Below, piece by piece: positions 1-64,000 of a DNA stretch of 64,000 nt. Within the stretch, counting starts at the first letter, position 1; every line of letters begins with the position of its first letter. The position numbers and the translations under genes are program-made. The notes below the pieces were generated by a model. It worked only from the letters and a program-made list of their open reading frames with translations, had not been told where the DNA came from and did not search any database. Source of the stretch: a virus; the IMG/VR virus record IMGVR_UViG_3300022745_000022, positions 30,295 through 94,294 of that record, one strand, 5' to 3'.

Positions 1-539
1 GTCACCCCAACGTGGTGGCTGACGAGGAATCCGCATATGGTAATCCACTGGCCCAGTTCTACATCCACGATGAAGACCTGGTGGCCAAGAAAGACCAGGC
101 CGCCATGGACATCGAACAGGAAGCCTTCGGATATTCCAAGGAAGTGGAGTCCGACGAGAAACGCCTCAACGACTTCCTCATTTTGGCCGGCATCAACCCG
201 ATCGAGATTCCCAAGCTCGTCGACCGTCGCAAGCGCCTGCGCAAGATGGTGGAAGAAGATCCGCAGAAGGTCATCAAGCTGTACAAGACGGATCACTTCC
301 AGGAACGCGTCAAAGTCAATGCCTTCCTACAGGTCGGTATCTTCAAGATGGTAGGCAACGCCGTGTTCCAGTCTTCCGACAACAAGAAGCTCGCAGAGAG
401 CATCGATGAACTGGCCCTGAAGTTCACCGTCGACGAGATGAGCGAGGAAGTCCTGATCTGGAGCCAGCAGTACGACGACATCACCACCAAGGCCAAGAAC
501 GCAGCGACCGGCCGTCGGAAGCTGAACCCACTGGTCTGA
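1..539 (+). CDS. Partial hypothetical protein (5' end outside window)
   Basis: The reading frame is open to the window edge, so the gene is probably truncated at its 5' end; the first usable in-window start is GTG at 12 (175 residues). The visible part is highly charged and almost certainly all-helical, with clusters of Lys/Arg/Glu and no recognisable catalytic motif. It ends 12 bases before the next virion gene, so it belongs to the late operon. By position, just upstream of ring/neck-type genes, it may be a scaffold, head-completion or neck protein, but I do not recognise the family. Confidence 0.7.
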   Translation, partial: HPNVVADEESAYGNPLAQFYIHDEDLVAKKDQAAMDIEQEAFGYSKEVESDEKRLNDFLILAGINPIEIPKLVDRRKRLRKMVEEDPQKVIKLYKTDHFQERVKVNAFLQVGIFKMVGNAVFQSSDNKKLAESIDELALKFTVDEMSEEVLIWSQQYDDITTKAKNAATGRRKLNPLV

Positions 540-551
540 AACCCATAAGCC

Positions 552-1595
552 ATGGACGTACGGGAAATGCATATTGAGATCGGGCAGGCTACACAGTCAG
601 TAGCCTCTAATAAGCGCCGGAAACTGTTGCCTCCTGAGGTGGACTGGATCCTGAACAAAGTGGCCTACCGATATCTCGGCCTCCATGCAGGTAACCTTAG
701 AGACAATCCCGGAGCGGCGGATTCCCTGACCCACCTGAACAGGATTCAGACGGTACTGGGAGTCCGCCCGCTACCGGCCTTTGCACTGGGTACCGATCAG
801 ACCTTTGCAGTCATGCCCCATACCGTAGCTGAGCTACTCAGTGTGGAGGTCTGTGTGAACAACTTGTGCGGAGCTCCAAAGGAGACCTTACGCGAGCAGA
901 AGCTCCTACATGTCCTACGCCTCAAGCCCACCACAGCTTCCTCCAACTTCTATGAAAACGTAACCCTGACCCTGAACGGCAACACGATGTTCGACATGCA
1001 GGCCCACACCCAGGCCCGCAACAGGACCTTCACCGGCTTTCCATCGGCCACTGAACTCTGGCGTATTGCTGAGATGCTACTCGTGGAGCTGGGAAACCAA
1101 GGTTACAACGTGTACTTCGAAACCTACAATGGCCGCTACTTCCCACAGTCCATCATTTTCTCTGAACTCCCTTCCACCACCATCAACCTAACCATCGACG
1201 GTACCACGACCACGGCTGTGGAGCAGACCCTACTGGTCACCAGCTATCTGGAGAAGAACAAGATCTGGGTCCCCGGTCGGCTGCATTTCCAGACCCGACT
1301 GCCGGGCATGCGCAGCAGTGCTTTCGCGGACACCTACTATCGGAGCCCACTATGCCACCTCACCGACAACGTCGTTCAGGTAGACTTGGACAAGAGCTTT
1401 ACAGTAAGTGATATGCGCCTGCATTTCCTTCGCAATATGCGCCGCATTGACTTAGATTTGGGACAGGATTGCGAACTACCAGAAGGCGTCCATCCTGACA
1501 TCTGCGACCTGGCAACAGAATACATCAAGGTACTCAGGGAAGATCCGGACTGGGAAGTGAAGCTCAGAGATAACATGATAAGAACCACCATTTAA
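552..1595 (+). CDS. Virion structural protein, neck/tail type
   Basis: A 347-residue protein. The N-terminus has a helical signature (MDVREMHIEIGQATQSVAS, then LLPPEVDWILNKVAYRYL) that I associate with structural proteins of crAss-like and other Bacteroidota phages. The middle (about residues 100-260) is beta-rich with an NVTLTLNG-type strand pattern, and the C-terminus is acidic and helical. No enzyme motif is visible. It lies 12 bases after the previous gene and 10 bases before the next, in a late operon that continues into tail genes. A role in the head-tail connector or as a tail ring protein is inferred from order and composition only. Confidence 0.6.
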   Translation: MDVREMHIEIGQATQSVASNKRRKLLPPEVDWILNKVAYRYLGLHAGNLRDNPGAADSLTHLNRIQTVLGVRPLPAFALGTDQTFAVMPHTVAELLSVEVCVNNLCGAPKETLREQKLLHVLRLKPTTASSNFYENVTLTLNGNTMFDMQAHTQARNRTFTGFPSATELWRIAEMLLVELGNQGYNVYFETYNGRYFPQSIIFSELPSTTINLTIDGTTTTAVEQTLLVTSYLEKNKIWVPGRLHFQTRLPGMRSSAFADTYYRSPLCHLTDNVVQVDLDKSFTVSDMRLHFLRNMRRIDLDLGQDCELPEGVHPDICDLATEYIKVLREDPDWEVKLRDNMIRTTI

Positions 1596-1605
1596 AAACA
1601 TTACC

Positions 1606-2598
1606 ATGTACAAGAACAGGTATTTCAAAAACCCCTTCAGTCAGCTCGCCAGCTTCATCGGCATCACCACGGACCTGGATTACACTGCCCAGACCACCCT
1701 GGCCAACTTCATCGCCAACTCCGTGAAGGCTGGTGACATCGGTATCTTCAACGCCTCCAGCGGTGCCCTGATCTCCGGTCTCGGTGCCGTCTCCACCTCC
1801 CTTCCGATCGTGATCGCAGTCAACACCGGCCTGATGCCCGGTTCCACCACCAAGTACGGATTCAAAGTGTCGCCCTCCTTCAAGGTCGCTGACCTGTCGA
1901 TGGTGCGCACTCCGTATGTGGCTCCTGTCCTGGGTTCCCGCACGATGGTCTTCAACGCTGCTTCCGCAGTGGCCACTGGCGACATCCTGACCCTGAAGAT
2001 CCTGGATCTCACTGCAGGTTCGCACCCGCTGCAGTCCAACGAGTGGAGCTACACGGTGAAAGCCGGTGACACCTTCGATGGCGCCATGCAGAAGCTGACC
2101 GATGCCATCAACGACCAGACCTCCGTGCAGAACGCCGCCCGCGACCAGCTCGTGAGTGCAGCTTACACTGCCGGTACCAACACCCTGGCCATCACCAACC
2201 TGGACTATGGTGTCGTCACCAAGGTCTTCATCCCGACCTCCAGCAAACTGGCTTCCTTCACCATCGACACCGACACCATCGTCAAGACGGTCCTCGGCTC
2301 CGGTTTCCCTGCAGAGGTGAAACTGCTGGAAGAAGCCATGGCGATCGGCCAGAACATCAGCACCAACTACCCGATGGCCGGCACTGCGCCTGTGGACTAC
2401 GGTCTGCAGACTTCGGTGGTCGATTACAACGGTGCAGGTGCCCAGTACAACTACTACACCTTCAAGACCACTCGCTCCGACTCTTCCAAGATCCCCGGCA
2501 AACGAATCGATCTGTGGGCAGACGTCATCTTCCTGGCAGTCAACGCGAATGCGACAGCCAAGGCAGAAGAAGAGATCAAGGCAATCTTCGGTCTGTAA
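1606..2598 (+). CDS. Probable abundant virion structural protein
   Basis: A 330-residue protein, rich in Ala, Thr, Ser and Val, with no charged clusters or catalytic motif, as is usual for assembled shell or tube proteins. The segment GDIGIFNASSGALISG (about residues 45-60), followed by a beta-rich core, resembles a family of major structural proteins I associate with Bacteroidota phages. It is the only late gene followed at once by a strong intrinsic terminator (2623-2651), a common arrangement for a highly expressed virion protein. Candidates are a capsid decoration, tail or capsid protein; it is shorter than a crAss-like major capsid protein, so I do not call it that. Confidence 0.55.
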   Translation: MYKNRYFKNPFSQLASFIGITTDLDYTAQTTLANFIANSVKAGDIGIFNASSGALISGLGAVSTSLPIVIAVNTGLMPGSTTKYGFKVSPSFKVADLSMVRTPYVAPVLGSRTMVFNAASAVATGDILTLKILDLTAGSHPLQSNEWSYTVKAGDTFDGAMQKLTDAINDQTSVQNAARDQLVSAAYTAGTNTLAITNLDYGVVTKVFIPTSSKLASFTIDTDTIVKTVLGSGFPAEVKLLEEAMAIGQNISTNYPMAGTAPVDYGLQTSVVDYNGAGAQYNYYTFKTTRSDSSKIPGKRIDLWADVIFLAVNANATAKAEEEIKAIFGL

Positions 2599-2622
2599 GT
2601 TCTTCAGGAAACCCCGTAGCCG

Positions 2623-2651
2623 AAAAGGGCAGCCAACTCGGCTGTCCTTTT
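2623..2651 (+). terminator. Intrinsic terminator after the abundant virion protein gene
   Basis: A 12-bp stem (AAAAGGGCAGCC / GGCTGTCCTTTT, one G-T wobble) with a 5-base loop, the 3' arm ending in TTTT and followed by a T-rich stretch. It begins 24 bases after the stop codon of the 330-residue gene. It should cut off or attenuate transcription into the following tail genes. Confidence 0.85.
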
Positions 2652-2664
2652 CACTTTAATTACG

Positions 2665-2672
2665 TAGATTTA
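2665..2672 (+). promoter_or_regulatory. Possible -7 box (TAGATTTA) before tail genes
   Basis: TAGATTTA matches the Bacteroidota -7 consensus TAnnTTTG except for the last base, and sits 7 bases before the ATG at 2680, just after a strong terminator where a new promoter would be useful. I see no good TTTG-type -33 element at the expected distance, so this is weak. Confidence 0.3.
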
Positions 2673-2679
2673 TCCCACC

Positions 2680-3327
2680 ATGACTCCCAATGAACTTACA
2701 GACATCCTGGCCATGGAGATAGGTTCAGTCAATGACTGGGCTTTCAAGCGTTCAGTGCTTGCCAGGGCCAACGCTACACGGGCTCAGCTCATGAAGCGGA
2801 CATTGGAGAAGACGCCACAGGATCGTTCCGTGTTCACACAGGCCATCACGGTGGACATGGAGAACTTCAACTTCATCGACGGTACGGGACTGGAATGCGT
2901 ACAGAGCCGTAGTGTCTGTGATATCCCGGTACCGCTGCGTTCCAATAGCATCGTGTTCGACTATGTGGGGTCAGTGGATGGTTCGCATGCCTACCGGGAA
3001 ACCAATATCGGTATGTCCCAGTTCCTGAAAGCGGGACGCATGGGCGCCAAACTCATTCCATACCGGTACATGGACCCACGACTGTACATAGAGCACCCCA
3101 ACGTCGCCCGCGTACTCATCGTCGGCATCTTCGCCGATCCGGAAGAGATCTATAACCTCAACGCCAAACTCAGTGCCTGCAAGGACTGTGACTTCTGGGA
3201 AGCACGGTACCCCTGCAGTGAAGACATACTGGACATCATCATCAAGGACATCAGGGAATCCTGGAGGACGCGCCCTGTAAATCAGGAAGTGAATGGAACC
3301 CAGAACAAACCAGATCCTGCTACCTAA
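2680..3327 (+). CDS. Tail/neck structural protein (ring-type candidate)
   Basis: A 215-residue protein starting 28 bases after the terminator. It has a helical N-terminus (about residues 1-55), then a beta-rich region with IPVPLRSNSIVFDYVG, then a short helical tail. A helical start followed by a beta core that includes residues like FNFIDGTG and PYRYMDPRLYI fits the small ring/adaptor proteins of crAss-like tails. The gene overlaps the next one by 35 bases, suggesting translational coupling. Function is inferred from position between the abundant virion protein and the muzzle-like gene. Confidence 0.5.
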   Translation: MTPNELTDILAMEIGSVNDWAFKRSVLARANATRAQLMKRTLEKTPQDRSVFTQAITVDMENFNFIDGTGLECVQSRSVCDIPVPLRSNSIVFDYVGSVDGSHAYRETNIGMSQFLKAGRMGAKLIPYRYMDPRLYIEHPNVARVLIVGIFADPEEIYNLNAKLSACKDCDFWEARYPCSEDILDIIIKDIRESWRTRPVNQEVNGTQNKPDPAT

Positions 3328-3871
3328 GCATATCTACCTGGATTTCATCCATGCCTACGTGGTGCAGAACCCGGGTAATATCGTGTGTCGTGTACCGGGC
3401 TCCCGTCGTGATGCTGCAGCTCCGTTCGAACTCCGTGATAAGACCGGTAAGGTACTCATGACCTATGAGCGTTGGTACAGTGCCGTGAAGACATACTTCG
3501 AGCATGCCCGTGAGCAGATCATCCTTGGACGCCGACTACAGATCATGTTCGTTGGTAACATCTACGCCAAACGCATCCAGCGCAACTACCGCAAGAAGGT
3601 GATCAACTGGAATGCCACCAACAAGGTGGAGAAAGTGGTCAAAAATGGAAAGCTGGTCAGTAAGTACAATGTGTATCACACCGACCCTGACTATTGCCGC
3701 ATCGCCTGGGAACGACGCATGCGTGGGAACAAGCGGCCCCGTTTCAAGTTCACGCCCACACACAGCTCCAAAACCGTGAAAGGCTTCAAGCAGCAGTTCA
3801 GTGACGCGCTGAAGAGCAATCCGCATCTCAAATTCAAGTACGTGTACAACGCATACAAGTATGGAATATAA
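3293..3871 (+). CDS. Basic tail/neck structural protein
   Basis: A 192-residue, very basic protein (many Lys and Arg, e.g. RIQRNYRKKVINWN about residues 98-111), overlapping its neighbours by 35 and 11 bases. The C-terminal half has repeated aromatic and basic residues (FKFTPTHSSKTVKGF) that could contact DNA in the tail channel or neck. No catalytic motif is visible. In crAss-like phages small proteins in this position form rings between portal and muzzle; that is the best guess. Confidence 0.5.
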   Translation: MEPRTNQILLPKHIYLDFIHAYVVQNPGNIVCRVPGSRRDAAAPFELRDKTGKVLMTYERWYSAVKTYFEHAREQIILGRRLQIMFVGNIYAKRIQRNYRKKVINWNATNKVEKVVKNGKLVSKYNVYHTDPDYCRIAWERRMRGNKRPRFKFTPTHSSKTVKGFKQQFSDALKSNPHLKFKYVYNAYKYGI

Positions 3872-4661
3872 CAAGACCAGCATGAAGGCCGTCATCGGCA
3901 AAGTGGTACGCGACCTGAGTCTGCAGGATGCGACCATGATACCGGACATCATGGAATGGATGACCGAAGCCATGCAGGACATGCAGACCCGCTGGACCTT
4001 GCAACAGACCTGGTATGACGCAGAAGTGTACTTCTACAAGGTGGAGCTCCCCTGCGGTATGGCCATACTCACAGCAGTAGAGTTCGAAGGCAGGCGACTG
4101 CAGGCCCGTGACGTATCCCGTCATACTGGGCTCATTCCCCGTGTCGGTGACCTGGAGACTCCGGGCATCTGGGTGTCCTCCGTGAAGAAAGTCCGTACCC
4201 CCAATGGGTTCTATTCCTACGAACAGCAGACAGCCAGCATTCCCAACGCAGTACATGAGGACCACTGGTTCACCGAAGACGGCCCAGGATACATCCAGGT
4301 CTCCATGGAATCCGGTTTCGTACGCCTGCACATGAAAGAAGTGGCCGTGGACAAACAGGGCTATCCGCTCATCGTCGATCAGTATGACTACAAGGAAGCC
4401 TTGTACTGGTACACGCGCAAGAAGATGATCGAGAGCGGTTGGTCGGATACCGTGCTAAACTGGGACCGCTGTGATCACAACTATTCGGTACATGTGGACC
4501 GTGCCCGTGCAGCCATCAAGTACCCATCGACAGCACGCATGGAAACCATGATGGACCACGTCATGCTCATTCCGCCACAGAACTTCTTTGAAACCTACGG
4601 TAACATAGAACAAGCTTATGAAGTCCCTGAATCGAAATACACGTCCCAAGGGCCAGCCTGA
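3861..4661 (+). CDS. Tail ring/stabilisation protein candidate (P22 gp4-like position)
   Basis: A 266-residue protein whose N-terminus is an amphipathic helix pair (VIGKVVRDLSLQD, then IPDIMEWMTEAMQDMQ), followed by a beta domain with an evident strand run (YKVELPCGMAILTAVEFEG) and a C-terminal helical segment. This helix-then-beta layout, and its place directly before the muzzle-like gene, fit the tail-accessory/ring proteins that close the connector in short-tailed crAss-like phages. It overlaps the next gene by 44 bases. The assignment rests on gene order and my memory of the family. Confidence 0.55.
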   Translation: MEYNKTSMKAVIGKVVRDLSLQDATMIPDIMEWMTEAMQDMQTRWTLQQTWYDAEVYFYKVELPCGMAILTAVEFEGRRLQARDVSRHTGLIPRVGDLETPGIWVSSVKKVRTPNGFYSYEQQTASIPNAVHEDHWFTEDGPGYIQVSMESGFVRLHMKEVAVDKQGYPLIVDQYDYKEALYWYTRKKMIESGWSDTVLNWDRCDHNYSVHVDRARAAIKYPSTARMETMMDHVMLIPPQNFFETYGNIEQAYEVPESKYTSQGPA

Positions 4662-7600
4662 CCAGACTTACCGGTATGGTAAGAACGGTCTCAGCAATGC
4701 GACCCTGGGGACGGTGGAGAATGAAGCAGGCTTCGTACTGGAGCCCGCTGTCCTGCCGTACAAGTTCAATGGCGCTATTGCCACGGATAAGTACCCGGTG
4801 GTATTCTCCACCAATAATGTCCACTCGGCGATCGGGTATTACAATACCGACACGCATGCCTATGTGCCTATCCTGAATGATGCCACGATGAGCTTCAAGC
4901 TGGGATTCCACAGCGACTGGTACATCACCGGCGAGGCGCAGCGCAATCACCTTGGTGAGATCGTGGTGGCCTATACCAATAAGAACAAGGTCACAGGATA
5001 TCTGAACTGCGATAATCCCAATATTGCCCAGCTCGCTGACCTGAGCCTGTTTCCCATCGTGGAAGCACCAGCTATTGTCATCGGCCAGGAGACCGGGGGG
5101 TCCCTGTTCCCGGGAGCCTACTTCGCAATGAGCCGCTATGCCAAGAAGGATGGTACCATGACCGGCTTTGTCGGTAACTCCGGCGTGACCATTGTGGCCA
5201 ATTCCACCGGTAACCAGCTCACTGACCGCGTCATCACGATGCAGTTCACGGAGCTGGATACCAAGTACGACTTCCTGGAAGTGGCCATCGTTTCCAAAGT
5301 GGCCGGCGCTTACACCACGCCGCAGCTCCTACCAGAGATCCCTATCACTGCTTCCACGATGCGTGTGGTATACACCGGCACTGAGGTGACCACTGACCTC
5401 GCGCTGGAGAACATCCTGATCCCACCGGCGTATTACGAGAACGTGCAGACCATTGGTCAGCTCAACGGTAGCTTATACATCGGCGGCCTGGACTCTTCTC
5501 CAGTGATCAACATGCAGAAATGGGTGAACATGGTCAACGTGAAGTGGGCCAGCGAGCTGGTGAATGTTACCACGCCGGAACCAGCCCTTGTCCGCGGTGA
5601 GAAGCGCGGCTTCATGCACGAGGAAGTCTATGCCCTGTACCTGCAATTCTCCAAGCGCTCAGGAGGGTGGACGCAGTGGTTCCACGTCCCGGGCAATACT
5701 CCAGCCCCCATTAACCTGGCTCCATCGACCACTGGCCTCGCTGAAGGCATCACAGCCAAGCGGTTCCAGATAGAGGATACCATTCCCTCCTTCGACCTGG
5801 CCAGTAAGCGCGGAGAGACTGGCGTATGGCAGAATGAGAATGAGGTCTACCCGGACAATCCTGACTTTGACTCCTCACCATTTGGCGGCCGTAATCTCCG
5901 CGGACAGAAGGTACTGCATCACCGCATGCCTTCCATCACCTGGTGCAAGACCAATCTGTACGCCTCAGAGGTCAAGTATGGTAAGGACAGCCTGGACCTG
6001 CTCGGCCTATATCTCAGCAACATCGTCATTCCTGCAGAGTACAGTAAGCTCCTCGATGGCGGATGGCGCCTTGGCTTTGCGCGCAGGGATCTCTCCAACT
6101 CTACAGTGGTCGGCCAGAGTGCCCTGCTCCATGGGGCCCGCTTCGGCCACTACACAGGAACCACGGTCACGATCGACGTGGCAGACAACAACTACGTATC
6201 CACTGGAGGCAACTTCCACAGCGCACGCCAGCGCACCGGTCACGTACCGGACAAGGCTGTCGGTGTGGACCGCAAGGTGATGCGCATGCACCCCTTTGAC
6301 CTGCTATTCAGTAAGCCGACAGTGGCTCCTCAATACCTGTCCACCCACCTCAAACTGCGTCGCAACAACCTCATCTCAGAACAGGAGATCCTGGAGGACT
6401 TCGATCTGGGCAATGACACCAAGATCGGCCCCATCGTGTACCGCATCGACTACCTGGCCAAAGGCATTACACCCACCGTAGTCAATATCCTGCAGCGGTA
6501 CCGTAAGCTCATAGACCCCACTTACGTCCCCAACAACCTCTCGGTGAATAAGTGGAACAACGTGGATCTAGAGACGGCTTACGGTGCCAACCTGAGTTCC
6601 CCTGTGCTCGACGATGCAGACGTCCCCCGGCAGAACGTGCGCGAGCAGGATAGCCGCCAAGACATCAACTACTGCGCAAACTGGGAGGTCACCTTCCTGA
6701 GTAACATGATGAACCTCAGGGATGACGTGTATTCCCCATTCACACGCCAGACCATGATCCAGGCTTCCAGTAAGATCCTGGGTACGGCCGGCTTCGTGAC
6801 TTCCGGCGACACCTTTGTCAGTGAGTACGTGTTCCACACCTACGGATGGTGGGACCAGCTCAACACCAAGTTCAGCACCATCGCCGGTACCAAGGTCGTG
6901 CGTCGCATCGTGTGCGAGACTGCAGCCAACCTATACGCCCGCTATGAAGACCCGGGAAACCTGTACTCGCGATTCTACCCCAAGAGCCCACTGGTCAGGG
7001 ATGACGCTAACAACTACATCACCCAGTTCGTCGTACAGAAGGACCCTAACCAGTTCGGCTATGACAAGGACCTCAATGCGCTGAATGAGCTCACGCTCAG
7101 TGTCGGCATACACACGGTCAACGATCCCACGGATACCAAGCACCCATTCCGCATTCACCGGGGTGGACAGATCGGCCGCCAGGACAAAACCAGGAGCTGG
7201 CGCACCTTCCTGCCCCTGGATTACTATGAGATCAAGAAGAACGTGGGACCTATCGTCAACCTCAAAGGTCAAGACGATCGTCTACTCATCCACTGTACCA
7301 AGGCCCTGCTGGTCACCCAAGACAAGACCAAGCTGGAGAGCGATGTGCTCAAGGTCACACTCGGCGCCGGGGACATCTTCCAGTTCGATCCACAGGACGC
7401 GCAAGCTTCGCCGCTTGGTCACGCTGGCACTTTCCACGACCTGGCCGCAATGCTGACCCCGGTAGGCTACTTCAGTGTGGATACCGGTAATGGCATGGTC
7501 TATCTCTATAAGGGTAACCAGGTGGACAGCATTAGCAAAGGCCTGTACCTGGACTTCCTGAAGATCCTGAAGGTACTACCCACCAACGTACTACAAGGAG

Positions 7601-8088
7601 ACGGTATCACCGTGGGCTATGATCCGGAGAAGCAGCGTCTCCTGCTCACCGTGAAGAACGGGCAGCCTGACCGACCGTACAGGATATGGACCGGTGACGC
7701 GGACATCAACCTGCTCTCTCCTGGCGACCTGGTTCTGATGGACAATCGCTTCCTGGAGTATGTCGGTGTCAACGATCCACTGGTCTCTGCAGTCACCTGC
7801 GCCACACACCACATCCCGCTCGTAGAGAACTCAGAGTACTTCTACGCGTCTGGCAGCTACGCCAACGTGGAGATCACCGTGCTGGGTGGCATCTTCGTCG
7901 CCACCGTGGAACTGCTCGGCGTAGCGCCCTCAACCTCCGTATTCTATATAGACCCCTCAACCAACAAACTATACATTAACGGCGTGGTCAACGGCTTTGC
8001 GGTACCGGTGTGGACCCTCACGTGCAGGGCCACCTCCGACACTGGAGACACCACTGACTTCACTGTGGTCATAAATATCGCCCCATGA
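4618..8088 (+). CDS. crAss-like tail 'muzzle' protein, N-terminal and central part
   Basis: A 1156-residue protein. The N-terminus (NRNTRPKGQPDQTYRYGKNG, then VVFSTNNVHSAIGYYN), the SLFPIVEAPAIVIG segment, the GAYFAMSRYAKKDGT segment and NVQTIGQLNGSLYIGGL (about residues 278-294) closely follow the pattern I know from the large tail protein of crAss-like phages, named muzzle in the phiCrAss001 structure. It should form the distal tail tube and hold fibres. The C-terminus (about 1085-1156) is an Ig/cadherin-like beta domain. The usual C-terminal domain is missing here but is present in the next gene, whose ATG overlaps this stop (ATGA at 8085-8088). Confidence 0.75.
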   Translation: MKSLNRNTRPKGQPDQTYRYGKNGLSNATLGTVENEAGFVLEPAVLPYKFNGAIATDKYPVVFSTNNVHSAIGYYNTDTHAYVPILNDATMSFKLGFHSDWYITGEAQRNHLGEIVVAYTNKNKVTGYLNCDNPNIAQLADLSLFPIVEAPAIVIGQETGGSLFPGAYFAMSRYAKKDGTMTGFVGNSGVTIVANSTGNQLTDRVITMQFTELDTKYDFLEVAIVSKVAGAYTTPQLLPEIPITASTMRVVYTGTEVTTDLALENILIPPAYYENVQTIGQLNGSLYIGGLDSSPVINMQKWVNMVNVKWASELVNVTTPEPALVRGEKRGFMHEEVYALYLQFSKRSGGWTQWFHVPGNTPAPINLAPSTTGLAEGITAKRFQIEDTIPSFDLASKRGETGVWQNENEVYPDNPDFDSSPFGGRNLRGQKVLHHRMPSITWCKTNLYASEVKYGKDSLDLLGLYLSNIVIPAEYSKLLDGGWRLGFARRDLSNSTVVGQSALLHGARFGHYTGTTVTIDVADNNYVSTGGNFHSARQRTGHVPDKAVGVDRKVMRMHPFDLLFSKPTVAPQYLSTHLKLRRNNLISEQEILEDFDLGNDTKIGPIVYRIDYLAKGITPTVVNILQRYRKLIDPTYVPNNLSVNKWNNVDLETAYGANLSSPVLDDADVPRQNVREQDSRQDINYCANWEVTFLSNMMNLRDDVYSPFTRQTMIQASSKILGTAGFVTSGDTFVSEYVFHTYGWWDQLNTKFSTIAGTKVVRRIVCETAANLYARYEDPGNLYSRFYPKSPLVRDDANNYITQFVVQKDPNQFGYDKDLNALNELTLSVGIHTVNDPTDTKHPFRIHRGGQIGRQDKTRSWRTFLPLDYYEIKKNVGPIVNLKGQDDRLLIHCTKALLVTQDKTKLESDVLKVTLGAGDIFQFDPQDAQASPLGHAGTFHDLAAMLTPVGYFSVDTGNGMVYLYKGNQVDSISKGLYLDFLKILKVLPTNVLQGDGITVGYDPEKQRLLLTVKNGQPDRPYRIWTGDADINLLSPGDLVLMDNRFLEYVGVNDPLVSAVTCATHHIPLVENSEYFYASGSYANVEITVLGGIFVATVELLGVAPSTSVFYIDPSTNKLYINGVVNGFAVPVWTLTCRATSDTGDTTDFTVVINIAP

Positions 8089-8828
8089 ACGGATGCATGA
8101 ACCCTGCTGCCGCCAACTACAATCCATCGGCCACTATGCCTGATGGAAGTTGCCTGTTCCTGAAGAGCATCGGTGGCATCTGCTACCTGTTCAAAGAACC
8201 CATCGTGGAGCGCAAGGACTTCACGGTCTCCTACTCACTCATCGTGGATGACTGGGTATTCTTCCATAGCTACAAGCCGGATGCCTACCTGCAGACCAGG
8301 AACAAGCTGTACTGCGTCAAGGACAATAAGATCTACCGGTTCAACGATGGACCTCACGGCGTGTACTTCGACACCCCGGAGTCCTTCTTCATTGACCTGG
8401 TGGTCTCTGACAAGAAGGAAAGCGTGCTCTCCGCCCTTCAGTGGGTGACAGAAGTGCTGGATCCCGATGGCAAGGACAGGGAGCACCTGACCTTCACCCA
8501 CATCACCATCTGGAATAATTACCAGTGTACCGGCCGGCTGGAGGTGAAAACTGCCCTTAGGGAGTATGAAGCTTCCGCGCGCAAGAGTAAGGGGGCCTGG
8601 AGCTTCAACGATTTCCGCGACCTGGTCAAGGATAATGACCAGCCATTCCTGGGAAATCTCTTCCAGGATTTTGCCGTGGACACAAGCAAACTTGATGTAA
8701 ATTTACCCTGGTACGAGAAGGAACTACTGGTCGATGACCATTTCATCGTCCGCCTGGAATTTGACAACCAACAGGACCTGCAGATACTTCTCCACCAGCA
8801 TGGTGCACTCATGGATAAAACATACTGA
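8085..8828 (+). CDS. Detached C-terminal part of the muzzle-like protein, with a GC..NYNP..DGSC repeat
   Basis: A 247-residue protein that starts inside the stop of the preceding gene (ATGA, shift of -1). Residues 3-23 form one copy of the GC-x-NPAAANYNPSAT-x-x-DGSC repeat, common in Bacteroidota surface proteins and probably calcium binding. From about residue 35 it has VSYSLIVDDWVFFHSYKPD, a Tyr/Lys-rich beta stretch, FTHITIWNNYQCTG and KGAWSFNDFRDLV, which match the conserved C-terminal region I remember from crAss-like muzzle proteins. It therefore probably assembles with the product of 4618-8088 as two chains of one tail component. Confidence 0.65.
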   Translation: MNGCMNPAAANYNPSATMPDGSCLFLKSIGGICYLFKEPIVERKDFTVSYSLIVDDWVFFHSYKPDAYLQTRNKLYCVKDNKIYRFNDGPHGVYFDTPESFFIDLVVSDKKESVLSALQWVTEVLDPDGKDREHLTFTHITIWNNYQCTGRLEVKTALREYEASARKSKGAWSFNDFRDLVKDNDQPFLGNLFQDFAVDTSKLDVNLPWYEKELLVDDHFIVRLEFDNQQDLQILLHQHGALMDKTY

Positions 8829-9568
8829 TGAAACGAACTAACCTCAGAAAGGTGTACGCAGGCGGTGGAATGATGGGCTGGCAGATGGCTGGCCAGGTCG
8901 CCGGTATGGGCGCTTCCGTCCTTGATGGACTGCAGACCAATGCCAAGACGCCGTCGATCGGAATGTCTGCTGCCAAAGGTGCACTCTCCGGCGTTGCAGC
9001 AGGTGCAGCATTTGGACCATGGGGAGCCGCTATTGGAGGTGTAGTTGGAGGTGCAGCTGGAGCCATCACCGGTTCCATCAACAAAGGCAAAGAAGAGCGT
9101 ACCATCAACCGCAATCTGCAGACCATTCGCCAGACTAACCTGGAACGTGGCGCCGCGGCAGTGGCCGCAGATCCCAGTCTCGCGTACGGCAACGCCGGTG
9201 TGAACTACTACGCCAATGGTGGCCGTCTCAACAACCCCATGAATGCCCAGCCTCAGGTAGGTGGCCAACTCAAACCCCTCAGCTCAGAGGCCACTGAAGT
9301 CGAGGGCCCATCGCATGAACAAGGCGGTGTAGAACTTCCCGGGATGGATGCTGAACTGGAAGGTGGCGAAACCACTTCCGGTAACAAGGTCTTCTCTGAG
9401 CAGCTCGGCTTTGCTCAGCTTCATAAGCCCATCGCCAAGGCCATCGGTAAGATAGAGACCAAGCCATTCACCCATGAGCGCGTCAATGCCCTGCGACGCC
9501 TCAAGGACAAAGAGGAAGAGCTCTTCCAGCAGCAGGAATTTCTCAAGCAAGCTTTAAACACATACTGA
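8828..9568 (+). CDS. Internal virion protein candidate with glycine zipper
   Basis: A 246-residue protein. Residues about 50-80 form a Gly/Ala-rich membrane-active segment (AAFGPWGAAIGGVVGGAAG), as in proteins that insert into the host membrane during DNA ejection. Around residue 160 it has GPSHEQGGVELPG followed by AELEGGETT, a motif pair I associate with crAss-like and other Bacteroidota phage virion proteins. The C-terminus is a charged helix. Its ATG overlaps the previous stop (TGATG) and the next gene begins 1 base after its stop. A role in the ejected core is inferred. Confidence 0.6.
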   Translation: MKRTNLRKVYAGGGMMGWQMAGQVAGMGASVLDGLQTNAKTPSIGMSAAKGALSGVAAGAAFGPWGAAIGGVVGGAAGAITGSINKGKEERTINRNLQTIRQTNLERGAAAVAADPSLAYGNAGVNYYANGGRLNNPMNAQPQVGGQLKPLSSEATEVEGPSHEQGGVELPGMDAELEGGETTSGNKVFSEQLGFAQLHKPIAKAIGKIETKPFTHERVNALRRLKDKEEELFQQQEFLKQALNTY

Positions 9569-9569
9569 T

Positions 9570-10973
9570 ATGGCCACCCTTCCTCCCAAGAAGCCGCTCA
9601 AGAAAGTGATACCTCCGACGGTACCACCGAAGATCAGCATTCCACTTCCGTATGCTGCTGATTACAGCATGCGTCCTGAAGCCGTGGGAATGGCCGATAA
9701 GCCGGTAGCTGATCACACGTACACCACTGCAGACACTAGCATCGGGCCTGGTCAGTATGACCGCACTCAACTACGTGGTGTGGAACAGAATAACACCTTC
9801 GCTGCCAAACCCGGGTGGATGACGAAGGTCAGTGGTGCCTTAGGGGCTGCGGCCCCGTACATCTCCAACATGGTGAACTCGTTTCGGCGCCCACCGATGC
9901 CGGCCACTCCGATACCATATAACCCTGTGCACTTCCGTAGGGTGAACTTCGGTGCCGCCAAGACCGAAGCTGACCGTATGATCGCTGGTCAAGACCAGGG
10001 ACTGCGCTATCTCCCGGAAAATGAAGCCACGGCCGCACGAACAGCCAATATGATCCAGGGCCTGCGCGCCAAAGGCCAGTACACCATGCAAGAACAAAAT
10101 GCCAATGCGGAGATAGCCAATGCGGAGGCCACGCAGAATGGACGTGTGGACATGGCCAATGTGAACTCCATGAACCAGTTCAACGATTCCCTGGTGGATC
10201 GTAACATCGCCATAGAGAACAATGCTAGTGCCAACCTGGCCAATGCCGGTGACAAGTACGTGGCCATCCAGAATGAGAAGGCCAAACAACAGCTCGAGGC
10301 CACCAAGTATGGCATCCTGCAAGGTGTGTATTCTACTTCTGGAGTGGTCAATCGTCTGGATGCAAGACTCCTGCGTGACCCGGTCACCGGTGAACTCCGT
10401 CGTATGGCCCATGGCGGCCTGATGCGTGCTGGTGGAATGATGCGCGTGTACGGTACCGGTGGAGAACTCATTGGTGGTCCCGGCGATACAGGAGGTGACC
10501 CCTCAGAAGCCAACAAGCCCAACCCCCGATACGCCACTGGCGCACAACTTGCCTACTACAAGGAGCAACTCAACCAGAAGCTCCGTGAGAAAGACCCGGA
10601 GGGCTACGACAACTTCTTCAAGGAGCGCACCAAGATCCTACGCAGTGGTGACCGCAAAGCGGCTGACCAGTTCGACCAGACCTCCAACTTCAACGCGTAC
10701 CTGTCACCAGACGAGGTCAAGCGTACACTCGGCGATGAGTATGATAATTACCTGAACTCCGTGCGTCAGGCCAGTCAGTTCATACCGGGACAGCAATACA
10801 AGCAACTCTACGGAAACACAGAAGGCAACCTCGACCCGGCTCAACTGAACTACGGTCGTAGGTTCGCCACGCTGTCCACGCTCACCTCACTGGATGACCA
10901 TGCCAGTAAGGTGCGTACCGACTACTCATACTCTCCGAAGACCGGAGTTAAAATGACACGCTCAAGAATCTGA
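9570..10973 (+). CDS. Internal virion/cargo protein candidate
   Basis: A 467-residue protein. It starts with a Pro/Lys-rich stretch, then a long Ala/Asn/Gln-rich helical region (about residues 140-255) with repeated NAE/ANA patterns, then a Gly/Met-rich segment (AHGGLMRAGGMMRVYGTGG, about 281-299) that may be membrane-active, and a charged helical C-terminus. This composition fits proteins packaged in the capsid and ejected with the DNA. No enzyme motif is visible. It is separated by one base from each neighbour in a run of similar proteins. Confidence 0.55.
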   Translation: MATLPPKKPLKKVIPPTVPPKISIPLPYAADYSMRPEAVGMADKPVADHTYTTADTSIGPGQYDRTQLRGVEQNNTFAAKPGWMTKVSGALGAAAPYISNMVNSFRRPPMPATPIPYNPVHFRRVNFGAAKTEADRMIAGQDQGLRYLPENEATAARTANMIQGLRAKGQYTMQEQNANAEIANAEATQNGRVDMANVNSMNQFNDSLVDRNIAIENNASANLANAGDKYVAIQNEKAKQQLEATKYGILQGVYSTSGVVNRLDARLLRDPVTGELRRMAHGGLMRAGGMMRVYGTGGELIGGPGDTGGDPSEANKPNPRYATGAQLAYYKEQLNQKLREKDPEGYDNFFKERTKILRSGDRKAADQFDQTSNFNAYLSPDEVKRTLGDEYDNYLNSVRQASQFIPGQQYKQLYGNTEGNLDPAQLNYGRRFATLSTLTSLDDHASKVRTDYSYSPKTGVKMTRSRI

Positions 10974-10974
10974 C

Positions 10975-13140
10975 ATGCCAAACTACAACGGTTACCGTCA
11001 ATCGAATTCCACGGAGATCCCACGCTATGTGGGCTCTGCTGTTCCAGAGATGTCCGTGGCCGCTCAGATGCTCCAGCAGCGTTATGATCAGTCACGCAAC
11101 TATGAGGACATGCTGGACCAGGGGATCAACTCCTCCACGTCCACTCCTCAGGATACGCAACTGCTGGAAGGACTCAAGAACGAGTACCGCGGGAAGATCA
11201 AGGAACGCGCCGGCAAGGGGGACTACGAGAACATGGTCCGTGAGACCGCTCGTGATGCCCGTGAGTTCGTGACCAAGTACCAGCCCATCGCCACCAATCA
11301 GAAGGCGGTCCAGGATTACTACACGGACCTCCAGGACAAAGTGGAGAAGAAGTTCATCTCCAAGGACACCGCTGACGCCCTGTACAATATGAGCGTGAGC
11401 TCTTACAAGGGTCTGCAGAAAGACCCGGTCACCGGACAATACACCAACCACTTCCGTGGCACCTCAGCAGCGGAGGACATCGACATGTCCAAGTGGGTGG
11501 ATGAAGCACTCAAGGGACTCAATCCCCAAACACTGGGTTCCACTGTTCGCAAGATCAATGGTGACTTCTACGAGGAGGTTGGAGGTAGGACAGTGAAGCT
11601 GAACATGGATCGTATCTGGCCTGCCCTACAAGCTGCCATGGGAAGTGACCCCAAGTTCCAGTCCTTCGCGCGCCAGCACGCAATGCTCTCCAGTTACCCT
11701 GCCCGCAACCTGAGCGAGGACACCGTGGCCAAGCATCCGGAATTGTACAACCAGATCAAGCAGATCCAGCAAGCCAATGGGATATCCTTCCAGGACGCTG
11801 CTCAGCAATACTACGGTGCCACTGCAGGTAATGACCTTATGAAGCAGGCATATACCATGGGTGCCAAGTACATCCGCGATGACCGTGAGTCCAGCTACAA
11901 GAACATGGGCATGACCGAGGTCGCGCAGCATGACTTGGCTGATAAGGAGAAGGACATCTTCGGCGGTATGATACCACTGAATCTTCCCGGTAGTAAGATG
12001 GACACTCCGGATAAGATCATGCAAGGCAGTACTGATCTGCAGACTGCCATGCAGAAAGCTTCAAATGATACAGCAGCACTACTACGTAACCTGAAGCAGG
12101 TAACCGGTACACGTCCTGACGGTACAAAATACGAGAAGTACATGGATGCTGATGGTGTGGAACAGACCGATAAAGTTGAAGCCAACCGCCTCACTGTTGC
12201 CCAGCTTGCCATGCAAAAGGCTGCAGTTGAAGAACGTGCGGCACGTCTACAGAAAGCAGTGGGGCTTACTCCAAAGGAGGTTGCACTTATGCAATCCCTG
12301 GATAAACAAGAAGACTGGAGTCCCGCTGCACTCACGGAGATACCAGGTATAAAAACCATGGGTATCCTCCATAAGATAGGGGATAAGCTGTCAGCATTGG
12401 GTGACAAGTTGAATCCACAATCGACTCGTAACTTGATACTGTCTGCCACAGGTCTTGATCAGAAATGGCGCAACTACGAGCAGGCCGTCAAAGAGGACTC
12501 CAAGAATTCCACCGTAGAAAGTGGTCTGTTCCAGTTCAATAGTATAGCCGCTAATAAGAGCATGAACAAGGTATTCACGGACCTGGTACTCAACCTAGAT
12601 AAAGACGGCATCAAGGCTGGTGCAGTTGGATTGCAGCATATGAATGGAGACAAGCTCGAATCTGATGACTATAAGAAGGTACAGGGAGAATCCTCTTTTG
12701 CTGGATGGGCTTTGGATCCTGGAAGCAATAAGATTAAACTGGTGTTCAAAGCCGGCCATATGGGTGAATCCAAAGGGGAGCTCAAAGGTGAACAGGGACT
12801 GTATATGATGGATGCTCCCCCTCAGGTGTACGAGTATCTGCGGAAAAGTGGACAATCGGAAGCTACCCATCTCGTGCTCTCTCAAGCGATCGGTTCACTG
12901 GAGAACTACGAGAATAAGAAGGTCACGCTTCCATTCCACGATGGCACAGTAACCGTGTCGCGGCGTACACCTTATGATCAGGAAAATCCAGATCCACGCG
13001 TAGTCGGTAATCAGAACCCGCAGTATGTGATGACCTTTGAATTCCCAGATGGTAAGCGTGAGCTACTTGCACAGGATAAGGATGAGGTCATCGCCAAGAT
13101 CATAGGTAACCACAACATCATAGAAAAAGCCAAAAAGTAA
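10975..13140 (+). CDS. Cargo/internal virion protein
   Basis: A 721-residue, mainly helical protein. The N-terminal 110 residues (IPRYVGSAVPEMSVAAQMLQ, then repeated helices with charged heptads) resemble N-termini of cargo proteins encoded just upstream of the RNA polymerase in crAss-like phages. The central part continues helical; the C-terminal quarter (about 500-721) is more mixed and ends in a basic helix. No catalytic residues are recognised. The stop overlaps the next start (TAATG). It probably forms part of the protein core ejected with the genome; this is family- and position-based inference. Confidence 0.6.
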   Translation: MPNYNGYRQSNSTEIPRYVGSAVPEMSVAAQMLQQRYDQSRNYEDMLDQGINSSTSTPQDTQLLEGLKNEYRGKIKERAGKGDYENMVRETARDAREFVTKYQPIATNQKAVQDYYTDLQDKVEKKFISKDTADALYNMSVSSYKGLQKDPVTGQYTNHFRGTSAAEDIDMSKWVDEALKGLNPQTLGSTVRKINGDFYEEVGGRTVKLNMDRIWPALQAAMGSDPKFQSFARQHAMLSSYPARNLSEDTVAKHPELYNQIKQIQQANGISFQDAAQQYYGATAGNDLMKQAYTMGAKYIRDDRESSYKNMGMTEVAQHDLADKEKDIFGGMIPLNLPGSKMDTPDKIMQGSTDLQTAMQKASNDTAALLRNLKQVTGTRPDGTKYEKYMDADGVEQTDKVEANRLTVAQLAMQKAAVEERAARLQKAVGLTPKEVALMQSLDKQEDWSPAALTEIPGIKTMGILHKIGDKLSALGDKLNPQSTRNLILSATGLDQKWRNYEQAVKEDSKNSTVESGLFQFNSIAANKSMNKVFTDLVLNLDKDGIKAGAVGLQHMNGDKLESDDYKKVQGESSFAGWALDPGSNKIKLVFKAGHMGESKGELKGEQGLYMMDAPPQVYEYLRKSGQSEATHLVLSQAIGSLENYENKKVTLPFHDGTVTVSRRTPYDQENPDPRVVGNQNPQYVMTFEFPDGKRELLAQDKDEVIAKIIGNHNIIEKAKK

Positions 13141-16100
13141 TGCCGGGCATTGAAGATCTGAAGGACTCCTACGACACCACTGGCCCCGGGCCTGGTGACT
13201 CCATGAAAGGTAAGCGTGGGTCTATCAATGCTATACAGGATATCCCCAAGAATCCTGGAATGGCCATGAGTGGTCAGATCAACTCAGGTCAGGACGCCAG
13301 CAAGTACCCGTTTCAGCTCAAAAGCGGTGCTGATAACGATCTGCTCCGTGCACAGAACCAGGGCTTCTGGAAGACGCTAGGACTCCGTGCAGCCAACTTT
13401 ATTCCCAACGTCCTCACCGGTACGGTAGAGACAGTGGGCTATGCAGGATCCCTCTTTGGAGAATGGGGTAAGGATCGCGACTATTCCAACGAGCTCACGC
13501 GCCAGATGCAAGCCTGGCATGACCCCTTCGGTGAGACCTACCGGGAACACCCCAATCAGACCTTCGACTTCACAGATAGCGCGTGGTGGCTGGACAACAT
13601 GTTCCAGCTCGGGGAATCTGTAGCACAGTTCGCACTTCCAGCCATGGGAGAAGCCAAGCTCTTCGAAGGGCTGGCTAAGACTGCGTCGATCGGTCGTAAG
13701 TCATTCAAGGCACTCTCCCTCGCAGGTGAAGTAGCGACTTCAGCTTCTCTCGCCTACGCTGAAGGTGCCATGAGCGGCTACCAGATCTACGACCAGGTGT
13801 ACAAAGCACGCTTCGATAAGCTTCGCTGGCAAGGCGTAGATGACGAGACTGCTCACCAGCAGGCCCGTGAGGATGCTTCCAATGCCGCGGCCACCACGGT
13901 GCAGATGAACGTGGCCATGAATACGCTACTCAACATGAGTGAGCTAGCGCCACTATTCAAGCATTCCGAAGCTCGCGTCCTGGATTATATGCGCCAGAAC
14001 GGTAAGCGCCTGGCGGGAGAGACTGCAGAACAGTTCGACAAGCGACTCCTTCAGGAAGCCACTGAAAGCGGGCTATTCAAGAATCGCAAGGGACTCACCA
14101 GTTACGCAGGTGTAGCCTTTCAGGAAGGCCTAGAGGAAGTCAATACCCAGTATGCAGAATACGAAGGACGCCGGCAAGGCATCGATGGCAAGAAGCGTGA
14201 CCTACTCAGTGCACTCACTGACTTCGGCCAAGCGCTTACGGATGTCTCCAACCAGGAAGGCATGCTCAACTTCGCCCTTGGCTCACTTGGTGGCTTGGGT
14301 AATGCCGTGGCAATCGACCATCTCCCCGTGAACCGCGTGGCTACAGTGGACGACCAGGGAAAGAAGACCTATCAGTTCTACACCGGTAAGGCCATAGAGG
14401 CTGACCGCACCCACGCCCAGTTCAAGAGTATCGCCGACGCCTTGGTCCATGACTACGGGTACATCGACAACAAGCTCCAGGAGCTACATGAAGCCACACT
14501 GAGGGATGATCACATCGGTGCTGAGAAGGCGCGACTGGATCTCTTCGACACATTGGCCATGCACAGCGTCAGCACCGGTGCAGGTAACAACCTCATCTCC
14601 ACCTTCAAGGAAATGCTGGGTACGCCCAACACGTCACGTCACGCAGAGTACCAGCAGCAGATGGAAGCGCTGGAGAAGCAGCTTCAACAGACCACTGACC
14701 CCGAAGAGGTCAAGGCCATTCAACAGGCCAAGTTCGACCTGATCCAGAAGATCAATGCCAATACGAGCGAGGCCATGGATAAGGGCTTGGCCATGAACTT
14801 GCAGGACCATTCCTATCAGCAGCGTGCACAACAGTCGATTGACGACATTGAGCACTATCAGAAGCTATTCGATAATGTCCATGCCAAGTTCAACACGGAC
14901 GAGGAGAAGGAGATCGGTGTACCGAACTATGTGTTTGCAGTCATGGCCGGTCAGTACCGTCTGAACAAGATGGTGGAGCGCGGTAACATGGATCTGGCCA
15001 AACTGAAGGCTGACCACATGCTGGCCTTCGCCGGCCTTCCTGCCAATACTATCGAGATGTACAACCGCGCGGCGGTGCAGTTCCAGGACACACTGGAAAC
15101 TCACCAGCGCCGCATCGGCCGCATCCAGGGGGACCTGAATCAGCTCCGCGCTGCACTGGAGAAGGGAGACGATGGGATGGTGAACAAGATCCTGGACAAG
15201 TATCGCCTGCTCGGCTACACTGGGGAGAACCTGTCTGCAAAGCTCATCGAGCGCATGCAGGACATGATCAACAACTCCAATGAGGCCATCAAGGACGCGC
15301 ACGCCAGCTTGGAGCGCGATACCGGTTATGCCAAGTGGAAGGAGAAACATCCTGACGGTAAGCTGGACGAGTACGGCCAGGAGCTCACCAAGAAGTTCGG
15401 CAGTTCAGCCGCCATCAAGGATATGGAAGGTCAGCTCATGACCATGCAGCAGATCGCAGAGAATAACAATGCCCGTGTGCACGACCTGCTCCATGACAGC
15501 GATTCCATCAAGGCTGTACAGCGCAAGCTCATCAAGAACATCAAGGACCAACACGCCATGCTAGAGGAAGAGACCAAAAGCAAGGCCGTGGAGAAAGAAC
15601 TCCAGGCCGCTGCTGAGCGTGCACATGTGGAGGGTAACATCAATGCCCTCAGTGATCAAGAGCGCACGCACCTCACGGAGCTCCACGAACACATGCAAGC
15701 CGAAGGTGTAGCACGTGCCGGTATGCAGAAGGCTCAGGAAGACCTGAACAAGCTCAACGTCACCTCGCACAAAGCCTGGAACGTACCCTGGCAGGCAAAG
15801 CATGCACTGGCCAATCGTGAACTGTCCAAGCACAGTAAGAACCTGGCCGTGGCTCAGCAGCGCCAGGAGGAGATCCGTGCCAAGCTGGACGAGATCCGCA
15901 CGGCCAAGATGGACCAGGGAACGCCAGCCGTGGCGCCAGTGGCCGCTCAAGAGAGAGCACAACCAGAACAAACTCAACCTGTCGATAATGGGACAACTGA
16001 TCAATCTACCGAACCATCCACCGAAGCAGCGCAACCGGCTGCACCTGTGGTGGAATCACCGGCTACAGGACCTGGGGTGGTGGCTAATGAGACTGGCGGA

Positions 16101-18284
16101 CAAGCTCCTGCGGCTCCGCTGACCACTGACTCAGAGCGGAAGGCCATGAAGTACCTCACTCAACTTGACCGGTTACCTGCTGAGGTCATCAAGGCATTCG
16201 AACAGGTAGAGACTGCACTGAAGAGTGGCCTGCCCCTGGACATGGACGCGTTCTTCCGCCGGGGGGATATCGTCGAGGCCCTGGAACAGAACCTGGTCGC
16301 CAGATTCCTACTCAAGCGTTCACTGGAGCTGCTAAAGGACTACGTGGACTCACTTCCCAAGACTGAGCGGCCGGTAGATACCAGCGCTCCTGCAGAGGAG
16401 CAAGTGGAGCAGGAACAGGCTCAGCCGGAAGAGACTGTCATCCAGCCGGTGGCCATGATCCCCTCAGAACCCCCTACCCGAAACGCCACTGACATTGAAG
16501 TGGAGGGCGATTACCGCGAGCACGTCGGTAAGAAGCGCATCAGCGCGCTGACCATGGCCAACAACACCTTGGAGACCACTGACTACACGGATAACAAGGG
16601 CAATTACCGCATTGCTGGTCGTGACCTCAATCCAAATACGGATCCTGATGTTACTGACCCGAAGAAGCTACTGGCCGGTACCAAGGTCACGCTGGAGGTG
16701 GATACCTCCTACGATGGCCTGACCTGGGACCCCACTACTCCCAATACCAAGATCAAGGTCACCTATGCTGACTTCGCAGACGAGAAAGGTAACGTGACGG
16801 ACATCGACAATGTCCCGATCCGTATCCTGGGCCCGGATGGCAAGGTAAAAGGCTACGTGCCCACGATCGATTTTCTCACCCGTCGCTTTCCTGGAGCTAC
16901 AGGTCCTGAAGGCTTTCGCAACATCGTAGCCGTGCACACGATCCCGGATGGGAACGGCGGCACCATAGAGGTGGATAACCTCACCAAGCAGATTAATATC
17001 CTACGCAGCTTGCGTAACCGTATCGTGAAGAACGGCAAGATCGAGACCACACTGGGAGAGAAAGGTGCCGGCACGGTGATCCGTAATGTCACCGACCAGG
17101 GAGATGGTACTTTCTATCCCACCCGTGGTATCGCTGTGTCCAAGTCCAAGCCAGCAACGAGCCTACTCCCGGATTACAAGAACCTGAAGCTTGTCATCAT
17201 ACAAGATGGTCTGGCCTACACTTCTTTCGGACGTGACGTACCTGTGGCCAACAATCCTGCCGAACTCAAGCAACGCCATAACACACCCGCGGTACTGTTA
17301 CCTGGCGCCAATGGCCAGGGTATCGCTGAGCCGCTGTACATGCCCATGATCAACAGCCACCTGGACTTCAGCTCCATCGAGCGTGCCATCACACTATACC
17401 TCAGCCAGGACCAGAACAAAGAGGAGATCGCTGCGTTCTTCAAAGAGAGTGGGCTCAACCTGCGCAACTCCAAGGATCTGCGCAAGTACATCAACCGTCA
17501 GTTCACCTACATGGAATCCTTCGATGCCAGTCACACGGCATTGAATGCCAAGGTGAGTCCCAAGTTCCTGTTCAACGTGACAGAGCCTACGGACAAGCTG
17601 GCCAGTATCATGGTAGGCTGGTCCGCCAGTGGCCAACGCCCGGAGTTCGCCTCCCTGGCAAACGGAGAGCTCAGTGAGAACTTCAAGAACATCCTACGCA
17701 ATGGTCTGGTGACTCGCTTCCGCAATGTGAACTTCGACGACGGCATCAATACCAGCGGTGAATTCACAGAGCATTACTACTCGGTGGATCCCCGCACTAA
17801 GAAGGGTTCCTGGAAGACCAGGAAGTTCAGCAACTATAACGAGTACATCCTGACCAATGCAGAGACCTATGCGTACGGTCGTAACCAGATCGGTGACCGG
17901 TACGTGTACACGGCCAATCCCAGCATCCCATTCGGAGAGGAGCTAAAGCCGGCAACCGACCCGGGTCCCGTAACCGTGACCAGCCTTAAGGAAGAGGGCC
18001 CTGCATCAGCCACTGTCCCCGCGCGTGTGGATATCAATTCCGCGGACGCTGCGGATCTGCTGGATAGTATGGGCCATTTCTACCCGGGAACCGCTTCCAC
18101 AACGAGCTACATAGAGCCATCAGAAAATATGCGCCCCCTGTCGATCGATGTATTGCAGGAATTATCTAACTTCACTCCGCCCGGCAAGCACAACGGCCTT
18201 TCGGTGGATGATGCGATGAAGCAGCTCCTGCGAAATGGCATAGGGTATCTTGCTGAAGGGTATAACCCGTTCATCAAATGCTGA
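13140..18284 (+). CDS. Large internal virion/cargo protein (1714 residues)
   Basis: The second largest gene in the window. Residues 1-240 include hydrophobic helices (e.g. LGLRAANFIPNVLTGTVETV, AGEVATSASLAYAEGAMSGY) that may interact with membrane. Residues about 400-950 are long coiled-coil-like helices, 940-1010 are a Pro/Glu/Gln-rich linker, and 1110-1600 are a mixed domain with the pattern KDLRKYINRQFTYMESF. The C-terminus carries VDINSADAADLLD, similar to a helix-hairpin-helix (about 1625-1637), and ends GYNPFIKC, an ending I remember from crAss-like giant virion proteins. Probably packaged and ejected with the DNA. No catalytic site is recognised. Contains no DxDxD polymerase motif. Confidence 0.65.
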   Translation: MPGIEDLKDSYDTTGPGPGDSMKGKRGSINAIQDIPKNPGMAMSGQINSGQDASKYPFQLKSGADNDLLRAQNQGFWKTLGLRAANFIPNVLTGTVETVGYAGSLFGEWGKDRDYSNELTRQMQAWHDPFGETYREHPNQTFDFTDSAWWLDNMFQLGESVAQFALPAMGEAKLFEGLAKTASIGRKSFKALSLAGEVATSASLAYAEGAMSGYQIYDQVYKARFDKLRWQGVDDETAHQQAREDASNAAATTVQMNVAMNTLLNMSELAPLFKHSEARVLDYMRQNGKRLAGETAEQFDKRLLQEATESGLFKNRKGLTSYAGVAFQEGLEEVNTQYAEYEGRRQGIDGKKRDLLSALTDFGQALTDVSNQEGMLNFALGSLGGLGNAVAIDHLPVNRVATVDDQGKKTYQFYTGKAIEADRTHAQFKSIADALVHDYGYIDNKLQELHEATLRDDHIGAEKARLDLFDTLAMHSVSTGAGNNLISTFKEMLGTPNTSRHAEYQQQMEALEKQLQQTTDPEEVKAIQQAKFDLIQKINANTSEAMDKGLAMNLQDHSYQQRAQQSIDDIEHYQKLFDNVHAKFNTDEEKEIGVPNYVFAVMAGQYRLNKMVERGNMDLAKLKADHMLAFAGLPANTIEMYNRAAVQFQDTLETHQRRIGRIQGDLNQLRAALEKGDDGMVNKILDKYRLLGYTGENLSAKLIERMQDMINNSNEAIKDAHASLERDTGYAKWKEKHPDGKLDEYGQELTKKFGSSAAIKDMEGQLMTMQQIAENNNARVHDLLHDSDSIKAVQRKLIKNIKDQHAMLEEETKSKAVEKELQAAAERAHVEGNINALSDQERTHLTELHEHMQAEGVARAGMQKAQEDLNKLNVTSHKAWNVPWQAKHALANRELSKHSKNLAVAQQRQEEIRAKLDEIRTAKMDQGTPAVAPVAAQERAQPEQTQPVDNGTTDQSTEPSTEAAQPAAPVVESPATGPGVVANETGGQAPAAPLTTDSERKAMKYLTQLDRLPAEVIKAFEQVETALKSGLPLDMDAFFRRGDIVEALEQNLVARFLLKRSLELLKDYVDSLPKTERPVDTSAPAEEQVEQEQAQPEETVIQPVAMIPSEPPTRNATDIEVEGDYREHVGKKRISALTMANNTLETTDYTDNKGNYRIAGRDLNPNTDPDVTDPKKLLAGTKVTLEVDTSYDGLTWDPTTPNTKIKVTYADFADEKGNVTDIDNVPIRILGPDGKVKGYVPTIDFLTRRFPGATGPEGFRNIVAVHTIPDGNGGTIEVDNLTKQINILRSLRNRIVKNGKIETTLGEKGAGTVIRNVTDQGDGTFYPTRGIAVSKSKPATSLLPDYKNLKLVIIQDGLAYTSFGRDVPVANNPAELKQRHNTPAVLLPGANGQGIAEPLYMPMINSHLDFSSIERAITLYLSQDQNKEEIAAFFKESGLNLRNSKDLRKYINRQFTYMESFDASHTALNAKVSPKFLFNVTEPTDKLASIMVGWSASGQRPEFASLANGELSENFKNILRNGLVTRFRNVNFDDGINTSGEFTEHYYSVDPRTKKGSWKTRKFSNYNEYILTNAETYAYGRNQIGDRYVYTANPSIPFGEELKPATDPGPVTVTSLKEEGPASATVPARVDINSADAADLLDSMGHFYPGTASTTSYIEPSENMRPLSIDVLQELSNFTPPGKHNGLSVDDAMKQLLRNGIGYLAEGYNPFIKC

Positions 18285-18285
18285 C

Positions 18286-19002
18286 ATGGCTACATGTAAC
18301 TTTCAAGCCCCGAATGGTAGGACATCGCTCCTTCACGCGGGGCTTTCTCAATTGATAGGAGACAAGCTTGCTGACGTTGCTTGGCTCAAGCTTCGCGATT
18401 CGCGAATCATGGAACGTACGGACAACTGGAGCAAACTGGGTCTGGACGAGAATGGTGAACCCACCGTGACCTCCACACTCCAGCTCCTGGGTGTGGGTAA
18501 CCATGTACAGGCCCAACAGCTCGGTAAGCTCATCACGCGCTGGAACCTGCGCCCACGGCCGGGTGCACTCACCACCTTCTACGGCAACCGCAGCCTGGCG
18601 CAAGCCATGGCCAAGCAGCTCAGGGATAAGAGCGGTGACCAATACAACCTCCTGCATATCCGCTACAACCCCACCACGGCTGACATCGAAGTCTCCCCCA
18701 AGCAGATCACCGAGAAAGTACATTATGCACCCAGCCGTAAGGAACTGCGCGAGCAACCCAATGCCGATGAACAGCGCCAACAACTCGAGCAGGAACGGGA
18801 GAAGGCACTCTCTGAAGCCTCCAAACCCTGGATGCAGCTGGACTTCATCACAGATCCCAAGTTGCTGAACACGAAAGTAAAGCAGACGGTGCAGGTGGAA
18901 GATAGCGATGAGGAACTGGAACGGGAGATCACCATCGGCAAGCTACAAGCCCCGGTGAAACGGGAATTTGAAATACTGCGTAAACTGCTGGCTTGTATAT
19001 GA
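18286..19002 (+). CDS. Virion-associated protein resembling the N-terminus of crAss-like giant proteins
   Basis: 238 residues from ATG at 18286, one base after the previous stop; a longer frame reaches back to 18250 but would overlap the 1714-residue gene. The start MATCNFQAPNGRTSLLHAGL, followed by LADVAWLKLRDSRIMER and KLGLDENGEPT, matches what I remember as the N-terminus of crAss-like polymerase/cargo polyproteins, here as a short separate protein. The C-terminal third is a charged coiled coil (QQLEQEREKALSEASK). It may be a detached domain of the giant protein encoded at 23721. Confidence 0.5.
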   Translation: MATCNFQAPNGRTSLLHAGLSQLIGDKLADVAWLKLRDSRIMERTDNWSKLGLDENGEPTVTSTLQLLGVGNHVQAQQLGKLITRWNLRPRPGALTTFYGNRSLAQAMAKQLRDKSGDQYNLLHIRYNPTTADIEVSPKQITEKVHYAPSRKELREQPNADEQRQQLEQEREKALSEASKPWMQLDFITDPKLLNTKVKQTVQVEDSDEELEREITIGKLQAPVKREFEILRKLLACI

Positions 19003-19385
19003 GCGACAAAGTCACCATAAGCAGGGTAGAAGCAGAGGCCTTGAAAGCCAGGGCGAGACACCAGGAGTTACTGGATCTATTAAGCAAGCTTGGCAAGCCG
19101 GAAAGCAGCACGCCACTGCTGAAAGAGATCTCCGACAAACTTTCTGCACTCACCACTGCAGTAGGCAGCCTTGACTTTACGGTGCCGGAAACAAAGATCC
19201 CAGATCTGGATCTTACTCAAGTTGTCAAGGAACTCTCCAAGGTATCGGCCACGATCCAACATGAGATGGCGCGCCTGCTGGAGAGCCAGCCACGATTTCC
19301 TGACGCATACGAATTTAGCTTCTCACGAGACGCTGAAGGTAATATAAAATCTCCCATAACTGTAAAAACAATCTATAATGGCTAA
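18999..19385 (+). CDS. Small coiled-coil virion protein of the fibre/decoration module
   Basis: 128 residues from ATG at 18999, overlapping the previous stop (ATGA). The N-terminus is a helical segment (VEAEALKARARHQELLDLL) and the C-terminus ends in AYEFSFSRDAEGNIKSPIT, a pattern I associate with a small protein that regularly precedes fibre/decoration proteins in many phages. It overlaps the next gene by 8 bases. No function beyond structural assembly can be proposed. Confidence 0.5.
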   Translation: MSDKVTISRVEAEALKARARHQELLDLLSKLGKPESSTPLLKEISDKLSALTTAVGSLDFTVPETKIPDLDLTQVVKELSKVSATIQHEMARLLESQPRFPDAYEFSFSRDAEGNIKSPITVKTIYNG

Positions 19386-19896
19386 GACATACACGGCAGC
19401 CACCCTCGGTGCTGCTTTTGCTTCCAACAAATCCATGCTCGCGCTGTTCAATGCACATGCCTCACGTAAGGTGAAACTGTACCGCGTATGGTTGCTGAAC
19501 AACCAGACGACAGCCGTCACCGGTGTGGTCACTACGATGTTATTGCGTAAGATCTCGGCACTCTCCGCCGGTACGGCCGTGACTCCGGTGGCCCACGATT
19601 CAGCCAATGCCACGGTGGATCTTACCTCCGTGACCTGTAACACCGGTGGCACCTTCACCAACACAGCTGATGCCGCTTTCCGTCAGATCCTGTGGTCTGG
19701 TGACGAACCTGCCGTGTCTTCGGCCACCTCGGACGAGTTTCAGTGTCTGGTGCCGCTGAACTGTATTTGGGATTCCACAGGGGATTCCAACATTGAACCC
19801 CTCGTCATGAATACCACCGAAGGATGGCATGTAGTACAGCCTGGCGCCAACGCTGTAGGTGTACTGGATGTGTTCTTCGAATTCACTATTTCTTAA
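19378..19896 (+). CDS. Beta-rich virion protein of a widespread phage module
   Basis: 172 residues. The order KSMLALFNAHASRKVKLYRVWLLNN, then LLRKISALSAGTAVTPV, then ILWSGDEPA and a closing VLDVFFEFTIS, follows a family of small jelly-roll-like virion proteins that I recall from very different tailed phages, always beside the families seen in the next genes. Almost entirely beta, with few charged residues. Probably a capsid decoration or fibre-base protein. Confidence 0.5.
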   Translation: MAKTYTAATLGAAFASNKSMLALFNAHASRKVKLYRVWLLNNQTTAVTGVVTTMLLRKISALSAGTAVTPVAHDSANATVDLTSVTCNTGGTFTNTADAAFRQILWSGDEPAVSSATSDEFQCLVPLNCIWDSTGDSNIEPLVMNTTEGWHVVQPGANAVGVLDVFFEFTIS

Positions 19897-19905
19897 TCCA
19901 CTCAC

Positions 19906-20115
19906 ATGGCAAAAGACACTCGAACAGTACTGGACAATATCCGCAGCAAGATCCCCGGAGATGCGAAGCTTTTGGTAGCCTGGTATCGTGAGGATGGGGG
20001 TACACTAGTGCTTGCCCAGGCGAATATGTCGCAGGCGGACATTGATAAAGTGGCCGACAGTCTCAAGATCAATAATATGAAAGAGAAGCAGGCCCGTGGT
20101 CGGGTAATCACATGA
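19906..20115 (+). CDS. Small hypothetical protein in the fibre/decoration module
   Basis: 69 residues, lying between two virion genes, 9 bases after one stop and overlapping the next start (ATGA). It has a helical N-terminus, a short beta segment (DAKLLVAWYREDGGTLVL) and a basic C-terminus. The coupling to both neighbours supports it as a real gene. Function unknown. Confidence 0.55.
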   Translation: MAKDTRTVLDNIRSKIPGDAKLLVAWYREDGGTLVLAQANMSQADIDKVADSLKINNMKEKQARGRVIT

Positions 20116-21572
20116 GGTACACGTATCGCATACATGGAGATGGGCTGTGGCCGTCCAACTTTGGATTCGCATACATGGTCATTCTAAATCCTTCTGGTTC
20201 AGGACGCAAGCTTACATTGCGCTCACTGGAGGTGTATGTACAAACCATTACCAGCGGTGCAAGTTTGCTTGGAGCAATGCAATGTGCCCTGCACAAGACA
20301 TCGGCTACCGGACTGTATGGAGAAGACATGTCCATCTACGCCAGCAAGTTTGACTCCTCAATGACACTGCCATCTTCAGTGGTACTGCGCCGCAACACAG
20401 GTGGCTTTTCGCAAAGCGCCATAATCCGTCACCTGGATATTGGTAGGAGAAGTAGCTCTCCAAATACACTGAACCGCACACTATTTGGAACGATCTCCGG
20501 ACTAGGAACTGACATGATTCGTCCATCGTACCGCTCGGCCAAGCGTGCTTCTGCCACAGTCCTGGAGCCGGTAATCCTCAACAATGGAGAAGCCCTAGCC
20601 TGTATTGCAGAGAATAAAGACGCGTCGGCTACCAACGTCATTTCTTCTTCCCCAATGCTCTGCAGTGTACTTGCAAGCGTGAATGGAAAGATGGTCTCTT
20701 GGCAATTTACTGCTGTACCCCGACCCGGCCTTGCCCTGTTCAGTTTGGAGAACACTGGTGCCAATACCGTAAAGCTTCTGGACGTTACGTTCATGGAACT
20801 CGGATCCACCGACACACCCACGATACGATTGGTTCCGGTAGGGCAGATGTACGGCCAGAATGTAGGAGACACATCACATACCGGAATCGCCATCACAAAG
20901 ATGGACTCTACGTACCCGACGCTCGACGCTACCAAGTGCCAAGTGTACACTGACATAGGTATCATTCCTTATGGTGTACCTGAGGTGGCCATTGCTCCAT
21001 CGTCCACAGGATCCCCACAAGGAATGAATTACCTGCACACCAAAGACTTCAATGGTCCATTGTACAAAGTATTTCTTCCAGAGATGGCCCATATGCGCAT
21101 CAACCAGCAGATGAGTGATACACTCGGTTACAGCAATACCATGAAATTTTCTGACATTGGAGTACGCAAAAGTGCGATTGTCATCAACCCTGGCGAAGGA
21201 ATTGCTCTTGTCAACAGTGCCGAGACTGCAGTAGGTACTTTCCCTGGTTTCAGTGGATGGCCCTGTCTTGCCTTTGGCGTACAGGTAGACTCTGAACCGC
21301 AAGCTTCCCCTGCACTGTCCATCACTGGTCTGCAAAGTGGCTCTGACATTGTGATCCTCTCACCAGGAACCTCCACCGAACTGCTGAATGTTGATGCCAA
21401 TGCTGGCTCCACGTTCTCCTGGTCGTATGACCCGGATGTGGTGACTGGTGCAGATGTGTGCATCTATAAGACTGGATATGTACCATATATCATACGCAAT
21501 CTGTCGCTGGGCTTGTCGGGAGTCTCGATCCCCGTGAGTCAGGTAGCTGACAGGAATTATTCAAACCCGTAA
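20112..21572 (+). CDS. Virion protein of the fibre/decoration module
   Basis: A 486-residue beta-rich protein. The start, GFAYMVILNPSGSGRKLTLRSLEV (residues about 18-41, here split to note FAYMVILNP and GRKLTLRSLEV), is characteristic of a virion protein family I recall from many unrelated phages. The C-terminus ends DRNYSNP, almost the same as the ending DRAYLNP of the next gene. Its base composition is slightly less GC-rich than its neighbours by eye. Probably a fibre or capsid-surface protein; which particle part it belongs to is unknown. Confidence 0.5.
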   Translation: MRYTYRIHGDGLWPSNFGFAYMVILNPSGSGRKLTLRSLEVYVQTITSGASLLGAMQCALHKTSATGLYGEDMSIYASKFDSSMTLPSSVVLRRNTGGFSQSAIIRHLDIGRRSSSPNTLNRTLFGTISGLGTDMIRPSYRSAKRASATVLEPVILNNGEALACIAENKDASATNVISSSPMLCSVLASVNGKMVSWQFTAVPRPGLALFSLENTGANTVKLLDVTFMELGSTDTPTIRLVPVGQMYGQNVGDTSHTGIAITKMDSTYPTLDATKCQVYTDIGIIPYGVPEVAIAPSSTGSPQGMNYLHTKDFNGPLYKVFLPEMAHMRINQQMSDTLGYSNTMKFSDIGVRKSAIVINPGEGIALVNSAETAVGTFPGFSGWPCLAFGVQVDSEPQASPALSITGLQSGSDIVILSPGTSTELLNVDANAGSTFSWSYDPDVVTGADVCIYKTGYVPYIIRNLSLGLSGVSIPVSQVADRNYSNP

Positions 21573-21583
21573 CACATTGAACA

Positions 21584-22948
21584 ATGAAAATCGTAGATCC
21601 GGATCTGCTTGTGGTGGGTACAGAACTCACCATTGACACCTCCGCAAAGACATTCACACTGGTACAAGCCGGTAACCTCGTCTACAAAGATGGCGTCACC
21701 ATTCAGGCGCTATACTCCAAATTCGTGGAACTCTGGACTACGGCCACGTACAACAAGTTCCCCTTCCCGATGTATGCCATTGACGCCCGTTCTGGTCAGT
21801 TCCAGTTCGGCACCGATGGCGCCACATTCAACGGATGGAAGCCCGCCAATGATGCCACACGCCAGGCCCTGCGCGACGGTGGTTGGAGTGAATACAATAG
21901 CGGTGGCACACTGAACCGTCAGTATGTGGGTATTGTTGCACTTGCTTCCGGCTTCCCTGCCGGCACACAGTTCTACTACCAAAAAGCCTCTGGTGCAGCT
22001 GCAGCCAACTTCACTTTCACAGACGGTCCCAACGAAGGCATCCAGGTGTATGGTGATGCCACGAACGGGAACTTCGATAACCGCACATACTTCAAGATAT
22101 TCTGCCGCGCGTACGGTTACACGTATGACGATGCAGTGCTGGGCGATATCGGTGAAACCGGTACGGGTGCATTCAAGCTTTCGATGCCCATCTCTGTGAA
22201 CTCTGACCTAAAGATCCAGGCCAATGATGCCACAGTGGCGGCCAACACACCGTACACTTCCATCAACATTACTTACTATGGCACCAACCAGGTGCGCAAC
22301 ATTGGAGGTGTGAACTACAACTTCCGGGTGATCATCGATGGAGCCAACGCCACGGCAGAGCAGATCTATACCAAGGTACAGTACCTGCTGCGCCAGAATG
22401 CAGACATCGACTCTGGTGCCGGTACAGTAACCGGCAACACTGCTGATGCTCTGTTGTACTTCGTGGGCGACACACTCTACACCACGGCCGGCGTGTACAT
22501 TGATAACTACAATGTCAATGACATCAACCGCCTCAAGTTCCTTCCCTATGGAGCCAGCACAGGAGCGGAAGTAAACTTCCCATACAATGCCACGGGCACA
22601 CTGAGCTTCAATACCCCACTCATCGGCGGCACTGGCTATTTCAAGATGTATTTCACCACATTGCCCGGGTTAAGTAACGACTATGGTGAGTCAGGGGCAG
22701 TAGTGGTGAATGATAAAGATGGTAACCCCATACAGGGTGCTGTGAGTAGCGGGTCCATTACCTTCTCCTTTGCTTACGACAGCAATAACCAGGGAGGTCG
22801 TACCGCAGGTACTGACGCCGGGGTTACCGTGGTCGCGGGCAGACCAGGGTTCGCCAAACCTGTGGTGACCAATTATACCATCACCAGGACCACCGGCCAA
22901 AACATAGCATTGGTAGCAGAACAGGATAGAGCATACCTGAACCCCTAA
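21584..22948 (+). CDS. Virion protein of the fibre/decoration module
   Basis: A 454-residue protein. Residues 22-90 hold the pattern TFTLVQAGNLVYKDGVTIQ, ALYSKFVELW and KFPFPMYAID, then ATRQALRDGGWSEY (about 88-101), which I recognise as a widespread phage virion family. It then has a repeated beta region with many Gly, Asn and Thr and ends AEQDRAYLNP, echoing the end of the previous gene. Probable fibre or head-surface protein. It is followed after 3 bases by the next member of the module. Confidence 0.55.
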   Translation: MKIVDPDLLVVGTELTIDTSAKTFTLVQAGNLVYKDGVTIQALYSKFVELWTTATYNKFPFPMYAIDARSGQFQFGTDGATFNGWKPANDATRQALRDGGWSEYNSGGTLNRQYVGIVALASGFPAGTQFYYQKASGAAAANFTFTDGPNEGIQVYGDATNGNFDNRTYFKIFCRAYGYTYDDAVLGDIGETGTGAFKLSMPISVNSDLKIQANDATVAANTPYTSINITYYGTNQVRNIGGVNYNFRVIIDGANATAEQIYTKVQYLLRQNADIDSGAGTVTGNTADALLYFVGDTLYTTAGVYIDNYNVNDINRLKFLPYGASTGAEVNFPYNATGTLSFNTPLIGGTGYFKMYFTTLPGLSNDYGESGAVVVNDKDGNPIQGAVSSGSITFSFAYDSNNQGGRTAGTDAGVTVVAGRPGFAKPVVTNYTITRTTGQNIALVAEQDRAYLNP

Positions 22949-22951
22949 GCC

Positions 22952-23494
22952 ATGGGATACACTTTTGACGGCGCCAACAAGATCATCACACTGACCTCAG
23001 GTACCACGAGCATTTCTGTTCGTGATCTCTGGAGCCGGTGGTATGACTGGTGGGTGCTGTCGAACAACAGCAAATACCCACTGGCTTTCACCAATCTTGG
23101 TGGTGACACGATCGACGCCAGTGCCGGTACATTCATTCCGATCTACCTATTTCTGCAAAACGGCTGGCGTATCCGACCACAGGAAGCCAACCACACCCTA
23201 AACGTAGGAGATGGCATCCTACTTGTGGCTGGTGGCGGGGATCCGTTCTTGTCCACACTAGGGGCATTCACAGTGCGCATCAACTACCAACAACCAGTGC
23301 AGGCCATCAGCTTCGGTTCAGGTGGTGGAGGTATCTCCGCCGAGTTGGCACTCATGCTGGAACAATTCCTGACCATTGAAGGCTTCAAGGACGGAGTCGT
23401 GGCAGAAAACTCGGCTTCACTGCGCAGGGCAGGATCGGTACAGTTACAGATCAGCGGATACGGCACAGGCTTTACAACCGTCGAGAAAATATGA
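22952..23494 (+). CDS. Virion protein, head-surface/fibre family
   Basis: 180 residues. The signature SVRDLWSRWYDWWVLSNNSK, then YPLAF, GGDTIDASAGTFIPIYLFL, NGWRIRPQEANHTL and GGGDPF, is a family I recognise with fair certainty from many phages, often as an N-terminal domain of fibre or adaptor proteins. The C-terminal 60 residues contain a helix (AELALMLEQFLTIEGF) and a Gly-rich link. It overlaps the next start (ATGA). Confidence 0.6.
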   Translation: MGYTFDGANKIITLTSGTTSISVRDLWSRWYDWWVLSNNSKYPLAFTNLGGDTIDASAGTFIPIYLFLQNGWRIRPQEANHTLNVGDGILLVAGGGDPFLSTLGAFTVRINYQQPVQAISFGSGGGGISAELALMLEQFLTIEGFKDGVVAENSASLRRAGSVQLQISGYGTGFTTVEKI

Positions 23495-23724
23495 GGCTGA
23501 GCTTTGCCATAGGAGGATATCTGGAACCGGTGACCACACCACTACGGTTCGTACACCATGGCTACCTGTATGAAGAGATCGATGCCCCTGAGACAGTAGT
23601 CAAACTCCCGATCGTATTCCCGGTGAGCCTTGAAGTATATGACATACCGATACAGAAGCGGAAAGTGGACGATGGTGAAATCTTACTATTGATTAACGCA
23701 TTCATGAAAACACAGACACGATGA
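23491..23724 (+). CDS. Small hypothetical protein before the RNA polymerase gene
   Basis: 77 residues, coupled at both ends by ATGA overlaps (starts 23491, stop shared with the ATG at 23721). It is mostly beta with a short charged helix at the end. Its position suggests it closes the fibre/decoration module. Function unknown. Confidence 0.55.
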   Translation: MRLSFAIGGYLEPVTTPLRFVHHGYLYEEIDAPETVVKLPIVFPVSLEVYDIPIQKRKVDDGEILLLINAFMKTQTR

Positions 23725-26700
23725 GCCTGGCAAATTGTTTGGAAAAAGTAGACAAAAAGATCGCCAGTCCTTTGCTGGAAAAGTGGCAGAAGCTGGTCGA
23801 CGATAATATGGAGGAAGTCAAAGCTAACCGCCAGATACTTCGCGAGTATGGTGAGGAGCTGAACTCCAGGCTCAACGAGGTGCGCAGCAGAGCGAACCTC
23901 AAGTATGCTAATCCTACTTACACTTCACAGAGCGCGGCCAGTATCAACAAGTCCTACGATGCTAAGCTTCGCAAGCTCTCCCCGACCATGGTCACCGTGG
24001 AAGGTGAACAGCTCATGACCTATGAGCCCGTAGAGGAACACTCCTCGGAAGGCAAGATCGACCTGCACTTCGCCCCGGACGACATGTTCTCCGGCGTGAA
24101 CACCACCGACGGTGTGTATGACACACTTGGCGAGCCCAACGAGAATCAGGTCATCATGCAGGAGATCGCTGGTCAGCCTGAGAAGAAGATGAACTTCTCC
24201 AATAGAATGCCTGCGGAGCAAGTCACCAAGAATATCCAGGAGTTCTACGAGATGGCTAAGGAGCAACCCAACAAGGAGTTCCTGGTTCCCTATACTGCAG
24301 AATTTCCCAACCGCGCAGGGATGACCGGCTATAGCCCACGGGAGCTGGCCAATCTCTTCGGCGCATTCCCCATTCCCACCAACGTCATCTTCCAGCGTCA
24401 GTTCCGTGGCCTCATAGAGAACGACCCGGGACGCTTCATCGGCAATGAGATCCAACTTGTCGACCAGGGCACTAGGGAGCCACTGAAGGTGGACCAGGTC
24501 GCACTGGACAAGGCCCGCCGGCAGATGTTCATCGAGATCCGTGATGCCGATGGTAACAAGACCGGCAAGTTCTTCTCTTCCCAGCAGCAACTGGAAGCTA
24601 CCGATGCGGTGATCGCTGAGGTGGCCAAGCGCGTCATCCGTACTGAGGGCAGGCCGGATGCCTCGCAGATCTTCGAGGATATTCGCAAGCAATTCATCAT
24701 GCTACTGGACAGGGCCTACACACCAATGGCCGCTGGTACGCGTGTCTTCAGTGGTGACCTGGATGTGTTCCCCCACATCACACAGGAAATGGCCAAGGCA
24801 TACAAGCTCAACATGGAGCAGGTCCTGAACTCCTTCGAGGATGTGAAACGTGAGGCCGTACGCCGCATGTCCGTTCAAGGCATCAAGGTGCGTACGTTCG
24901 ATGACTCAGGTACACCGGAGGAACTGTTCAGCCTGGAAGAGGGCAAAGGCCTGGAGAACTTCGACGATGTGCACTTTGCACTGGATCCCAAAGCCACGGC
25001 CTCCACGAAGATGAAGCTGTTCATGAGCACCGTGGAGAATACGGAAGAGGGCATGAAGAAGCGACCGCGTCCCATCTCCATACCACTGAAGGATGAATAC
25101 CGCAAGCAGATCGTCGACGGTACACGTGACCGTACGGTGCGCACTCCTGAGCAGATCAGGGAACTCCGTCTGAATGTCGGAGAGGAGTACCAGGACTCCA
25201 GCGTGTTCAAGATCGGCGATCAGATCTACGTGGCCCGCGCGGTCAAGAGGCTCACGGCTCAAGAGGCCACTGAATACAATGAGAGTCCGCTGCGTGAAGA
25301 CTACCAAGCCAAGGAAGGAGACACCATGGTCACCATCAAGCCTTACGTGGAGGAGCATGGCCTGCGCTCAGTGCCCTCTTTCATCGGCACCTCCACACTG
25401 GCCAACTTCGACTCCCTCTACGAGGACGTCACCGGTCTACTGGCTGGTAACAAGCCCTCCTTCACCAACTACATGGCTATCCTGGAGAACTCCACCAAGC
25501 CTGCCGTGCGCAAGCTTGCCGAGAAATTGCAGGATGGTAGCACGCCCACTCAGCTCCGCAAGGAGTTCGTGTCGGTGATGACCAAGGCATACACCCAGTA
25601 TGCTATGCTCCAGTTCAGCATCCAGAAAGATGGTGCAGAGTCCTTCATCTATAATGCCAACCTATACTCCATCCGCAACACCATCATCAAGGGATGGCAG
25701 GAAGCGCAGAAAGCATCCCCCATCGTCACCAAGGATGGGGCCGGCAACTTGCTCCTGAATAAGGAAGTGCTGGCTGAACTCCGCAACGACTACACCACTG
25801 TCCGCGATCTTCATACACGTATCACCAATGGTGATGTCGCTGCTTCGAAAGCCTTTAAGCTCGCTTCAGAGAACCTGGCCAAGAAGATGCTCACGCTCAA
25901 TGGTGTGGTGCTCAGCGACGCAGCCTTCGAGGATATGTTCAAGGGCATCGAGCGCTACACCATGGGCACGGACTTTACCGGCTCCTGGTTCCGTCAGTGG
26001 GCGATGACCAAGCAGGGCCAGCCGAACGGTATATTCTCCGCTTTCATGGAGCGCCTACTGGGCATGGATACCGATACGGTGACCAATGCCATCGAGCAGA
26101 ACAACCCGCTGTACATGGAGCCCAAGACGATGAAGATCATCGCCAAGGTGGCCACCAAGTATCAGGAGGTTCTGTACAACAGCTCGCACAAGAATGTCAA
26201 CGGCGATAACATCTGGGATTACACCCTGAACACATACCTCTCCGATAGGCATGCAGATCTCATTGGTGATGACCCCACCTATCGGAATAAGCTCAAGGAC
26301 ACCTACCTGGCACAGAACAACTGGCTGCTGAAGATCCTGGAGGAGAAGCCAGCCATGCGCGACAACATGGAGCTCTACTACCTGGAGGCCATGAAGAAGC
26401 AGTACGGTACGGCATCTGCGGAGCGCAGCGATATGAGTGACCGTGACCAACTGTTCATGGCCCTGCACCTGATGATGAACCGCGGTGCCGCACAGATGCA
26501 CATGGTAGCGCTTACACACTCTGACAAGACGCGTACCCCCGTGTACATGCGTATGCCACGCACGCAGGTGGCCACTGCAGAACAGATCTCCATGGAACTC
26601 GTCGACCGCTTGCGGTCAGTGGTGTATGGAGAGTTCGACCGCATTGCCGGCCACAAGGATGTGAAGTTCCGCCAGCAGCAGTATGAGAAAGGCAAGGGCA

Positions 26701-29700
26701 TGTTCTACTTCCTACCGGAGTTCAACTACGAAAACATGCAGCAGTTGATGAAGGAAGGTGTCATCACGGAAGCGGAGTTCGGCAATATCTGGATCACCAA
26801 GGACCAATTAAACGTGCCGGCCAAGACCACTTCCGATGCAAAGGCCGTGGTGGATAAGCTCCTATATCGCTTCATCCAGAACGAGACGGCCGTAACGCGT
26901 GCCAAGCTCGTGGATGCTGGATTGGCTAGTCCCAAGGAGGGCACCCATAAGTTCAACACGGACTACCTGAGCAAGATCATGGGTGCGCAAACCAGTAGCC
27001 GTATCATAAAGGATCGTGAGAACACTACTTATACCATCCACGGAAAGTCCGTGCTCCAGGATGGACGTCCGGTTACGGCGGAGATGTTCCTGAACCATGC
27101 CCTGGATTTCGTAGCCATGGACTATGCCATGAATAGCTTTCTGATCAACACGGCCATGTCCACGCTCATCATGGGTGACCCGGCCCAGGTGTTCAAGACT
27201 GACCTGGAAACCACACTCAAGGAATACCAAAAGCGTCTCGCTGGCCCGATCGCTCCGGGCAAAGTGGCCGAGTGGGCAAAGCCCACGTATAAGGCCATCG
27301 TACTGGACGACATCAAGCTTGGTCTGCAGTACACCGGTCTCAACGCATACTTCAAAGGAGTCAACATCACCGACGCCCAGGAATATGTCACTGTCCAGGA
27401 ACACCTGGATACTCTCCACACTTACGGCCAGATCACAGACCAGATGTACAAGGAAATGGTGGCTGTCATCTCTCCTGCCGGAGACTACAAGTTCACCGGT
27501 GCACAGATGAAGATCCTCATGAGCATCACCAAGCCGGTGTACTACGGTTCGCAGAACGTGGAGAACAAGGCCCTTCTGCACGACTACATTAAGAGCTCCG
27601 CCCTGCCACTGTACCCGGGTTTCACCCAGGGCAACAGCAAGCTGGACTTGCTCCGTCGCCAGATGGAGCTCAGTGGTATCAGCAGGGCACACTTCCTGTC
27701 TGCACAGAAAGAGGGTGCTCCGGTACCGGCCGATGTGTTCGGTGACGAGAGTCTCCTGAACGACGGTCCCTGGGATGTGAACAAGACTCCAGGCGTCATC
27801 ACGCTGAGTCGTGAGAACTGGCGCATCCAGCAAGACGTGCCACACGATCCGGACAAGAACAAGATCAAGGTCTTCTCGCAGTTCAATAAGCTCTTCGTGG
27901 CTGACCTTCCTGCCGGCATCTCGGTAGAGACGATGGATGGCCGCACACTCACGCGGGACCAGATCCGCGAAGAGAAGGAGAAGCTTCGCGTCAACCTACT
28001 GACCAAGAACCTGAACGAGTTCATGGAGGATGTTGGTGTCGAGCAGACTGAGGATGGCTTCGTGCTGCGCAACAAGGCCAAGCTGGTCAAGCGCATGCAG
28101 GAGATGGCCCGTGATAAAGGCTACTCGGCCAATGAGCTGCTTCCCATCACGACCATGGAGGAAGGCATGCCCATGGCTCCCCTATTCTTCACTTCACTGG
28201 CCCAGCCCATGCACAATATCATGATGAGCATGGTGGACAAGGTCAACGAGGTCAAGGTCATGGGTAAGTCTTACGTGCAAGCTTCTTCCGCCGGCATCGA
28301 ACAGTTCAGCACCAGCATCCCTGAAGGCGTACGCTGGGTGAAGGGTCGTACCAAAGGTGAGCTACAGTTCATGAAGAAGAATGCCGATGGGTCAGTGGCT
28401 GCTGCAGAGGTCCTCATTCCGTTCCACTTCTTCAACAATGGCCAGAAGATGTCCCTCGATGCATTCCTGGATGAGAACGGTGAAGTGGATACCGACAAAC
28501 TCCCGGCGAACCTGCTGGAGATGATCGGTATTCGTATCCCTACCTCCAAGCACAACTCAGCACTTCCCATTCGCATTGCCGGCTTCCTGCCGGAGAATAT
28601 GGGAGATACCATCATCGTTCCTCCTGGCATCACCACGCAGATGGGTTCCGACTTTGACGTGGATAAACTCTATGTGTACCGCCGGCCGTACAGCATGCAG
28701 GAGGGTAAGCTCTCATCGACCACTGACGACGAAGCGCAGTACTTCGACCTACAGTGGAAGGTGATGACTTCCCCCGACATGTACGACACCGTCCTCAGTC
28801 CACTAGACAAAGAGGACCTCAAGGATGAAGCCAAGCTGGCCTCCAAGAAAGCTGAAGAGGGGAACTTCTTCGGTGGCGTACGTCAGCTCTCTGACTTCAT
28901 CTCCCAAAAGGATGCCAAGAGCCTCATCGGCTTCAGTGCACTCACCAACACACTGCTCGCTTCCATCCAGCACTTGAATATCCGCTACGGTCATGTCGAG
29001 CTGGGAGAAGACGAGAATGGCAAGAAGACCAGGGAGTTGGTGAATGACTACATCACCACCTTCGCCAACCTGGAACTCGGCAAGCTCTCCGGTTACGGCA
29101 AGTCCTCCTACAAGGGAGAGAACCGTACCAAGATGGACAATATCGGCATCATGATGAGTGAATTCCTGGACCACTCCAAGAATAGGACCATTGATAAGAT
29201 CAACCTCACCATGCATACGTACGCCGCAGCTTCAGCGCTCATGAGCCTGGAGGATGGTATGGAGAATGCACTCCCGCTGACCTATGCTTCCCGATTACTA
29301 CAGCAACCCATCATACGTGAGTTCAATTCCCGCATGAGTCGCGGCGCTGACATGCTGGAAGGTTACACTCCCGGCCTGAAGGAGAACGTGTTCGACAACC
29401 TGTTCAAGTCCCTGGTTAAGAAGGGAGCCAACATGGAAGAGGCTGAGAAGATGTCCTTCACGGACACCCAGCTCCAGTATCTACTGGATCATCCTCGTAC
29501 AGACGCTTCCTACTACACCATGCAGTATGCATTGCTCTCCGCCTTCCAGAAACTGGATGAGATCGGGCAGCGCATGAGTGAGATCAGTAGTCTGGTGAAC
29601 CAGGACGTGAAAGGCACCGGTGGCGACCTGTTTACAGCCATGGATAAACTCTACAAGGCTGACAATGTCCTCGGTGACAACATCCTGCTCAACGCCAGTG

Positions 29701-32700
29701 ACATCCTCGCCGGCGAGCGTGGTTGGCTTTTCAACAACATTAACGGCCTGGCGGTGGATACCTTCCAGGACTTCCTTCCGCACAAGGAGATCTACTTCAG
29801 TGCACTCGCCGACATCGCCAAGATCACCGGCCGCAGTACCGTGACCAAGCTGAGTAATGACGTCAAGAAAAGCGTGGTCAAAAGTCTGCAGTCCTTCGTG
29901 TACAGCGGTATGTCTTCCATGCGCCTCGGCGATCCCACTGCGGAACGTGCCCGCCTCCTCTATGACACCACTGAAGGACCGTCGCTCGCCAAGCGCGTTC
30001 TGGAAGCCAAGTACGACTGGGGAAAGAACAACTACTTCCTCTCCCGCCTGGTGACCGATATCAAGAATGCCAACGAGCCGGCCCAGGTATCCTTCCTGGC
30101 GGCTAAGGCATCGCGGGTCGATGACCAGGAAAACGTGAAGGGTTGGCTGGAACTCCTGACCAGCGAGAATCCAGTGGCCGTTCGGCTAGGTGAGGACCTG
30201 CTCAAATATGCCTATCTCACCGGTGGTGTGCAGGACGCTTCCAACTTCGTTAAGTACGCTCCCTTCGGCTACCTCATGGGCATCGGCTGGTTCCCCGAAC
30301 TCCGGGAAGCCTACGACAACCTGCATAATATCCTCCAGGGTCCATTCATCGAACAGTGGATCCGTCACAACCCGGAGAAGACCATCCAGTTCTCCAACAA
30401 GTTCAAGGAGAGTGGCAGGGAGATCGAAGGCATTCCTGAGCGCGTGGAGCTCCCGCTTCCCAGTACCGTGGAAGCCACACACCCGGTGATGAAGCTCATC
30501 CCTAAGGGAGAGAACGAGCTTCCCCCTTACCTGTCTTACCGTGCACCTGACGGCCGGGTGATCCTGTACCAGCAGACCGCTGCCGGCGTCTTCACACGCA
30601 TCGACACCCTCGGTGACAAGACCACTGATGAGTACAACCGTACGAACACTCGTGCACGCTCCATCATCCCCAGTAACCGAGCACTCGCCGACTGGACTGT
30701 GGATAGGAAAGCCAGCGCACGGGAAGCTTCTCTGATTGACCTCATCATGGAGCACACACTCCCGAAGCACTTCGTGGAAGCAGGACTCTCCAAGGTCACC
30801 ACCACAGGTGAGGAGCTGCAAAAGCAGGTCCTGCCCAACCTGGTCAACAATGGGAAGATAGATCCTGCAGCTTCTGCCATCTTCAAAGAGGTCATACGCT
30901 CCAAGGCTCTGGACCTTCCCCCGGTGATATCCACCTCACACCTGACGGCTAGTATCCCTACATCCTACACTGGTGTGTACGTAGGCGACAAGTTCAACCT
31001 CATCGGCTTGAACCCTGCCAAGATCAATTCCCGCAGCTTCCTGTCTGAAGTGCTCGCACATGAACTCATGCACTGGATGACAACGAACGTGCTCAAGCGC
31101 ACATCAGGTACCGAGAAGGTCAAGACCGCACGGGCCAACCTGCAACGCGCCTTCGAAGAAGCTGCAGCACTGCGTGATGAGTTCGGCTACCAGATGCAGG
31201 ACATCGATGAGTTCGTAGTAGCAGCAACCACTGTCCCCGAATTCATGAAGGCACTAAACCAGATCCAGTCCAGTGAGAAGGTCTCCCTGCTCAGTAAAGT
31301 GCTGGAGTTCATCGCTAACATGTGGCATGCCGCAGCAGAGCTCATGGGTATGAAGGTGAACCGTGATTCCTTACTCGACCTGGTGTTCACCAACGTGGCC
31401 CTGCTTCGCAACAACGATCGTGGCCTACGCGTCTTGACGCCAGTGGACTACGAATACAATGGTCAGACGGTACGCATCGGGGTTGATACCAAGGGTAAGG
31501 CCCTCAAGGTCGATCATGGCTTCATGGAAGACGCCCCAGAGCCGCAGCGCCAGTATGAGATCTCCAGGATCCTCTCCGAGTACAATCGCTCAGGTGCGGA
31601 CATCGCTGATTCCCTGTTCGATATGGGTGGTGGACGCATTGCCAACCAGTTCCAGCGAGAACAGCTCTCCAAGCTGCAGGACTTCATTCAAGATCCCACA
31701 CCGGGAGTCTATATCCTGGAAGGCGGCAAGGGCATCGGTAAGACCACTATGGTACAGCATCTACAACAGGTCAACCCCGACCTGAACTTCGCCTGGAACA
31801 ACGAGAACATGAGTGGCTTCCATCCAGAGACCACTGACATCCTGGTACTGGACAACACAGTGACTGAGTCCATGCATCCCAAGACAATCATCATCCGGGA
31901 TACCGATGAGGTCTCCGAGGAGCGTTTCCAGGAACCACCGAACGCACGCTTCTACGGTGGCGCTTCGACATTCGCGGATGCACGTTCCATCGGCCCGTGG
32001 ACATACAGGACACCGGAGGAAGCTGCACAGGCTGCTCAAGAGGCCTGGGATTCCCTGCGCCTACTCAGTGACCTCAAGGACAACAAGCTGCTGTTCTACG
32101 GAGAGTCCAATGCGCCGTTCGAACAACCGCAACCCATGAGCCCACTGATCTCCAAGATGGTCAGCAAGCTGCAGGACCAACGGCACACTGTGCTCAATAG
32201 CTTGGATAGCCCGGAGGTCAAGAACGACAGAAAGAAGCGGGCTGCGAAGATCGTGCAGCTCAAGAAGATAGACGATGACATCGACCTGATGAAGAAGCAG
32301 AACAACCTGCGCGCCATCTCGACAGTCGGTGAACGTCAGCTCAACTGGATCGCGGACTCCCTGGAGAAAGGAACACTCTCCCCTGCAGAGATCACCACGG
32401 CCTGGAGGGTGACCGATACATGGCGTAACCTGCTGGAGTATCTCTATGGTGGCGATACCACACTAGCTATTGGCCAGGAGATAGATCCTGACCTGGCCAA
32501 GGTATCCTCCCGTGCAGTGACCATGCAGCAAACCATGCTCAAGAAGAACCTGATACCAGCCATGATGGAGATCAGTGAAGGTAGGCTCAAGGCCATCGAC
32601 TTCGGCTCTACACTCAAGGATATGGATATGGGTACACACTTGACCATGTCACTGAACCGTGCCGGTGCACAGCTCGGTCAGGAGGTGGACCTCCTGCTCA

Positions 32701-35378
32701 AGAACGCGGCCCGTCGCAAAGAGGATGAGATCAACCGGTTGATCAAGCGGCTCAACGCTTTGGACAAGCTCATGGGTAAGGATAAGCAGGCCATCATGAG
32801 TAAGATGCTCGCCAATGGCCATGACCTCTCTCTTATCCAGAACTACACCACCAAGTGGTTCAAGGACAGGGCTGGACTCTGGATGGAACGCCAGGGTAAA
32901 CTCAAGCGTATCGGTGAGCTCAAAGGTGACCCGCAATCCATCGCCAAGAACATCAAACGCATCTGGGATAACTTCTGGGCCAAGGCAGACACCATCGGTG
33001 TGTACGCCAACGTCAATGAGCTGTTCGAAGAGAACGGTGACCTGAAGACGGACATCTCTGCTGAGCGTAGCAGGCTTGCTGAAGCACTGGGCAGTGAAGA
33101 GCATGCGGATGCCATGATCAACGAAGCACAGAGTCTATACCACCAGTTCCTGGAGGATCGTGAAGCTTACTATGAGCAGATCGATTCTCGTAAGGATGAA
33201 GGTGTCATCACCGATATCGAAGCAGATGCCGAGAAGCTGGAGTATGATAAGGCGCATTCTCCACGCAGGTTCTTCGCTAAGGAGAACGGGTTCAGTACCG
33301 GTGATCGTTATGCGGTCATCAAACCCCGCGCATCCTCCACGCAGTACCACGATAGCGTGTTCAAGGAGATCATGAATGACGCCCGCATGAAGCAGGTGTA
33401 TACGGAGATCAGCTCCATCCTGCGGGAAATGAAAGGCTACCTGCCACAGTACATCAAGTCCAACCTCCATGAGAACTTTGTGCCAGTGGTCTATCGTAAC
33501 CTGCTCACGGACATGAGCACCAAGGAATACCTGCAATCCATTGGTCGCCAGCAAGTGGACTCCCTCACCGCAACTGAATACGAGGAGGGTCGCCAGAAGG
33601 CCACTGACATCCCTATACGCTTCGTGAACTACGACGTCAAGAAGGATGCCGAGTATTCCCGCGACCTGATGCGCACCACGGAGCTCTTCGGAATGATGGC
33701 CCTGCATTACAAGCACATGTCCGCCATCAAGGATGCCACGGAGATCGGCATCTCCATCACCAAGGAGATCGACCGGATGCGCCGTGACGGTACCGCGCCT
33801 GGTGCCGTACTCACCAACCTGGTGAAGAGCATGGAACATGCCCGCGACCACATCATGTACAAGAACGCGCGTATGCTCGAGGGCGGACTGGGAGTGAAGC
33901 TCTACAGTCCCAATCCCATTACCAACTACCGCAAGAGCAAGGAGGTTGATAAGCTCAGGGCCAAGCGCGCAGACCTGGAGAAGGAATACCTTGATCCGCC
34001 ACCGGACCGTACGCTGATGGATATCCGCAAGGACATCGACGCTGTGGACGTGGAGCTGAGCAAGTTTGAAGGCCAGCAACTATACCTGTCCAAGATAGGC
34101 GACAAGCTCATCGGCATCAACCAGTTGAAGGCCCTCGGCTTCAACCCGCTGTCCGGCTTCGCCAACCTTTCCTTCGGCATCGCTTCACTGACCACTTATG
34201 CCAACGGTCGTCAGGACTTCACGATGAAGGAAGCTATGCGCGCCATGAACATCATGAACAGTGCGCTGGGCAAGTGGTTCACCTTCGGTAATGTGAACTC
34301 CGAGACTGCGCAGAAGATCTATGCTCTCATGGAGAACACAGGTATGATGAGTGAGATCGTGGACACGCAGTATGGGGATTCGAACCTGCACAGCAGTAAG
34401 AAGAAGTGGAAGCGCGTGATCGATCCGTACGCATTGCTCCGTTCCTCTGACTACTACATGAAGGGCGCCATCCTAGTGGCCACCATGCTCCATCACCAGG
34501 TGGATGTGTCCGAAGGGGGTGTATCCAAGAGGGTCTCCTTGTGGGACGCCTATGACCATGAAGGCAACTGGAAGTTCGATGAGCAGAAAGGCTGGACGGA
34601 AGAGCGCCCCGAGGAACGCTCCGAATGGGAGAAGTTCCGCAACCGCTCGCTTCGCGTAAGTCAGATCATCATGGGTAACATGGATAGGAACTCCCCGAAG
34701 TTCATGAACAAGTACATCCTGGGTAGACTCATTGGTCAGTTCCGCGCTTCTTGGCTTCCGGAAGGTTGGGCCGCACGCTTCGAGGATGAGAAGAACGACG
34801 TACAGCTTGGGCGTACCATCAAGGGTAGGTACCGCACGTACGCGGATATCGGACTGGGAGGTTCAGTGACCATCATGCTTCGTCAGCTACTGGGTTCCAT
34901 TAGCAAACAGGATCCCTTCACCGACGTACGCCTCAAAGGTGGTACGCGTGCAGGTGAACTGGTAGGAGATTCTCCAGTGGACATGGAGAACATGCGTAGG
35001 AACTTCACCGGTCTCATGTGGACGTTGTCCATGATGGCCGCAGTGCTCATGCTGAAAGCAGCCATGCCCGACGATGATGACGATTACGGTAAGGAAAGTC
35101 TCATGCTCGTGTTAAACATGATGAACCGCCTGAACCAGGACTTGCAGTTCTACGGTTCTCCGGATGTGGCCAACAACCTGATCCGTAACGCTGTGCCAGC
35201 TTTCGATGTGGTCAACGATTACCTACGTGCAGTGTCCGCCACCAAGAAAGCACTGCTCATGGATGACTACGATTGGGACCAGGCTGCGTTGAAATGGACC
35301 AAGGCCACCCCGTACCTGAACAACATCAACAAATTCAAGTACTGGAGCACGCACGACATCAGCACCATTAGCAGATAA
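23721..35378 (+). CDS. Giant virion RNA polymerase polyprotein with metalloprotease-like motif and P-loop
   Basis: 3885 residues. Seen: a SLOG-like pattern (FLVPYTAEF, GYSPRELANLF, about 187-212); an ASCH-like stretch (KQIVDGTRDRTVR, then FKIGDQIYVA, about 458-510); the sequence IRIPTSKHNSALPIRIAGF followed by D1644-F-D-V-D1648-K, the DxDxD metal-binding signature of crAss-like/YonO-like RNA polymerases; an HELMH zinc motif (2447-2451); a P-loop GGKGIGKT (2668-2675) with LVLDN as possible Walker B; long helices (2850-3450); GFNPLSGFANLSFGIAS (about 3473); and one hydrophobic segment (about 3762-3783). Known: such polymerases are packaged in the virion and transcribe early genes after ejection. 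Inferred: the protease motif may process the chain. In better known relatives these parts are often spread over several genes. Confidence 0.85.
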   Translation: MSLANCLEKVDKKIASPLLEKWQKLVDDNMEEVKANRQILREYGEELNSRLNEVRSRANLKYANPTYTSQSAASINKSYDAKLRKLSPTMVTVEGEQLMTYEPVEEHSSEGKIDLHFAPDDMFSGVNTTDGVYDTLGEPNENQVIMQEIAGQPEKKMNFSNRMPAEQVTKNIQEFYEMAKEQPNKEFLVPYTAEFPNRAGMTGYSPRELANLFGAFPIPTNVIFQRQFRGLIENDPGRFIGNEIQLVDQGTREPLKVDQVALDKARRQMFIEIRDADGNKTGKFFSSQQQLEATDAVIAEVAKRVIRTEGRPDASQIFEDIRKQFIMLLDRAYTPMAAGTRVFSGDLDVFPHITQEMAKAYKLNMEQVLNSFEDVKREAVRRMSVQGIKVRTFDDSGTPEELFSLEEGKGLENFDDVHFALDPKATASTKMKLFMSTVENTEEGMKKRPRPISIPLKDEYRKQIVDGTRDRTVRTPEQIRELRLNVGEEYQDSSVFKIGDQIYVARAVKRLTAQEATEYNESPLREDYQAKEGDTMVTIKPYVEEHGLRSVPSFIGTSTLANFDSLYEDVTGLLAGNKPSFTNYMAILENSTKPAVRKLAEKLQDGSTPTQLRKEFVSVMTKAYTQYAMLQFSIQKDGAESFIYNANLYSIRNTIIKGWQEAQKASPIVTKDGAGNLLLNKEVLAELRNDYTTVRDLHTRITNGDVAASKAFKLASENLAKKMLTLNGVVLSDAAFEDMFKGIERYTMGTDFTGSWFRQWAMTKQGQPNGIFSAFMERLLGMDTDTVTNAIEQNNPLYMEPKTMKIIAKVATKYQEVLYNSSHKNVNGDNIWDYTLNTYLSDRHADLIGDDPTYRNKLKDTYLAQNNWLLKILEEKPAMRDNMELYYLEAMKKQYGTASAERSDMSDRDQLFMALHLMMNRGAAQMHMVALTHSDKTRTPVYMRMPRTQVATAEQISMELVDRLRSVVYGEFDRIAGHKDVKFRQQQYEKGKGMFYFLPEFNYENMQQLMKEGVITEAEFGNIWITKDQLNVPAKTTSDAKAVVDKLLYRFIQNETAVTRAKLVDAGLASPKEGTHKFNTDYLSKIMGAQTSSRIIKDRENTTYTIHGKSVLQDGRPVTAEMFLNHALDFVAMDYAMNSFLINTAMSTLIMGDPAQVFKTDLETTLKEYQKRLAGPIAPGKVAEWAKPTYKAIVLDDIKLGLQYTGLNAYFKGVNITDAQEYVTVQEHLDTLHTYGQITDQMYKEMVAVISPAGDYKFTGAQMKILMSITKPVYYGSQNVENKALLHDYIKSSALPLYPGFTQGNSKLDLLRRQMELSGISRAHFLSAQKEGAPVPADVFGDESLLNDGPWDVNKTPGVITLSRENWRIQQDVPHDPDKNKIKVFSQFNKLFVADLPAGISVETMDGRTLTRDQIREEKEKLRVNLLTKNLNEFMEDVGVEQTEDGFVLRNKAKLVKRMQEMARDKGYSANELLPITTMEEGMPMAPLFFTSLAQPMHNIMMSMVDKVNEVKVMGKSYVQASSAGIEQFSTSIPEGVRWVKGRTKGELQFMKKNADGSVAAAEVLIPFHFFNNGQKMSLDAFLDENGEVDTDKLPANLLEMIGIRIPTSKHNSALPIRIAGFLPENMGDTIIVPPGITTQMGSDFDVDKLYVYRRPYSMQEGKLSSTTDDEAQYFDLQWKVMTSPDMYDTVLSPLDKEDLKDEAKLASKKAEEGNFFGGVRQLSDFISQKDAKSLIGFSALTNTLLASIQHLNIRYGHVELGEDENGKKTRELVNDYITTFANLELGKLSGYGKSSYKGENRTKMDNIGIMMSEFLDHSKNRTIDKINLTMHTYAAASALMSLEDGMENALPLTYASRLLQQPIIREFNSRMSRGADMLEGYTPGLKENVFDNLFKSLVKKGANMEEAEKMSFTDTQLQYLLDHPRTDASYYTMQYALLSAFQKLDEIGQRMSEISSLVNQDVKGTGGDLFTAMDKLYKADNVLGDNILLNASDILAGERGWLFNNINGLAVDTFQDFLPHKEIYFSALADIAKITGRSTVTKLSNDVKKSVVKSLQSFVYSGMSSMRLGDPTAERARLLYDTTEGPSLAKRVLEAKYDWGKNNYFLSRLVTDIKNANEPAQVSFLAAKASRVDDQENVKGWLELLTSENPVAVRLGEDLLKYAYLTGGVQDASNFVKYAPFGYLMGIGWFPELREAYDNLHNILQGPFIEQWIRHNPEKTIQFSNKFKESGREIEGIPERVELPLPSTVEATHPVMKLIPKGENELPPYLSYRAPDGRVILYQQTAAGVFTRIDTLGDKTTDEYNRTNTRARSIIPSNRALADWTVDRKASAREASLIDLIMEHTLPKHFVEAGLSKVTTTGEELQKQVLPNLVNNGKIDPAASAIFKEVIRSKALDLPPVISTSHLTASIPTSYTGVYVGDKFNLIGLNPAKINSRSFLSEVLAHELMHWMTTNVLKRTSGTEKVKTARANLQRAFEEAAALRDEFGYQMQDIDEFVVAATTVPEFMKALNQIQSSEKVSLLSKVLEFIANMWHAAAELMGMKVNRDSLLDLVFTNVALLRNNDRGLRVLTPVDYEYNGQTVRIGVDTKGKALKVDHGFMEDAPEPQRQYEISRILSEYNRSGADIADSLFDMGGGRIANQFQREQLSKLQDFIQDPTPGVYILEGGKGIGKTTMVQHLQQVNPDLNFAWNNENMSGFHPETTDILVLDNTVTESMHPKTIIIRDTDEVSEERFQEPPNARFYGGASTFADARSIGPWTYRTPEEAAQAAQEAWDSLRLLSDLKDNKLLFYGESNAPFEQPQPMSPLISKMVSKLQDQRHTVLNSLDSPEVKNDRKKRAAKIVQLKKIDDDIDLMKKQNNLRAISTVGERQLNWIADSLEKGTLSPAEITTAWRVTDTWRNLLEYLYGGDTTLAIGQEIDPDLAKVSSRAVTMQQTMLKKNLIPAMMEISEGRLKAIDFGSTLKDMDMGTHLTMSLNRAGAQLGQEVDLLLKNAARRKEDEINRLIKRLNALDKLMGKDKQAIMSKMLANGHDLSLIQNYTTKWFKDRAGLWMERQGKLKRIGELKGDPQSIAKNIKRIWDNFWAKADTIGVYANVNELFEENGDLKTDISAERSRLAEALGSEEHADAMINEAQSLYHQFLEDREAYYEQIDSRKDEGVITDIEADAEKLEYDKAHSPRRFFAKENGFSTGDRYAVIKPRASSTQYHDSVFKEIMNDARMKQVYTEISSILREMKGYLPQYIKSNLHENFVPVVYRNLLTDMSTKEYLQSIGRQQVDSLTATEYEEGRQKATDIPIRFVNYDVKKDAEYSRDLMRTTELFGMMALHYKHMSAIKDATEIGISITKEIDRMRRDGTAPGAVLTNLVKSMEHARDHIMYKNARMLEGGLGVKLYSPNPITNYRKSKEVDKLRAKRADLEKEYLDPPPDRTLMDIRKDIDAVDVELSKFEGQQLYLSKIGDKLIGINQLKALGFNPLSGFANLSFGIASLTTYANGRQDFTMKEAMRAMNIMNSALGKWFTFGNVNSETAQKIYALMENTGMMSEIVDTQYGDSNLHSSKKKWKRVIDPYALLRSSDYYMKGAILVATMLHHQVDVSEGGVSKRVSLWDAYDHEGNWKFDEQKGWTEERPEERSEWEKFRNRSLRVSQIIMGNMDRNSPKFMNKYILGRLIGQFRASWLPEGWAARFEDEKNDVQLGRTIKGRYRTYADIGLGGSVTIMLRQLLGSISKQDPFTDVRLKGGTRAGELVGDSPVDMENMRRNFTGLMWTLSMMAAVLMLKAAMPDDDDDYGKESLMLVLNMMNRLNQDLQFYGSPDVANNLIRNAVPAFDVVNDYLRAVSATKKALLMDDYDWDQAALKWTKATPYLNNINKFKYWSTHDISTISR

Positions 35379-35423
35379 ACTATATAGTAAGTCGCATAAT
35401 TTTCAACAGTATCTCAAAACTCA

Positions 35424-35431
35424 TAACTTTA
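35424..35431 (+). promoter_or_regulatory. Possible -7 box (TAACTTTA) before the receptor-binding genes
   Basis: The 58-base gap after the giant gene is AT-rich, unlike its surroundings, and holds TAACTTTA 5 bases before the ATG at 35437. It matches Bacteroidota TAnnTTTG except for the last base; a TTTTC at about 35399-35404 lies near the -33 position. A promoter here would let the fibre genes be expressed separately. Confidence 0.35.
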
Positions 35432-35436
35432 GCACC

Positions 35437-36177
35437 ATGTCACTGATACCTAAGATCACAGTCTCCAACCAGGACAAGGATTTATATGCCAGTGTCATGG
35501 TTCAGGATGCCACTGGCGCTTACAACTCCACCACCAATCCTGGTGGGTATGGAGCTCCCAACCCCGGAACAGGCGCTGTACAGCGCACCCTGCTGCGAGA
35601 AGAGTACCTTGGGGATGCAACCCCCAAGGACTGGGAGGCAGTAACCAATCTGGCCACACTCGGTGGAGCTTTCCAATGGGTACACGGCTTCCGTGAAGGC
35701 GTTACCCGTATCGGCTACCTGGTCGTGGTCTCCGGTGGCAGCGGCCTCAGTATCCTGATGGGGAACTACAACTTCACGCTCCCGGCCGCAGATACCTTGC
35801 TGGTCGGTGCCACGCATGTGGAGATCGCCGGTGTCCTCTATGAGATCGACAAGGGTAAGCCACTGACCTCCTCTGGTGGGTACTTCAGCACGCCTAGTGC
35901 GACGGACCAGTTGAATGTGGCCTACAACGTCGGGTACAGTGGTTACGTGTACACCCTGTGGAACTTCCAGGGTGAGGCCGCCCTGATGAAGGATATCGCC
36001 AGCTCAGCCTGTACTTCACTGGAGTGTGGCAAGGAGCAGTTCGACTCCCTCATGGCGCGCTACCGGTTCTACCTGGGTGCACAGTACAACTTCAACCTGG
36101 CCATCTATTCCAAAGCCCATAACCAGGCCATAGCACTGAGTCCCAGCTTCACCACTTCAAAGTGTGCATCATGCTGA
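35437..36177 (+). CDS. Virion protein at the start of the tail-fibre region
   Basis: A 246-residue protein. The N-terminal two thirds are beta-rich (ITVSNQDKDLYASVMVQD, then FQWVHGFREGVTRIGYLVVV), and the C-terminal 70 residues contain cysteines (SACTSLECGK ... KCASC). With the next gene it resembles a two-protein unit that precedes fibre genes in other Bacteroidota phages. It overlaps the next gene by 7 bases. Probably a fibre-attachment or baseplate-like protein; the exact role is unknown. Confidence 0.45.
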   Translation: MSLIPKITVSNQDKDLYASVMVQDATGAYNSTTNPGGYGAPNPGTGAVQRTLLREEYLGDATPKDWEAVTNLATLGGAFQWVHGFREGVTRIGYLVVVSGGSGLSILMGNYNFTLPAADTLLVGATHVEIAGVLYEIDKGKPLTSSGGYFSTPSATDQLNVAYNVGYSGYVYTLWNFQGEAALMKDIASSACTSLECGKEQFDSLMARYRFYLGAQYNFNLAIYSKAHNQAIALSPSFTTSKCASC

Positions 36178-36770
36178 CCCTGGAATACAACGCAAGGCTG
36201 GCAAAGGCGGAGAGCAACTTCCAGGCGCGAGCCTACGAAGACCTCATCCGGCAGATCTATACCATGGAGACCTGTAATTGCGGGAATCTGGAGTTGCTCT
36301 GGATGGCTGCACTGAAGTATTATATCCCCGGCTCAGCTTCAAATATCATTACGGAAGCCGAGCTTCAATGCCTATTCTGCAGGATGGGGGCGGGTATGGA
36401 GAATATCGTCATTCCCGAAGCCCCGCCCGTGGTAGTTACAACCTTCCACGCAGACTGGGCTTGGGTTTCAGTGGATCCCTATGCGGCACTCTTCGGTGGG
36501 GTGGACGTGCTCACGTATCAGGGTGGCGGAGACTTCGTCTCTGGCAACCCGATCGTGGCTGACTTCCGGCCCTCAGGCATTAACCAATACCTGGTCGTGC
36601 GTTACGACCCGGCACAGTCCGATAAGACGACCTGGTACAATGACCAGTTCAACTATGGCACATTGCCCGACTCGAACTTCCGGTCCGTGTTCGCCGCCAG
36701 TGGGTATAAGTATATCGTGTCCCGCCTGGCCCTGAGCCTTAACCCAGGAGAATTCACAAGGTTCTCTTAA
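36171..36770 (+). CDS. Virion protein, tail-fibre region
   Basis: 199 residues from ATG at 36171 (overlap ATGCTGA with the previous stop; GTG at 36162 is an alternative). The N-terminal 70 residues are helical with a CNCGN motif and a second Cys pair (CLFC), similar in style to the Cys-rich end of the preceding protein. The C-terminal half is beta-rich ([20 protein letters not shown], then [19 protein letters not shown]). The Cys patterns may cross-link or bind metal between the two products. Function unknown. Confidence 0.45.
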
Positions 36771-36781
36771 ACTCATACGAC

Positions 36782-37423
36782 ATGTCATTCAATGCCACAC
36801 AGCACATAGTCTTCAACAAGCCGGTGGGTATCGCGCAAGCGTTGCCCACTGACGCGCGTTCGTACTTCTATGATGCAGTGAACTTCACCTACCGTCCTTA
36901 CCAGAACACCGCTGAGGTGCTCGCGTACCTCGACCAAGCCAAGTATCGCAAGGGCCAGTTCCCCATCATCATCAACACGGGGGGTACACTCTCCGGGGGC
37001 CTGATCACCGGGGGCGTGAACGAAGAATGGTGGTTCAAGGATGGTGCCAGTGATGCTGACCTCGTGCAGAAGTCAGGTTCGACACTGGCCGGACCTCCCG
37101 GTCCAACGGGCCCTGCAGGCGCCACTGGCCCCCAAGGACCTGTCGGTCCGCAAGGCCCGAACGGCTCACAAGGTCCCATTGGTCCCAGAGGTCTAACAGG
37201 ACCTGCCGGTCCTGCTGGTATCGGTGTTCCCGCTGGCGGTGCCACACGCACCTTCCTGGGGAAAGTGGACGCTGCGGATTATAACGCCAACTGGTTCGTC
37301 ATCAGGGAACTGCCCGTCGGTGGCGCACCAATGGATATCCTGGCCATCAACATGCTGGGAGACCCTGAATGGCAACCGCTGAATGACCTGCTCGCCAGTA
37401 GGGTATTGACCGGAACTCTTTAA
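36782..37423 (+). CDS. Short collagen-like tail fibre protein
   Basis: 213 residues in three parts. Residues 1-100 form an adaptor-like domain ([20 protein letters not shown], then [20 protein letters not shown]) of the type that attaches fibres in Bacteroidota phages. Residues 104-145 are Gly-X-Y collagen repeats. Residues 146-213 are a small C-terminal domain. Likely a trimeric fibre. It is followed after 13 bases by a gene with a signal peptide. Confidence 0.65.
37091..37216 (+). repeat. Collagen-type Gly-X-Y coding repeat
   Basis: About 42 codons in which every third residue is Gly, often GPP, GPT or GPQ. At DNA level it is a loose 9-base periodicity (GGNCCN). It encodes a stretch expected to form a triple helix in the fibre at 36782-37423. 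Confidence 0.8.
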
Positions 37424-37436
37424 CAACAGAAATACC

Positions 37437-40400
37437 ATGAAGAAACTACTCACAGTTCTCATCGCAGCGTCACTGGCCTTCGTGGTCAATGCGCAGACCT
37501 ACCTGAACGGCTCCGGTCTTCCATCTTCGTACACAGGGTTCATGTCCCAGGGACTCACCAAGAGTACCACCACCTGGGTGGACGGTGTAGCCAACTCCGT
37601 GGAGACGATCGGTAATGGAGAAGCTACTTCCTTCGCTGCAGACAATCGGCAGGACTATGCCACCTATGGCCTGGTTACCACGCGCTCCAATACCGCGATG
37701 TCCGCTCCCTTTGCCATTGCCCAAGGAAATGTCGGTGGTTCCTCCACCACACTGCAGGCTGTGGAGAACGGTGTGGACGTGGGTACCCAGGTGAACGTCT
37801 CCTATGTTATGAGTCGCATCGCATACACCAGCGGTCAGATCCTGTATCAATACTCGAGTGATAGTACCAACTGGACCACCTTCTACACATCCACCGTATC
37901 ACCCACTGGCTCCTACTATGTGGCCGTGCAGATCTACGGTGGCCCGCACACGGTGCGCAAGTGGTTCAAGACCGGCTCTGCCACAGCGAGCCCGGTGAAT
38001 ACGGTGACCACTCCGGTGACCGTCAACACGCCAGCTACCACCACGACCCTGACTGGCTCTGTAACCACCTCCAGTGGCACCATCACCGGCGTACTGTGGA
38101 CCCAGCTCTCCGGCCCCAGCTCAGCCTCCATCACCGCACCGACCTCCAACTCCACGGGGGTCAGTGGTCTTGTAGTAGGGGCCTACGTGTTCACCTACAC
38201 CTCTACCAACAGTCTCGGGAACTCCACTGCATCAAATGTGACAGTGAGTGTAGTCCAGGTCAGCACGACGCCCACTGCCTCCACGCAAGGCTCCATCACC
38301 GTGGTCACCCCAACGACACTGGCCTCGCTTAACGGCTACGCCAGCACACCATCCGGTACCATCAGCTCCCGCGCCTGGACCATGGTGAGCGGCCCTAATA
38401 GTCCGACTATCGCCAATGCCGCCGTGGATACCACGCTCGTCAGTGGCCTTGTGGTGGGTACCTATGTGTTCCGCTATACAGTGACCAACAGCTTCGGCGT
38501 GTCGGTCTTCTCAGACTTGACCATCAACGTGATCAATGCAGGAGCATCGACTGCCTTTTCCTTCACTAACATCGCATCGACCACTGACCTCCCGGACTAC
38601 GGTCGTGGCCTTGAACAGTGGACCAATGACCAGTGGGCAGTTCCCTTCCCAACCAACGGTAGTCCGCAGACGGGAAACTGTTATGACAACTACTACAGGT
38701 TCAAGTGGTGGGAGATCCAGAACGATGACTCCTCATTCACCTGGACCTTCTTTGACTCCAAGATCAACGCTGCCATCTCGGCCAACCGCAAGTTCAACCT
38801 GGCGGTGATGCCCATGGCAGAAAGTGATCCCAAGGCCAGTGCTGGCGGACACCCGATGTCCTACCCGCTGTTCATGCACACCCTGATGCAGGCTGAGGGT
38901 ACCCCGGACTGGTACTCCACCAGTCTCGGTCAGTGGGTCATCAACTGGAACTCTCCGCAGTACCTGAGGGCCTGGGGTAAACTCCAGCGCATGATCCGTG
39001 ATCATATCAATGCCGGCTCCTTCAATGGGGTGCCATACAAGAATGTGATCGGCATCGTGGATATCCGCGGCTTTGGTAACTATGGGGAATGGCACACCTA
39101 CCCCTGGACAGGTGAGATCACCTCGCCGTACCAGCCCACCTTCGCTACCATCAAGTCCATCATCGACTCCAACCTGACCTACTTCCCGAACTACCTGGCG
39201 GTCATCCAGCATGAGGCGTTCGGTGGTACCAATGACGGTAACGCACAGCCCAACCTGCAGGGTCAATACTACGCACTCACAGCCACCAACAACAAAGGCC
39301 AGATCGGCTGGCGTCGTGACAGTTGGGGTTGGGCCGGTACCTGGTTCCCAGGCTTCCTGGAAAGCAACCCCACATCCTACGCAGGTAATGCATTCTCCCC
39401 GCTCATCATGAACAAGTGGAAGCTTGCTCCTGTGACCGGCGAACCCATGCAGTGCTGCACGCAGGACTACGGATTCACAGGTAACTATTACGGAGACCTT
39501 CCAAGACAAGCCGCCCTCTATCACCTGAGTAAGCTGGGTAATGGCAACTTGGAAGCCATAGGTACCTCCGCCACTAATGGTAACATGCAGACCACGGGTC
39601 ATGCAATAGGCCACCGACTCATCTTGACCGGCGGTAATGCCTCCGCGCTCACTCCTGGTTCTTCCTTCACAGTGAATCTGGACTGGCAGAACGTAGGATC
39701 CACTCCTGCGTACTACGATTGGTTCGTGACTTACGAGCTCCGCTCCAGCACGGGTACAGCGGTTTGGACTGGCACCAGTGCCTTCCGTCCCCGTCTGTTC
39801 CTGCCGGCCTCCACCTCCACGCGTGCCACGGACAACTTCACGCTGACCAACACGGTACCCACGGGCTCCTATGGCCTGTACGTGAAGATCATCGACAGCC
39901 TTGCCTACATGGCGCCGATGAAGCTTGGCATCAACGGCCGTACGACCGATGGTGCTTACCTACTGCAGAACGTGACAGTGGGCTCAGCTTCGGCTACCAT
40001 CAGTGCAGGATCACCGCAGACTATCCAGGCACCTGCTTCCAGTGTAACACTCTCCGCAACACAGACCGGCGGCCTCACAACTCCTACTTGGACACAGATC
40101 AGTGGTCCCACCACGGCTACCTTCAGTGCTGCTACGAGCATGACCACCACGGCCTCCGGCCTGGTACCCGGCACTTATGTATTCAGCGTGACCATGTATT
40201 CCGGTGCCACGCCATACACTTCTATGGTGACCGTGACCGTGGTACAGGTACATGTGAACACAGCACCAACGGTGAATGCCGGCTTTGACCAGAGCCTGCT
40301 TTACCCTGCACAGACCTCCACCACCCTGAATGCCACAGGTACCGATGCTGACGGCTTCGTTGCTTCTTATCAGTGGACCCAGGTGGCTGGTCCCAATACC

Positions 40401-41063
40401 GCAGTGATCGCCACACCAACACTGGCCACCACCCTCATCAGTGGACTCACCACCGGCACGTACCGTTTTGCTGTTGTGGCTGTGGATAACCAGAGCCTGG
40501 CTTCTGCACCGGATACCGTGCAGATCGTCCTGAGCAGCGTGGTCAACACGCCGCCAGTGGCCGTTCCTGGGCCGGCACAGACGATCAACACCTCTACTAC
40601 TTCCCTATCCGGTACGGGTACCGATGTGGATGGCACCATCGCCTCCTACCTTTGGGTCAAGGTCTCCGGTTCCGGTGGCGTGATTGCCAGCCCTACCTCA
40701 GCCACCACCACAGTGACCGGCCTCTCGGTAGGCGTCTATGTCTTTAGCCTCATGGTGACCGACAATCTAGGGGCCACTGGCTCCGCGAATCTGACCGTGA
40801 CGGTGACTGCTTCAGGAGGCACCTCTTACAAGTACGTGAAAAGTGCAACGTCCAGTACCATATACACGACCACGCCTCCACATCGGAAAGTGGTCATCCT
40901 ATACACGGATAACTCCACGGAGGTGATCGAGTACAACTCAGGCGGCGCCGTTATCATGGTGGTGCGTCAAGGGTACTCTTACATCGACGGGTTCCGCAGA
41001 CTGGTGGTGTACATTCGGTACTCCGACGGCACATACAGGATCATCTCAAAAATCGCCATCTAA
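37437..41063 (+). CDS. Secreted-type protein with PKD repeats and a glycosidase-like barrel (DUF4832-like)
   Basis: 1208 residues. The start MKKLLTVLIAASLAFVVNA-Q is a typical Sec signal peptide with cleavage after A19. Two PKD/Ig-like repeats (about 185-367) precede a region (about 375-845) with YYRFKWWEIQNDDSSFTW, NVIGIVDIRGFGNYGEWH (E551) and a following beta domain (GHRLILTGGNASALTPGSSF) that resembles DUF4832-type glycoside-hydrolase-like barrels. Three more PKD-like repeats follow (855-935, 940-1030, 1035-1120) with the motif TDADG/TDVDG. The C-terminal 85 residues look basic and beta-rich. The repeats are those of Bacteroidota surface proteins, suggesting origin from a host. It may be a spike that cuts surface glycans, or a host-surface protein made during infection. 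Confidence 0.65.
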   Translation: MKKLLTVLIAASLAFVVNAQTYLNGSGLPSSYTGFMSQGLTKSTTTWVDGVANSVETIGNGEATSFAADNRQDYATYGLVTTRSNTAMSAPFAIAQGNVGGSSTTLQAVENGVDVGTQVNVSYVMSRIAYTSGQILYQYSSDSTNWTTFYTSTVSPTGSYYVAVQIYGGPHTVRKWFKTGSATASPVNTVTTPVTVNTPATTTTLTGSVTTSSGTITGVLWTQLSGPSSASITAPTSNSTGVSGLVVGAYVFTYTSTNSLGNSTASNVTVSVVQVSTTPTASTQGSITVVTPTTLASLNGYASTPSGTISSRAWTMVSGPNSPTIANAAVDTTLVSGLVVGTYVFRYTVTNSFGVSVFSDLTINVINAGASTAFSFTNIASTTDLPDYGRGLEQWTNDQWAVPFPTNGSPQTGNCYDNYYRFKWWEIQNDDSSFTWTFFDSKINAAISANRKFNLAVMPMAESDPKASAGGHPMSYPLFMHTLMQAEGTPDWYSTSLGQWVINWNSPQYLRAWGKLQRMIRDHINAGSFNGVPYKNVIGIVDIRGFGNYGEWHTYPWTGEITSPYQPTFATIKSIIDSNLTYFPNYLAVIQHEAFGGTNDGNAQPNLQGQYYALTATNNKGQIGWRRDSWGWAGTWFPGFLESNPTSYAGNAFSPLIMNKWKLAPVTGEPMQCCTQDYGFTGNYYGDLPRQAALYHLSKLGNGNLEAIGTSATNGNMQTTGHAIGHRLILTGGNASALTPGSSFTVNLDWQNVGSTPAYYDWFVTYELRSSTGTAVWTGTSAFRPRLFLPASTSTRATDNFTLTNTVPTGSYGLYVKIIDSLAYMAPMKLGINGRTTDGAYLLQNVTVGSASATISAGSPQTIQAPASSVTLSATQTGGLTTPTWTQISGPTTATFSAATSMTTTASGLVPGTYVFSVTMYSGATPYTSMVTVTVVQVHVNTAPTVNAGFDQSLLYPAQTSTTLNATGTDADGFVASYQWTQVAGPNTAVIATPTLATTLISGLTTGTYRFAVVAVDNQSLASAPDTVQIVLSSVVNTPPVAVPGPAQTINTSTTSLSGTGTDVDGTIASYLWVKVSGSGGVIASPTSATTTVTGLSVGVYVFSLMVTDNLGATGSANLTVTVTASGGTSYKYVKSATSSTIYTTTPPHRKVVILYTDNSTEVIEYNSGGAVIMVVRQGYSYIDGFRRLVVYIRYSDGTYRIISKIAI

Positions 41064-41887
41064 TGAGCGTACTCACAATATCAACGGATATAGCATTACC
41101 AGGCAACCTGCCTGGTATGCTGTATCTTCCAGAAGTTCCGGAAACCGTTGCTGACGGTGTGTTCTCCATCGACGACGGTGCATCCATCTGGGTACGCCGA
41201 CTCTGGGATAGTGGAGAGTTCATGGCGTCATGGCTGAGCTACAGCGCGGCACCATCGGACAAGACCAGCTTGCTGAATACCCTACTGGCGGACTCACGCT
41301 GCAAGATCCTGGTAGTAGACACTTCGGTGACCATCAACGGAACCGTCACCGTGCCCTCCGGTAAGCTGCTCCGCTTCCAGAACGGAGGTGGGTTCACCGG
41401 TACCGGCACATTGATCAATCCGGTCTTCGAGGGAACGCTCAGCCTATCCCCCATCGGTCCGTCTATCGTACTCACCAATGCCACTTGGTTCTCCGAGCAT
41501 CGGCTTACCACTGACGCCGAAGCGAACTCACTGGGCCTGCGCCAGTATTACAATACGGCGACCAACACTCAGCGCATCAAGAACAATACCACCTGGTACG
41601 ACATACCGACCACCGGTACCACGATCTACACGCTAACCCCTTCCACGGACAGCTCGCAGGTCGTTCCGGCCGGCAAGATGATCAAGTGGATTACTGTGAA
41701 GAACGCCACTGGTCTGGCTGCATTCAAGATCGGCACCACGGTAGGCGGTTCTGACCTAGCCGTTCCACAGTCCGTCACTGCCGGCGTATCCACCACCTTC
41801 AGCATCCTGCTGGACAGCGATGCCGGCATCACGCTATACTTCGGAGGCATCACCTCTGCGACAACCATCAAAATCTATACTGAGTAA
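41063..41887 (+). CDS. Tail fibre/spike-associated beta-rich protein
   Basis: A 274-residue protein starting within the stop of the previous gene (TAATG). Residues 1-60 contain SIWVRRLWDSGEFMASWL, an adaptor-like stretch. Residues 85-150 look like short beta-helix coils (VTINGTVTVPSGKLLRFQN). The C-terminal 80 residues form a beta sandwich (KMIKWITVKNATGLAAFKIG, VTAGVSTTFSILL) like fibre tips or carbohydrate-binding modules. Placed between two large spike-like proteins, it is probably part of the receptor-binding apparatus. Confidence 0.5.
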   Translation: MSVLTISTDIALPGNLPGMLYLPEVPETVADGVFSIDDGASIWVRRLWDSGEFMASWLSYSAAPSDKTSLLNTLLADSRCKILVVDTSVTINGTVTVPSGKLLRFQNGGGFTGTGTLINPVFEGTLSLSPIGPSIVLTNATWFSEHRLTTDAEANSLGLRQYYNTATNTQRIKNNTTWYDIPTTGTTIYTLTPSTDSSQVVPAGKMIKWITVKNATGLAAFKIGTTVGGSDLAVPQSVTAGVSTTFSILLDSDAGITLYFGGITSATTIKIYTE

Positions 41888-41897
41888 ATCATACCCA

Positions 41898-44800
41898 ATG
41901 TTCAAGAAGATCCTGCACTATCTGGTTCCCATGATCCTGGCTACAGCTAGTCTCAAAGCACAGGTAATCACCGCACAGCGCATCGTGGCTACGGAGAACT
42001 TTCGTGCGCCACTGGATACACTCATCAACCCGCAGTACATATGGGAGGTGCGCTTCCGCCCGCAGGACACCTCGTGGTATACTGCTCAGGCGATGATTGG
42101 CCAGAAGTGGCTGAAGACAACCGTACCATCTGCAAATATATCCGGCGGGACCGGTACGGTGACCGCTGTGAATGCCGGATATGGCATTTCCGGCGGTAAC
42201 ATTACAACCAGCGGCACGCATTCCGTGGATACTACATCCATCAGTACCAAGGCAAACGCCCAGAAAGTGGTAAATGACAGCTCCGCCATACTGCGGGCTC
42301 TTGCCAATACCAAACAAGCTACCCTTGTTTCCGGCACGAACATTAAAACCATCAACGGTGTGCCCATCCTCGGATCGGGAGACACCACGGTTTCGGATTT
42401 CATCAACGCCAAGCAATACGGCGCGAAGGGCGATGGATCAACCGATGATAGTAAAGCCCTGGTGCTCGCATACGCTGCCGCTCGGACACAAGGCAAGGAC
42501 TTGTTCATCCCCGGTGGTACGTATGTGCTCAACTCGTTCTGGAACTTGGATGGATCTGCCAACACGACGAACGGCATCTTTTTTCAGATGGGCAACGGAT
42601 CGCCTCCCAACTACCGGAACGTCCGCGTTTTCGGTGAGGCCAAGACCAAGCTCACATCCTCTCTCAGCACGAACGGCGCAAGTGGTCAGGTTATATATTT
42701 CCAATGCCTGTACAATACCTCCGGGGTAACCTTTGAAAACATCTTCTTTGAGAGCACCCACAGCATCACGACCAACCAGGTTGTCGCAGTTCAGTATTCT
42801 GTCGGCTCCGCCGGAAGCACCGCATTTTATCCCCGCGTGGCCAACTGCCGGTTTGAGGGGTTCTCTCCCTCGATTCAGCTGAATGGTACGGTAAATCCGA
42901 TCATCACCGGCAACGTATTCAACGCCCCGAAGGGTAGGGAGCAGGCGCAAAACAATACCAATCCGGCCTGTTTCATCACGATGTCCAGCACCAACACGGG
43001 TGCGGTCATCAACCCGATCATCACCAACAACTTCGCCAACGGATACTCTGGCACCGCATCGATCACCACCATGACCCAGAGGGCGATCATGGACAACTTC
43101 GTACAGGGTGATTGCATCGGTGGCTTGATTGCCAACAACGTGACCATCAACCTGGGAACGGAACACATCATCGTGGCGGGGTACAACGGCTCAGGACAGA
43201 CCAACGCACCGCTGCTGATCACAGGGAACGTGATAGATTGCTCCATCCCTTCCGGCACATGGGCGCTCCAGACCTCGACCCCGCTCACCAATACGGTGGG
43301 CATTCGTGCTGATAAGATGAACGTCAATATCTCCAACAACTTCATCTACAACGCCACATGGGGCATCCTTCTCTACGGCGCGAACTACCCCAGCACCCAA
43401 TACAAGAACACGGTTGTGTCGAACAACTCGGTATTCATGGATCAGGGCGCCAACAATACCAGCGTGGTGGTGCAGACGGGCATCCAGGTGCAAGGGTTCA
43501 ACAACGCATCTTTCAAGCTGCTGAACGGCATGGTAACCGGCAACCAGATCGTATTCGACAGTACCACCCTGCGCGGAACTGCTCAGGCTCTTTCGCTCAA
43601 TGACTGCACCGGCATTCTGGCAAGGGACAATACCATGATCGTTCGCTCTGTGACCAAGGGCGGCAACAACCTCTATTTCATTTCGGCAACCAGGTCAACT
43701 GGAGATGCTGTTCGGAATATCGTACAGGATTCAACCATCCTCACCTCATACATCAGTTCGACCAGCTCCACCATCAACAGGTACGACTTGCAGTGGGGTA
43801 CGATTGGCGGCACACTATCCAACCAGGCAGACCTTCAGGCCGCACTCAACGCCAAGCAGAACAACCTCACGCTGACCACGACCGGCACCAGCGGAGCGGC
43901 TACGTTGGTAGGCTCTACCCTGAACATTCCGCAGTATTCCGGTGGGGGTTCTGGCATCACGGCTTTGACCGGTGACGTGACGGCTTCCGGTTCTGGCTCA
44001 GTAGCGGCCACCATTGCCAACGGCGCAGTAACGGTTCCCAAGCTGGCCACCTTCAAGACCTACCCGGCAGAAAGGCAGCTCGGCACCACCTATGAGAAAT
44101 ACGGATGGACAGGGGCGGAAATGGGAGCGGACTTCTCGCCCGGTTCATCCATAACCATGGCCCTGAATGGAAACTACCCCCAGCTGACATCTTCGACCAT
44201 CGTATGGGGCGGCACCGCCATCACGCGCTTCCTTCCGAGCAACCCGAGCCTGCTGCCGTACAAGAAGATCGAGTGCGACTACAAGATTGTCTCCTCACTT
44301 GGTTCCAACATCGGATTCGGGGTCTCCTTCTATTCTAACAATACCGCCGGCGCAAACTGGGGCTATACCACCTATCTGGCCTCCAACGCCTCTCCGGGCA
44401 CACCCCACCTTGCCAAGCAGGATGGCACCCTGGACCAGACCGGCACCAACATATCCTTCAGCGTGGGCGACGTCATCCGTACCACGCTTGAGTTCAAGGA
44501 TTCCGTGGTGGTGGCCACTTTCCAGAATCTGACCACGGCGGGAGCAGTGACCACGATTACCAAGACCCTCGCCTCCAACACCACGCCCTACACGGCCAAC
44601 ACCGGCACCTGGGCTTTGCAGAACTTCTCCGGCACCTACGAGGTCCAGCGATTGAAAGTATCCTCCACGAGTACAATCAACCCGACGCTCATGGTGGCCT
44701 TCGATTCCAAGGGCCAGATCAACGCCAACAACTTCGCCAGCCGGTTCTCGTCCCTGCTCAATCTCAGGTATCCCACTGTCCTCAACTACTCAGGTGGTGG

Positions 44801-46016
44801 CGACATGTTGAAGGACTTCATCGACAAGCGCTCTGAGATCAACCGCATCAACCCAGAACAGGTCCTCATTGGACTTGGTTCCAACGACCTACGCTACGGG
44901 AACTCTCTGGCCGTCACCGAATATAGGGTGGACCAGATCGTAAATATGTTCAGTGGATCTTCCACTAAGCTAGCCTTTACGATCATCCCGGAAGATAGTA
45001 CCGGCGGTGGTACAGGGACAGGCATAGGCCTGACCGCATTGAAGAACTACCTGTCGTCCACTTACCCCTCCAACTACATTGACCTGTGGACATTCATGAG
45101 CACGTCGAACGTGCTGAAGTCCACATACAATAGTGGGGAGGGTATACACCCGAATAACGCAGGTCATAAGGTGATCGACTCGCTCATTGCAGCCAGTGGC
45201 TTCTTCAGCACTCAGTCCCCCAATAGATACACGCCCTACAAGTACACCGATGGGATCGTAGTCGCTACTGGCGATAGCATCCACCTGGATTACAAAGTGT
45301 CGCGTGGTGCGAACTTCATGCCCCGGTTCAATGACAGCTTGAACATGGTACCGTCACTGGTAAAAGATGATGGTGCACAGGTGCTCGTCTCCAAGAACCA
45401 CAATGCTACAGCTCCCGCGTCAGGTGCGCTTGTCACAGTTGATGGCGCTATGGCCTTTAAAGGAATCTTAGGATCTTCTGTATACTACGACAGAACTAAC
45501 CCATCGAACTGGCATGGGATCTACTCAAATAGTAATAATCTGACGCTGGTATACAACAATTCGGACAACTTCTATTTCAACTCAGCAGGTGAATTCATCA
45601 TACGCAACGCGACCGGATTCAATGACATTGGGGCCTACTCCCTGCAGAACGCCGGCAACTCGTACTTGAACAGCACCGTCACACTGGGCTATAACACCAC
45701 TGGTGCCAGTACTGACTCCTTCCTGGTCAAGAATGGTGGAGACATCAAGATGCTAGCTGCGCCCCTACAGGGTTCAGCAGCGCTCAACTTTCCCAGCACG
45801 AACGCACAGAATTCCTCTGATCTCACGATCACCGTGACAGGTGCGGCAGATGGGGATGTGGTGGAGCTCGGAGTTCCCAACGCAGCCGTGCTCACCAATT
45901 CGAACTACACCGCCTGGGTGAGTGCCACGAACACCGTCACCGTGAGGTTCAATAACTACTCATCAGGTGCTCAGGACCCGGCGAGTGGCACGTTCAAAGT
46001 CAGAGTTGTGAAGTAA
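41898..46016 (+). CDS. Tail spike: pectate-lyase-fold beta-helix plus SGNH hydrolase, with signal peptide
   Basis: 1372 residues from ATG at 41898. The start MFKKILHYLVPMILATASLKA-Q is a Sec signal peptide; a longer frame from 41820 would hide it and overlap the previous gene. NAKQYGAKGDGSTDDSKAL (from about residue 170) is the hallmark of the pectate-lyase-3 fold, and a right-handed beta-helix continues to about 620. GDVTASGSG (691) leads to a beta domain. Residues 930-1095 carry SGNH hydrolase blocks: F-D936-S937-K-G, G994-S-N996-D997 and E1081-G-I-H1084, with Glu where Asp is usual. The C-terminus is a fibre-tip-like domain (NAQNSSDLTITVTG). Probably binds and degrades or deacetylates host surface polysaccharide. 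Confidence 0.75.
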   Translation: MFKKILHYLVPMILATASLKAQVITAQRIVATENFRAPLDTLINPQYIWEVRFRPQDTSWYTAQAMIGQKWLKTTVPSANISGGTGTVTAVNAGYGISGGNITTSGTHSVDTTSISTKANAQKVVNDSSAILRALANTKQATLVSGTNIKTINGVPILGSGDTTVSDFINAKQYGAKGDGSTDDSKALVLAYAAARTQGKDLFIPGGTYVLNSFWNLDGSANTTNGIFFQMGNGSPPNYRNVRVFGEAKTKLTSSLSTNGASGQVIYFQCLYNTSGVTFENIFFESTHSITTNQVVAVQYSVGSAGSTAFYPRVANCRFEGFSPSIQLNGTVNPIITGNVFNAPKGREQAQNNTNPACFITMSSTNTGAVINPIITNNFANGYSGTASITTMTQRAIMDNFVQGDCIGGLIANNVTINLGTEHIIVAGYNGSGQTNAPLLITGNVIDCSIPSGTWALQTSTPLTNTVGIRADKMNVNISNNFIYNATWGILLYGANYPSTQYKNTVVSNNSVFMDQGANNTSVVVQTGIQVQGFNNASFKLLNGMVTGNQIVFDSTTLRGTAQALSLNDCTGILARDNTMIVRSVTKGGNNLYFISATRSTGDAVRNIVQDSTILTSYISSTSSTINRYDLQWGTIGGTLSNQADLQAALNAKQNNLTLTTTGTSGAATLVGSTLNIPQYSGGGSGITALTGDVTASGSGSVAATIANGAVTVPKLATFKTYPAERQLGTTYEKYGWTGAEMGADFSPGSSITMALNGNYPQLTSSTIVWGGTAITRFLPSNPSLLPYKKIECDYKIVSSLGSNIGFGVSFYSNNTAGANWGYTTYLASNASPGTPHLAKQDGTLDQTGTNISFSVGDVIRTTLEFKDSVVVATFQNLTTAGAVTTITKTLASNTTPYTANTGTWALQNFSGTYEVQRLKVSSTSTINPTLMVAFDSKGQINANNFASRFSSLLNLRYPTVLNYSGGGDMLKDFIDKRSEINRINPEQVLIGLGSNDLRYGNSLAVTEYRVDQIVNMFSGSSTKLAFTIIPEDSTGGGTGTGIGLTALKNYLSSTYPSNYIDLWTFMSTSNVLKSTYNSGEGIHPNNAGHKVIDSLIAASGFFSTQSPNRYTPYKYTDGIVVATGDSIHLDYKVSRGANFMPRFNDSLNMVPSLVKDDGAQVLVSKNHNATAPASGALVTVDGAMAFKGILGSSVYYDRTNPSNWHGIYSNSNNLTLVYNNSDNFYFNSAGEFIIRNATGFNDIGAYSLQNAGNSYLNSTVTLGYNTTGASTDSFLVKNGGDIKMLAAPLQGSAALNFPSTNAQNSSDLTITVTGAADGDVVELGVPNAAVLTNSNYTAWVSATNTVTVRFNNYSSGAQDPASGTFKVRVVK

Positions 46017-46056
46017 CTGTATAACAGCCACCATTAACCTGAATCATCCTATCCAT

Positions 46057-46064
46057 TATCTTTG
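46057..46064 (+). promoter_or_regulatory. Bacteroidota-type -7 box (TATCTTTG) before the lysis cassette
   Basis: TATCTTTG is an exact match to the Bacteroidota -7 consensus TAnnTTTG, in an AT-rich 49-base gap between the spike gene and the lysis genes. The -33 region (TTAACC at 46034) is poor. It ends 1 base before the annotated ATG at 46066, so a transcript starting here would begin at or after that ATG. Confidence 0.5.
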
Positions 46065-46065
46065 T

Positions 46066-46371
46066 ATGCAACACGAAAACGCGTTTCAAATGCCAGATAA
46101 GGAACAATTCGAGGACCTGGTTGACAAGGTCAATCAGATATTCCAAGCTTTGCTCGGGAATGAGATTTCAAAGGATGGTGGTATCGTGAAACGTCTGGTC
46201 ACTGCGGAGTCAGAGATACAGAGGATAGATGCCAGACAGGACAAGCACGAAGCCCAGCTCAGCAAGTACAAAGCCTGGGTGTATGGTGCATGGGCCGTGA
46301 TACCGATCGCAGTCAGCATGCTGGTGTACGTGATCAACTTCTTCCTGTCCCACCCATCCACCACCAAGTAG
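46066..46371 (+). CDS. Coiled-coil/transmembrane protein, XhlA-like, first lysis gene
   Basis: 101 residues: a charged coiled coil (about 10-70, e.g. LVTAESEIQRIDARQDKHE) followed by one C-terminal transmembrane helix (about 73-94, AWAVIPIAVSMLVYVINFFL) and a short polar tail. This layout is that of the XhlA/haemolysin type of holin-associated protein. If the -7 box directly upstream is used, translation would start at M9 (46090) instead, giving 93 residues. It is followed by a holin-like gene and probably helps hole formation in the inner membrane. Confidence 0.6.
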   Translation: MQHENAFQMPDKEQFEDLVDKVNQIFQALLGNEISKDGGIVKRLVTAESEIQRIDARQDKHEAQLSKYKAWVYGAWAVIPIAVSMLVYVINFFLSHPSTTK

Positions 46372-46390
46372 TCACCATAAAACAACAGAT

Positions 46391-46789
46391 ATGAGCAAAG
46401 AGAATGTAGTAACACTCATCAGGGCCCTGCTCACGGTAGTAGGCTCCTTCTTCGTGGGTAAGGTCCTTGCCGGCCATACCATCGACACCCAACTCTGGCA
46501 GTTGATCGGCGGCGCAGTGCTGACCGTGATCTCCACTGTATGGGGGATCTTCGATAAGAGCATCGCCGTGGAAGCCGCCGAAAGCGTCGTACGTCAGGTG
46601 GCTCTTGCCGTCGGTGGCGTACTCGTGGCTTTGGGCAAACTCTCACCGGATAACCTGCAGACATACATCGGTGTCATCGCAGCCTTACTCCCGGTGATCC
46701 TATCCTTCCTGAGTAAGAAGAAATCGGTACAGTTGGCCACTGGCAAGATCGAAGCCGGCCAATTGAAGGGTGTAAAGCAAGCCGCATGA
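46391..46789 (+). CDS. Holin-like membrane protein
   Basis: 132 residues with about three to four hydrophobic segments (near residues 10-27, 36-53, 66-82 and 88-106), with few charges in between, and a polar, basic C-terminus (KKKSVQLATGKIEAGQLKG). Size, topology and place between an XhlA-like protein and a spanin-like protein fit a holin that opens the inner membrane at the end of infection. I cannot name its family. It overlaps the next gene by 4 bases (ATGA). Confidence 0.65.
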   Translation: MSKENVVTLIRALLTVVGSFFVGKVLAGHTIDTQLWQLIGGAVLTVISTVWGIFDKSIAVEAAESVVRQVALAVGGVLVALGKLSPDNLQTYIGVIAALLPVILSFLSKKKSVQLATGKIEAGQLKGVKQAA

Positions 46790-47328
46790 TCCGCGCTATG
46801 TCATACATCTTAGTAGTGGTAGGGGTCATCCTGGTCGGGTGTAACCCCTACTCTGCTTTGACACACAAGCTGCCGGAAAGCTCGCAGGACTCAGCAAGTC
46901 TCGCCCTACGCTGCCTGGCCACTTTCCCTGAGCGGGATACCAGCTTGAAGCCAGGACAGGTGGACACCACCATCCACTTTGAGATGGATTCTGTACAACT
47001 GAAGGCCTTCAAGCATCAGCTCGACTCCCTACGCCAGCGTATCATCGATTCCCCGAATGTGGTGTTCAGCACCGATACCCTCATCAAGACATTCATAGAG
47101 CACTGCAAGCCGGTGGTCAAGGAGATCCGTGTACATTCCACTGACACTCTTCGCATCAAAGATGCAAAGGCTGAAGCCATGCTCAGGCAATCGTTACTGA
47201 TCAACGAAGACCTCAAGCGCAAGCTGGCCAGCACTGGGAAGTTCATCTGGATGTTCTGGCTACTGCTCACCTTCATGATCCTCGAGCACATAATGATCAT
47301 CGTCATCTTCCGTAAAAAACTGTTCTGA
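46786..47328 (+). CDS. Candidate unimolecular spanin (lipoprotein with C-terminal TM)
   Basis: 180 residues. The N-terminus is a lipoprotein signal with lipobox L16-V-G-C19. The middle is helical and charged (about 65-150). The C-terminus has a strong transmembrane helix (about 153-175, [19 protein letters not shown]) ending with RKKLF. A lipoprotein anchor at one end and an inner-membrane helix at the other is the defining layout of a u-spanin (as in phage T1), which fuses the inner and outer membranes. Its place right after the holin supports this. Confidence 0.65.
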
Positions 47329-48587
47329 TGGCTGAATACCCCAAGATGGACCAGGAAGAACCACACCCGGAAGGATGTGATTGTGGCTGTAAAGACCAGA
47401 CTCCTGTGTCTGCTATCGGCATTCCCGGACCTCAGGGGCCTGCTGGTCCCAAAGGAGACAAAGGGGATATCGGCGATCCTGGTCCTCCAGGACCTCCCGG
47501 TCCTCCCGGTATTCAAGGTATCATTGGACCTGAGGGACTTCCCGGTGATCCCGGTCCCAGAGGTCTTCCCGGAACCGTAGGCATTCAAGGCCCTCCTGGT
47601 ATCCCCGGACCGGCCGGCGCTGACGGTGCTCCCGGTCCTACTGGTCCAGAAGGCCCTGAGGGTCCTGCGGGTCCTTCAGGAGGTCCTGCCGGTCCCAGTG
47701 CTTATGATGTAGCTGTCACCAATGGGTTCGTCGGTACGGAAGCTGACTGGCTGGCCTCCCTTGTAGGACCCACTGGCCCCACAGGTCCAACAGGTAGCAC
47801 TGGTCCTGCTGGAGCGGCTGGCTTGGATGGCCCGATAGGCCCCGCTGGTCCAACTGGTCCTACGGGACCAACCGGTGCTACCGGTCCCGCAGGGCCTACC
47901 GGACCTACTGGCCCTATGGGTCCCGGCGGTGGAGATCCTGGACCTCCCGGACCGACAGGTCCTACAGGCCCAGCGGGTCCAACCGGTCCTGCAGGTCCCG
48001 GTGGTGCTATTGGTCCGGCTGGCCCTACTGGTCCCGCAGGTCCTACTGGTCCTGCCGGCCCAACGGGAGCAACAGGCCCCGCCGGCGCAACAGGTCCGGC
48101 TGGTCCCACAGGAGCTACCGGACCTTCAGGAACAGATGTCTCAGAGTACGGGGACCTTCTACCGGCCACTGGCTTCCCATTTGCCTATGCTACGGGTACC
48201 GGCCCCTTGAGTAAACTGCTCAGGGTCGGTGGCAGTACACTGGTGGATCGCTCCCTGAAAACCATCACACTGAACTCGGTGATCTACCTCACCAACACCT
48301 TCTTCGTGTCTGGTGTGTGGACCAAGATCGCCACGGTGCCGACCAATTTCCGGCCGACGAATACGGTCCAGTGGGATATCCCCAAGCGCGTGGACGCTAC
48401 CCAGTTCACCAACTTCGGCGGCACAGGGATGACCGGTACCAGTTTCCTCACGGAGGCCAGTGCCAGGATAAAGCCCAACGGTGACCTGGAGGTCTACATG
48501 ACCGGACCATCGTACGCCAACCTGGGGGGAAGCTCGATCCTCATCCTGCCGCTACACATCACGTACTTCTATATCTCCGGAGCATGA
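47328..48587 (+). CDS. Long collagen-like fibre protein within the lysis cassette
   Basis: 419 residues, starting in the stop of the preceding gene (TGATG). A short N-terminus with a Cys cluster ([10 protein letters not shown]17, C19, C21) is followed by two Gly-X-Y collagen blocks (about 31-122 and 147-269), split by a non-collagen insert ([20 protein letters not shown]) that occurs in other phage fibres. Residues 270-419 form a beta-rich C-terminal domain ([33 protein letters not shown]) like a fibre tip. Likely a trimeric fibre, with the Cys cluster perhaps locking the chains. Why it sits between spanin and endolysin is not clear. Confidence 0.65.
47418..48138 (+). repeat. Two collagen-type Gly-X-Y coding blocks
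   Basis: Block 1 is 47418-47699 and block 2 is 47766-48138. The second is strikingly regular, mostly GPT, GPA and GPM triplets at protein level, so the DNA has a strong 9-base GGNCCN periodicity. The 22-codon gap between them is non-collagen. The regular DNA could expand or contract by slippage. Confidence 0.8.
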
Positions 48588-48853
48588 ACCTCGTGAACAT
48601 TGCCAAAGGCTGGGCCAACGTGGCCACACACCAGAATCTGGAGCTGATCCTGGAACGCCTGGCTGTGTGTGATGTCTGCCCGCACAAGCGGCAACTCTCT
48701 CCCGCTGGTCAGCTCCTGATCACTGTCTTCAATTCAGAAGCGAACACATTCTACTGCGCGCTCTGTGGTTGCCCACTGGCGGCCAAGACTTCAGTGGCCA
48801 CTGAGAAGTGCCCTGAAGGCGCGTGGAACGCAAAAGAAACCTCATACTACTGA
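48584..48853 (+). CDS. Cys-rich zinc-ribbon-like protein
   Basis: 89 residues with C29-x2-C32, C58-x2-C61-G-C63-P-L and C76-P-x-G-x-W81. This arrangement, especially CxLCGCPL followed by CPxGxW, is one I recall from small proteins near lysis genes of Bacteroidota phages; it probably binds zinc. The N-terminal 28 residues are an amphipathic helix. Coupled to the previous gene by an ATGA overlap and 1 base from the next. Function unknown. Confidence 0.55.
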
Positions 48854-48854
48854 T

Positions 48855-49340
48855 ATGGTAACATCACTGGATTTTTATAAGCACTACGGAGACCCGGCCT
48901 CTCAGAAGTTCAAGGACGCACACATGGTCATCTGGGACGTACCCACGGAACTGGAGATCGGTTTCATACCCAAGAAGATCTATTGTAACAAGGACATCAT
49001 TCCCGTGCTCAGCGCAGGATTCAAGAACCTGATCGACACCGGTCATGTGGAAGAACTGCTCACCTGGGATGGCTGCTGGAACTTCCGCCCCATGCGGGGA
49101 GTGGAGGACAAGTACAAGCAGGCCGAAGACAAGGGTGACTTCCTGGCCGCGGCACGCTACCTGAGCGTACACTCCTGGGGATGCGCCGTGGATATGAACG
49201 CCTCATTAAATCCGCTGGGAGCTGTACCGAAGTTCTCCCCGGAATTTGTAAATTGTTTCGTCAAGGCAGGCATGGACTGGGGCGGATACTTCAAGCGTCT
49301 CGACGGCATGCACTTTCAGTTGGCCGCTTTACCTCAATAA
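48855..49340 (+). CDS. Endolysin: M15-type zinc peptidase
   Basis: 161 residues from ATG at 48855; a longer frame from 48765 would overlap the Cys-rich gene. It contains S104-V-H106-S-W-G-C-A-V-D113 and D150-G-M-H153-F, the SxHxxGxAxD and DxxH metal/catalytic motifs of peptidase M15 (VanY/L-Ala-D-Glu endopeptidase type). The product should cut the peptide cross-links of peptidoglycan. There is no signal peptide, so it needs the holin. At 161 residues it is a single catalytic domain, with no cell-wall-binding domain. Confidence 0.8.
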   Translation: MVTSLDFYKHYGDPASQKFKDAHMVIWDVPTELEIGFIPKKIYCNKDIIPVLSAGFKNLIDTGHVEELLTWDGCWNFRPMRGVEDKYKQAEDKGDFLAAARYLSVHSWGCAVDMNASLNPLGAVPKFSPEFVNCFVKAGMDWGGYFKRLDGMHFQLAALPQ

Positions 49341-49346
49341 TGCACC

Positions 49347-49781
49347 ATGAATATCATCGTACGCCACATCCACGAAGTCAAGGATGATACTGGAAGCGTA
49401 GCCAGTCACATTCAACAATTCATCAAAAACCAATTTTCAAATCTCAAATCACAAATCATGAATGAACTCGAGAATCTCCAAGCACAGATCGCTACCCTGC
49501 AGGCCAGCGTAGACGATACCCAAGGTAAGTACCAGAAGGCCATCGACGACCTGGAAGTGAGCAACAAAGCACTGACCGACGCCAATACCGCGGCCAATGC
49601 CGCCATCGCCACGCTTCAGGCTGCCAATACTGACCTGCAGAACCAGATCGCCAATGGTGCCACGCCGGCTCAGCTCCAGGCCTTATCGACCACGATCGGT
49701 GGTGTGATCACGGACCTGACCACCACTCAGCCCATTGTAGGTGCCACGGATGTTCCTCCTGCACCGGCCCCTGCAGGTTAA
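49347..49781 (+). CDS. Coiled-coil protein, last gene of the late block
   Basis: 144 residues from ATG at 49347. A helical, Ala/Gln-rich coiled coil runs from about 35 to 105 (heptads such as LQAQIATLQASVDD), followed by a Thr/Val-rich part and a Pro/Ala tail. Between 49420 and 49457 the DNA becomes A-rich, like a leader, so the real start may be M38 at 49458, giving 107 residues with the coil at the very start. Function unknown; similar short coiled-coil proteins are often virion-associated. Confidence 0.5.
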   Translation: MNIIVRHIHEVKDDTGSVASHIQQFIKNQFSNLKSQIMNELENLQAQIATLQASVDDTQGKYQKAIDDLEVSNKALTDANTAANAAIATLQAANTDLQNQIANGATPAQLQALSTTIGGVITDLTTTQPIVGATDVPPAPAPAG

Positions 49782-49796
49782 TCTCAACAGGACCAG

Positions 49797-49826
49797 AAAA
49801 AAAAAGCCCTCCAAGTGGAGGGCTTT
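49797..49826. terminator. Bidirectional intrinsic terminator between convergent blocks
   Basis: A 10-bp perfect stem (AAAGCCCTCC / GGAGGGCTTT) with loop AAGT. On the plus strand it is followed by CTTATT; on the minus strand by nine T (the A-run at 49797-49805). It lies between the stop of the last late gene (49781) and the stop of the last minus-strand gene (49842), so it serves both. Confidence 0.9.
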
Positions 49827-49841
49827 CTTATTACACGCCGG

Positions 49842-50363
49842 TCACAGTTCGATGAACTCTGAGTGCTTCGGTGGCTGGATGAGTTCTCCGGTGAGCATCT
49901 CCTGTGGAATATTCAATTCCTCGGATAGCTTGGAGATGAGTAGTGGTGACCTGTACAGCGCCAGTAGCCTGGCATCTGAGATCACGGCTCCATTCATCTC
50001 TTCCTGTTTCCACTTCAGCCCTGAGTTCTTGATAATGGCTCGTTTGGCAACATCAGGGAACTCGCTGTACTTACCTTGCCGGAACAGTTGAAAGGTGCGC
50101 GACCACCTTGCAGATAGCCGGAAGACATGCATGAACGCATTCCCATCTTCGATCAGGTCAATATGGTAGTTGGATTTGTAAGGATCTTCTGCACCATATC
50201 GATCATATACGCGCACCGCCAGCTTGGTGCCGGTGAGGTCCACGTAAGTATTCACGAAGTTGTTCGGTCCAAAGTTAAACTGATTGAGTTCAAGTAAAGG
50301 CAACAAGTACGTCGCACAGAGGTTGTACTCGTGGATGACCCGTATCACTGACACTTCACTCAT
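49842..50363 (-). CDS. Hypothetical protein, end of the replication block
   Basis: 173 residues, starting 12 bases after the exonuclease gene and ending next to the bidirectional terminator. It looks mixed alpha/beta with many aromatic and charged residues (e.g. YDRYGAEDPYKSNYHIDLIED) and no recognisable motif. Its place at the end of the replication/recombination operon suggests a DNA-metabolism or host-takeover role, but that is only position. Confidence 0.55.
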   Translation of the reverse strand: MSEVSVIRVIHEYNLCATYLLPLLELNQFNFGPNNFVNTYVDLTGTKLAVRVYDRYGAEDPYKSNYHIDLIEDGNAFMHVFRLSARWSRTFQLFRQGKYSEFPDVAKRAIIKNSGLKWKQEEMNGAVISDARLLALYRSPLLISKLSEELNIPQEMLTGELIQPPKHSEFIEL

Positions 50364-50375
50364 TTCATAGTGGGT

Positions 50376-51122
50376 TTAACCCAATGTATCCTCAAGACTG
50401 TTCTTGGCCTTGTAAATAATCGGTTGAAGCAAAGATAATGGAAGTTCAAAGAACGGGGACTGTGGGTGATTGGGGCTCATCATCATGACCGTGGAGAGTG
50501 TCTCCTGGTAAATGATGTAGCCGTAGTATTCACCGAAGTACTTGATGTACATGTCAAGGGGAGTCTTGCCCTTCTTGACCTGCTCCAGGTACTTGACCTC
50601 ACCCATGCCGGGAATGCCCTTGATATTGTCAGTGGTGTCTCCACAGACCATCTGTTCATCAAAGAACTCCTGGGCTTTTCCCGGGGTGATGGTGATCAGC
50701 TCGCCGGTGTTGTAGTTGTACAGCTTACCGGGGATCTGCCGCAGGTCTTTGTCCGGAGAGCAGATAATGGTATCTTCCCGTGTGCAGGCATGCCATGATA
50801 CAATGTCGTCGGCTTCCAGGTCAGGGATGGATTCAAACTTCCACTCTTCGTACAAATGGGCCATGATGGCCGGTCTCCATCGTTTGATCTCCTCATTCTC
50901 CGGACGTCGCGTTCCCTTGTAGGGAGCGAACTTGTAGATCTGGTTGCGGAATACAGGACTACTGGAGAGTGCCCCGATGTATTGGTCAGCTTCGATAGTA
51001 ACCATGATGTTCTGCACGAAGTTGTCCACGGAGTACAGCACCAGGTTCTGGTCCGCTTCATCACGGAGATTCCAGGCTATGGTGTAGCCGATGGAATCTC
51101 CGTCTATGAGCGCTGTTGTCAT
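50376..51122 (-). CDS. FEN-type 5'-3' exonuclease
   Basis: 248 residues. The active-site acidic residues of the flap endonuclease/5'-3' exonuclease family are visible: D7-G-D9, E103-A-D105-D106, D124-K-D126, and G161-D162-T-T-D165-N-I-K-G-I-P-G, the last being the helix-hairpin-helix entry. YKGTRRP (68-74) corresponds to the helical arch region. The enzyme should remove RNA primers or flaps and process ends (as T4 RNase H or T5 exonuclease). It overlaps the preceding gene by 4 bases (ATGA). Confidence 0.85.
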   Translation of the reverse strand: MTTALIDGDSIGYTIAWNLRDEADQNLVLYSVDNFVQNIMVTIEADQYIGALSSSPVFRNQIYKFAPYKGTRRPENEEIKRWRPAIMAHLYEEWKFESIPDLEADDIVSWHACTREDTIICSPDKDLRQIPGKLYNYNTGELITITPGKAQEFFDEQMVCGDTTDNIKGIPGMGEVKYLEQVKKGKTPLDMYIKYFGEYYGYIIYQETLSTVMMMSPNHPQSPFFELPLSLLQPIIYKAKNSLEDTLG

Positions 51123-51622
51123 GGATGAAGGGATAATTCAGCGAGTCGTTTTTCCAACCGGTCTGCCTCTTCCGATAGACCACTGGCCCTGAGCCCGTTC
51201 AGCATCTCATCCTTGCTGTTGAGCAGGAGATGAGCTGCCTGGCGGAACTTTAGGAGTTGGAAGTAGTCGTCCATGAACACGATGGCAAATCGCCCGCGTT
51301 CCATGAACTTCCCTTCCTTGGACTTACCAGTCTTGCGCCAGAGTACGGCTGGAATACGCTCCATGTTGTGGTCCTGTTCGCGTAGCCCCATGAGGAGCTG
51401 CTCGAATTTGACCGGTGACGCACTTGTCTTGGCTTGGAAATCATCGATCATCCTGCCATGCTCCGCCTCATTGCGGTTGCACACATCAACACCACTGGCA
51501 TCCCGGGAACGGTTCTCGCTACGCGTGGTCACTGCGTGCGGGTAGATACCCATCGACCGCAGTGCGGTAACGATGGTCCTTTCCCACCTGTGTCCCTCTG
51601 ATCTGTTCCTGGATGATCCCAT
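51119..51622 (-). CDS. PD-(D/E)XK nuclease, Holliday junction resolvase-like
   Basis: 167 residues. The pattern GHRWE14RTIVTALRSMG, then TRS, SGVD46V and DFQ63AK65, is that of the PD-(D/E)XK nuclease core as in archaeal Hjc-type resolvases, with Gln in the (D/E)XK position. The C-terminal 60 residues are charged helices. Placed between rIIB-like and exonuclease genes, it likely resolves branched recombination or replication intermediates before packaging. A restriction-type or repair nuclease is the alternative. Confidence 0.7.
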   Translation of the reverse strand: MGSSRNRSEGHRWERTIVTALRSMGIYPHAVTTRSENRSRDASGVDVCNRNEAEHGRMIDDFQAKTSASPVKFEQLLMGLREQDHNMERIPAVLWRKTGKSKEGKFMERGRFAIVFMDDYFQLLKFRQAAHLLLNSKDEMLNGLRASGLSEEADRLEKRLAELSLHP

Positions 51623-51623
51623 G

Positions 51624-52796
51624 TCAGAATGTTTTGAGCAGATTGATCTGCATGATCTTGTCGTTGGCAGCTTTCACCGCCGCGGCACTCTCCTGGTTGG
51701 CTTTGTCGATGCCTTCTTTCACCATCTTGGCGTAGTCAGCATCGGTGATGGCCGCATAGGACGAGGAGTTGTAGTACCCACGGTTGACCGCCTTGAAGGT
51801 CGAATGTACGAAATACCTCCGTACACGCAGGGCGCCACTACCGTCGTCGGTGATGGCACCGATATCCATCGGATCCACGAAGATATTGTGTGTGACCGTG
51901 CCATCATTCTGGTAGCCACGGATGTAATCCAGGTTACCGATGTGCAGGCCTGGAACGCAGGACGCATGATCATTGCAATCCACCAGTTCCCAGCTTTCCA
52001 GCATGTGAACATGACCGACCTTGATGATATGGCCCAGCTTGTCTCCGCAGAAGAAGGCATCGCCGCCGTTACGCATGACGGCCGGCTGGAATACACGGTC
52101 CTCCACGTACTCCGGATCGATGTAGGACTTCAGGCCGGAATTCTCATCCACGGTCCAGTCCCTGCGCTCGACCAGCTTGATGGTGCCTTCTTCCTTGTTG
52201 TCCACGACGAATTTCTCGGTGAGCTCATTGCTCACTTTGTAGCTGTTCAACAGGCCTTCCTGGGTGAGGCTGGTCTGGAACATCGTGGCCTGTTCCTTGG
52301 CATAGGCTTCAGTGGCCCCTGCAGTGATGAGCTGCTTCTTCAGCTCCGGGTCCACGTAGGTCGTGTTCAGGTAGTTGGCGAACCTCAGGCACTTCTCATG
52401 GGAGTAGTTGGGATTGCGCATGAACCTGACCAGGCCCTTGATCACGGGAGTGACGTCGTTCTTGGTCTCCACGGCCTTGACGATGCGCTGTACGAAAGCG
52501 CCAGGGATGGCATGCTTTCCGAGGACACCATCCTTGTACAGGAAGAATTGACCGGTGGCCTTGTTGATGTGCAGGTAAGGGGTCATGTGCTCGATGGTCT
52601 CCGAGTAGTCGTTGGCCGTGAGCACGTTGAATTCCGTCACCAGGGCATTGAAGCCCTCGATGGTAGTAACCTGGGGAAGCTTGCCGATGAGCTCCAGCAT
52701 CTTGGAGTATTTCTCATCGCTATAGGTCGTGATGTATGCCTTCCCGTTGCACACACCGGTGATGTTGTCCTTGACACGATTTGCCGTGATCATCAT
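51624..52796 (-). CDS. rIIB: rIIB-like protein
   Basis: 390 residues, following directly and overlapping (ATGATGA) an rIIA-like gene. The C-terminal half has VPGLHIGNLDYIRGY, then IFVDPMDIGAITDD and LRVRRYFV, which match the conserved rIIB pattern (GLHVG...Y, NP.DVV.I..D, K.R...Y). The N-terminal half (KLPQVTTIEGFNALV, then ATGQFFLYKDGV) fits the family too. In T4, rIIA and rIIB act together at the membrane in lysis timing and exclusion; the biochemical function is not established. Confidence 0.75.
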   Translation of the reverse strand: MMITANRVKDNITGVCNGKAYITTYSDEKYSKMLELIGKLPQVTTIEGFNALVTEFNVLTANDYSETIEHMTPYLHINKATGQFFLYKDGVLGKHAIPGAFVQRIVKAVETKNDVTPVIKGLVRFMRNPNYSHEKCLRFANYLNTTYVDPELKKQLITAGATEAYAKEQATMFQTSLTQEGLLNSYKVSNELTEKFVVDNKEEGTIKLVERRDWTVDENSGLKSYIDPEYVEDRVFQPAVMRNGGDAFFCGDKLGHIIKVGHVHMLESWELVDCNDHASCVPGLHIGNLDYIRGYQNDGTVTHNIFVDPMDIGAITDDGSGALRVRRYFVHSTFKAVNRGYYNSSSYAAITDADYAKMVKEGIDKANQESAAAVKAANDKIMQINLLKTF

Positions 52797-55480
52797 TGGA
52801 CTGGTTTATACGTGAATAGAATATTTGCGTTGCGCTCATGGATGAGCTGGCGCACCTCTTGGGTGAACTCAGCGTTGGGCTCATGACGATCCCAATCGAA
52901 GTACTGCAGGATACCATGTACCGGTTGAAGCAGGTCCCATAGCGTGTTGACTGCATCATAGACTGGAAGATCAATGGCATCTGCATTGTTCACATCTCCC
53001 GGATCGCCGAACATGGTGGCTACCATAGCCGTGATGGCCTCGTGCTGGTTAGGGTTGTCCCTGACGAACAACTGGAGGTTGGATACCTTGGCCAGGTAGC
53101 TGAGCAGCTCTTCGTTATCCACTGAAGTCTTGTAGTTCTTATGGACATATGAGGTCAACTCGGCATACTTCTTCTGAATATCCGGGTTGACGCCTGAGAA
53201 CATGATCAGGTACTCCATGGCATCCATGCGCGCTTTGATCAATCGTGCAGTATTGAACTGCTTGAGTTGCTTTGACATGGTGATGGTTCCTTGCTTGATA
53301 TCCTTAAAGAAAGTCTGGATGTCCTGGAAGTCTTCGAAATACCTGTGGTACTTCTCTCCCACCAGCATGAGCCGGATGTGAGGGTTAAAGAATCTCCGGG
53401 CTTCCAAATTCACCTCGTACTTATCGCTACTCTCCAGAAGCTTTGGAGTACGGTCACGCAAGTAAGCCCTACTGATACCTTCTTCCGTGACATAGCGCCG
53501 TGTGCCTTGATACGCAGATGTAACTTGCGTAGCAAGCATCAACAGTGGCATGTCATTGAATGTGGCCACATAGACCTCATCAATCGCCCAGTTATCGACA
53601 CTCTTCGGCTTGACCTCGTACTGGATTTTGGTGCTATTGGCAGATAATCCGTAGATGGGGATGGTACCTTGAAGCTTGCGACGATCAGCAGCGCTCATAT
53701 TACGATACTTGACTTTGGCAGCAGGCGCTTCTTCCACGATCTCCTCTTCCTCGGTTTCCTCTTCAGTGGCCTTGAACTCTGCAGGAACGATCACATCGTC
53801 GTAGTCCATGAAGGAAGGCTCCTCATCCAGGGACTGATAGACGAACTGCAGCGCATCCTGTACGGCCTGCCTATCTTCGTCAGTGGCCTTGTAGCTGAGG
53901 AGGTCACTGCTTCGGGTTGCATCCTCCGTACGTTGCACCTTGCGGTATTTGTAGATCATCTTCACGAACTCCTCATAGTCAAGGTTACCGAAGTTGCGCG
54001 CATAGCGCTCATCTTCCGACTTGTACGGTATGACAACCTCGATGTATCCATTGGGATGCACCACGGAGGACAGGTACTTGTTCTTGCGTGCACTGGACGC
54101 ACCTCTCCGCCTCACGATGGGTCGGTTGAGTAGTTCCACGCGAAGCAGTACCGGTTCCCGTTTGAGCTTCTTGATCTTCTTGGACCCTTTGGTCTCCACG
54201 ATGGTCATGATGTTGGTCCAGCCAGTAGCTGAGAGAATCCAGACACCCGCGGACAACTCTGGTCGACCACTGAAGCGCGGTGCCACCTTGGCAAAGTCCA
54301 CGAACGAGCCCAGTGCCGCCAGGATATTATTGGTCCCGCCATAGGAGGAGTTCGCAGCCTGTGTACAGGCGCGCACCCATGGCCAGAACTTATCCTGGTT
54401 GAGCTCCTTCTCGATGAGTTCTGAAGCCGTAGCCACCATGCGCTTATACACATTGAGGATGGCCTGCTTGGTCATGTCGTCCCAGACCACGCTCTCGCGA
54501 CTGGGATTGACCGTGACCTCTTCAGCCCTCACCTTCAAGCCCACGTTACCATTCTTGGGATCCAGCTCCAGTTCCTTGAAGTTAATGTCCCCATAGTTCA
54601 CCTTGTCGATGACCAGGTGGGGCTTATTGTACAAGGCATTCTCGGAGATGACCATGAAGGCATTCTCGAACAGGATCGTCGGCTTGAAGTCGATGATGTT
54701 CTTCTGGCCATTGGTGATGTCATACAGCTTCACGTAGTTGAAGTACATGAGCTGCATGCGGATGCCGTCCAGGTACAGCGCCTTGTGGTGCTTCTTGACC
54801 TGTACCTCGAGTGTGACCCCATTCTTTTCTTCAGTGGGTGTCCAGTAACAGATCATCGGCTTGGTCGGATCACTAGTGGGAAGCTCGAAAGGAGTATTGG
54901 CCACTCCCCTGAGCAGATCTATGGATGGGGTGGCAGGCTCGATGTGGGAGCTGTACACATTGAAGCTTGTCATCCTTCCATTGTGACGCGTAGTCATGGT
55001 GAAGAATGGCGCGCCGGTACTCAAGGCACTCTTGGCCCCGATACCGAACTTGCCTAATGCGAACTTGGAGTTGCGCTTGGTGGAATACCCCAGGTTGAAG
55101 TACCCCGCCAGCCGCGCTCCCCACAAACCAACACCATGGTCACGGACGAGGATCTTGTCCCGCTCCAGGTTCCCGTTGTTGTGGTACTCCACCTCCACAA
55201 GGTTGTGCGGGGATAACCACTTGAGGTCATAGTAGGCCGGGTCGAACCTACTGTCCTTATAGATACCCTCGGTGCGCTCCAGGTAGTGGTCCTCCACCCT
55301 CGCCTTCCCTTTGAGGATGGACATGGCGACGATTTTCTCCTCGATGGAGTCGACGCCGTTGGAGACCAGCTCGCGCATGGAGGAGCGCTGCGGGTAATTG
55401 TACTGTGAGATCTGCAGAATGTTCTGCATGAGTTGTATGGCGGTAGGATCGATGGTCTTCTCAAAGGTGTGCGAAGACAT
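52793..55480 (-). CDS. rIIA: rIIA-like GHKL ATPase
   Basis: 895 residues from ATG at 55480, chosen because AGGAGG lies 11 bases upstream; ATG at 55510 would add 10 residues. The Bergerat ATP-binding fold is clear: N box E37-L-V-S-N41-G-V-D44, G1 box D114-H-G-V-G118, and G2 box F145-G-I-G-A-K-S151. The remaining 700 residues hold an acidic linker (ATEEETEEEEIVEEAP) and long helices. Together with the overlapping rIIB-like gene this is an rIIA/rIIB pair. Likely regulates lysis or resists exclusion; details unknown. Confidence 0.75.
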   Translation of the reverse strand: MSSHTFEKTIDPTAIQLMQNILQISQYNYPQRSSMRELVSNGVDSIEEKIVAMSILKGKARVEDHYLERTEGIYKDSRFDPAYYDLKWLSPHNLVEVEYHNNGNLERDKILVRDHGVGLWGARLAGYFNLGYSTKRNSKFALGKFGIGAKSALSTGAPFFTMTTRHNGRMTSFNVYSSHIEPATPSIDLLRGVANTPFELPTSDPTKPMICYWTPTEEKNGVTLEVQVKKHHKALYLDGIRMQLMYFNYVKLYDITNGQKNIIDFKPTILFENAFMVISENALYNKPHLVIDKVNYGDINFKELELDPKNGNVGLKVRAEEVTVNPSRESVVWDDMTKQAILNVYKRMVATASELIEKELNQDKFWPWVRACTQAANSSYGGTNNILAALGSFVDFAKVAPRFSGRPELSAGVWILSATGWTNIMTIVETKGSKKIKKLKREPVLLRVELLNRPIVRRRGASSARKNKYLSSVVHPNGYIEVVIPYKSEDERYARNFGNLDYEEFVKMIYKYRKVQRTEDATRSSDLLSYKATDEDRQAVQDALQFVYQSLDEEPSFMDYDDVIVPAEFKATEEETEEEEIVEEAPAAKVKYRNMSAADRRKLQGTIPIYGLSANSTKIQYEVKPKSVDNWAIDEVYVATFNDMPLLMLATQVTSAYQGTRRYVTEEGISRAYLRDRTPKLLESSDKYEVNLEARRFFNPHIRLMLVGEKYHRYFEDFQDIQTFFKDIKQGTITMSKQLKQFNTARLIKARMDAMEYLIMFSGVNPDIQKKYAELTSYVHKNYKTSVDNEELLSYLAKVSNLQLFVRDNPNQHEAITAMVATMFGDPGDVNNADAIDLPVYDAVNTLWDLLQPVHGILQYFDWDRHEPNAEFTQEVRQLIHERNANILFTYKPVQ

Positions 55481-55703
55481 CGTCACCTGGTCCTCCTGTA
55501 ATATCGCCATTGCTCAGTTTTAAATGGTCATTCAATTCTTCTTCAGGAAACTCGTGTCGATACAACCTGGTGGTAGCGTCGCGCAGCATGATGATGATGT
55601 GCCCATTGAACAGGGAGAGACTCTCCACGCGTCCACTGAACCTGTCATCATAAGTGACGAGCTTGTCAACCCAGGTAGCTTCGTATGATTGCTCCGTCGA
55701 CAT
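55461..55703 (-). CDS. Small hypothetical protein overlapping both neighbours
   Basis: 80 residues from ATG at 55703 (or 83 from 55712). It overlaps the end of the primase gene by 38 bases and the start of the rIIA-like gene by 20 bases, so all three are translationally coupled. It looks like a small beta barrel (YDDRFSGRVESLSLFNGHII) with an acidic, Gly-rich tail. Function unknown. Confidence 0.5.
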   Translation of the reverse strand: MSTEQSYEATWVDKLVTYDDRFSGRVESLSLFNGHIIIMLRDATTRLYRHEFPEEELNDHLKLSNGDITGGPGDDVFAHL

Positions 55704-56718
55704 GGGATTCATACAGTGTCTTTAGAAGTTGGTCGGTGGCTTCTGCACCTTCCCCTTTGCAGAAGTCGGAGATGTCCTTATGGCCAAGCTCCGGTGGTAC
55801 CTGCACGAAGGGAATGCCATATTGCCTGGTGTACTCAAGACCCTTGTGCTTGCCATCATTGTCCATGAGCACCAGGATATGGGCGTAGCGCTGCTTGAAC
55901 AGCTCCATGAACTCCGGTGGAACCATGGTACTCTCCCCGCGTGCGGACACTGCTTCATAGCCCACTGACCGCAAGGTCATGACATCCTTCAGTGCCTTAG
56001 TGATGATGAGCAGGTTGCTATTGTGCTGCAACTGACAGAACCCTTCCAGGTGTCGCTCATCAAAGTCGTTACGGAACTTGAACTCCCTTCTTTCGAAGGG
56101 AAAGTACAGCTTGTAACGATCCCAGATGCGGTAGGCATATCCAGGCGTACGGGGAAAACCAGGGGACTCCTGGTCAGCCAGCATCCAATACATCCCAATG
56201 GCTGTCACATTGTAAGCATGCAACAGCGGGAGATCCACATTGAACTGTTTCCAGTAATCAAGATCCCGGGAGTGGAAGGCACGGCTCTTTATCCGTATCT
56301 TGAAGTTCACCTTTGGCTTGGGTACATACAGGCGCACCTTGCTCGTCACGATGGACCCCGGGGCAAGCCCGAAGTCCTGCTTGATCTTCAGTAGCGCCTG
56401 CCTTCTATTGTCCAGTCCATACAGGGACTTCACCAGGTCGAAGATGTCGCCATGCAATCCACGGCCGGCATCCTTCCACATGTATTCCACGTCCTTGCGG
56501 AACCGTGAGGTGTACACACCGAAGGATGGCTTGTCGTCATCCTCACGGAGAGGAGAGGTGTACATGGCCCCATGCTGAGGTTCAAACCCCAGGTAGTGGC
56601 AGTACAGCGTGAACTCATCCACGCGTTCAAGTACACCTTCCTCCCCGTAAAGGAAATCCTCAGTCAAATTTTCCAAAGGTTCCCTGGATGGTTTCAGGAG
56701 TGGCTTCAGGCACGTCAT
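55666..56718 (-). CDS. TOPRIM-type DNA primase
   Basis: 350 residues from ATG at 56718; other starts are ATG 56757 and TTG 56667, the latter overlapping the upstream stop (TTGACTGA) and removing an unlikely N-terminus. YTSPLREDDDKPSFGVY is the conserved primase N-terminal motif, but the zinc-finger cysteines are absent. The TOPRIM domain has ILVLMDNDGKHKG (DxD), while the first motif reads LIITKALKDVM, lacking the usual Glu; I remember this variant from crAss-like primases. It ends with HKDISDFCKGEG. Makes RNA primers for replication, probably with the DnaB-type helicase. Confidence 0.75.
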   Translation of the reverse strand: MTCLKPLLKPSREPLENLTEDFLYGEEGVLERVDEFTLYCHYLGFEPQHGAMYTSPLREDDDKPSFGVYTSRFRKDVEYMWKDAGRGLHGDIFDLVKSLYGLDNRRQALLKIKQDFGLAPGSIVTSKVRLYVPKPKVNFKIRIKSRAFHSRDLDYWKQFNVDLPLLHAYNVTAIGMYWMLADQESPGFPRTPGYAYRIWDRYKLYFPFERREFKFRNDFDERHLEGFCQLQHNSNLLIITKALKDVMTLRSVGYEAVSARGESTMVPPEFMELFKQRYAHILVLMDNDGKHKGLEYTRQYGIPFVQVPPELGHKDISDFCKGEGAEATDQLLKTLYESHVDGAIIRSYLG

Positions 56719-57385
56719 CGGCAGCCTTGGCTTGTGCCACGGGCTCACCGCTGTCAAAGCCCTTCTCCATCTCCCACTTGGTGAAGCGGAGCTTGGTCTT
56801 ATCGGCCGGTACCGAATTCATGCATTCGATGAACGGGTTGGTGTTCAGGTACCGGGAAGGAAGCGTGGCGTAGTGCTTGTCCTTGCTCTGGCGGATGAGC
56901 TTCAGGCGCACGGGGTTGTTGTCGTCACCCAGGAAAGGAGTGATGTACCCGATGAACTGGTTGCAGTAGTTCGTGTACACCTTCTTGATGGTATCGTTGT
57001 TCAGCATCTCCACGTTGTAATTGGACTTGTCCACACCGGTGCCATCGTAGGGACGGAACTTGACATCCTTCAGCGAGCGATATGCACCGATGATGGAGAC
57101 CAACTGGTCCTTGAAATTGCTGATGTCATCGCTGAGCACCTGCAGCTTCTCCTCATCATTCTTCTCGGAACCGTCCAGATTCTTCAGCTTGGTGATGGTC
57201 GGGGGGAAGATCAGCAGGGCGGAGTTGTTGCTGCCCTCGGAAAGCTCAGCGGCCTCCTCCTCTACGAAGCCACTGGGCTCTTTCTTGTTCAGGCTGATGG
57301 GACGGAAGACCAGGCCCAGTGTTCCCTTGTCGTTGATCTGTGCCTTGTCCAGCACCAGATTCTCATGAATGCCTACTCGTAACAT
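56660..57385 (-). CDS. Possible single-stranded DNA-binding protein
   Basis: 241 residues. A mixed N-terminal half and an aromatic, basic segment (SNYNVEMLNNDTIKKVYTNY) are followed by an acidic, Pro/Ala-rich linker and a short C-terminal end GTFGKFD, like the conserved tails by which SSB proteins bind partners. It lies directly upstream of primase, and just after a terminator, so it probably has its own promoter. SSB is inference; I see no clear OB-fold signature. Confidence 0.4.
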   Translation of the reverse strand: MLRVGIHENLVLDKAQINDKGTLGLVFRPISLNKKEPSGFVEEEAAELSEGSNNSALLIFPPTITKLKNLDGSEKNDEEKLQVLSDDISNFKDQLVSIIGAYRSLKDVKFRPYDGTGVDKSNYNVEMLNNDTIKKVYTNYCNQFIGYITPFLGDDNNPVRLKLIRQSKDKHYATLPSRYLNTNPFIECMNSVPADKTKLRFTKWEMEKGFDSGEPVAQAKAADDVPEATPETIQGTFGKFD

Positions 57386-57411
57386 ATGTTGATCGTGATT
57401 TTACTGAGTTG

Positions 57412-57444
57412 AAAAAAGTGGGCGCACCCGTATGATGCGCCCAC
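57412..57444 (-). terminator. Strong intrinsic terminator inside the replication block
   Basis: On the minus strand: 9-bp perfect GC-rich stem (GTGGGCGCA / TGCGCCCAC), 9-base loop, then TTTTTT. It starts 6 bases after the stop of the gene at 57451-58164. Expected to stop or reduce transcription from that gene into the SSB-like/primase/rII genes. Confidence 0.9.
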
Positions 57445-57450
57445 GAAAGA

Positions 57451-58164
57451 TCAGTTGGCCAGAGCAGGCTCATTCTCCTCCACATCGGCTTCAGAGCTCT
57501 CCTGTTCCATGCCCTCGATGAGGTCAACGGGATACAGGCAGAAGATGGACGGCTCGTCACGGCGCTGAAGCGTCGGCGTACCGGCATCCTTACCGCGGCT
57601 CACGGTCTTGGGAACCATGACCATGGTTTTGCCATTGCTCGGCTTGAAGGGATGAAGCAGGCCGGGAGCACCATCGGCGCCAACGAAGACCAGGTCCACG
57701 TGACGCTTGTTCTCCTTATCCAGCTCGATGCCGTAGACTTCCTTGATCATGGGAAGGAGTTCATCCTTACCGAAGGTCTTGGAACCCTGCTCGAGAACAC
57801 TGGCGCTCACTGCACCGGTCTCCTTGTCATAGCCGGCCTGGCCGAACAAGTCGATACGACCTTCGGTACGGGCGACAGTGGAGATCCAGATGCACTTGGC
57901 ATTACCTCCCAGGGAGATAAAATGGCTGGCATCCACGGAACGGTACACGTCGAAACCATTACCGGACGGCTCAGCGTCTTCGGCAGGGCGCTTGGCGTCG
58001 TACTCCAGATTCAGCGTGGCTACCAGCGTTTCGCTGGGGTACACGGAACCATCATAGTACACGCGCAGGTGGGCTTGCTTGGGGTTGCGGTCGATGCGAC
58101 GGCCACCGCCGCCCTTCTTCTTGTCGGTGCCATTGACGGTCACCGTCTTCAGGAAATCAAACAT
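57451..58164 (-). CDS. Conserved replication-block protein with acidic tail
   Basis: 237 residues. A basic Gly/Arg N-terminus (KKKGGGGRRIDRNP) leads to a domain with AHLRVYYDGSVYPSETLVATLNL, which I recall from other Bacteroidota phages as a hypothetical protein. The C-terminus is very acidic (EQESSEADVEENEPALAN). A basic start plus acidic tail, and a dedicated terminator right behind it, suggest an abundant DNA-associated protein, possibly ssDNA binding. No enzyme motif. Confidence 0.55.
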   Translation of the reverse strand: MFDFLKTVTVNGTDKKKGGGGRRIDRNPKQAHLRVYYDGSVYPSETLVATLNLEYDAKRPAEDAEPSGNGFDVYRSVDASHFISLGGNAKCIWISTVARTEGRIDLFGQAGYDKETGAVSASVLEQGSKTFGKDELLPMIKEVYGIELDKENKRHVDLVFVGADGAPGLLHPFKPSNGKTMVMVPKTVSRGKDAGTPTLQRRDEPSIFCLYPVDLIEGMEQESSEADVEENEPALAN

Positions 58165-58197
58165 GTTTCTTTATTTTTAAGATTCACAGGACATGGA

Positions 58198-58965
58198 TCA
58201 GTCCACATAGATCTTCTTCCAGTCGAATTCAAACTTCTGACCGGCCAAGTGGGGCTGTCGCGCGCCCATCACATTGCCCTCGCTCGTCTGGAAAGAGACC
58301 ATGAGTTTGTTGTCTTTATCGCGGTACAGGTAGCCAATGGCGTCAGCCTTGGCGCAGACCATCGACCCAAGCTTGCCGGTCAGGGAGATGTCATTCACCT
58401 TGACCTGGTCGCCCTTCTTATCCGTCAGCAGCTTCTCCTTCACGTGGACATTGAGGATGAGATACTGGCAGAACTTGGAGAGGGAAAGGATCATGTACAT
58501 CATCTCCTCGCGGAGGAAATGGTATCCAAGACCGTGCGGGAGCTCGAGCACAGTCTCACCGCTCTCCTTGAATTCCTTACTGGCGCCCTTGTTGTTCTTG
58601 AACTTGATGGTGGCCGACTTCTCGGCGTAGTCCTCCAGCATGTCCAGGGTGTCGACACACAGGTACTTGTACGGATACACGTCGTTACCTGTCTTTCCTG
58701 CAGCGATGTTCTGCTTCTTGGCAGCGTTGAGTGCGCCACCGATGTTGTAGAAATCTGCAGGATTCTCGACTTTCAGGCTCATGCATTCATACATGGCCGT
58801 GCCATCTTCCGTGTCCAGGATGAGGCAGTCATTGAGTTCAGTGACCACTTTGGTCTTTCCAACCTTGGGTAGACCGTAGAGGACCAGGATGTGCGGAGAC
58901 AGCCTGGTGGCCTCTTGTTTCTGAGTGGGAAGAGTCACGCTTCCCGGGGTGAGTACTTCTGGCAT
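58198..58965 (-). CDS. RecA-fold ATPase, Sak4-like
   Basis: 255 residues. Walker A is G31-L-P-K-V-G-K-T38 near the N-terminus, followed by LILDTEDG and, about residue 101, YKYLCVDTLDML (Walker B). This is the AAA_24/Sak4 pattern of single-strand annealing ATPases used in phage recombination, common in crAss-like phages. It overlaps the DnaB-type helicase gene by 31 bases, fitting a role at the fork or in recombination-dependent replication. Confidence 0.75.
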   Translation of the reverse strand: MPEVLTPGSVTLPTQKQEATRLSPHILVLYGLPKVGKTKVVTELNDCLILDTEDGTAMYECMSLKVENPADFYNIGGALNAAKKQNIAAGKTGNDVYPYKYLCVDTLDMLEDYAEKSATIKFKNNKGASKEFKESGETVLELPHGLGYHFLREEMMYMILSLSKFCQYLILNVHVKEKLLTDKKGDQVKVNDISLTGKLGSMVCAKADAIGYLYRDKDNKLMVSFQTSEGNVMGARQPHLAGQKFEFDWKKIYVD

Positions 58966-60122
58966 ATAGTTTCAATTTGGCTCGTCTTGTCCTGATAGTC
59001 TTCCAATGCCGCGAGGTTTATGGACGCGGGGAGTTGCTCGAACCGGTTGACCACTGGATTCATGAATAGCGGGATCAGGGTATTGGCCAGGCCATAGCGA
59101 TGCTTCATCACGTACAGTCCGATCAGGAAATCCCCGTAGTCCTCCACCTTGTATCCATGGAAACTGTCCAGCTCGAACATGCGCGGGGACACCAGCCCGA
59201 GTACCACGTCGGCATCCCGGTAGGTGTACTTGCTGTCCCCAAAATCCAGGCGCTGCGGGGCGATTACGGCATCACTCATCTTCTTGGCATTACGGTGCCA
59301 GGATTGCATGTCCGTGGAGAACTGCTGGATGATGACCCATGTGGCGTTGAACAGGTTTCTGGTGGCCACTGCATACCGGCTGAGCAGGTCGATGGTCTGT
59401 TTGGTGTCCATGCTTCGCTCGCTATGCACGAGCGCAACGTGGTCGACCATGAACATGACCAGTGAGTCCTGTTCGCCGGGATTGGGATCGTAGCCTTTCA
59501 CTGCACCATACTCCTTACCGGGGGCCGGTGGATCACGATGCACGGTGCCATGCGTGTTGTAATGGTGCATTACATCCATAAAGATGGCCGTGGGGTGCAT
59601 GGAATCCTCGCGGAAAGCAATACACTCGCCCATCTTGGACACATAAGCGTAGCCTGCCCGGATGTATTTCATGTCCGTATCGTCAGGATAGTTCCCGTGG
59701 ATACGACCCATGATGAAATTGGAAGGATACATGCGTCCATACTTCAGGTAGATGTAATAGCTCACCCAGCGCGCAAGCTTCTCCTGCTTACTCAACTCGA
59801 ATGAGTAGTAGTAACAGTAGAACTTCTTGCCATGGGTTTTTGCGTACTCATATGCCTGCAGCAGGAAGATGAAGTCGGAGAGCGTCGTCTTTCCGACACC
59901 ACTGTCCGCACCTACCAGGTAGTACCGCCCGCGGTGAATGCCGTGGATGGTGGCATCCAGCTTGGGAAGACTCGTCGGCCAGCCGGCATTGTCTCCCTTG
60001 CGTCCACGCTCCACAGTGGCCAGGAAACCACTCTTGTTCTCCATGGCCATTTGCAGGATCTCCTGGAGTTCCTCGGGAAGATCCAGGATGTCCTCATAAT
60101 CGCCATTTGGTTGTTCGTCCAT
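58935..60122 (-). CDS. DnaB-family replicative helicase
   Basis: 395 residues from ATG at 60122; a longer frame to 60248 would run far into the upstream gene and encodes low-complexity sequence. Walker A is G71-A-D-S-G-V-G-K78-T79, followed by FYCYYYSFELSKQEKLAR (motif H1a-like) and SLVMFMVDHVALV (Walker B). There is no DnaB N-terminal domain, so it is the RecA-type motor only, as in many phages. It should unwind the template for the phage polymerase, with primase encoded downstream. Confidence 0.8.
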   Translation of the reverse strand: MDEQPNGDYEDILDLPEELQEILQMAMENKSGFLATVERGRKGDNAGWPTSLPKLDATIHGIHRGRYYLVGADSGVGKTTLSDFIFLLQAYEYAKTHGKKFYCYYYSFELSKQEKLARWVSYYIYLKYGRMYPSNFIMGRIHGNYPDDTDMKYIRAGYAYVSKMGECIAFREDSMHPTAIFMDVMHHYNTHGTVHRDPPAPGKEYGAVKGYDPNPGEQDSLVMFMVDHVALVHSERSMDTKQTIDLLSRYAVATRNLFNATWVIIQQFSTDMQSWHRNAKKMSDAVIAPQRLDFGDSKYTYRDADVVLGLVSPRMFELDSFHGYKVEDYGDFLIGLYVMKHRYGLANTLIPLFMNPVVNRFEQLPASINLAALEDYQDKTSQIETICQKYSPREA

Positions 60123-60618
60123 CTTGCTTGGTTTTCTCCAGTTCGGTGATCTTGCCTGCTTGCTGTGCCTTGAGATACTCGTCGTAGTGGGTGATCCACT
60201 GATTCTCTTCCATGAATCGGCCAATGGATACCTTGTACGGGATGTCACTGGCGTAGTACAGCTTCGTGGATTCCACCAGCGTGGGGTAATCCACCTTGTG
60301 CTTCTCCAGTGCCTGGCGGAACGCTTTCATCCCACCTTCGCTGAAGACATTGGTTTGGTAGGGAGTTCCATTAGGGCCGTTGATCCGGGAGGGTATGGCG
60401 CATTCCTGAATGAATCGCAAGTACAGGCCACGCCACTCCAGGATCTTGGGAACCTTCGGCTCGATGACTGCCGGCACATTGTTGGCCAGTAAGACAACTC
60501 CTTGCTCCACTCCGGTGATCTCCTTGTTGAACTTAGCGGTGAACATGTACTTCCCCTTCACCACGACCGCGTAGCCGTTGTCCATGAGGAACTGTACTAC
60601 TTCATTCAGGGTGCTCAT
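60094..60618 (-). CDS. Hypothetical replication protein, possible helicase accessory
   Basis: 174 residues, overlapping the DnaB-type helicase gene by 29 bases. The N-terminal 30 residues are a small alpha/beta unit (VVQFLMDNGYAVVVKGKYMF). The C-terminal region (KVSIGRFMEENQWITHYDEYL) resembles the helical end found in phage proteins encoded just upstream of replicative helicases. A helicase loader or accessory factor is the best guess from position and this pattern. Confidence 0.45.
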   Translation of the reverse strand: MSTLNEVVQFLMDNGYAVVVKGKYMFTAKFNKEITGVEQGVVLLANNVPAVIEPKVPKILEWRGLYLRFIQECAIPSRINGPNGTPYQTNVFSEGGMKAFRQALEKHKVDYPTLVESTKLYYASDIPYKVSIGRFMEENQWITHYDEYLKAQQAGKITELEKTKQDGRTTKWRL

Positions 60619-60812
60619 TTTACAATCTCGATGTCAGATACTTCGATATTGAATAGATTGGCGGCGTCTTCCAAGTCTTCAACCATGATCACAGGCGTTC
60701 CCTCGCCACAGAAAGTACGGATATTCCCCTGTTCATCCTCGTCAGAGATGTCCACCTTAATAGCGTAGTGCTTACCGGTCATGTACAGCACCCTGTAGAG
60801 ATCTTTTTGCAT
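60615..60812 (-). CDS. Small acidic hypothetical protein
   Basis: 65 residues from ATG at 60812 (an ATG at 60878 would add 22 residues overlapping the helicase gene). It overlaps the next start by 4 bases (ATGA). Mixed beta and helix, acidic (VDISDEDEQGN, VEDLEDAANLFNIEVSDIEIV). No motif; function unknown. Confidence 0.5.
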   Translation of the reverse strand: MQKDLYRVLYMTGKHYAIKVDISDEDEQGNIRTFCGEGTPVIMVEDLEDAANLFNIEVSDIEIVK

Positions 60813-60837
60813 AATTGAGGGTATTGAAGTTAAGAAA

Positions 60838-62031
60838 TCAGAAGCGTTCCGCAAAGAACTTTCCGGTGTAAATTTCACTGGACATCACACGCGTAATGCG
60901 TTGAGGGTTAATGTCTTCCAACGCTTTCTTAACCCAGGATTCGTCCTGGGTTCCCTGCGTACAGAGGACAATGACCAGGGCCTTGTGATCGGGCCTGATG
61001 CGCACTACGCGACCGATGCGCTGGACGATCGTACGGGAGTTGGAGTTCGTCTGTACGATGAAGGCAATGTCCAGATCGGGGATGTTGTGCCCCTCGTCCA
61101 CGGCATTGACCACACCGATTCGGTCGATCACCTTCTCCTTGAAATCCTCCAGCTTGCTGCGCAGCTTCTTTCCCTTCTTCACCTTACTGTGGAACACGTC
61201 CTCACCCATCGTGACGTTGGCTTGTTCAATGCTGCCAAAGAAAGTGATGATGCGCTTGTCCACGGGCAACCGGTCCAATATGTACTTGGCCAGCCGTTGC
61301 TTGGAAGGTAGTGCACACAGGAACCGGAAGCGTTTGAGCTGCATGAACTTCAGGCTGTTGGCCGGTACTCCACGCATCTGCATGGAGTTGATGATCTTGC
61401 TCAGGTGCTGGTACGCAGCGCTTTCAGTGGTCAGGAAGGGCTTGTCCTTGGTGCCCGCGGGAATGTTGATGCTCACACTATCCAGGCTGTCCATTACTAC
61501 GAAGATGTCAAAGTCCGCCACGATCTTATCCTCTACTCCCTGGTCCAGGGAATACTTGAAGATTACCGGGGCGAACTCCCTGATGATCGCGTACTTAATG
61601 GGATCAGCCAGCTCCTTGGGAGGAGTGGCCGTGAGGCCCAGCGTGGCGAAGATGAGGTTGTTATCGTATAGCTTGGCCGATAGCGTCGTGAGGTGATGCA
61701 CCTCATCGAAGATGACCAGCTTGAACTTGTATCCCCTCACCTTGGACACTGAAGCATAACACACGATGAGTACGCGTGCCTGCTCCAGTGCGGTCGACCA
61801 CTGAACCAACTCGGCCGGCCAGTTCTCATCACGCAACACCTCAGTAGGTGTCACGATGAGGATGTCCTGCTGCTTTCCATCCCACGGTTCCAGGCTTTCA
61901 GCGGCAAGTACCGCCATGCGGGATTTCCCTACGCCGGTGGCGCCTGCGATGGTGCCCTTACGGCCATGGCGTTCCCACACGCTTACAGCTCCGCGCTGCA
62001 GCTCGTCCTTTGTTTGGTTGAACATGGTCAT
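60838..62031 (-). CDS. SF2 DNA helicase (UvsW/SNF2-like)
   Basis: 397 residues. Walker A is G30-A-T-G-V-G-K36-S37; motif II is D109-E-V-H112; then LGLTATPPK (motif III), RIITFFGSIEQANV (IV) and QRIGRVVRIRPD (VI). This is a complete superfamily 2 helicase core. Compact size without extra domains resembles T4 UvsW or the SNF2-type helicases of crAss-like phages. Likely drives branch migration or clears R-loops in recombination-dependent replication. Start overlaps the upstream stop (ATGA). Confidence 0.85.
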   Translation of the reverse strand: MTMFNQTKDELQRGAVSVWERHGRKGTIAGATGVGKSRMAVLAAESLEPWDGKQQDILIVTPTEVLRDENWPAELVQWSTALEQARVLIVCYASVSKVRGYKFKLVIFDEVHHLTTLSAKLYDNNLIFATLGLTATPPKELADPIKYAIIREFAPVIFKYSLDQGVEDKIVADFDIFVVMDSLDSVSINIPAGTKDKPFLTTESAAYQHLSKIINSMQMRGVPANSLKFMQLKRFRFLCALPSKQRLAKYILDRLPVDKRIITFFGSIEQANVTMGEDVFHSKVKKGKKLRSKLEDFKEKVIDRIGVVNAVDEGHNIPDLDIAFIVQTNSNSRTIVQRIGRVVRIRPDHKALVIVLCTQGTQDESWVKKALEDINPQRITRVMSSEIYTGKFFAERF

Positions 62032-63479
62032 ACTTTAGCGATGAATAATCGGTTGCGCGCCCGTGTCGCCGCCACATACTTGATCCGGTTCATCTCCTCC
62101 AGTTTGTGGTTGCGGGAGATGTCCCAGTCCAGCATGAGGACATTGTCATAGGTGGAACCCTGGCTTTTGTGTGCCGTGATGGCATAGTTGTACTTGAACC
62201 AGCAGAACAGACCCAGGTTGTTGTAGTACTGGCGCCAGCCACGCTTGCGCGCGTCCTGGTCGTAGGTCTTCAACGTGAGCTGCTTATGCTCATTGGCGAG
62301 CCTGTCCCATTCCCCGAGGGAATCCTCATGGAGGATCTTGATCTCATGCTCCTTGCGGGTGGCGATGCCTCCGGGGAGGATGACCTCGGTGGAGATGAGA
62401 CACTGGTAGTACTGGAACATGGTCATGTCCACGGACATCTCCATGCCCTTGGCCTTGTTCCAGGGCACATGCATGAAGTCCACGCTGTGGGAGACCACTT
62501 CGAACTCCTGATTGGTGGACAGGAGCATGCGCTCCTGGTTATCGAAGTACGGCTTGTCAGCGATCATCTTCTCTCCATTGACCACATGCGGCAGATCTTT
62601 GCCGGATTTCCCGTAGATCCGCTCGCGTATGGCCTGGTTGTAGAAGTTGACCACCTTATTGGTGTAGGCCACCACCTTCATGTGATCGGAGTTCTCCTGG
62701 AACTGCCCATCACAGAAGTACTCCTGCAGGATGTCCCCGATGCGCGTCTGTGCCTGCGGGGTTTCCACGTCGATAACCTCGATGCCCCGTCCGTCAGTGG
62801 TCAATGCTGTGCTGGCCACAGGACGGCTCTTCTTGTACTCCTGGCGTAGCGTGGTGGCATACTCCAGGATGGGATTGCCGGCTCCCTGGCGCACGATATC
62901 GGTGAGCTCAAGCACACGGATATCGTAGGCTTCCTGTTTGTCAGCCAGGAAGACCGGAGAGTCAGGACACCAGTTGGAGGGCTTGTCCTTTCCGGATTCC
63001 ACTGGCGGGATCTGCACCGGGTCACCCATCATGATGATGTGCAGCCGGCTCATCTTGGCTCTGGCCTTCATCAAGAGCGTGAATAGCTCAGTGCTGAGCA
63101 TGGAGACCTCGTCCAGGATGAGCACGTTGTATGCCTCGATCCTGGGATCACGGTCTCCCCATGTGGGCACGAAGTTGATCTTACCCGTCTTATGATCGAT
63201 CTCCTCCTTGAGGCCCAACAGGGAGTGGATGGTGGCATAGTCTACCCGGCCACCGAGGCTCTGGCTTTTCTTCAGTACCTGTACCGCCTTATGCGTCGGC
63301 GCACTGACGGCCACGCGCAGGTTCCTGAGTTCCAGCGCGCCTTCCAGCACACGGCCCAGCGTGAAGGTCTTGCCGGTGCCAGCATAGCCCTTGAGCAGGT
63401 ACATGCAGGAATCACTGCCTACCAGGTAGTCCACCAAGGCATTGTAAGCCGACTGTTGTCCGCTATTCAGGGTTATCAT
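62028..63479 (-). CDS. SF1 DNA helicase (Dda/RecD-like)
   Basis: 483 residues from ATG at 63479 (alternative ATG at 63506, with more overlap). Walker A is G31-Y-A-G-T-G-K37-T38; APTHKAVQVL (Ia), LILDEVSMLS (II), MMGDPVQIPPV (III), ITAHKSQGSTYDNV (V) and YVAATRARNRLFI (VI) form the full superfamily 1B set. Known relatives (T4 Dda, RecD2) unwind 5'-3' and help start or restart replication. It overlaps the upstream gene by 17 bases and the SF2 helicase by 4. Confidence 0.9.
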   Translation of the reverse strand: MITLNSGQQSAYNALVDYLVGSDSCMYLLKGYAGTGKTFTLGRVLEGALELRNLRVAVSAPTHKAVQVLKKSQSLGGRVDYATIHSLLGLKEEIDHKTGKINFVPTWGDRDPRIEAYNVLILDEVSMLSTELFTLLMKARAKMSRLHIIMMGDPVQIPPVESGKDKPSNWCPDSPVFLADKQEAYDIRVLELTDIVRQGAGNPILEYATTLRQEYKKSRPVASTALTTDGRGIEVIDVETPQAQTRIGDILQEYFCDGQFQENSDHMKVVAYTNKVVNFYNQAIRERIYGKSGKDLPHVVNGEKMIADKPYFDNQERMLLSTNQEFEVVSHSVDFMHVPWNKAKGMEMSVDMTMFQYYQCLISTEVILPGGIATRKEHEIKILHEDSLGEWDRLANEHKQLTLKTYDQDARKRGWRQYYNNLGLFCWFKYNYAITAHKSQGSTYDNVLMLDWDISRNHKLEEMNRIKYVAATRARNRLFIAKV

Positions 63480-63942
63480 TTGGAAAGTTTTTGGTGAACC
63501 AATCATCGAACGTGCTCAAGTTATCGGACGCGATGTCCCGGTGCAATGAAGCCCTGGACTCTTGCCAGACGTGCTTCATCTTATTCTTCAGGTAATGCTT
63601 GTTGACCACTGCGTCTACAGTGGTCTCCATGAGTTTACTGTTCGGATGGGTGATGATGAAATAGGTGATCTCGGCAAGACAGTTGAGCATATCCTCTTCT
63701 TCTTCGGCCTTGGGTTTCAGGTACTGGTCAGCGAAAGACTTCAAGTCAGGTATGGCCTGCACCATGGACAACTCCCTGTTGCGGCAATAGCCGAACCATG
63801 AGTAGGCGATATCCATGAGGTTCTTGAAGTTCTCCCGGCCGATCGGTGAGTTCTGAAGGTTCTTCAGCGCGATACGGTTGAGCATGCTATACACAAGAAC
63901 GAGCTTCACATCGTTGTGGAAATTCTCATCTCTCTGGAGCAT
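63463..63942 (-). CDS. Hypothetical helical protein
   Basis: 159 residues from ATG at 63942, preceded by an A-rich leader; ATG at 63993 would add 17 residues and the gene could also start there. Almost all helical, with acidic KAEEEEDMLNCL in the middle and NFPNDNPE at the end. Coupled to the SF1 helicase gene. No family recognised; the rest of the operon lies beyond the window. Confidence 0.55.
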   Translation of the reverse strand: MLQRDENFHNDVKLVLVYSMLNRIALKNLQNSPIGRENFKNLMDIAYSWFGYCRNRELSMVQAIPDLKSFADQYLKPKAEEEEDMLNCLAEITYFIITHPNSKLMETTVDAVVNKHYLKNKMKHVWQESRASLHRDIASDNLSTFDDWFTKNFPNDNPE

Positions 63943-64000
63943 GGGTTTGGTTTTGTTTACGGGTGATGAATCGTGAGGCACTCGGTGTGTCATAGTAGAC

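Follow-up and report, generated by a model that had tools for sequence, protein, structure and literature searches.

A giant crAss-like virion RNA polymerase fused to a gp65-like protein carries a zincin-type domain related by sequence to those of N4 and phiKMV/PhiM1 ejection proteins

Giant fused RNA polymerases are a hallmark of crAss-like phages, with sizes of up to ~6000 amino acids (aa) (PMC10136315). They are common in the group, examples being those of crAss002 (4245 aa) and cr118 (4946 aa). The polymerase of phage phi14:2, gp66, is a virion polymerase which transcribes the early genes (PMC7886860, PMC10136315). Another giant virion RNA polymerase is gp50 of the Schitoviridae phage N4, which consists of an N-terminal domain, a T7-type polymerase, a C1 domain with an HExxH motif (2124-2375) and a C2 domain (PMC12633501). 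It is packaged uncut, and the region around its zincin has been reported to be needed for encapsidation (PMC5512222). The zincin of N4-like polymerases was already described in 2017, in work on the polyvalent proteins of phages and conjugative elements, which are large injected proteins built around zincin MPTase domains (PMC5512222). That paper includes N4-like polymerases but leaves crAss-like ones unmentioned, the word 'crAss' being absent from its text. The tetrameric ejection proteins phiKMV gp37 and PhiM1 gp48 have no polymerase; they are ~1300 aa long and have an annotated endolysin or transglycosylase domain. Pressure within the head is considered the main force behind ejection (PMC10172136). 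How very large folded enzymes pass through the narrow phage tail, and what role the extra domains of giant virion polymerases play, is an open question (N4: PMC12633501; crAss001: PMC10172136).

Here we describe a polymerase gene of this kind in a stretch of 64,000 nucleotides (the window), which corresponds to bases 30295-94294 of a virus record with a total of 94,294 bases. The open frame starts with ATG and runs for 3885 codons with zero internal stops. A preliminary description of the DNA had reported a single frame of this length with the motifs DFDVD, HELMH and GGKGIGKT (residues 2668-2675) and a hydrophobic segment near the C-terminus. All three motifs are found at the residues reported, and the segment is the most hydrophobic 19-residue stretch of the chain (Table 1). 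The record belongs to a crAss-like genome, as it contains a muzzle gene scoring above the Pfam cut-off for crAss_MUZ. The small mobile domain in the polymerase N-terminus, PHROG 2072, also occurs in proteins of Vibrio and Shewanella phages and in crAss-like cr50_1.

Table 1. Features of the polymerase gene and of two upstream genes (window positions; residues refer to the 3885-aa chain)
Feature	Residues	Position	Strand	Basis or remark
Crassvirus muzzle-like protein		4618..8088	+	Pfam crAss_MUZ above cut-off
1714-aa upstream protein		13140..18284	+	Related to polymerase-associated crAss002 gp32 (E 1.7e-8)
Gene of the giant virion RNA polymerase (gp66-like and gp65-like parts fused)	3885 aa	23721..35378	+	Open frame; homology
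Small N-terminal domain	156-234	24186..24422	+	PHROG 2072
RNA polymerase region	~525-2315	25293..30665	+	BLAST matches to FpV4 gp32 and phi14:2 gp66
DFDVD catalytic metal-binding motif	1644-1648	28650..28664	+
Zincin-type metallopeptidase-like domain	core ~2382-2541	30864..31343	+
HELMH zinc site	2447-2451	31059..31073	+
E2497, presumed third zinc ligand	2497	31209..31211	+	E in at least 90% of relatives
Truncated SF1 helicase fragment	~2641-2685	31641..31775	+	Walker A GGKGIGKT at 31722-31745
gp65-like C-terminal module	2861-3885	32301..35375	+	Separate gene in most relatives
Hydrophobic segment	3764-3782	35010..35066	+

Homology places the chain among the crAss-like two-barrel virion RNA polymerases, here joined to a gp65-like protein. 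A phmmer search against all PDB chains returned 6vr4, the phi14:2 virion RNA polymerase gp66, as its sole match (E=3.9e-23), over residues 1187-1666. The alignment runs on both sides of the catalytic motif, with DFDVD placed onto the DFDID of gp66 through GSDFDVDK, a segment that was also aligned with six relatives. Searches with tblastn found 137 phage records, chiefly crAss-like and Flavobacterium phages, every one below 60% identity. The nearest named relative of the polymerase is gp32 of the Flavobacterium phage FpV4 (Fipvunavirus), at 29% over 594 aa. These comparisons make it a new and diverged representative of an established polymerase family. The preliminary assignment to the crAss-like virion polymerases is therefore supported by the match to 6vr4, the 137 phage records and the muzzle gene in the same genome. 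A barrel fold around residues 1600-1660, whose absence had been named beforehand as grounds against the assignment, is indicated at the sequence level, because the stretch around DFDVD has its homologue in a two-barrel polymerase of solved structure. An N4-type (T7-type) polymerase domain was considered for this chain and rejected, the polymerase matching 6vr4 only. Polymerases of the IMG/VR relatives range from ~2000 to >5600 aa, thus a length of 3885 aa is not unusual.

In many relatives (e.g. L012, L013, L023, L042 and L028) the counterpart of the C-terminal 1025 residues is the following gene, encoded on its own; in others (L008-L010, L020 and L022) it is a fused C-terminus. A profile of this gp65-like family also matches phi14:2 gp65, FpV4 gp33, cr85 gp54, cr118 gp15 and the C-terminus of crAss002 gp33. 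The gene can therefore be read, by homology, as a fusion of gp66 and gp65. The hydrophobic segment lies ~120-140 residues before the end in most gp65-like proteins, a conserved position. The chain differs from phi14:2, where a homologous polymerase (~24% identity) and gp65 are encoded by two separate genes and there is no helicase fragment; gp65 carries the same C-terminal module and has a zincin at its N-terminal side (HEIMH 245). In FpV4 the zincin follows directly after the polymerase, as it does here (HEVIH 4065), but the gp65-like part is a separate gene (gp33), there is no P-loop, and gp32 has an extra N-terminal part which is related to the upstream protein. Among 74 loci, zincin and polymerase share a frame with gp65 separate in 30, polymerase, zincin and gp65 are all fused in 12, and the zincin lies in the next frame in 4, the rest having other arrangements.

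The HELMH motif, proposed earlier as a zinc motif, is a genuine zincin-type site. It is the only HExxH in the chain. Pfam makes no zincin call on the 3885-aa protein, with SprT-like and M48 below cut-off, and the domain was therefore established via its relatives. Across these, 76 HExxH motifs were observed against 5.15 expected from composition-preserving shuffles. Of 75 non-redundant loci, 60 have the motif in one of two narrow windows of offset from DFDxD, 46 at +500 to +1400 aa and 16 at -1600 to -1200 aa. These proportions describe the sample only, which comprises the 80 loci closest to the alignment used as query, out of 503 confirmed relatives. The invariant H, E and H in the aligned downstream sequences are uninformative, since those sequences were picked by the HExxH motif. 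The independent signal comes from the offset statistics and from E2497-F2498, which are conserved in at least 90% of sequences at a mean column identity of 16%. In the AlphaFold2 model, the core is predicted as a helix, a three-stranded sheet, the HExxH helix and a glutamate helix, with pLDDT ~76-92 in most of it; this is the order expected of the polyvalent-protein MPTases (described in PMC5512222). Foldseek gave no significant match for the model in the PDB, and 15 matches at E<=1e-3 in BFVD, down to 6e-6. The named BFVD matches are phage proteins including phi14:2 gp65, several being annotated as polyvalent, internal or structural.

A second zincin type lies upstream, with the pattern YHEAFHxVF and a downstream EE, ~1400 aa before DFDxD (L004, L043, L047, L051, L069, L076-L079, L084, L085 and others). 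The two types are weakly related by profile (86.6% probability) and largely mutually exclusive, with the downstream type only in 48 loci, the upstream type only in 17 and both in 2. On the polymerase tree, loci with the upstream type and loci with the downstream type separate for the most part into two large groups. No zincin is recognisable in some crAss-like phages (for example cr85 and a locus resembling crAss001), therefore the domain is not essential to the whole crAss-like group.

By sequence kinship the downstream zincin belongs to the module found in the N4 virion RNA polymerase and in tetrameric ejection proteins of the phiKMV/PhiM1 type. A zincin profile built without this protein finds it at 1.8e-23, and matches the virion RNA polymerase of the Schitoviridae phage PG11 at 6e-25. 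It also matches phiKMV gp37, at 2.8e-19; a profile including this protein matches N4 gp50 at 4.2e-12 (filters off, small database). In a search of all PDB chains, phage ejection proteins take the first six places (1.6e-14 to 4e-8): an internal virion protein of phiKMV size (9sfn, 1.6e-14), the tetrameric ejection protein of PhiM1 (8vb2, 4e-9; PMC11440229) and four constructs of the N4 virion RNA polymerase, among them 9pnr (2.6e-8 to 4e-8). Jannalysin, myroilysin and other known zincins rank below them, at 0.004-0.04. Profile-profile comparison with Schitoviridae zincins gave 97.5%. The Vibrio phage PG11 polymerase (L088) has two tandem zincins, with HExxH at 2187 and 2424.

N4 gp50 also resembles our chain in its order of N-terminal part, polymerase, HExxH domain and large C-terminal part. 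However, the crAss polymerase core profile gave no match to N4 gp50 with its unrelated T7-type polymerase, and the gp65-like profile found no homology in the N4 C-terminal domain. Only the zincin is therefore shared, and not the polymerase or the C-terminal module. In phiKMV gp37 and PhiM1 gp48, too, the homologous zincin sits in the largest ejection protein. In the literature covered, which takes in the sources on the phi14:2 polymerase only in part, we found no description of a zincin or metallopeptidase in crAss-like polymerases, or of its kinship with the zincins of phiKMV/PhiM1 and N4 ejection proteins. Relative to that literature, what appears new is the zincin as a conserved module of crAss-like polymerases, akin by its profile matches to those of N4 and phiKMV/PhiM1.

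In the chain the two-barrel polymerase comes first and the putative zincin peptidase directly after it, followed by the SF1 helicase fragment and the gp65-like module with its hydrophobic segment near the end. By analogy with phi14:2 and N4, we infer that the virion would contain the chain and release it through the tail along with the DNA, after which the polymerase would start early transcription in the host. The gene would then encode the largest ejected virion protein. We think there is about an even chance that its zincin is a zinc peptidase acting on another protein, of the ejectosome or the host, during or after ejection. Such a peptidase would work in trans, with an envelope, ejectosome or host protein as the first choice of substrate, and would not be a processing enzyme that acts before packaging. 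This reading is supported by the kinship with phage ejection proteins, by retention of the zincin in 30 loci that already encode gp65 apart and by the uncut packaging of the N4 polymerase. The relatives without the first histidine, the crAss-like phages with no recognisable zincin and the Foldseek result against the PDB weigh against it.

A rival reading is that of a self-processing polyprotein, in which the zincin would cut its own chain between the polymerase and the gp65-like module, before packaging or after ejection, to yield the two proteins seen in relatives. The zincin does lie where polymerase and gp65 meet; many relatives have a gene boundary here, in front of the zincin or behind it. 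DdrB of phage P1, which carries such a domain, is processed before packaging (PMC5512222). On the other hand, 30 relatives keep the zincin with gp65 already separate, therefore cutting between polymerase and gp65 cannot be its conserved role, and the N4 polymerase, as noted above, is packaged whole. Self-cleavage at the polymerase/cargo junction might still take place in this particular phage; as a conserved function it falls away, and we consider self-processing unlikely overall.

It is also conceivable, though in our judgement improbable, that the domain is a zincin-like fold which holds zinc, or merely serves packaging or threading, and cleaves nothing. A structural role is allowed by the need for the N4 zincin region in encapsidation. 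A motif-free profile scan found three downstream domains, of ~50 of the downstream type, that lack the first histidine (EExxH or KExxH) and keep the fold. These lie in L054 (frame residues 4072-4367, KEAVH), L081 (797-1108, EEMIH) and L035 (1493-1769, EEIIH), and retain the downstream EF motif. A purely structural part would not be expected to show HExxH far above chance at a fixed place, conservation of the third glutamate at so low a mean identity, or loss of the histidine in so few domains.

The P-loop had been proposed to supply energy that lets the chain unfold or mature, powering the protease, and this idea has to be corrected. Walker A and a zincin do occur in one chain; no segment of it other than GGKGIGKT fits the Walker A pattern [AG]x4GK[ST]. 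However, sequence comparison identifies the P-loop as a truncated fragment of an SF1B helicase (Dda/RecD/Pif1-type). The Walker A with its Q-motif lead (ANQFQ...GGKGIGKT) is common to relatives (profile domain E=8.3e-6), and sixteen loci including this one have GxxGxGK[ST] in the polymerase frame. In the relatives that were scanned with Pfam, the P-loop belongs to a complete SF1 helicase (AAA_30 at values as low as 4e-29, UvrD_C_2, PIF1), and the best solved matches to the helicase profile include Dda, RecD and Pif1. In our protein solely the Q-motif/Walker A part aligns to the helicase of relatives; motif II DE(A/V/S)SM, motif III GDxxQ and the downstream SHKSQGS (motif V) were sought in the region and are all absent. 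The structure model of the region has a mean pLDDT of 53.9 and is confident only at ~2628-2687. An AAA+ unfoldase was considered and rejected, with only P-loop matches below cut-off and a low-confidence fold past Walker A. The helicase is also patchy, being present in 17 of 74 loci with 13 changes on the tree, and differs even between the close sisters L012 and L013. An ATP-driven step is therefore very improbable, since the helicase is truncated, low in confidence past Walker A and often gained or lost, and a complete SF1 helicase is encoded elsewhere in the genome.

Three unrelated phage groups thus have the same zincin in their largest ejected protein, which gives the question of delivery a concrete active site and may point to a common step in how such viruses deliver their contents. 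We infer a peptidase activity, and tentatively suggest that in short-tailed phages the largest ejection protein relies on one zincin module as a general working part. On at least two occasions the module would have become attached to unrelated RNA polymerases (two-barrel crAss-like and T7-type N4-like), and it would also have been added to lysozyme-type ejection proteins; its task would be to act as a peptidase at the ejection stage, on a protein of the host or the ejectosome.

Other genes of the window were also recorded. The stretch that separates the upstream polymerase-associated gene from the polymerase gene (18250-23494, +) encodes a block of proteins without a Pfam match. Directly 3′ of the polymerase (36782-48587, +) is a tail-fibre-like block with collagen repeats and PKD repeats with DUF4832, which also encodes a pectate-lyase-like and GDSL-lipase protein. 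On the early-gene side of the crAss-like genome, a 905-aa protein (52793-55510, -) has an HSP90/gyrase-type ATPase domain (HATPase_c_3, 1.2e-7). The complete SF1 helicase (62028-63506, -) is RecD/Pif1-like (AAA_30 5e-23, UvrD_C_2) and distinct from the helicase fragment of the polymerase.
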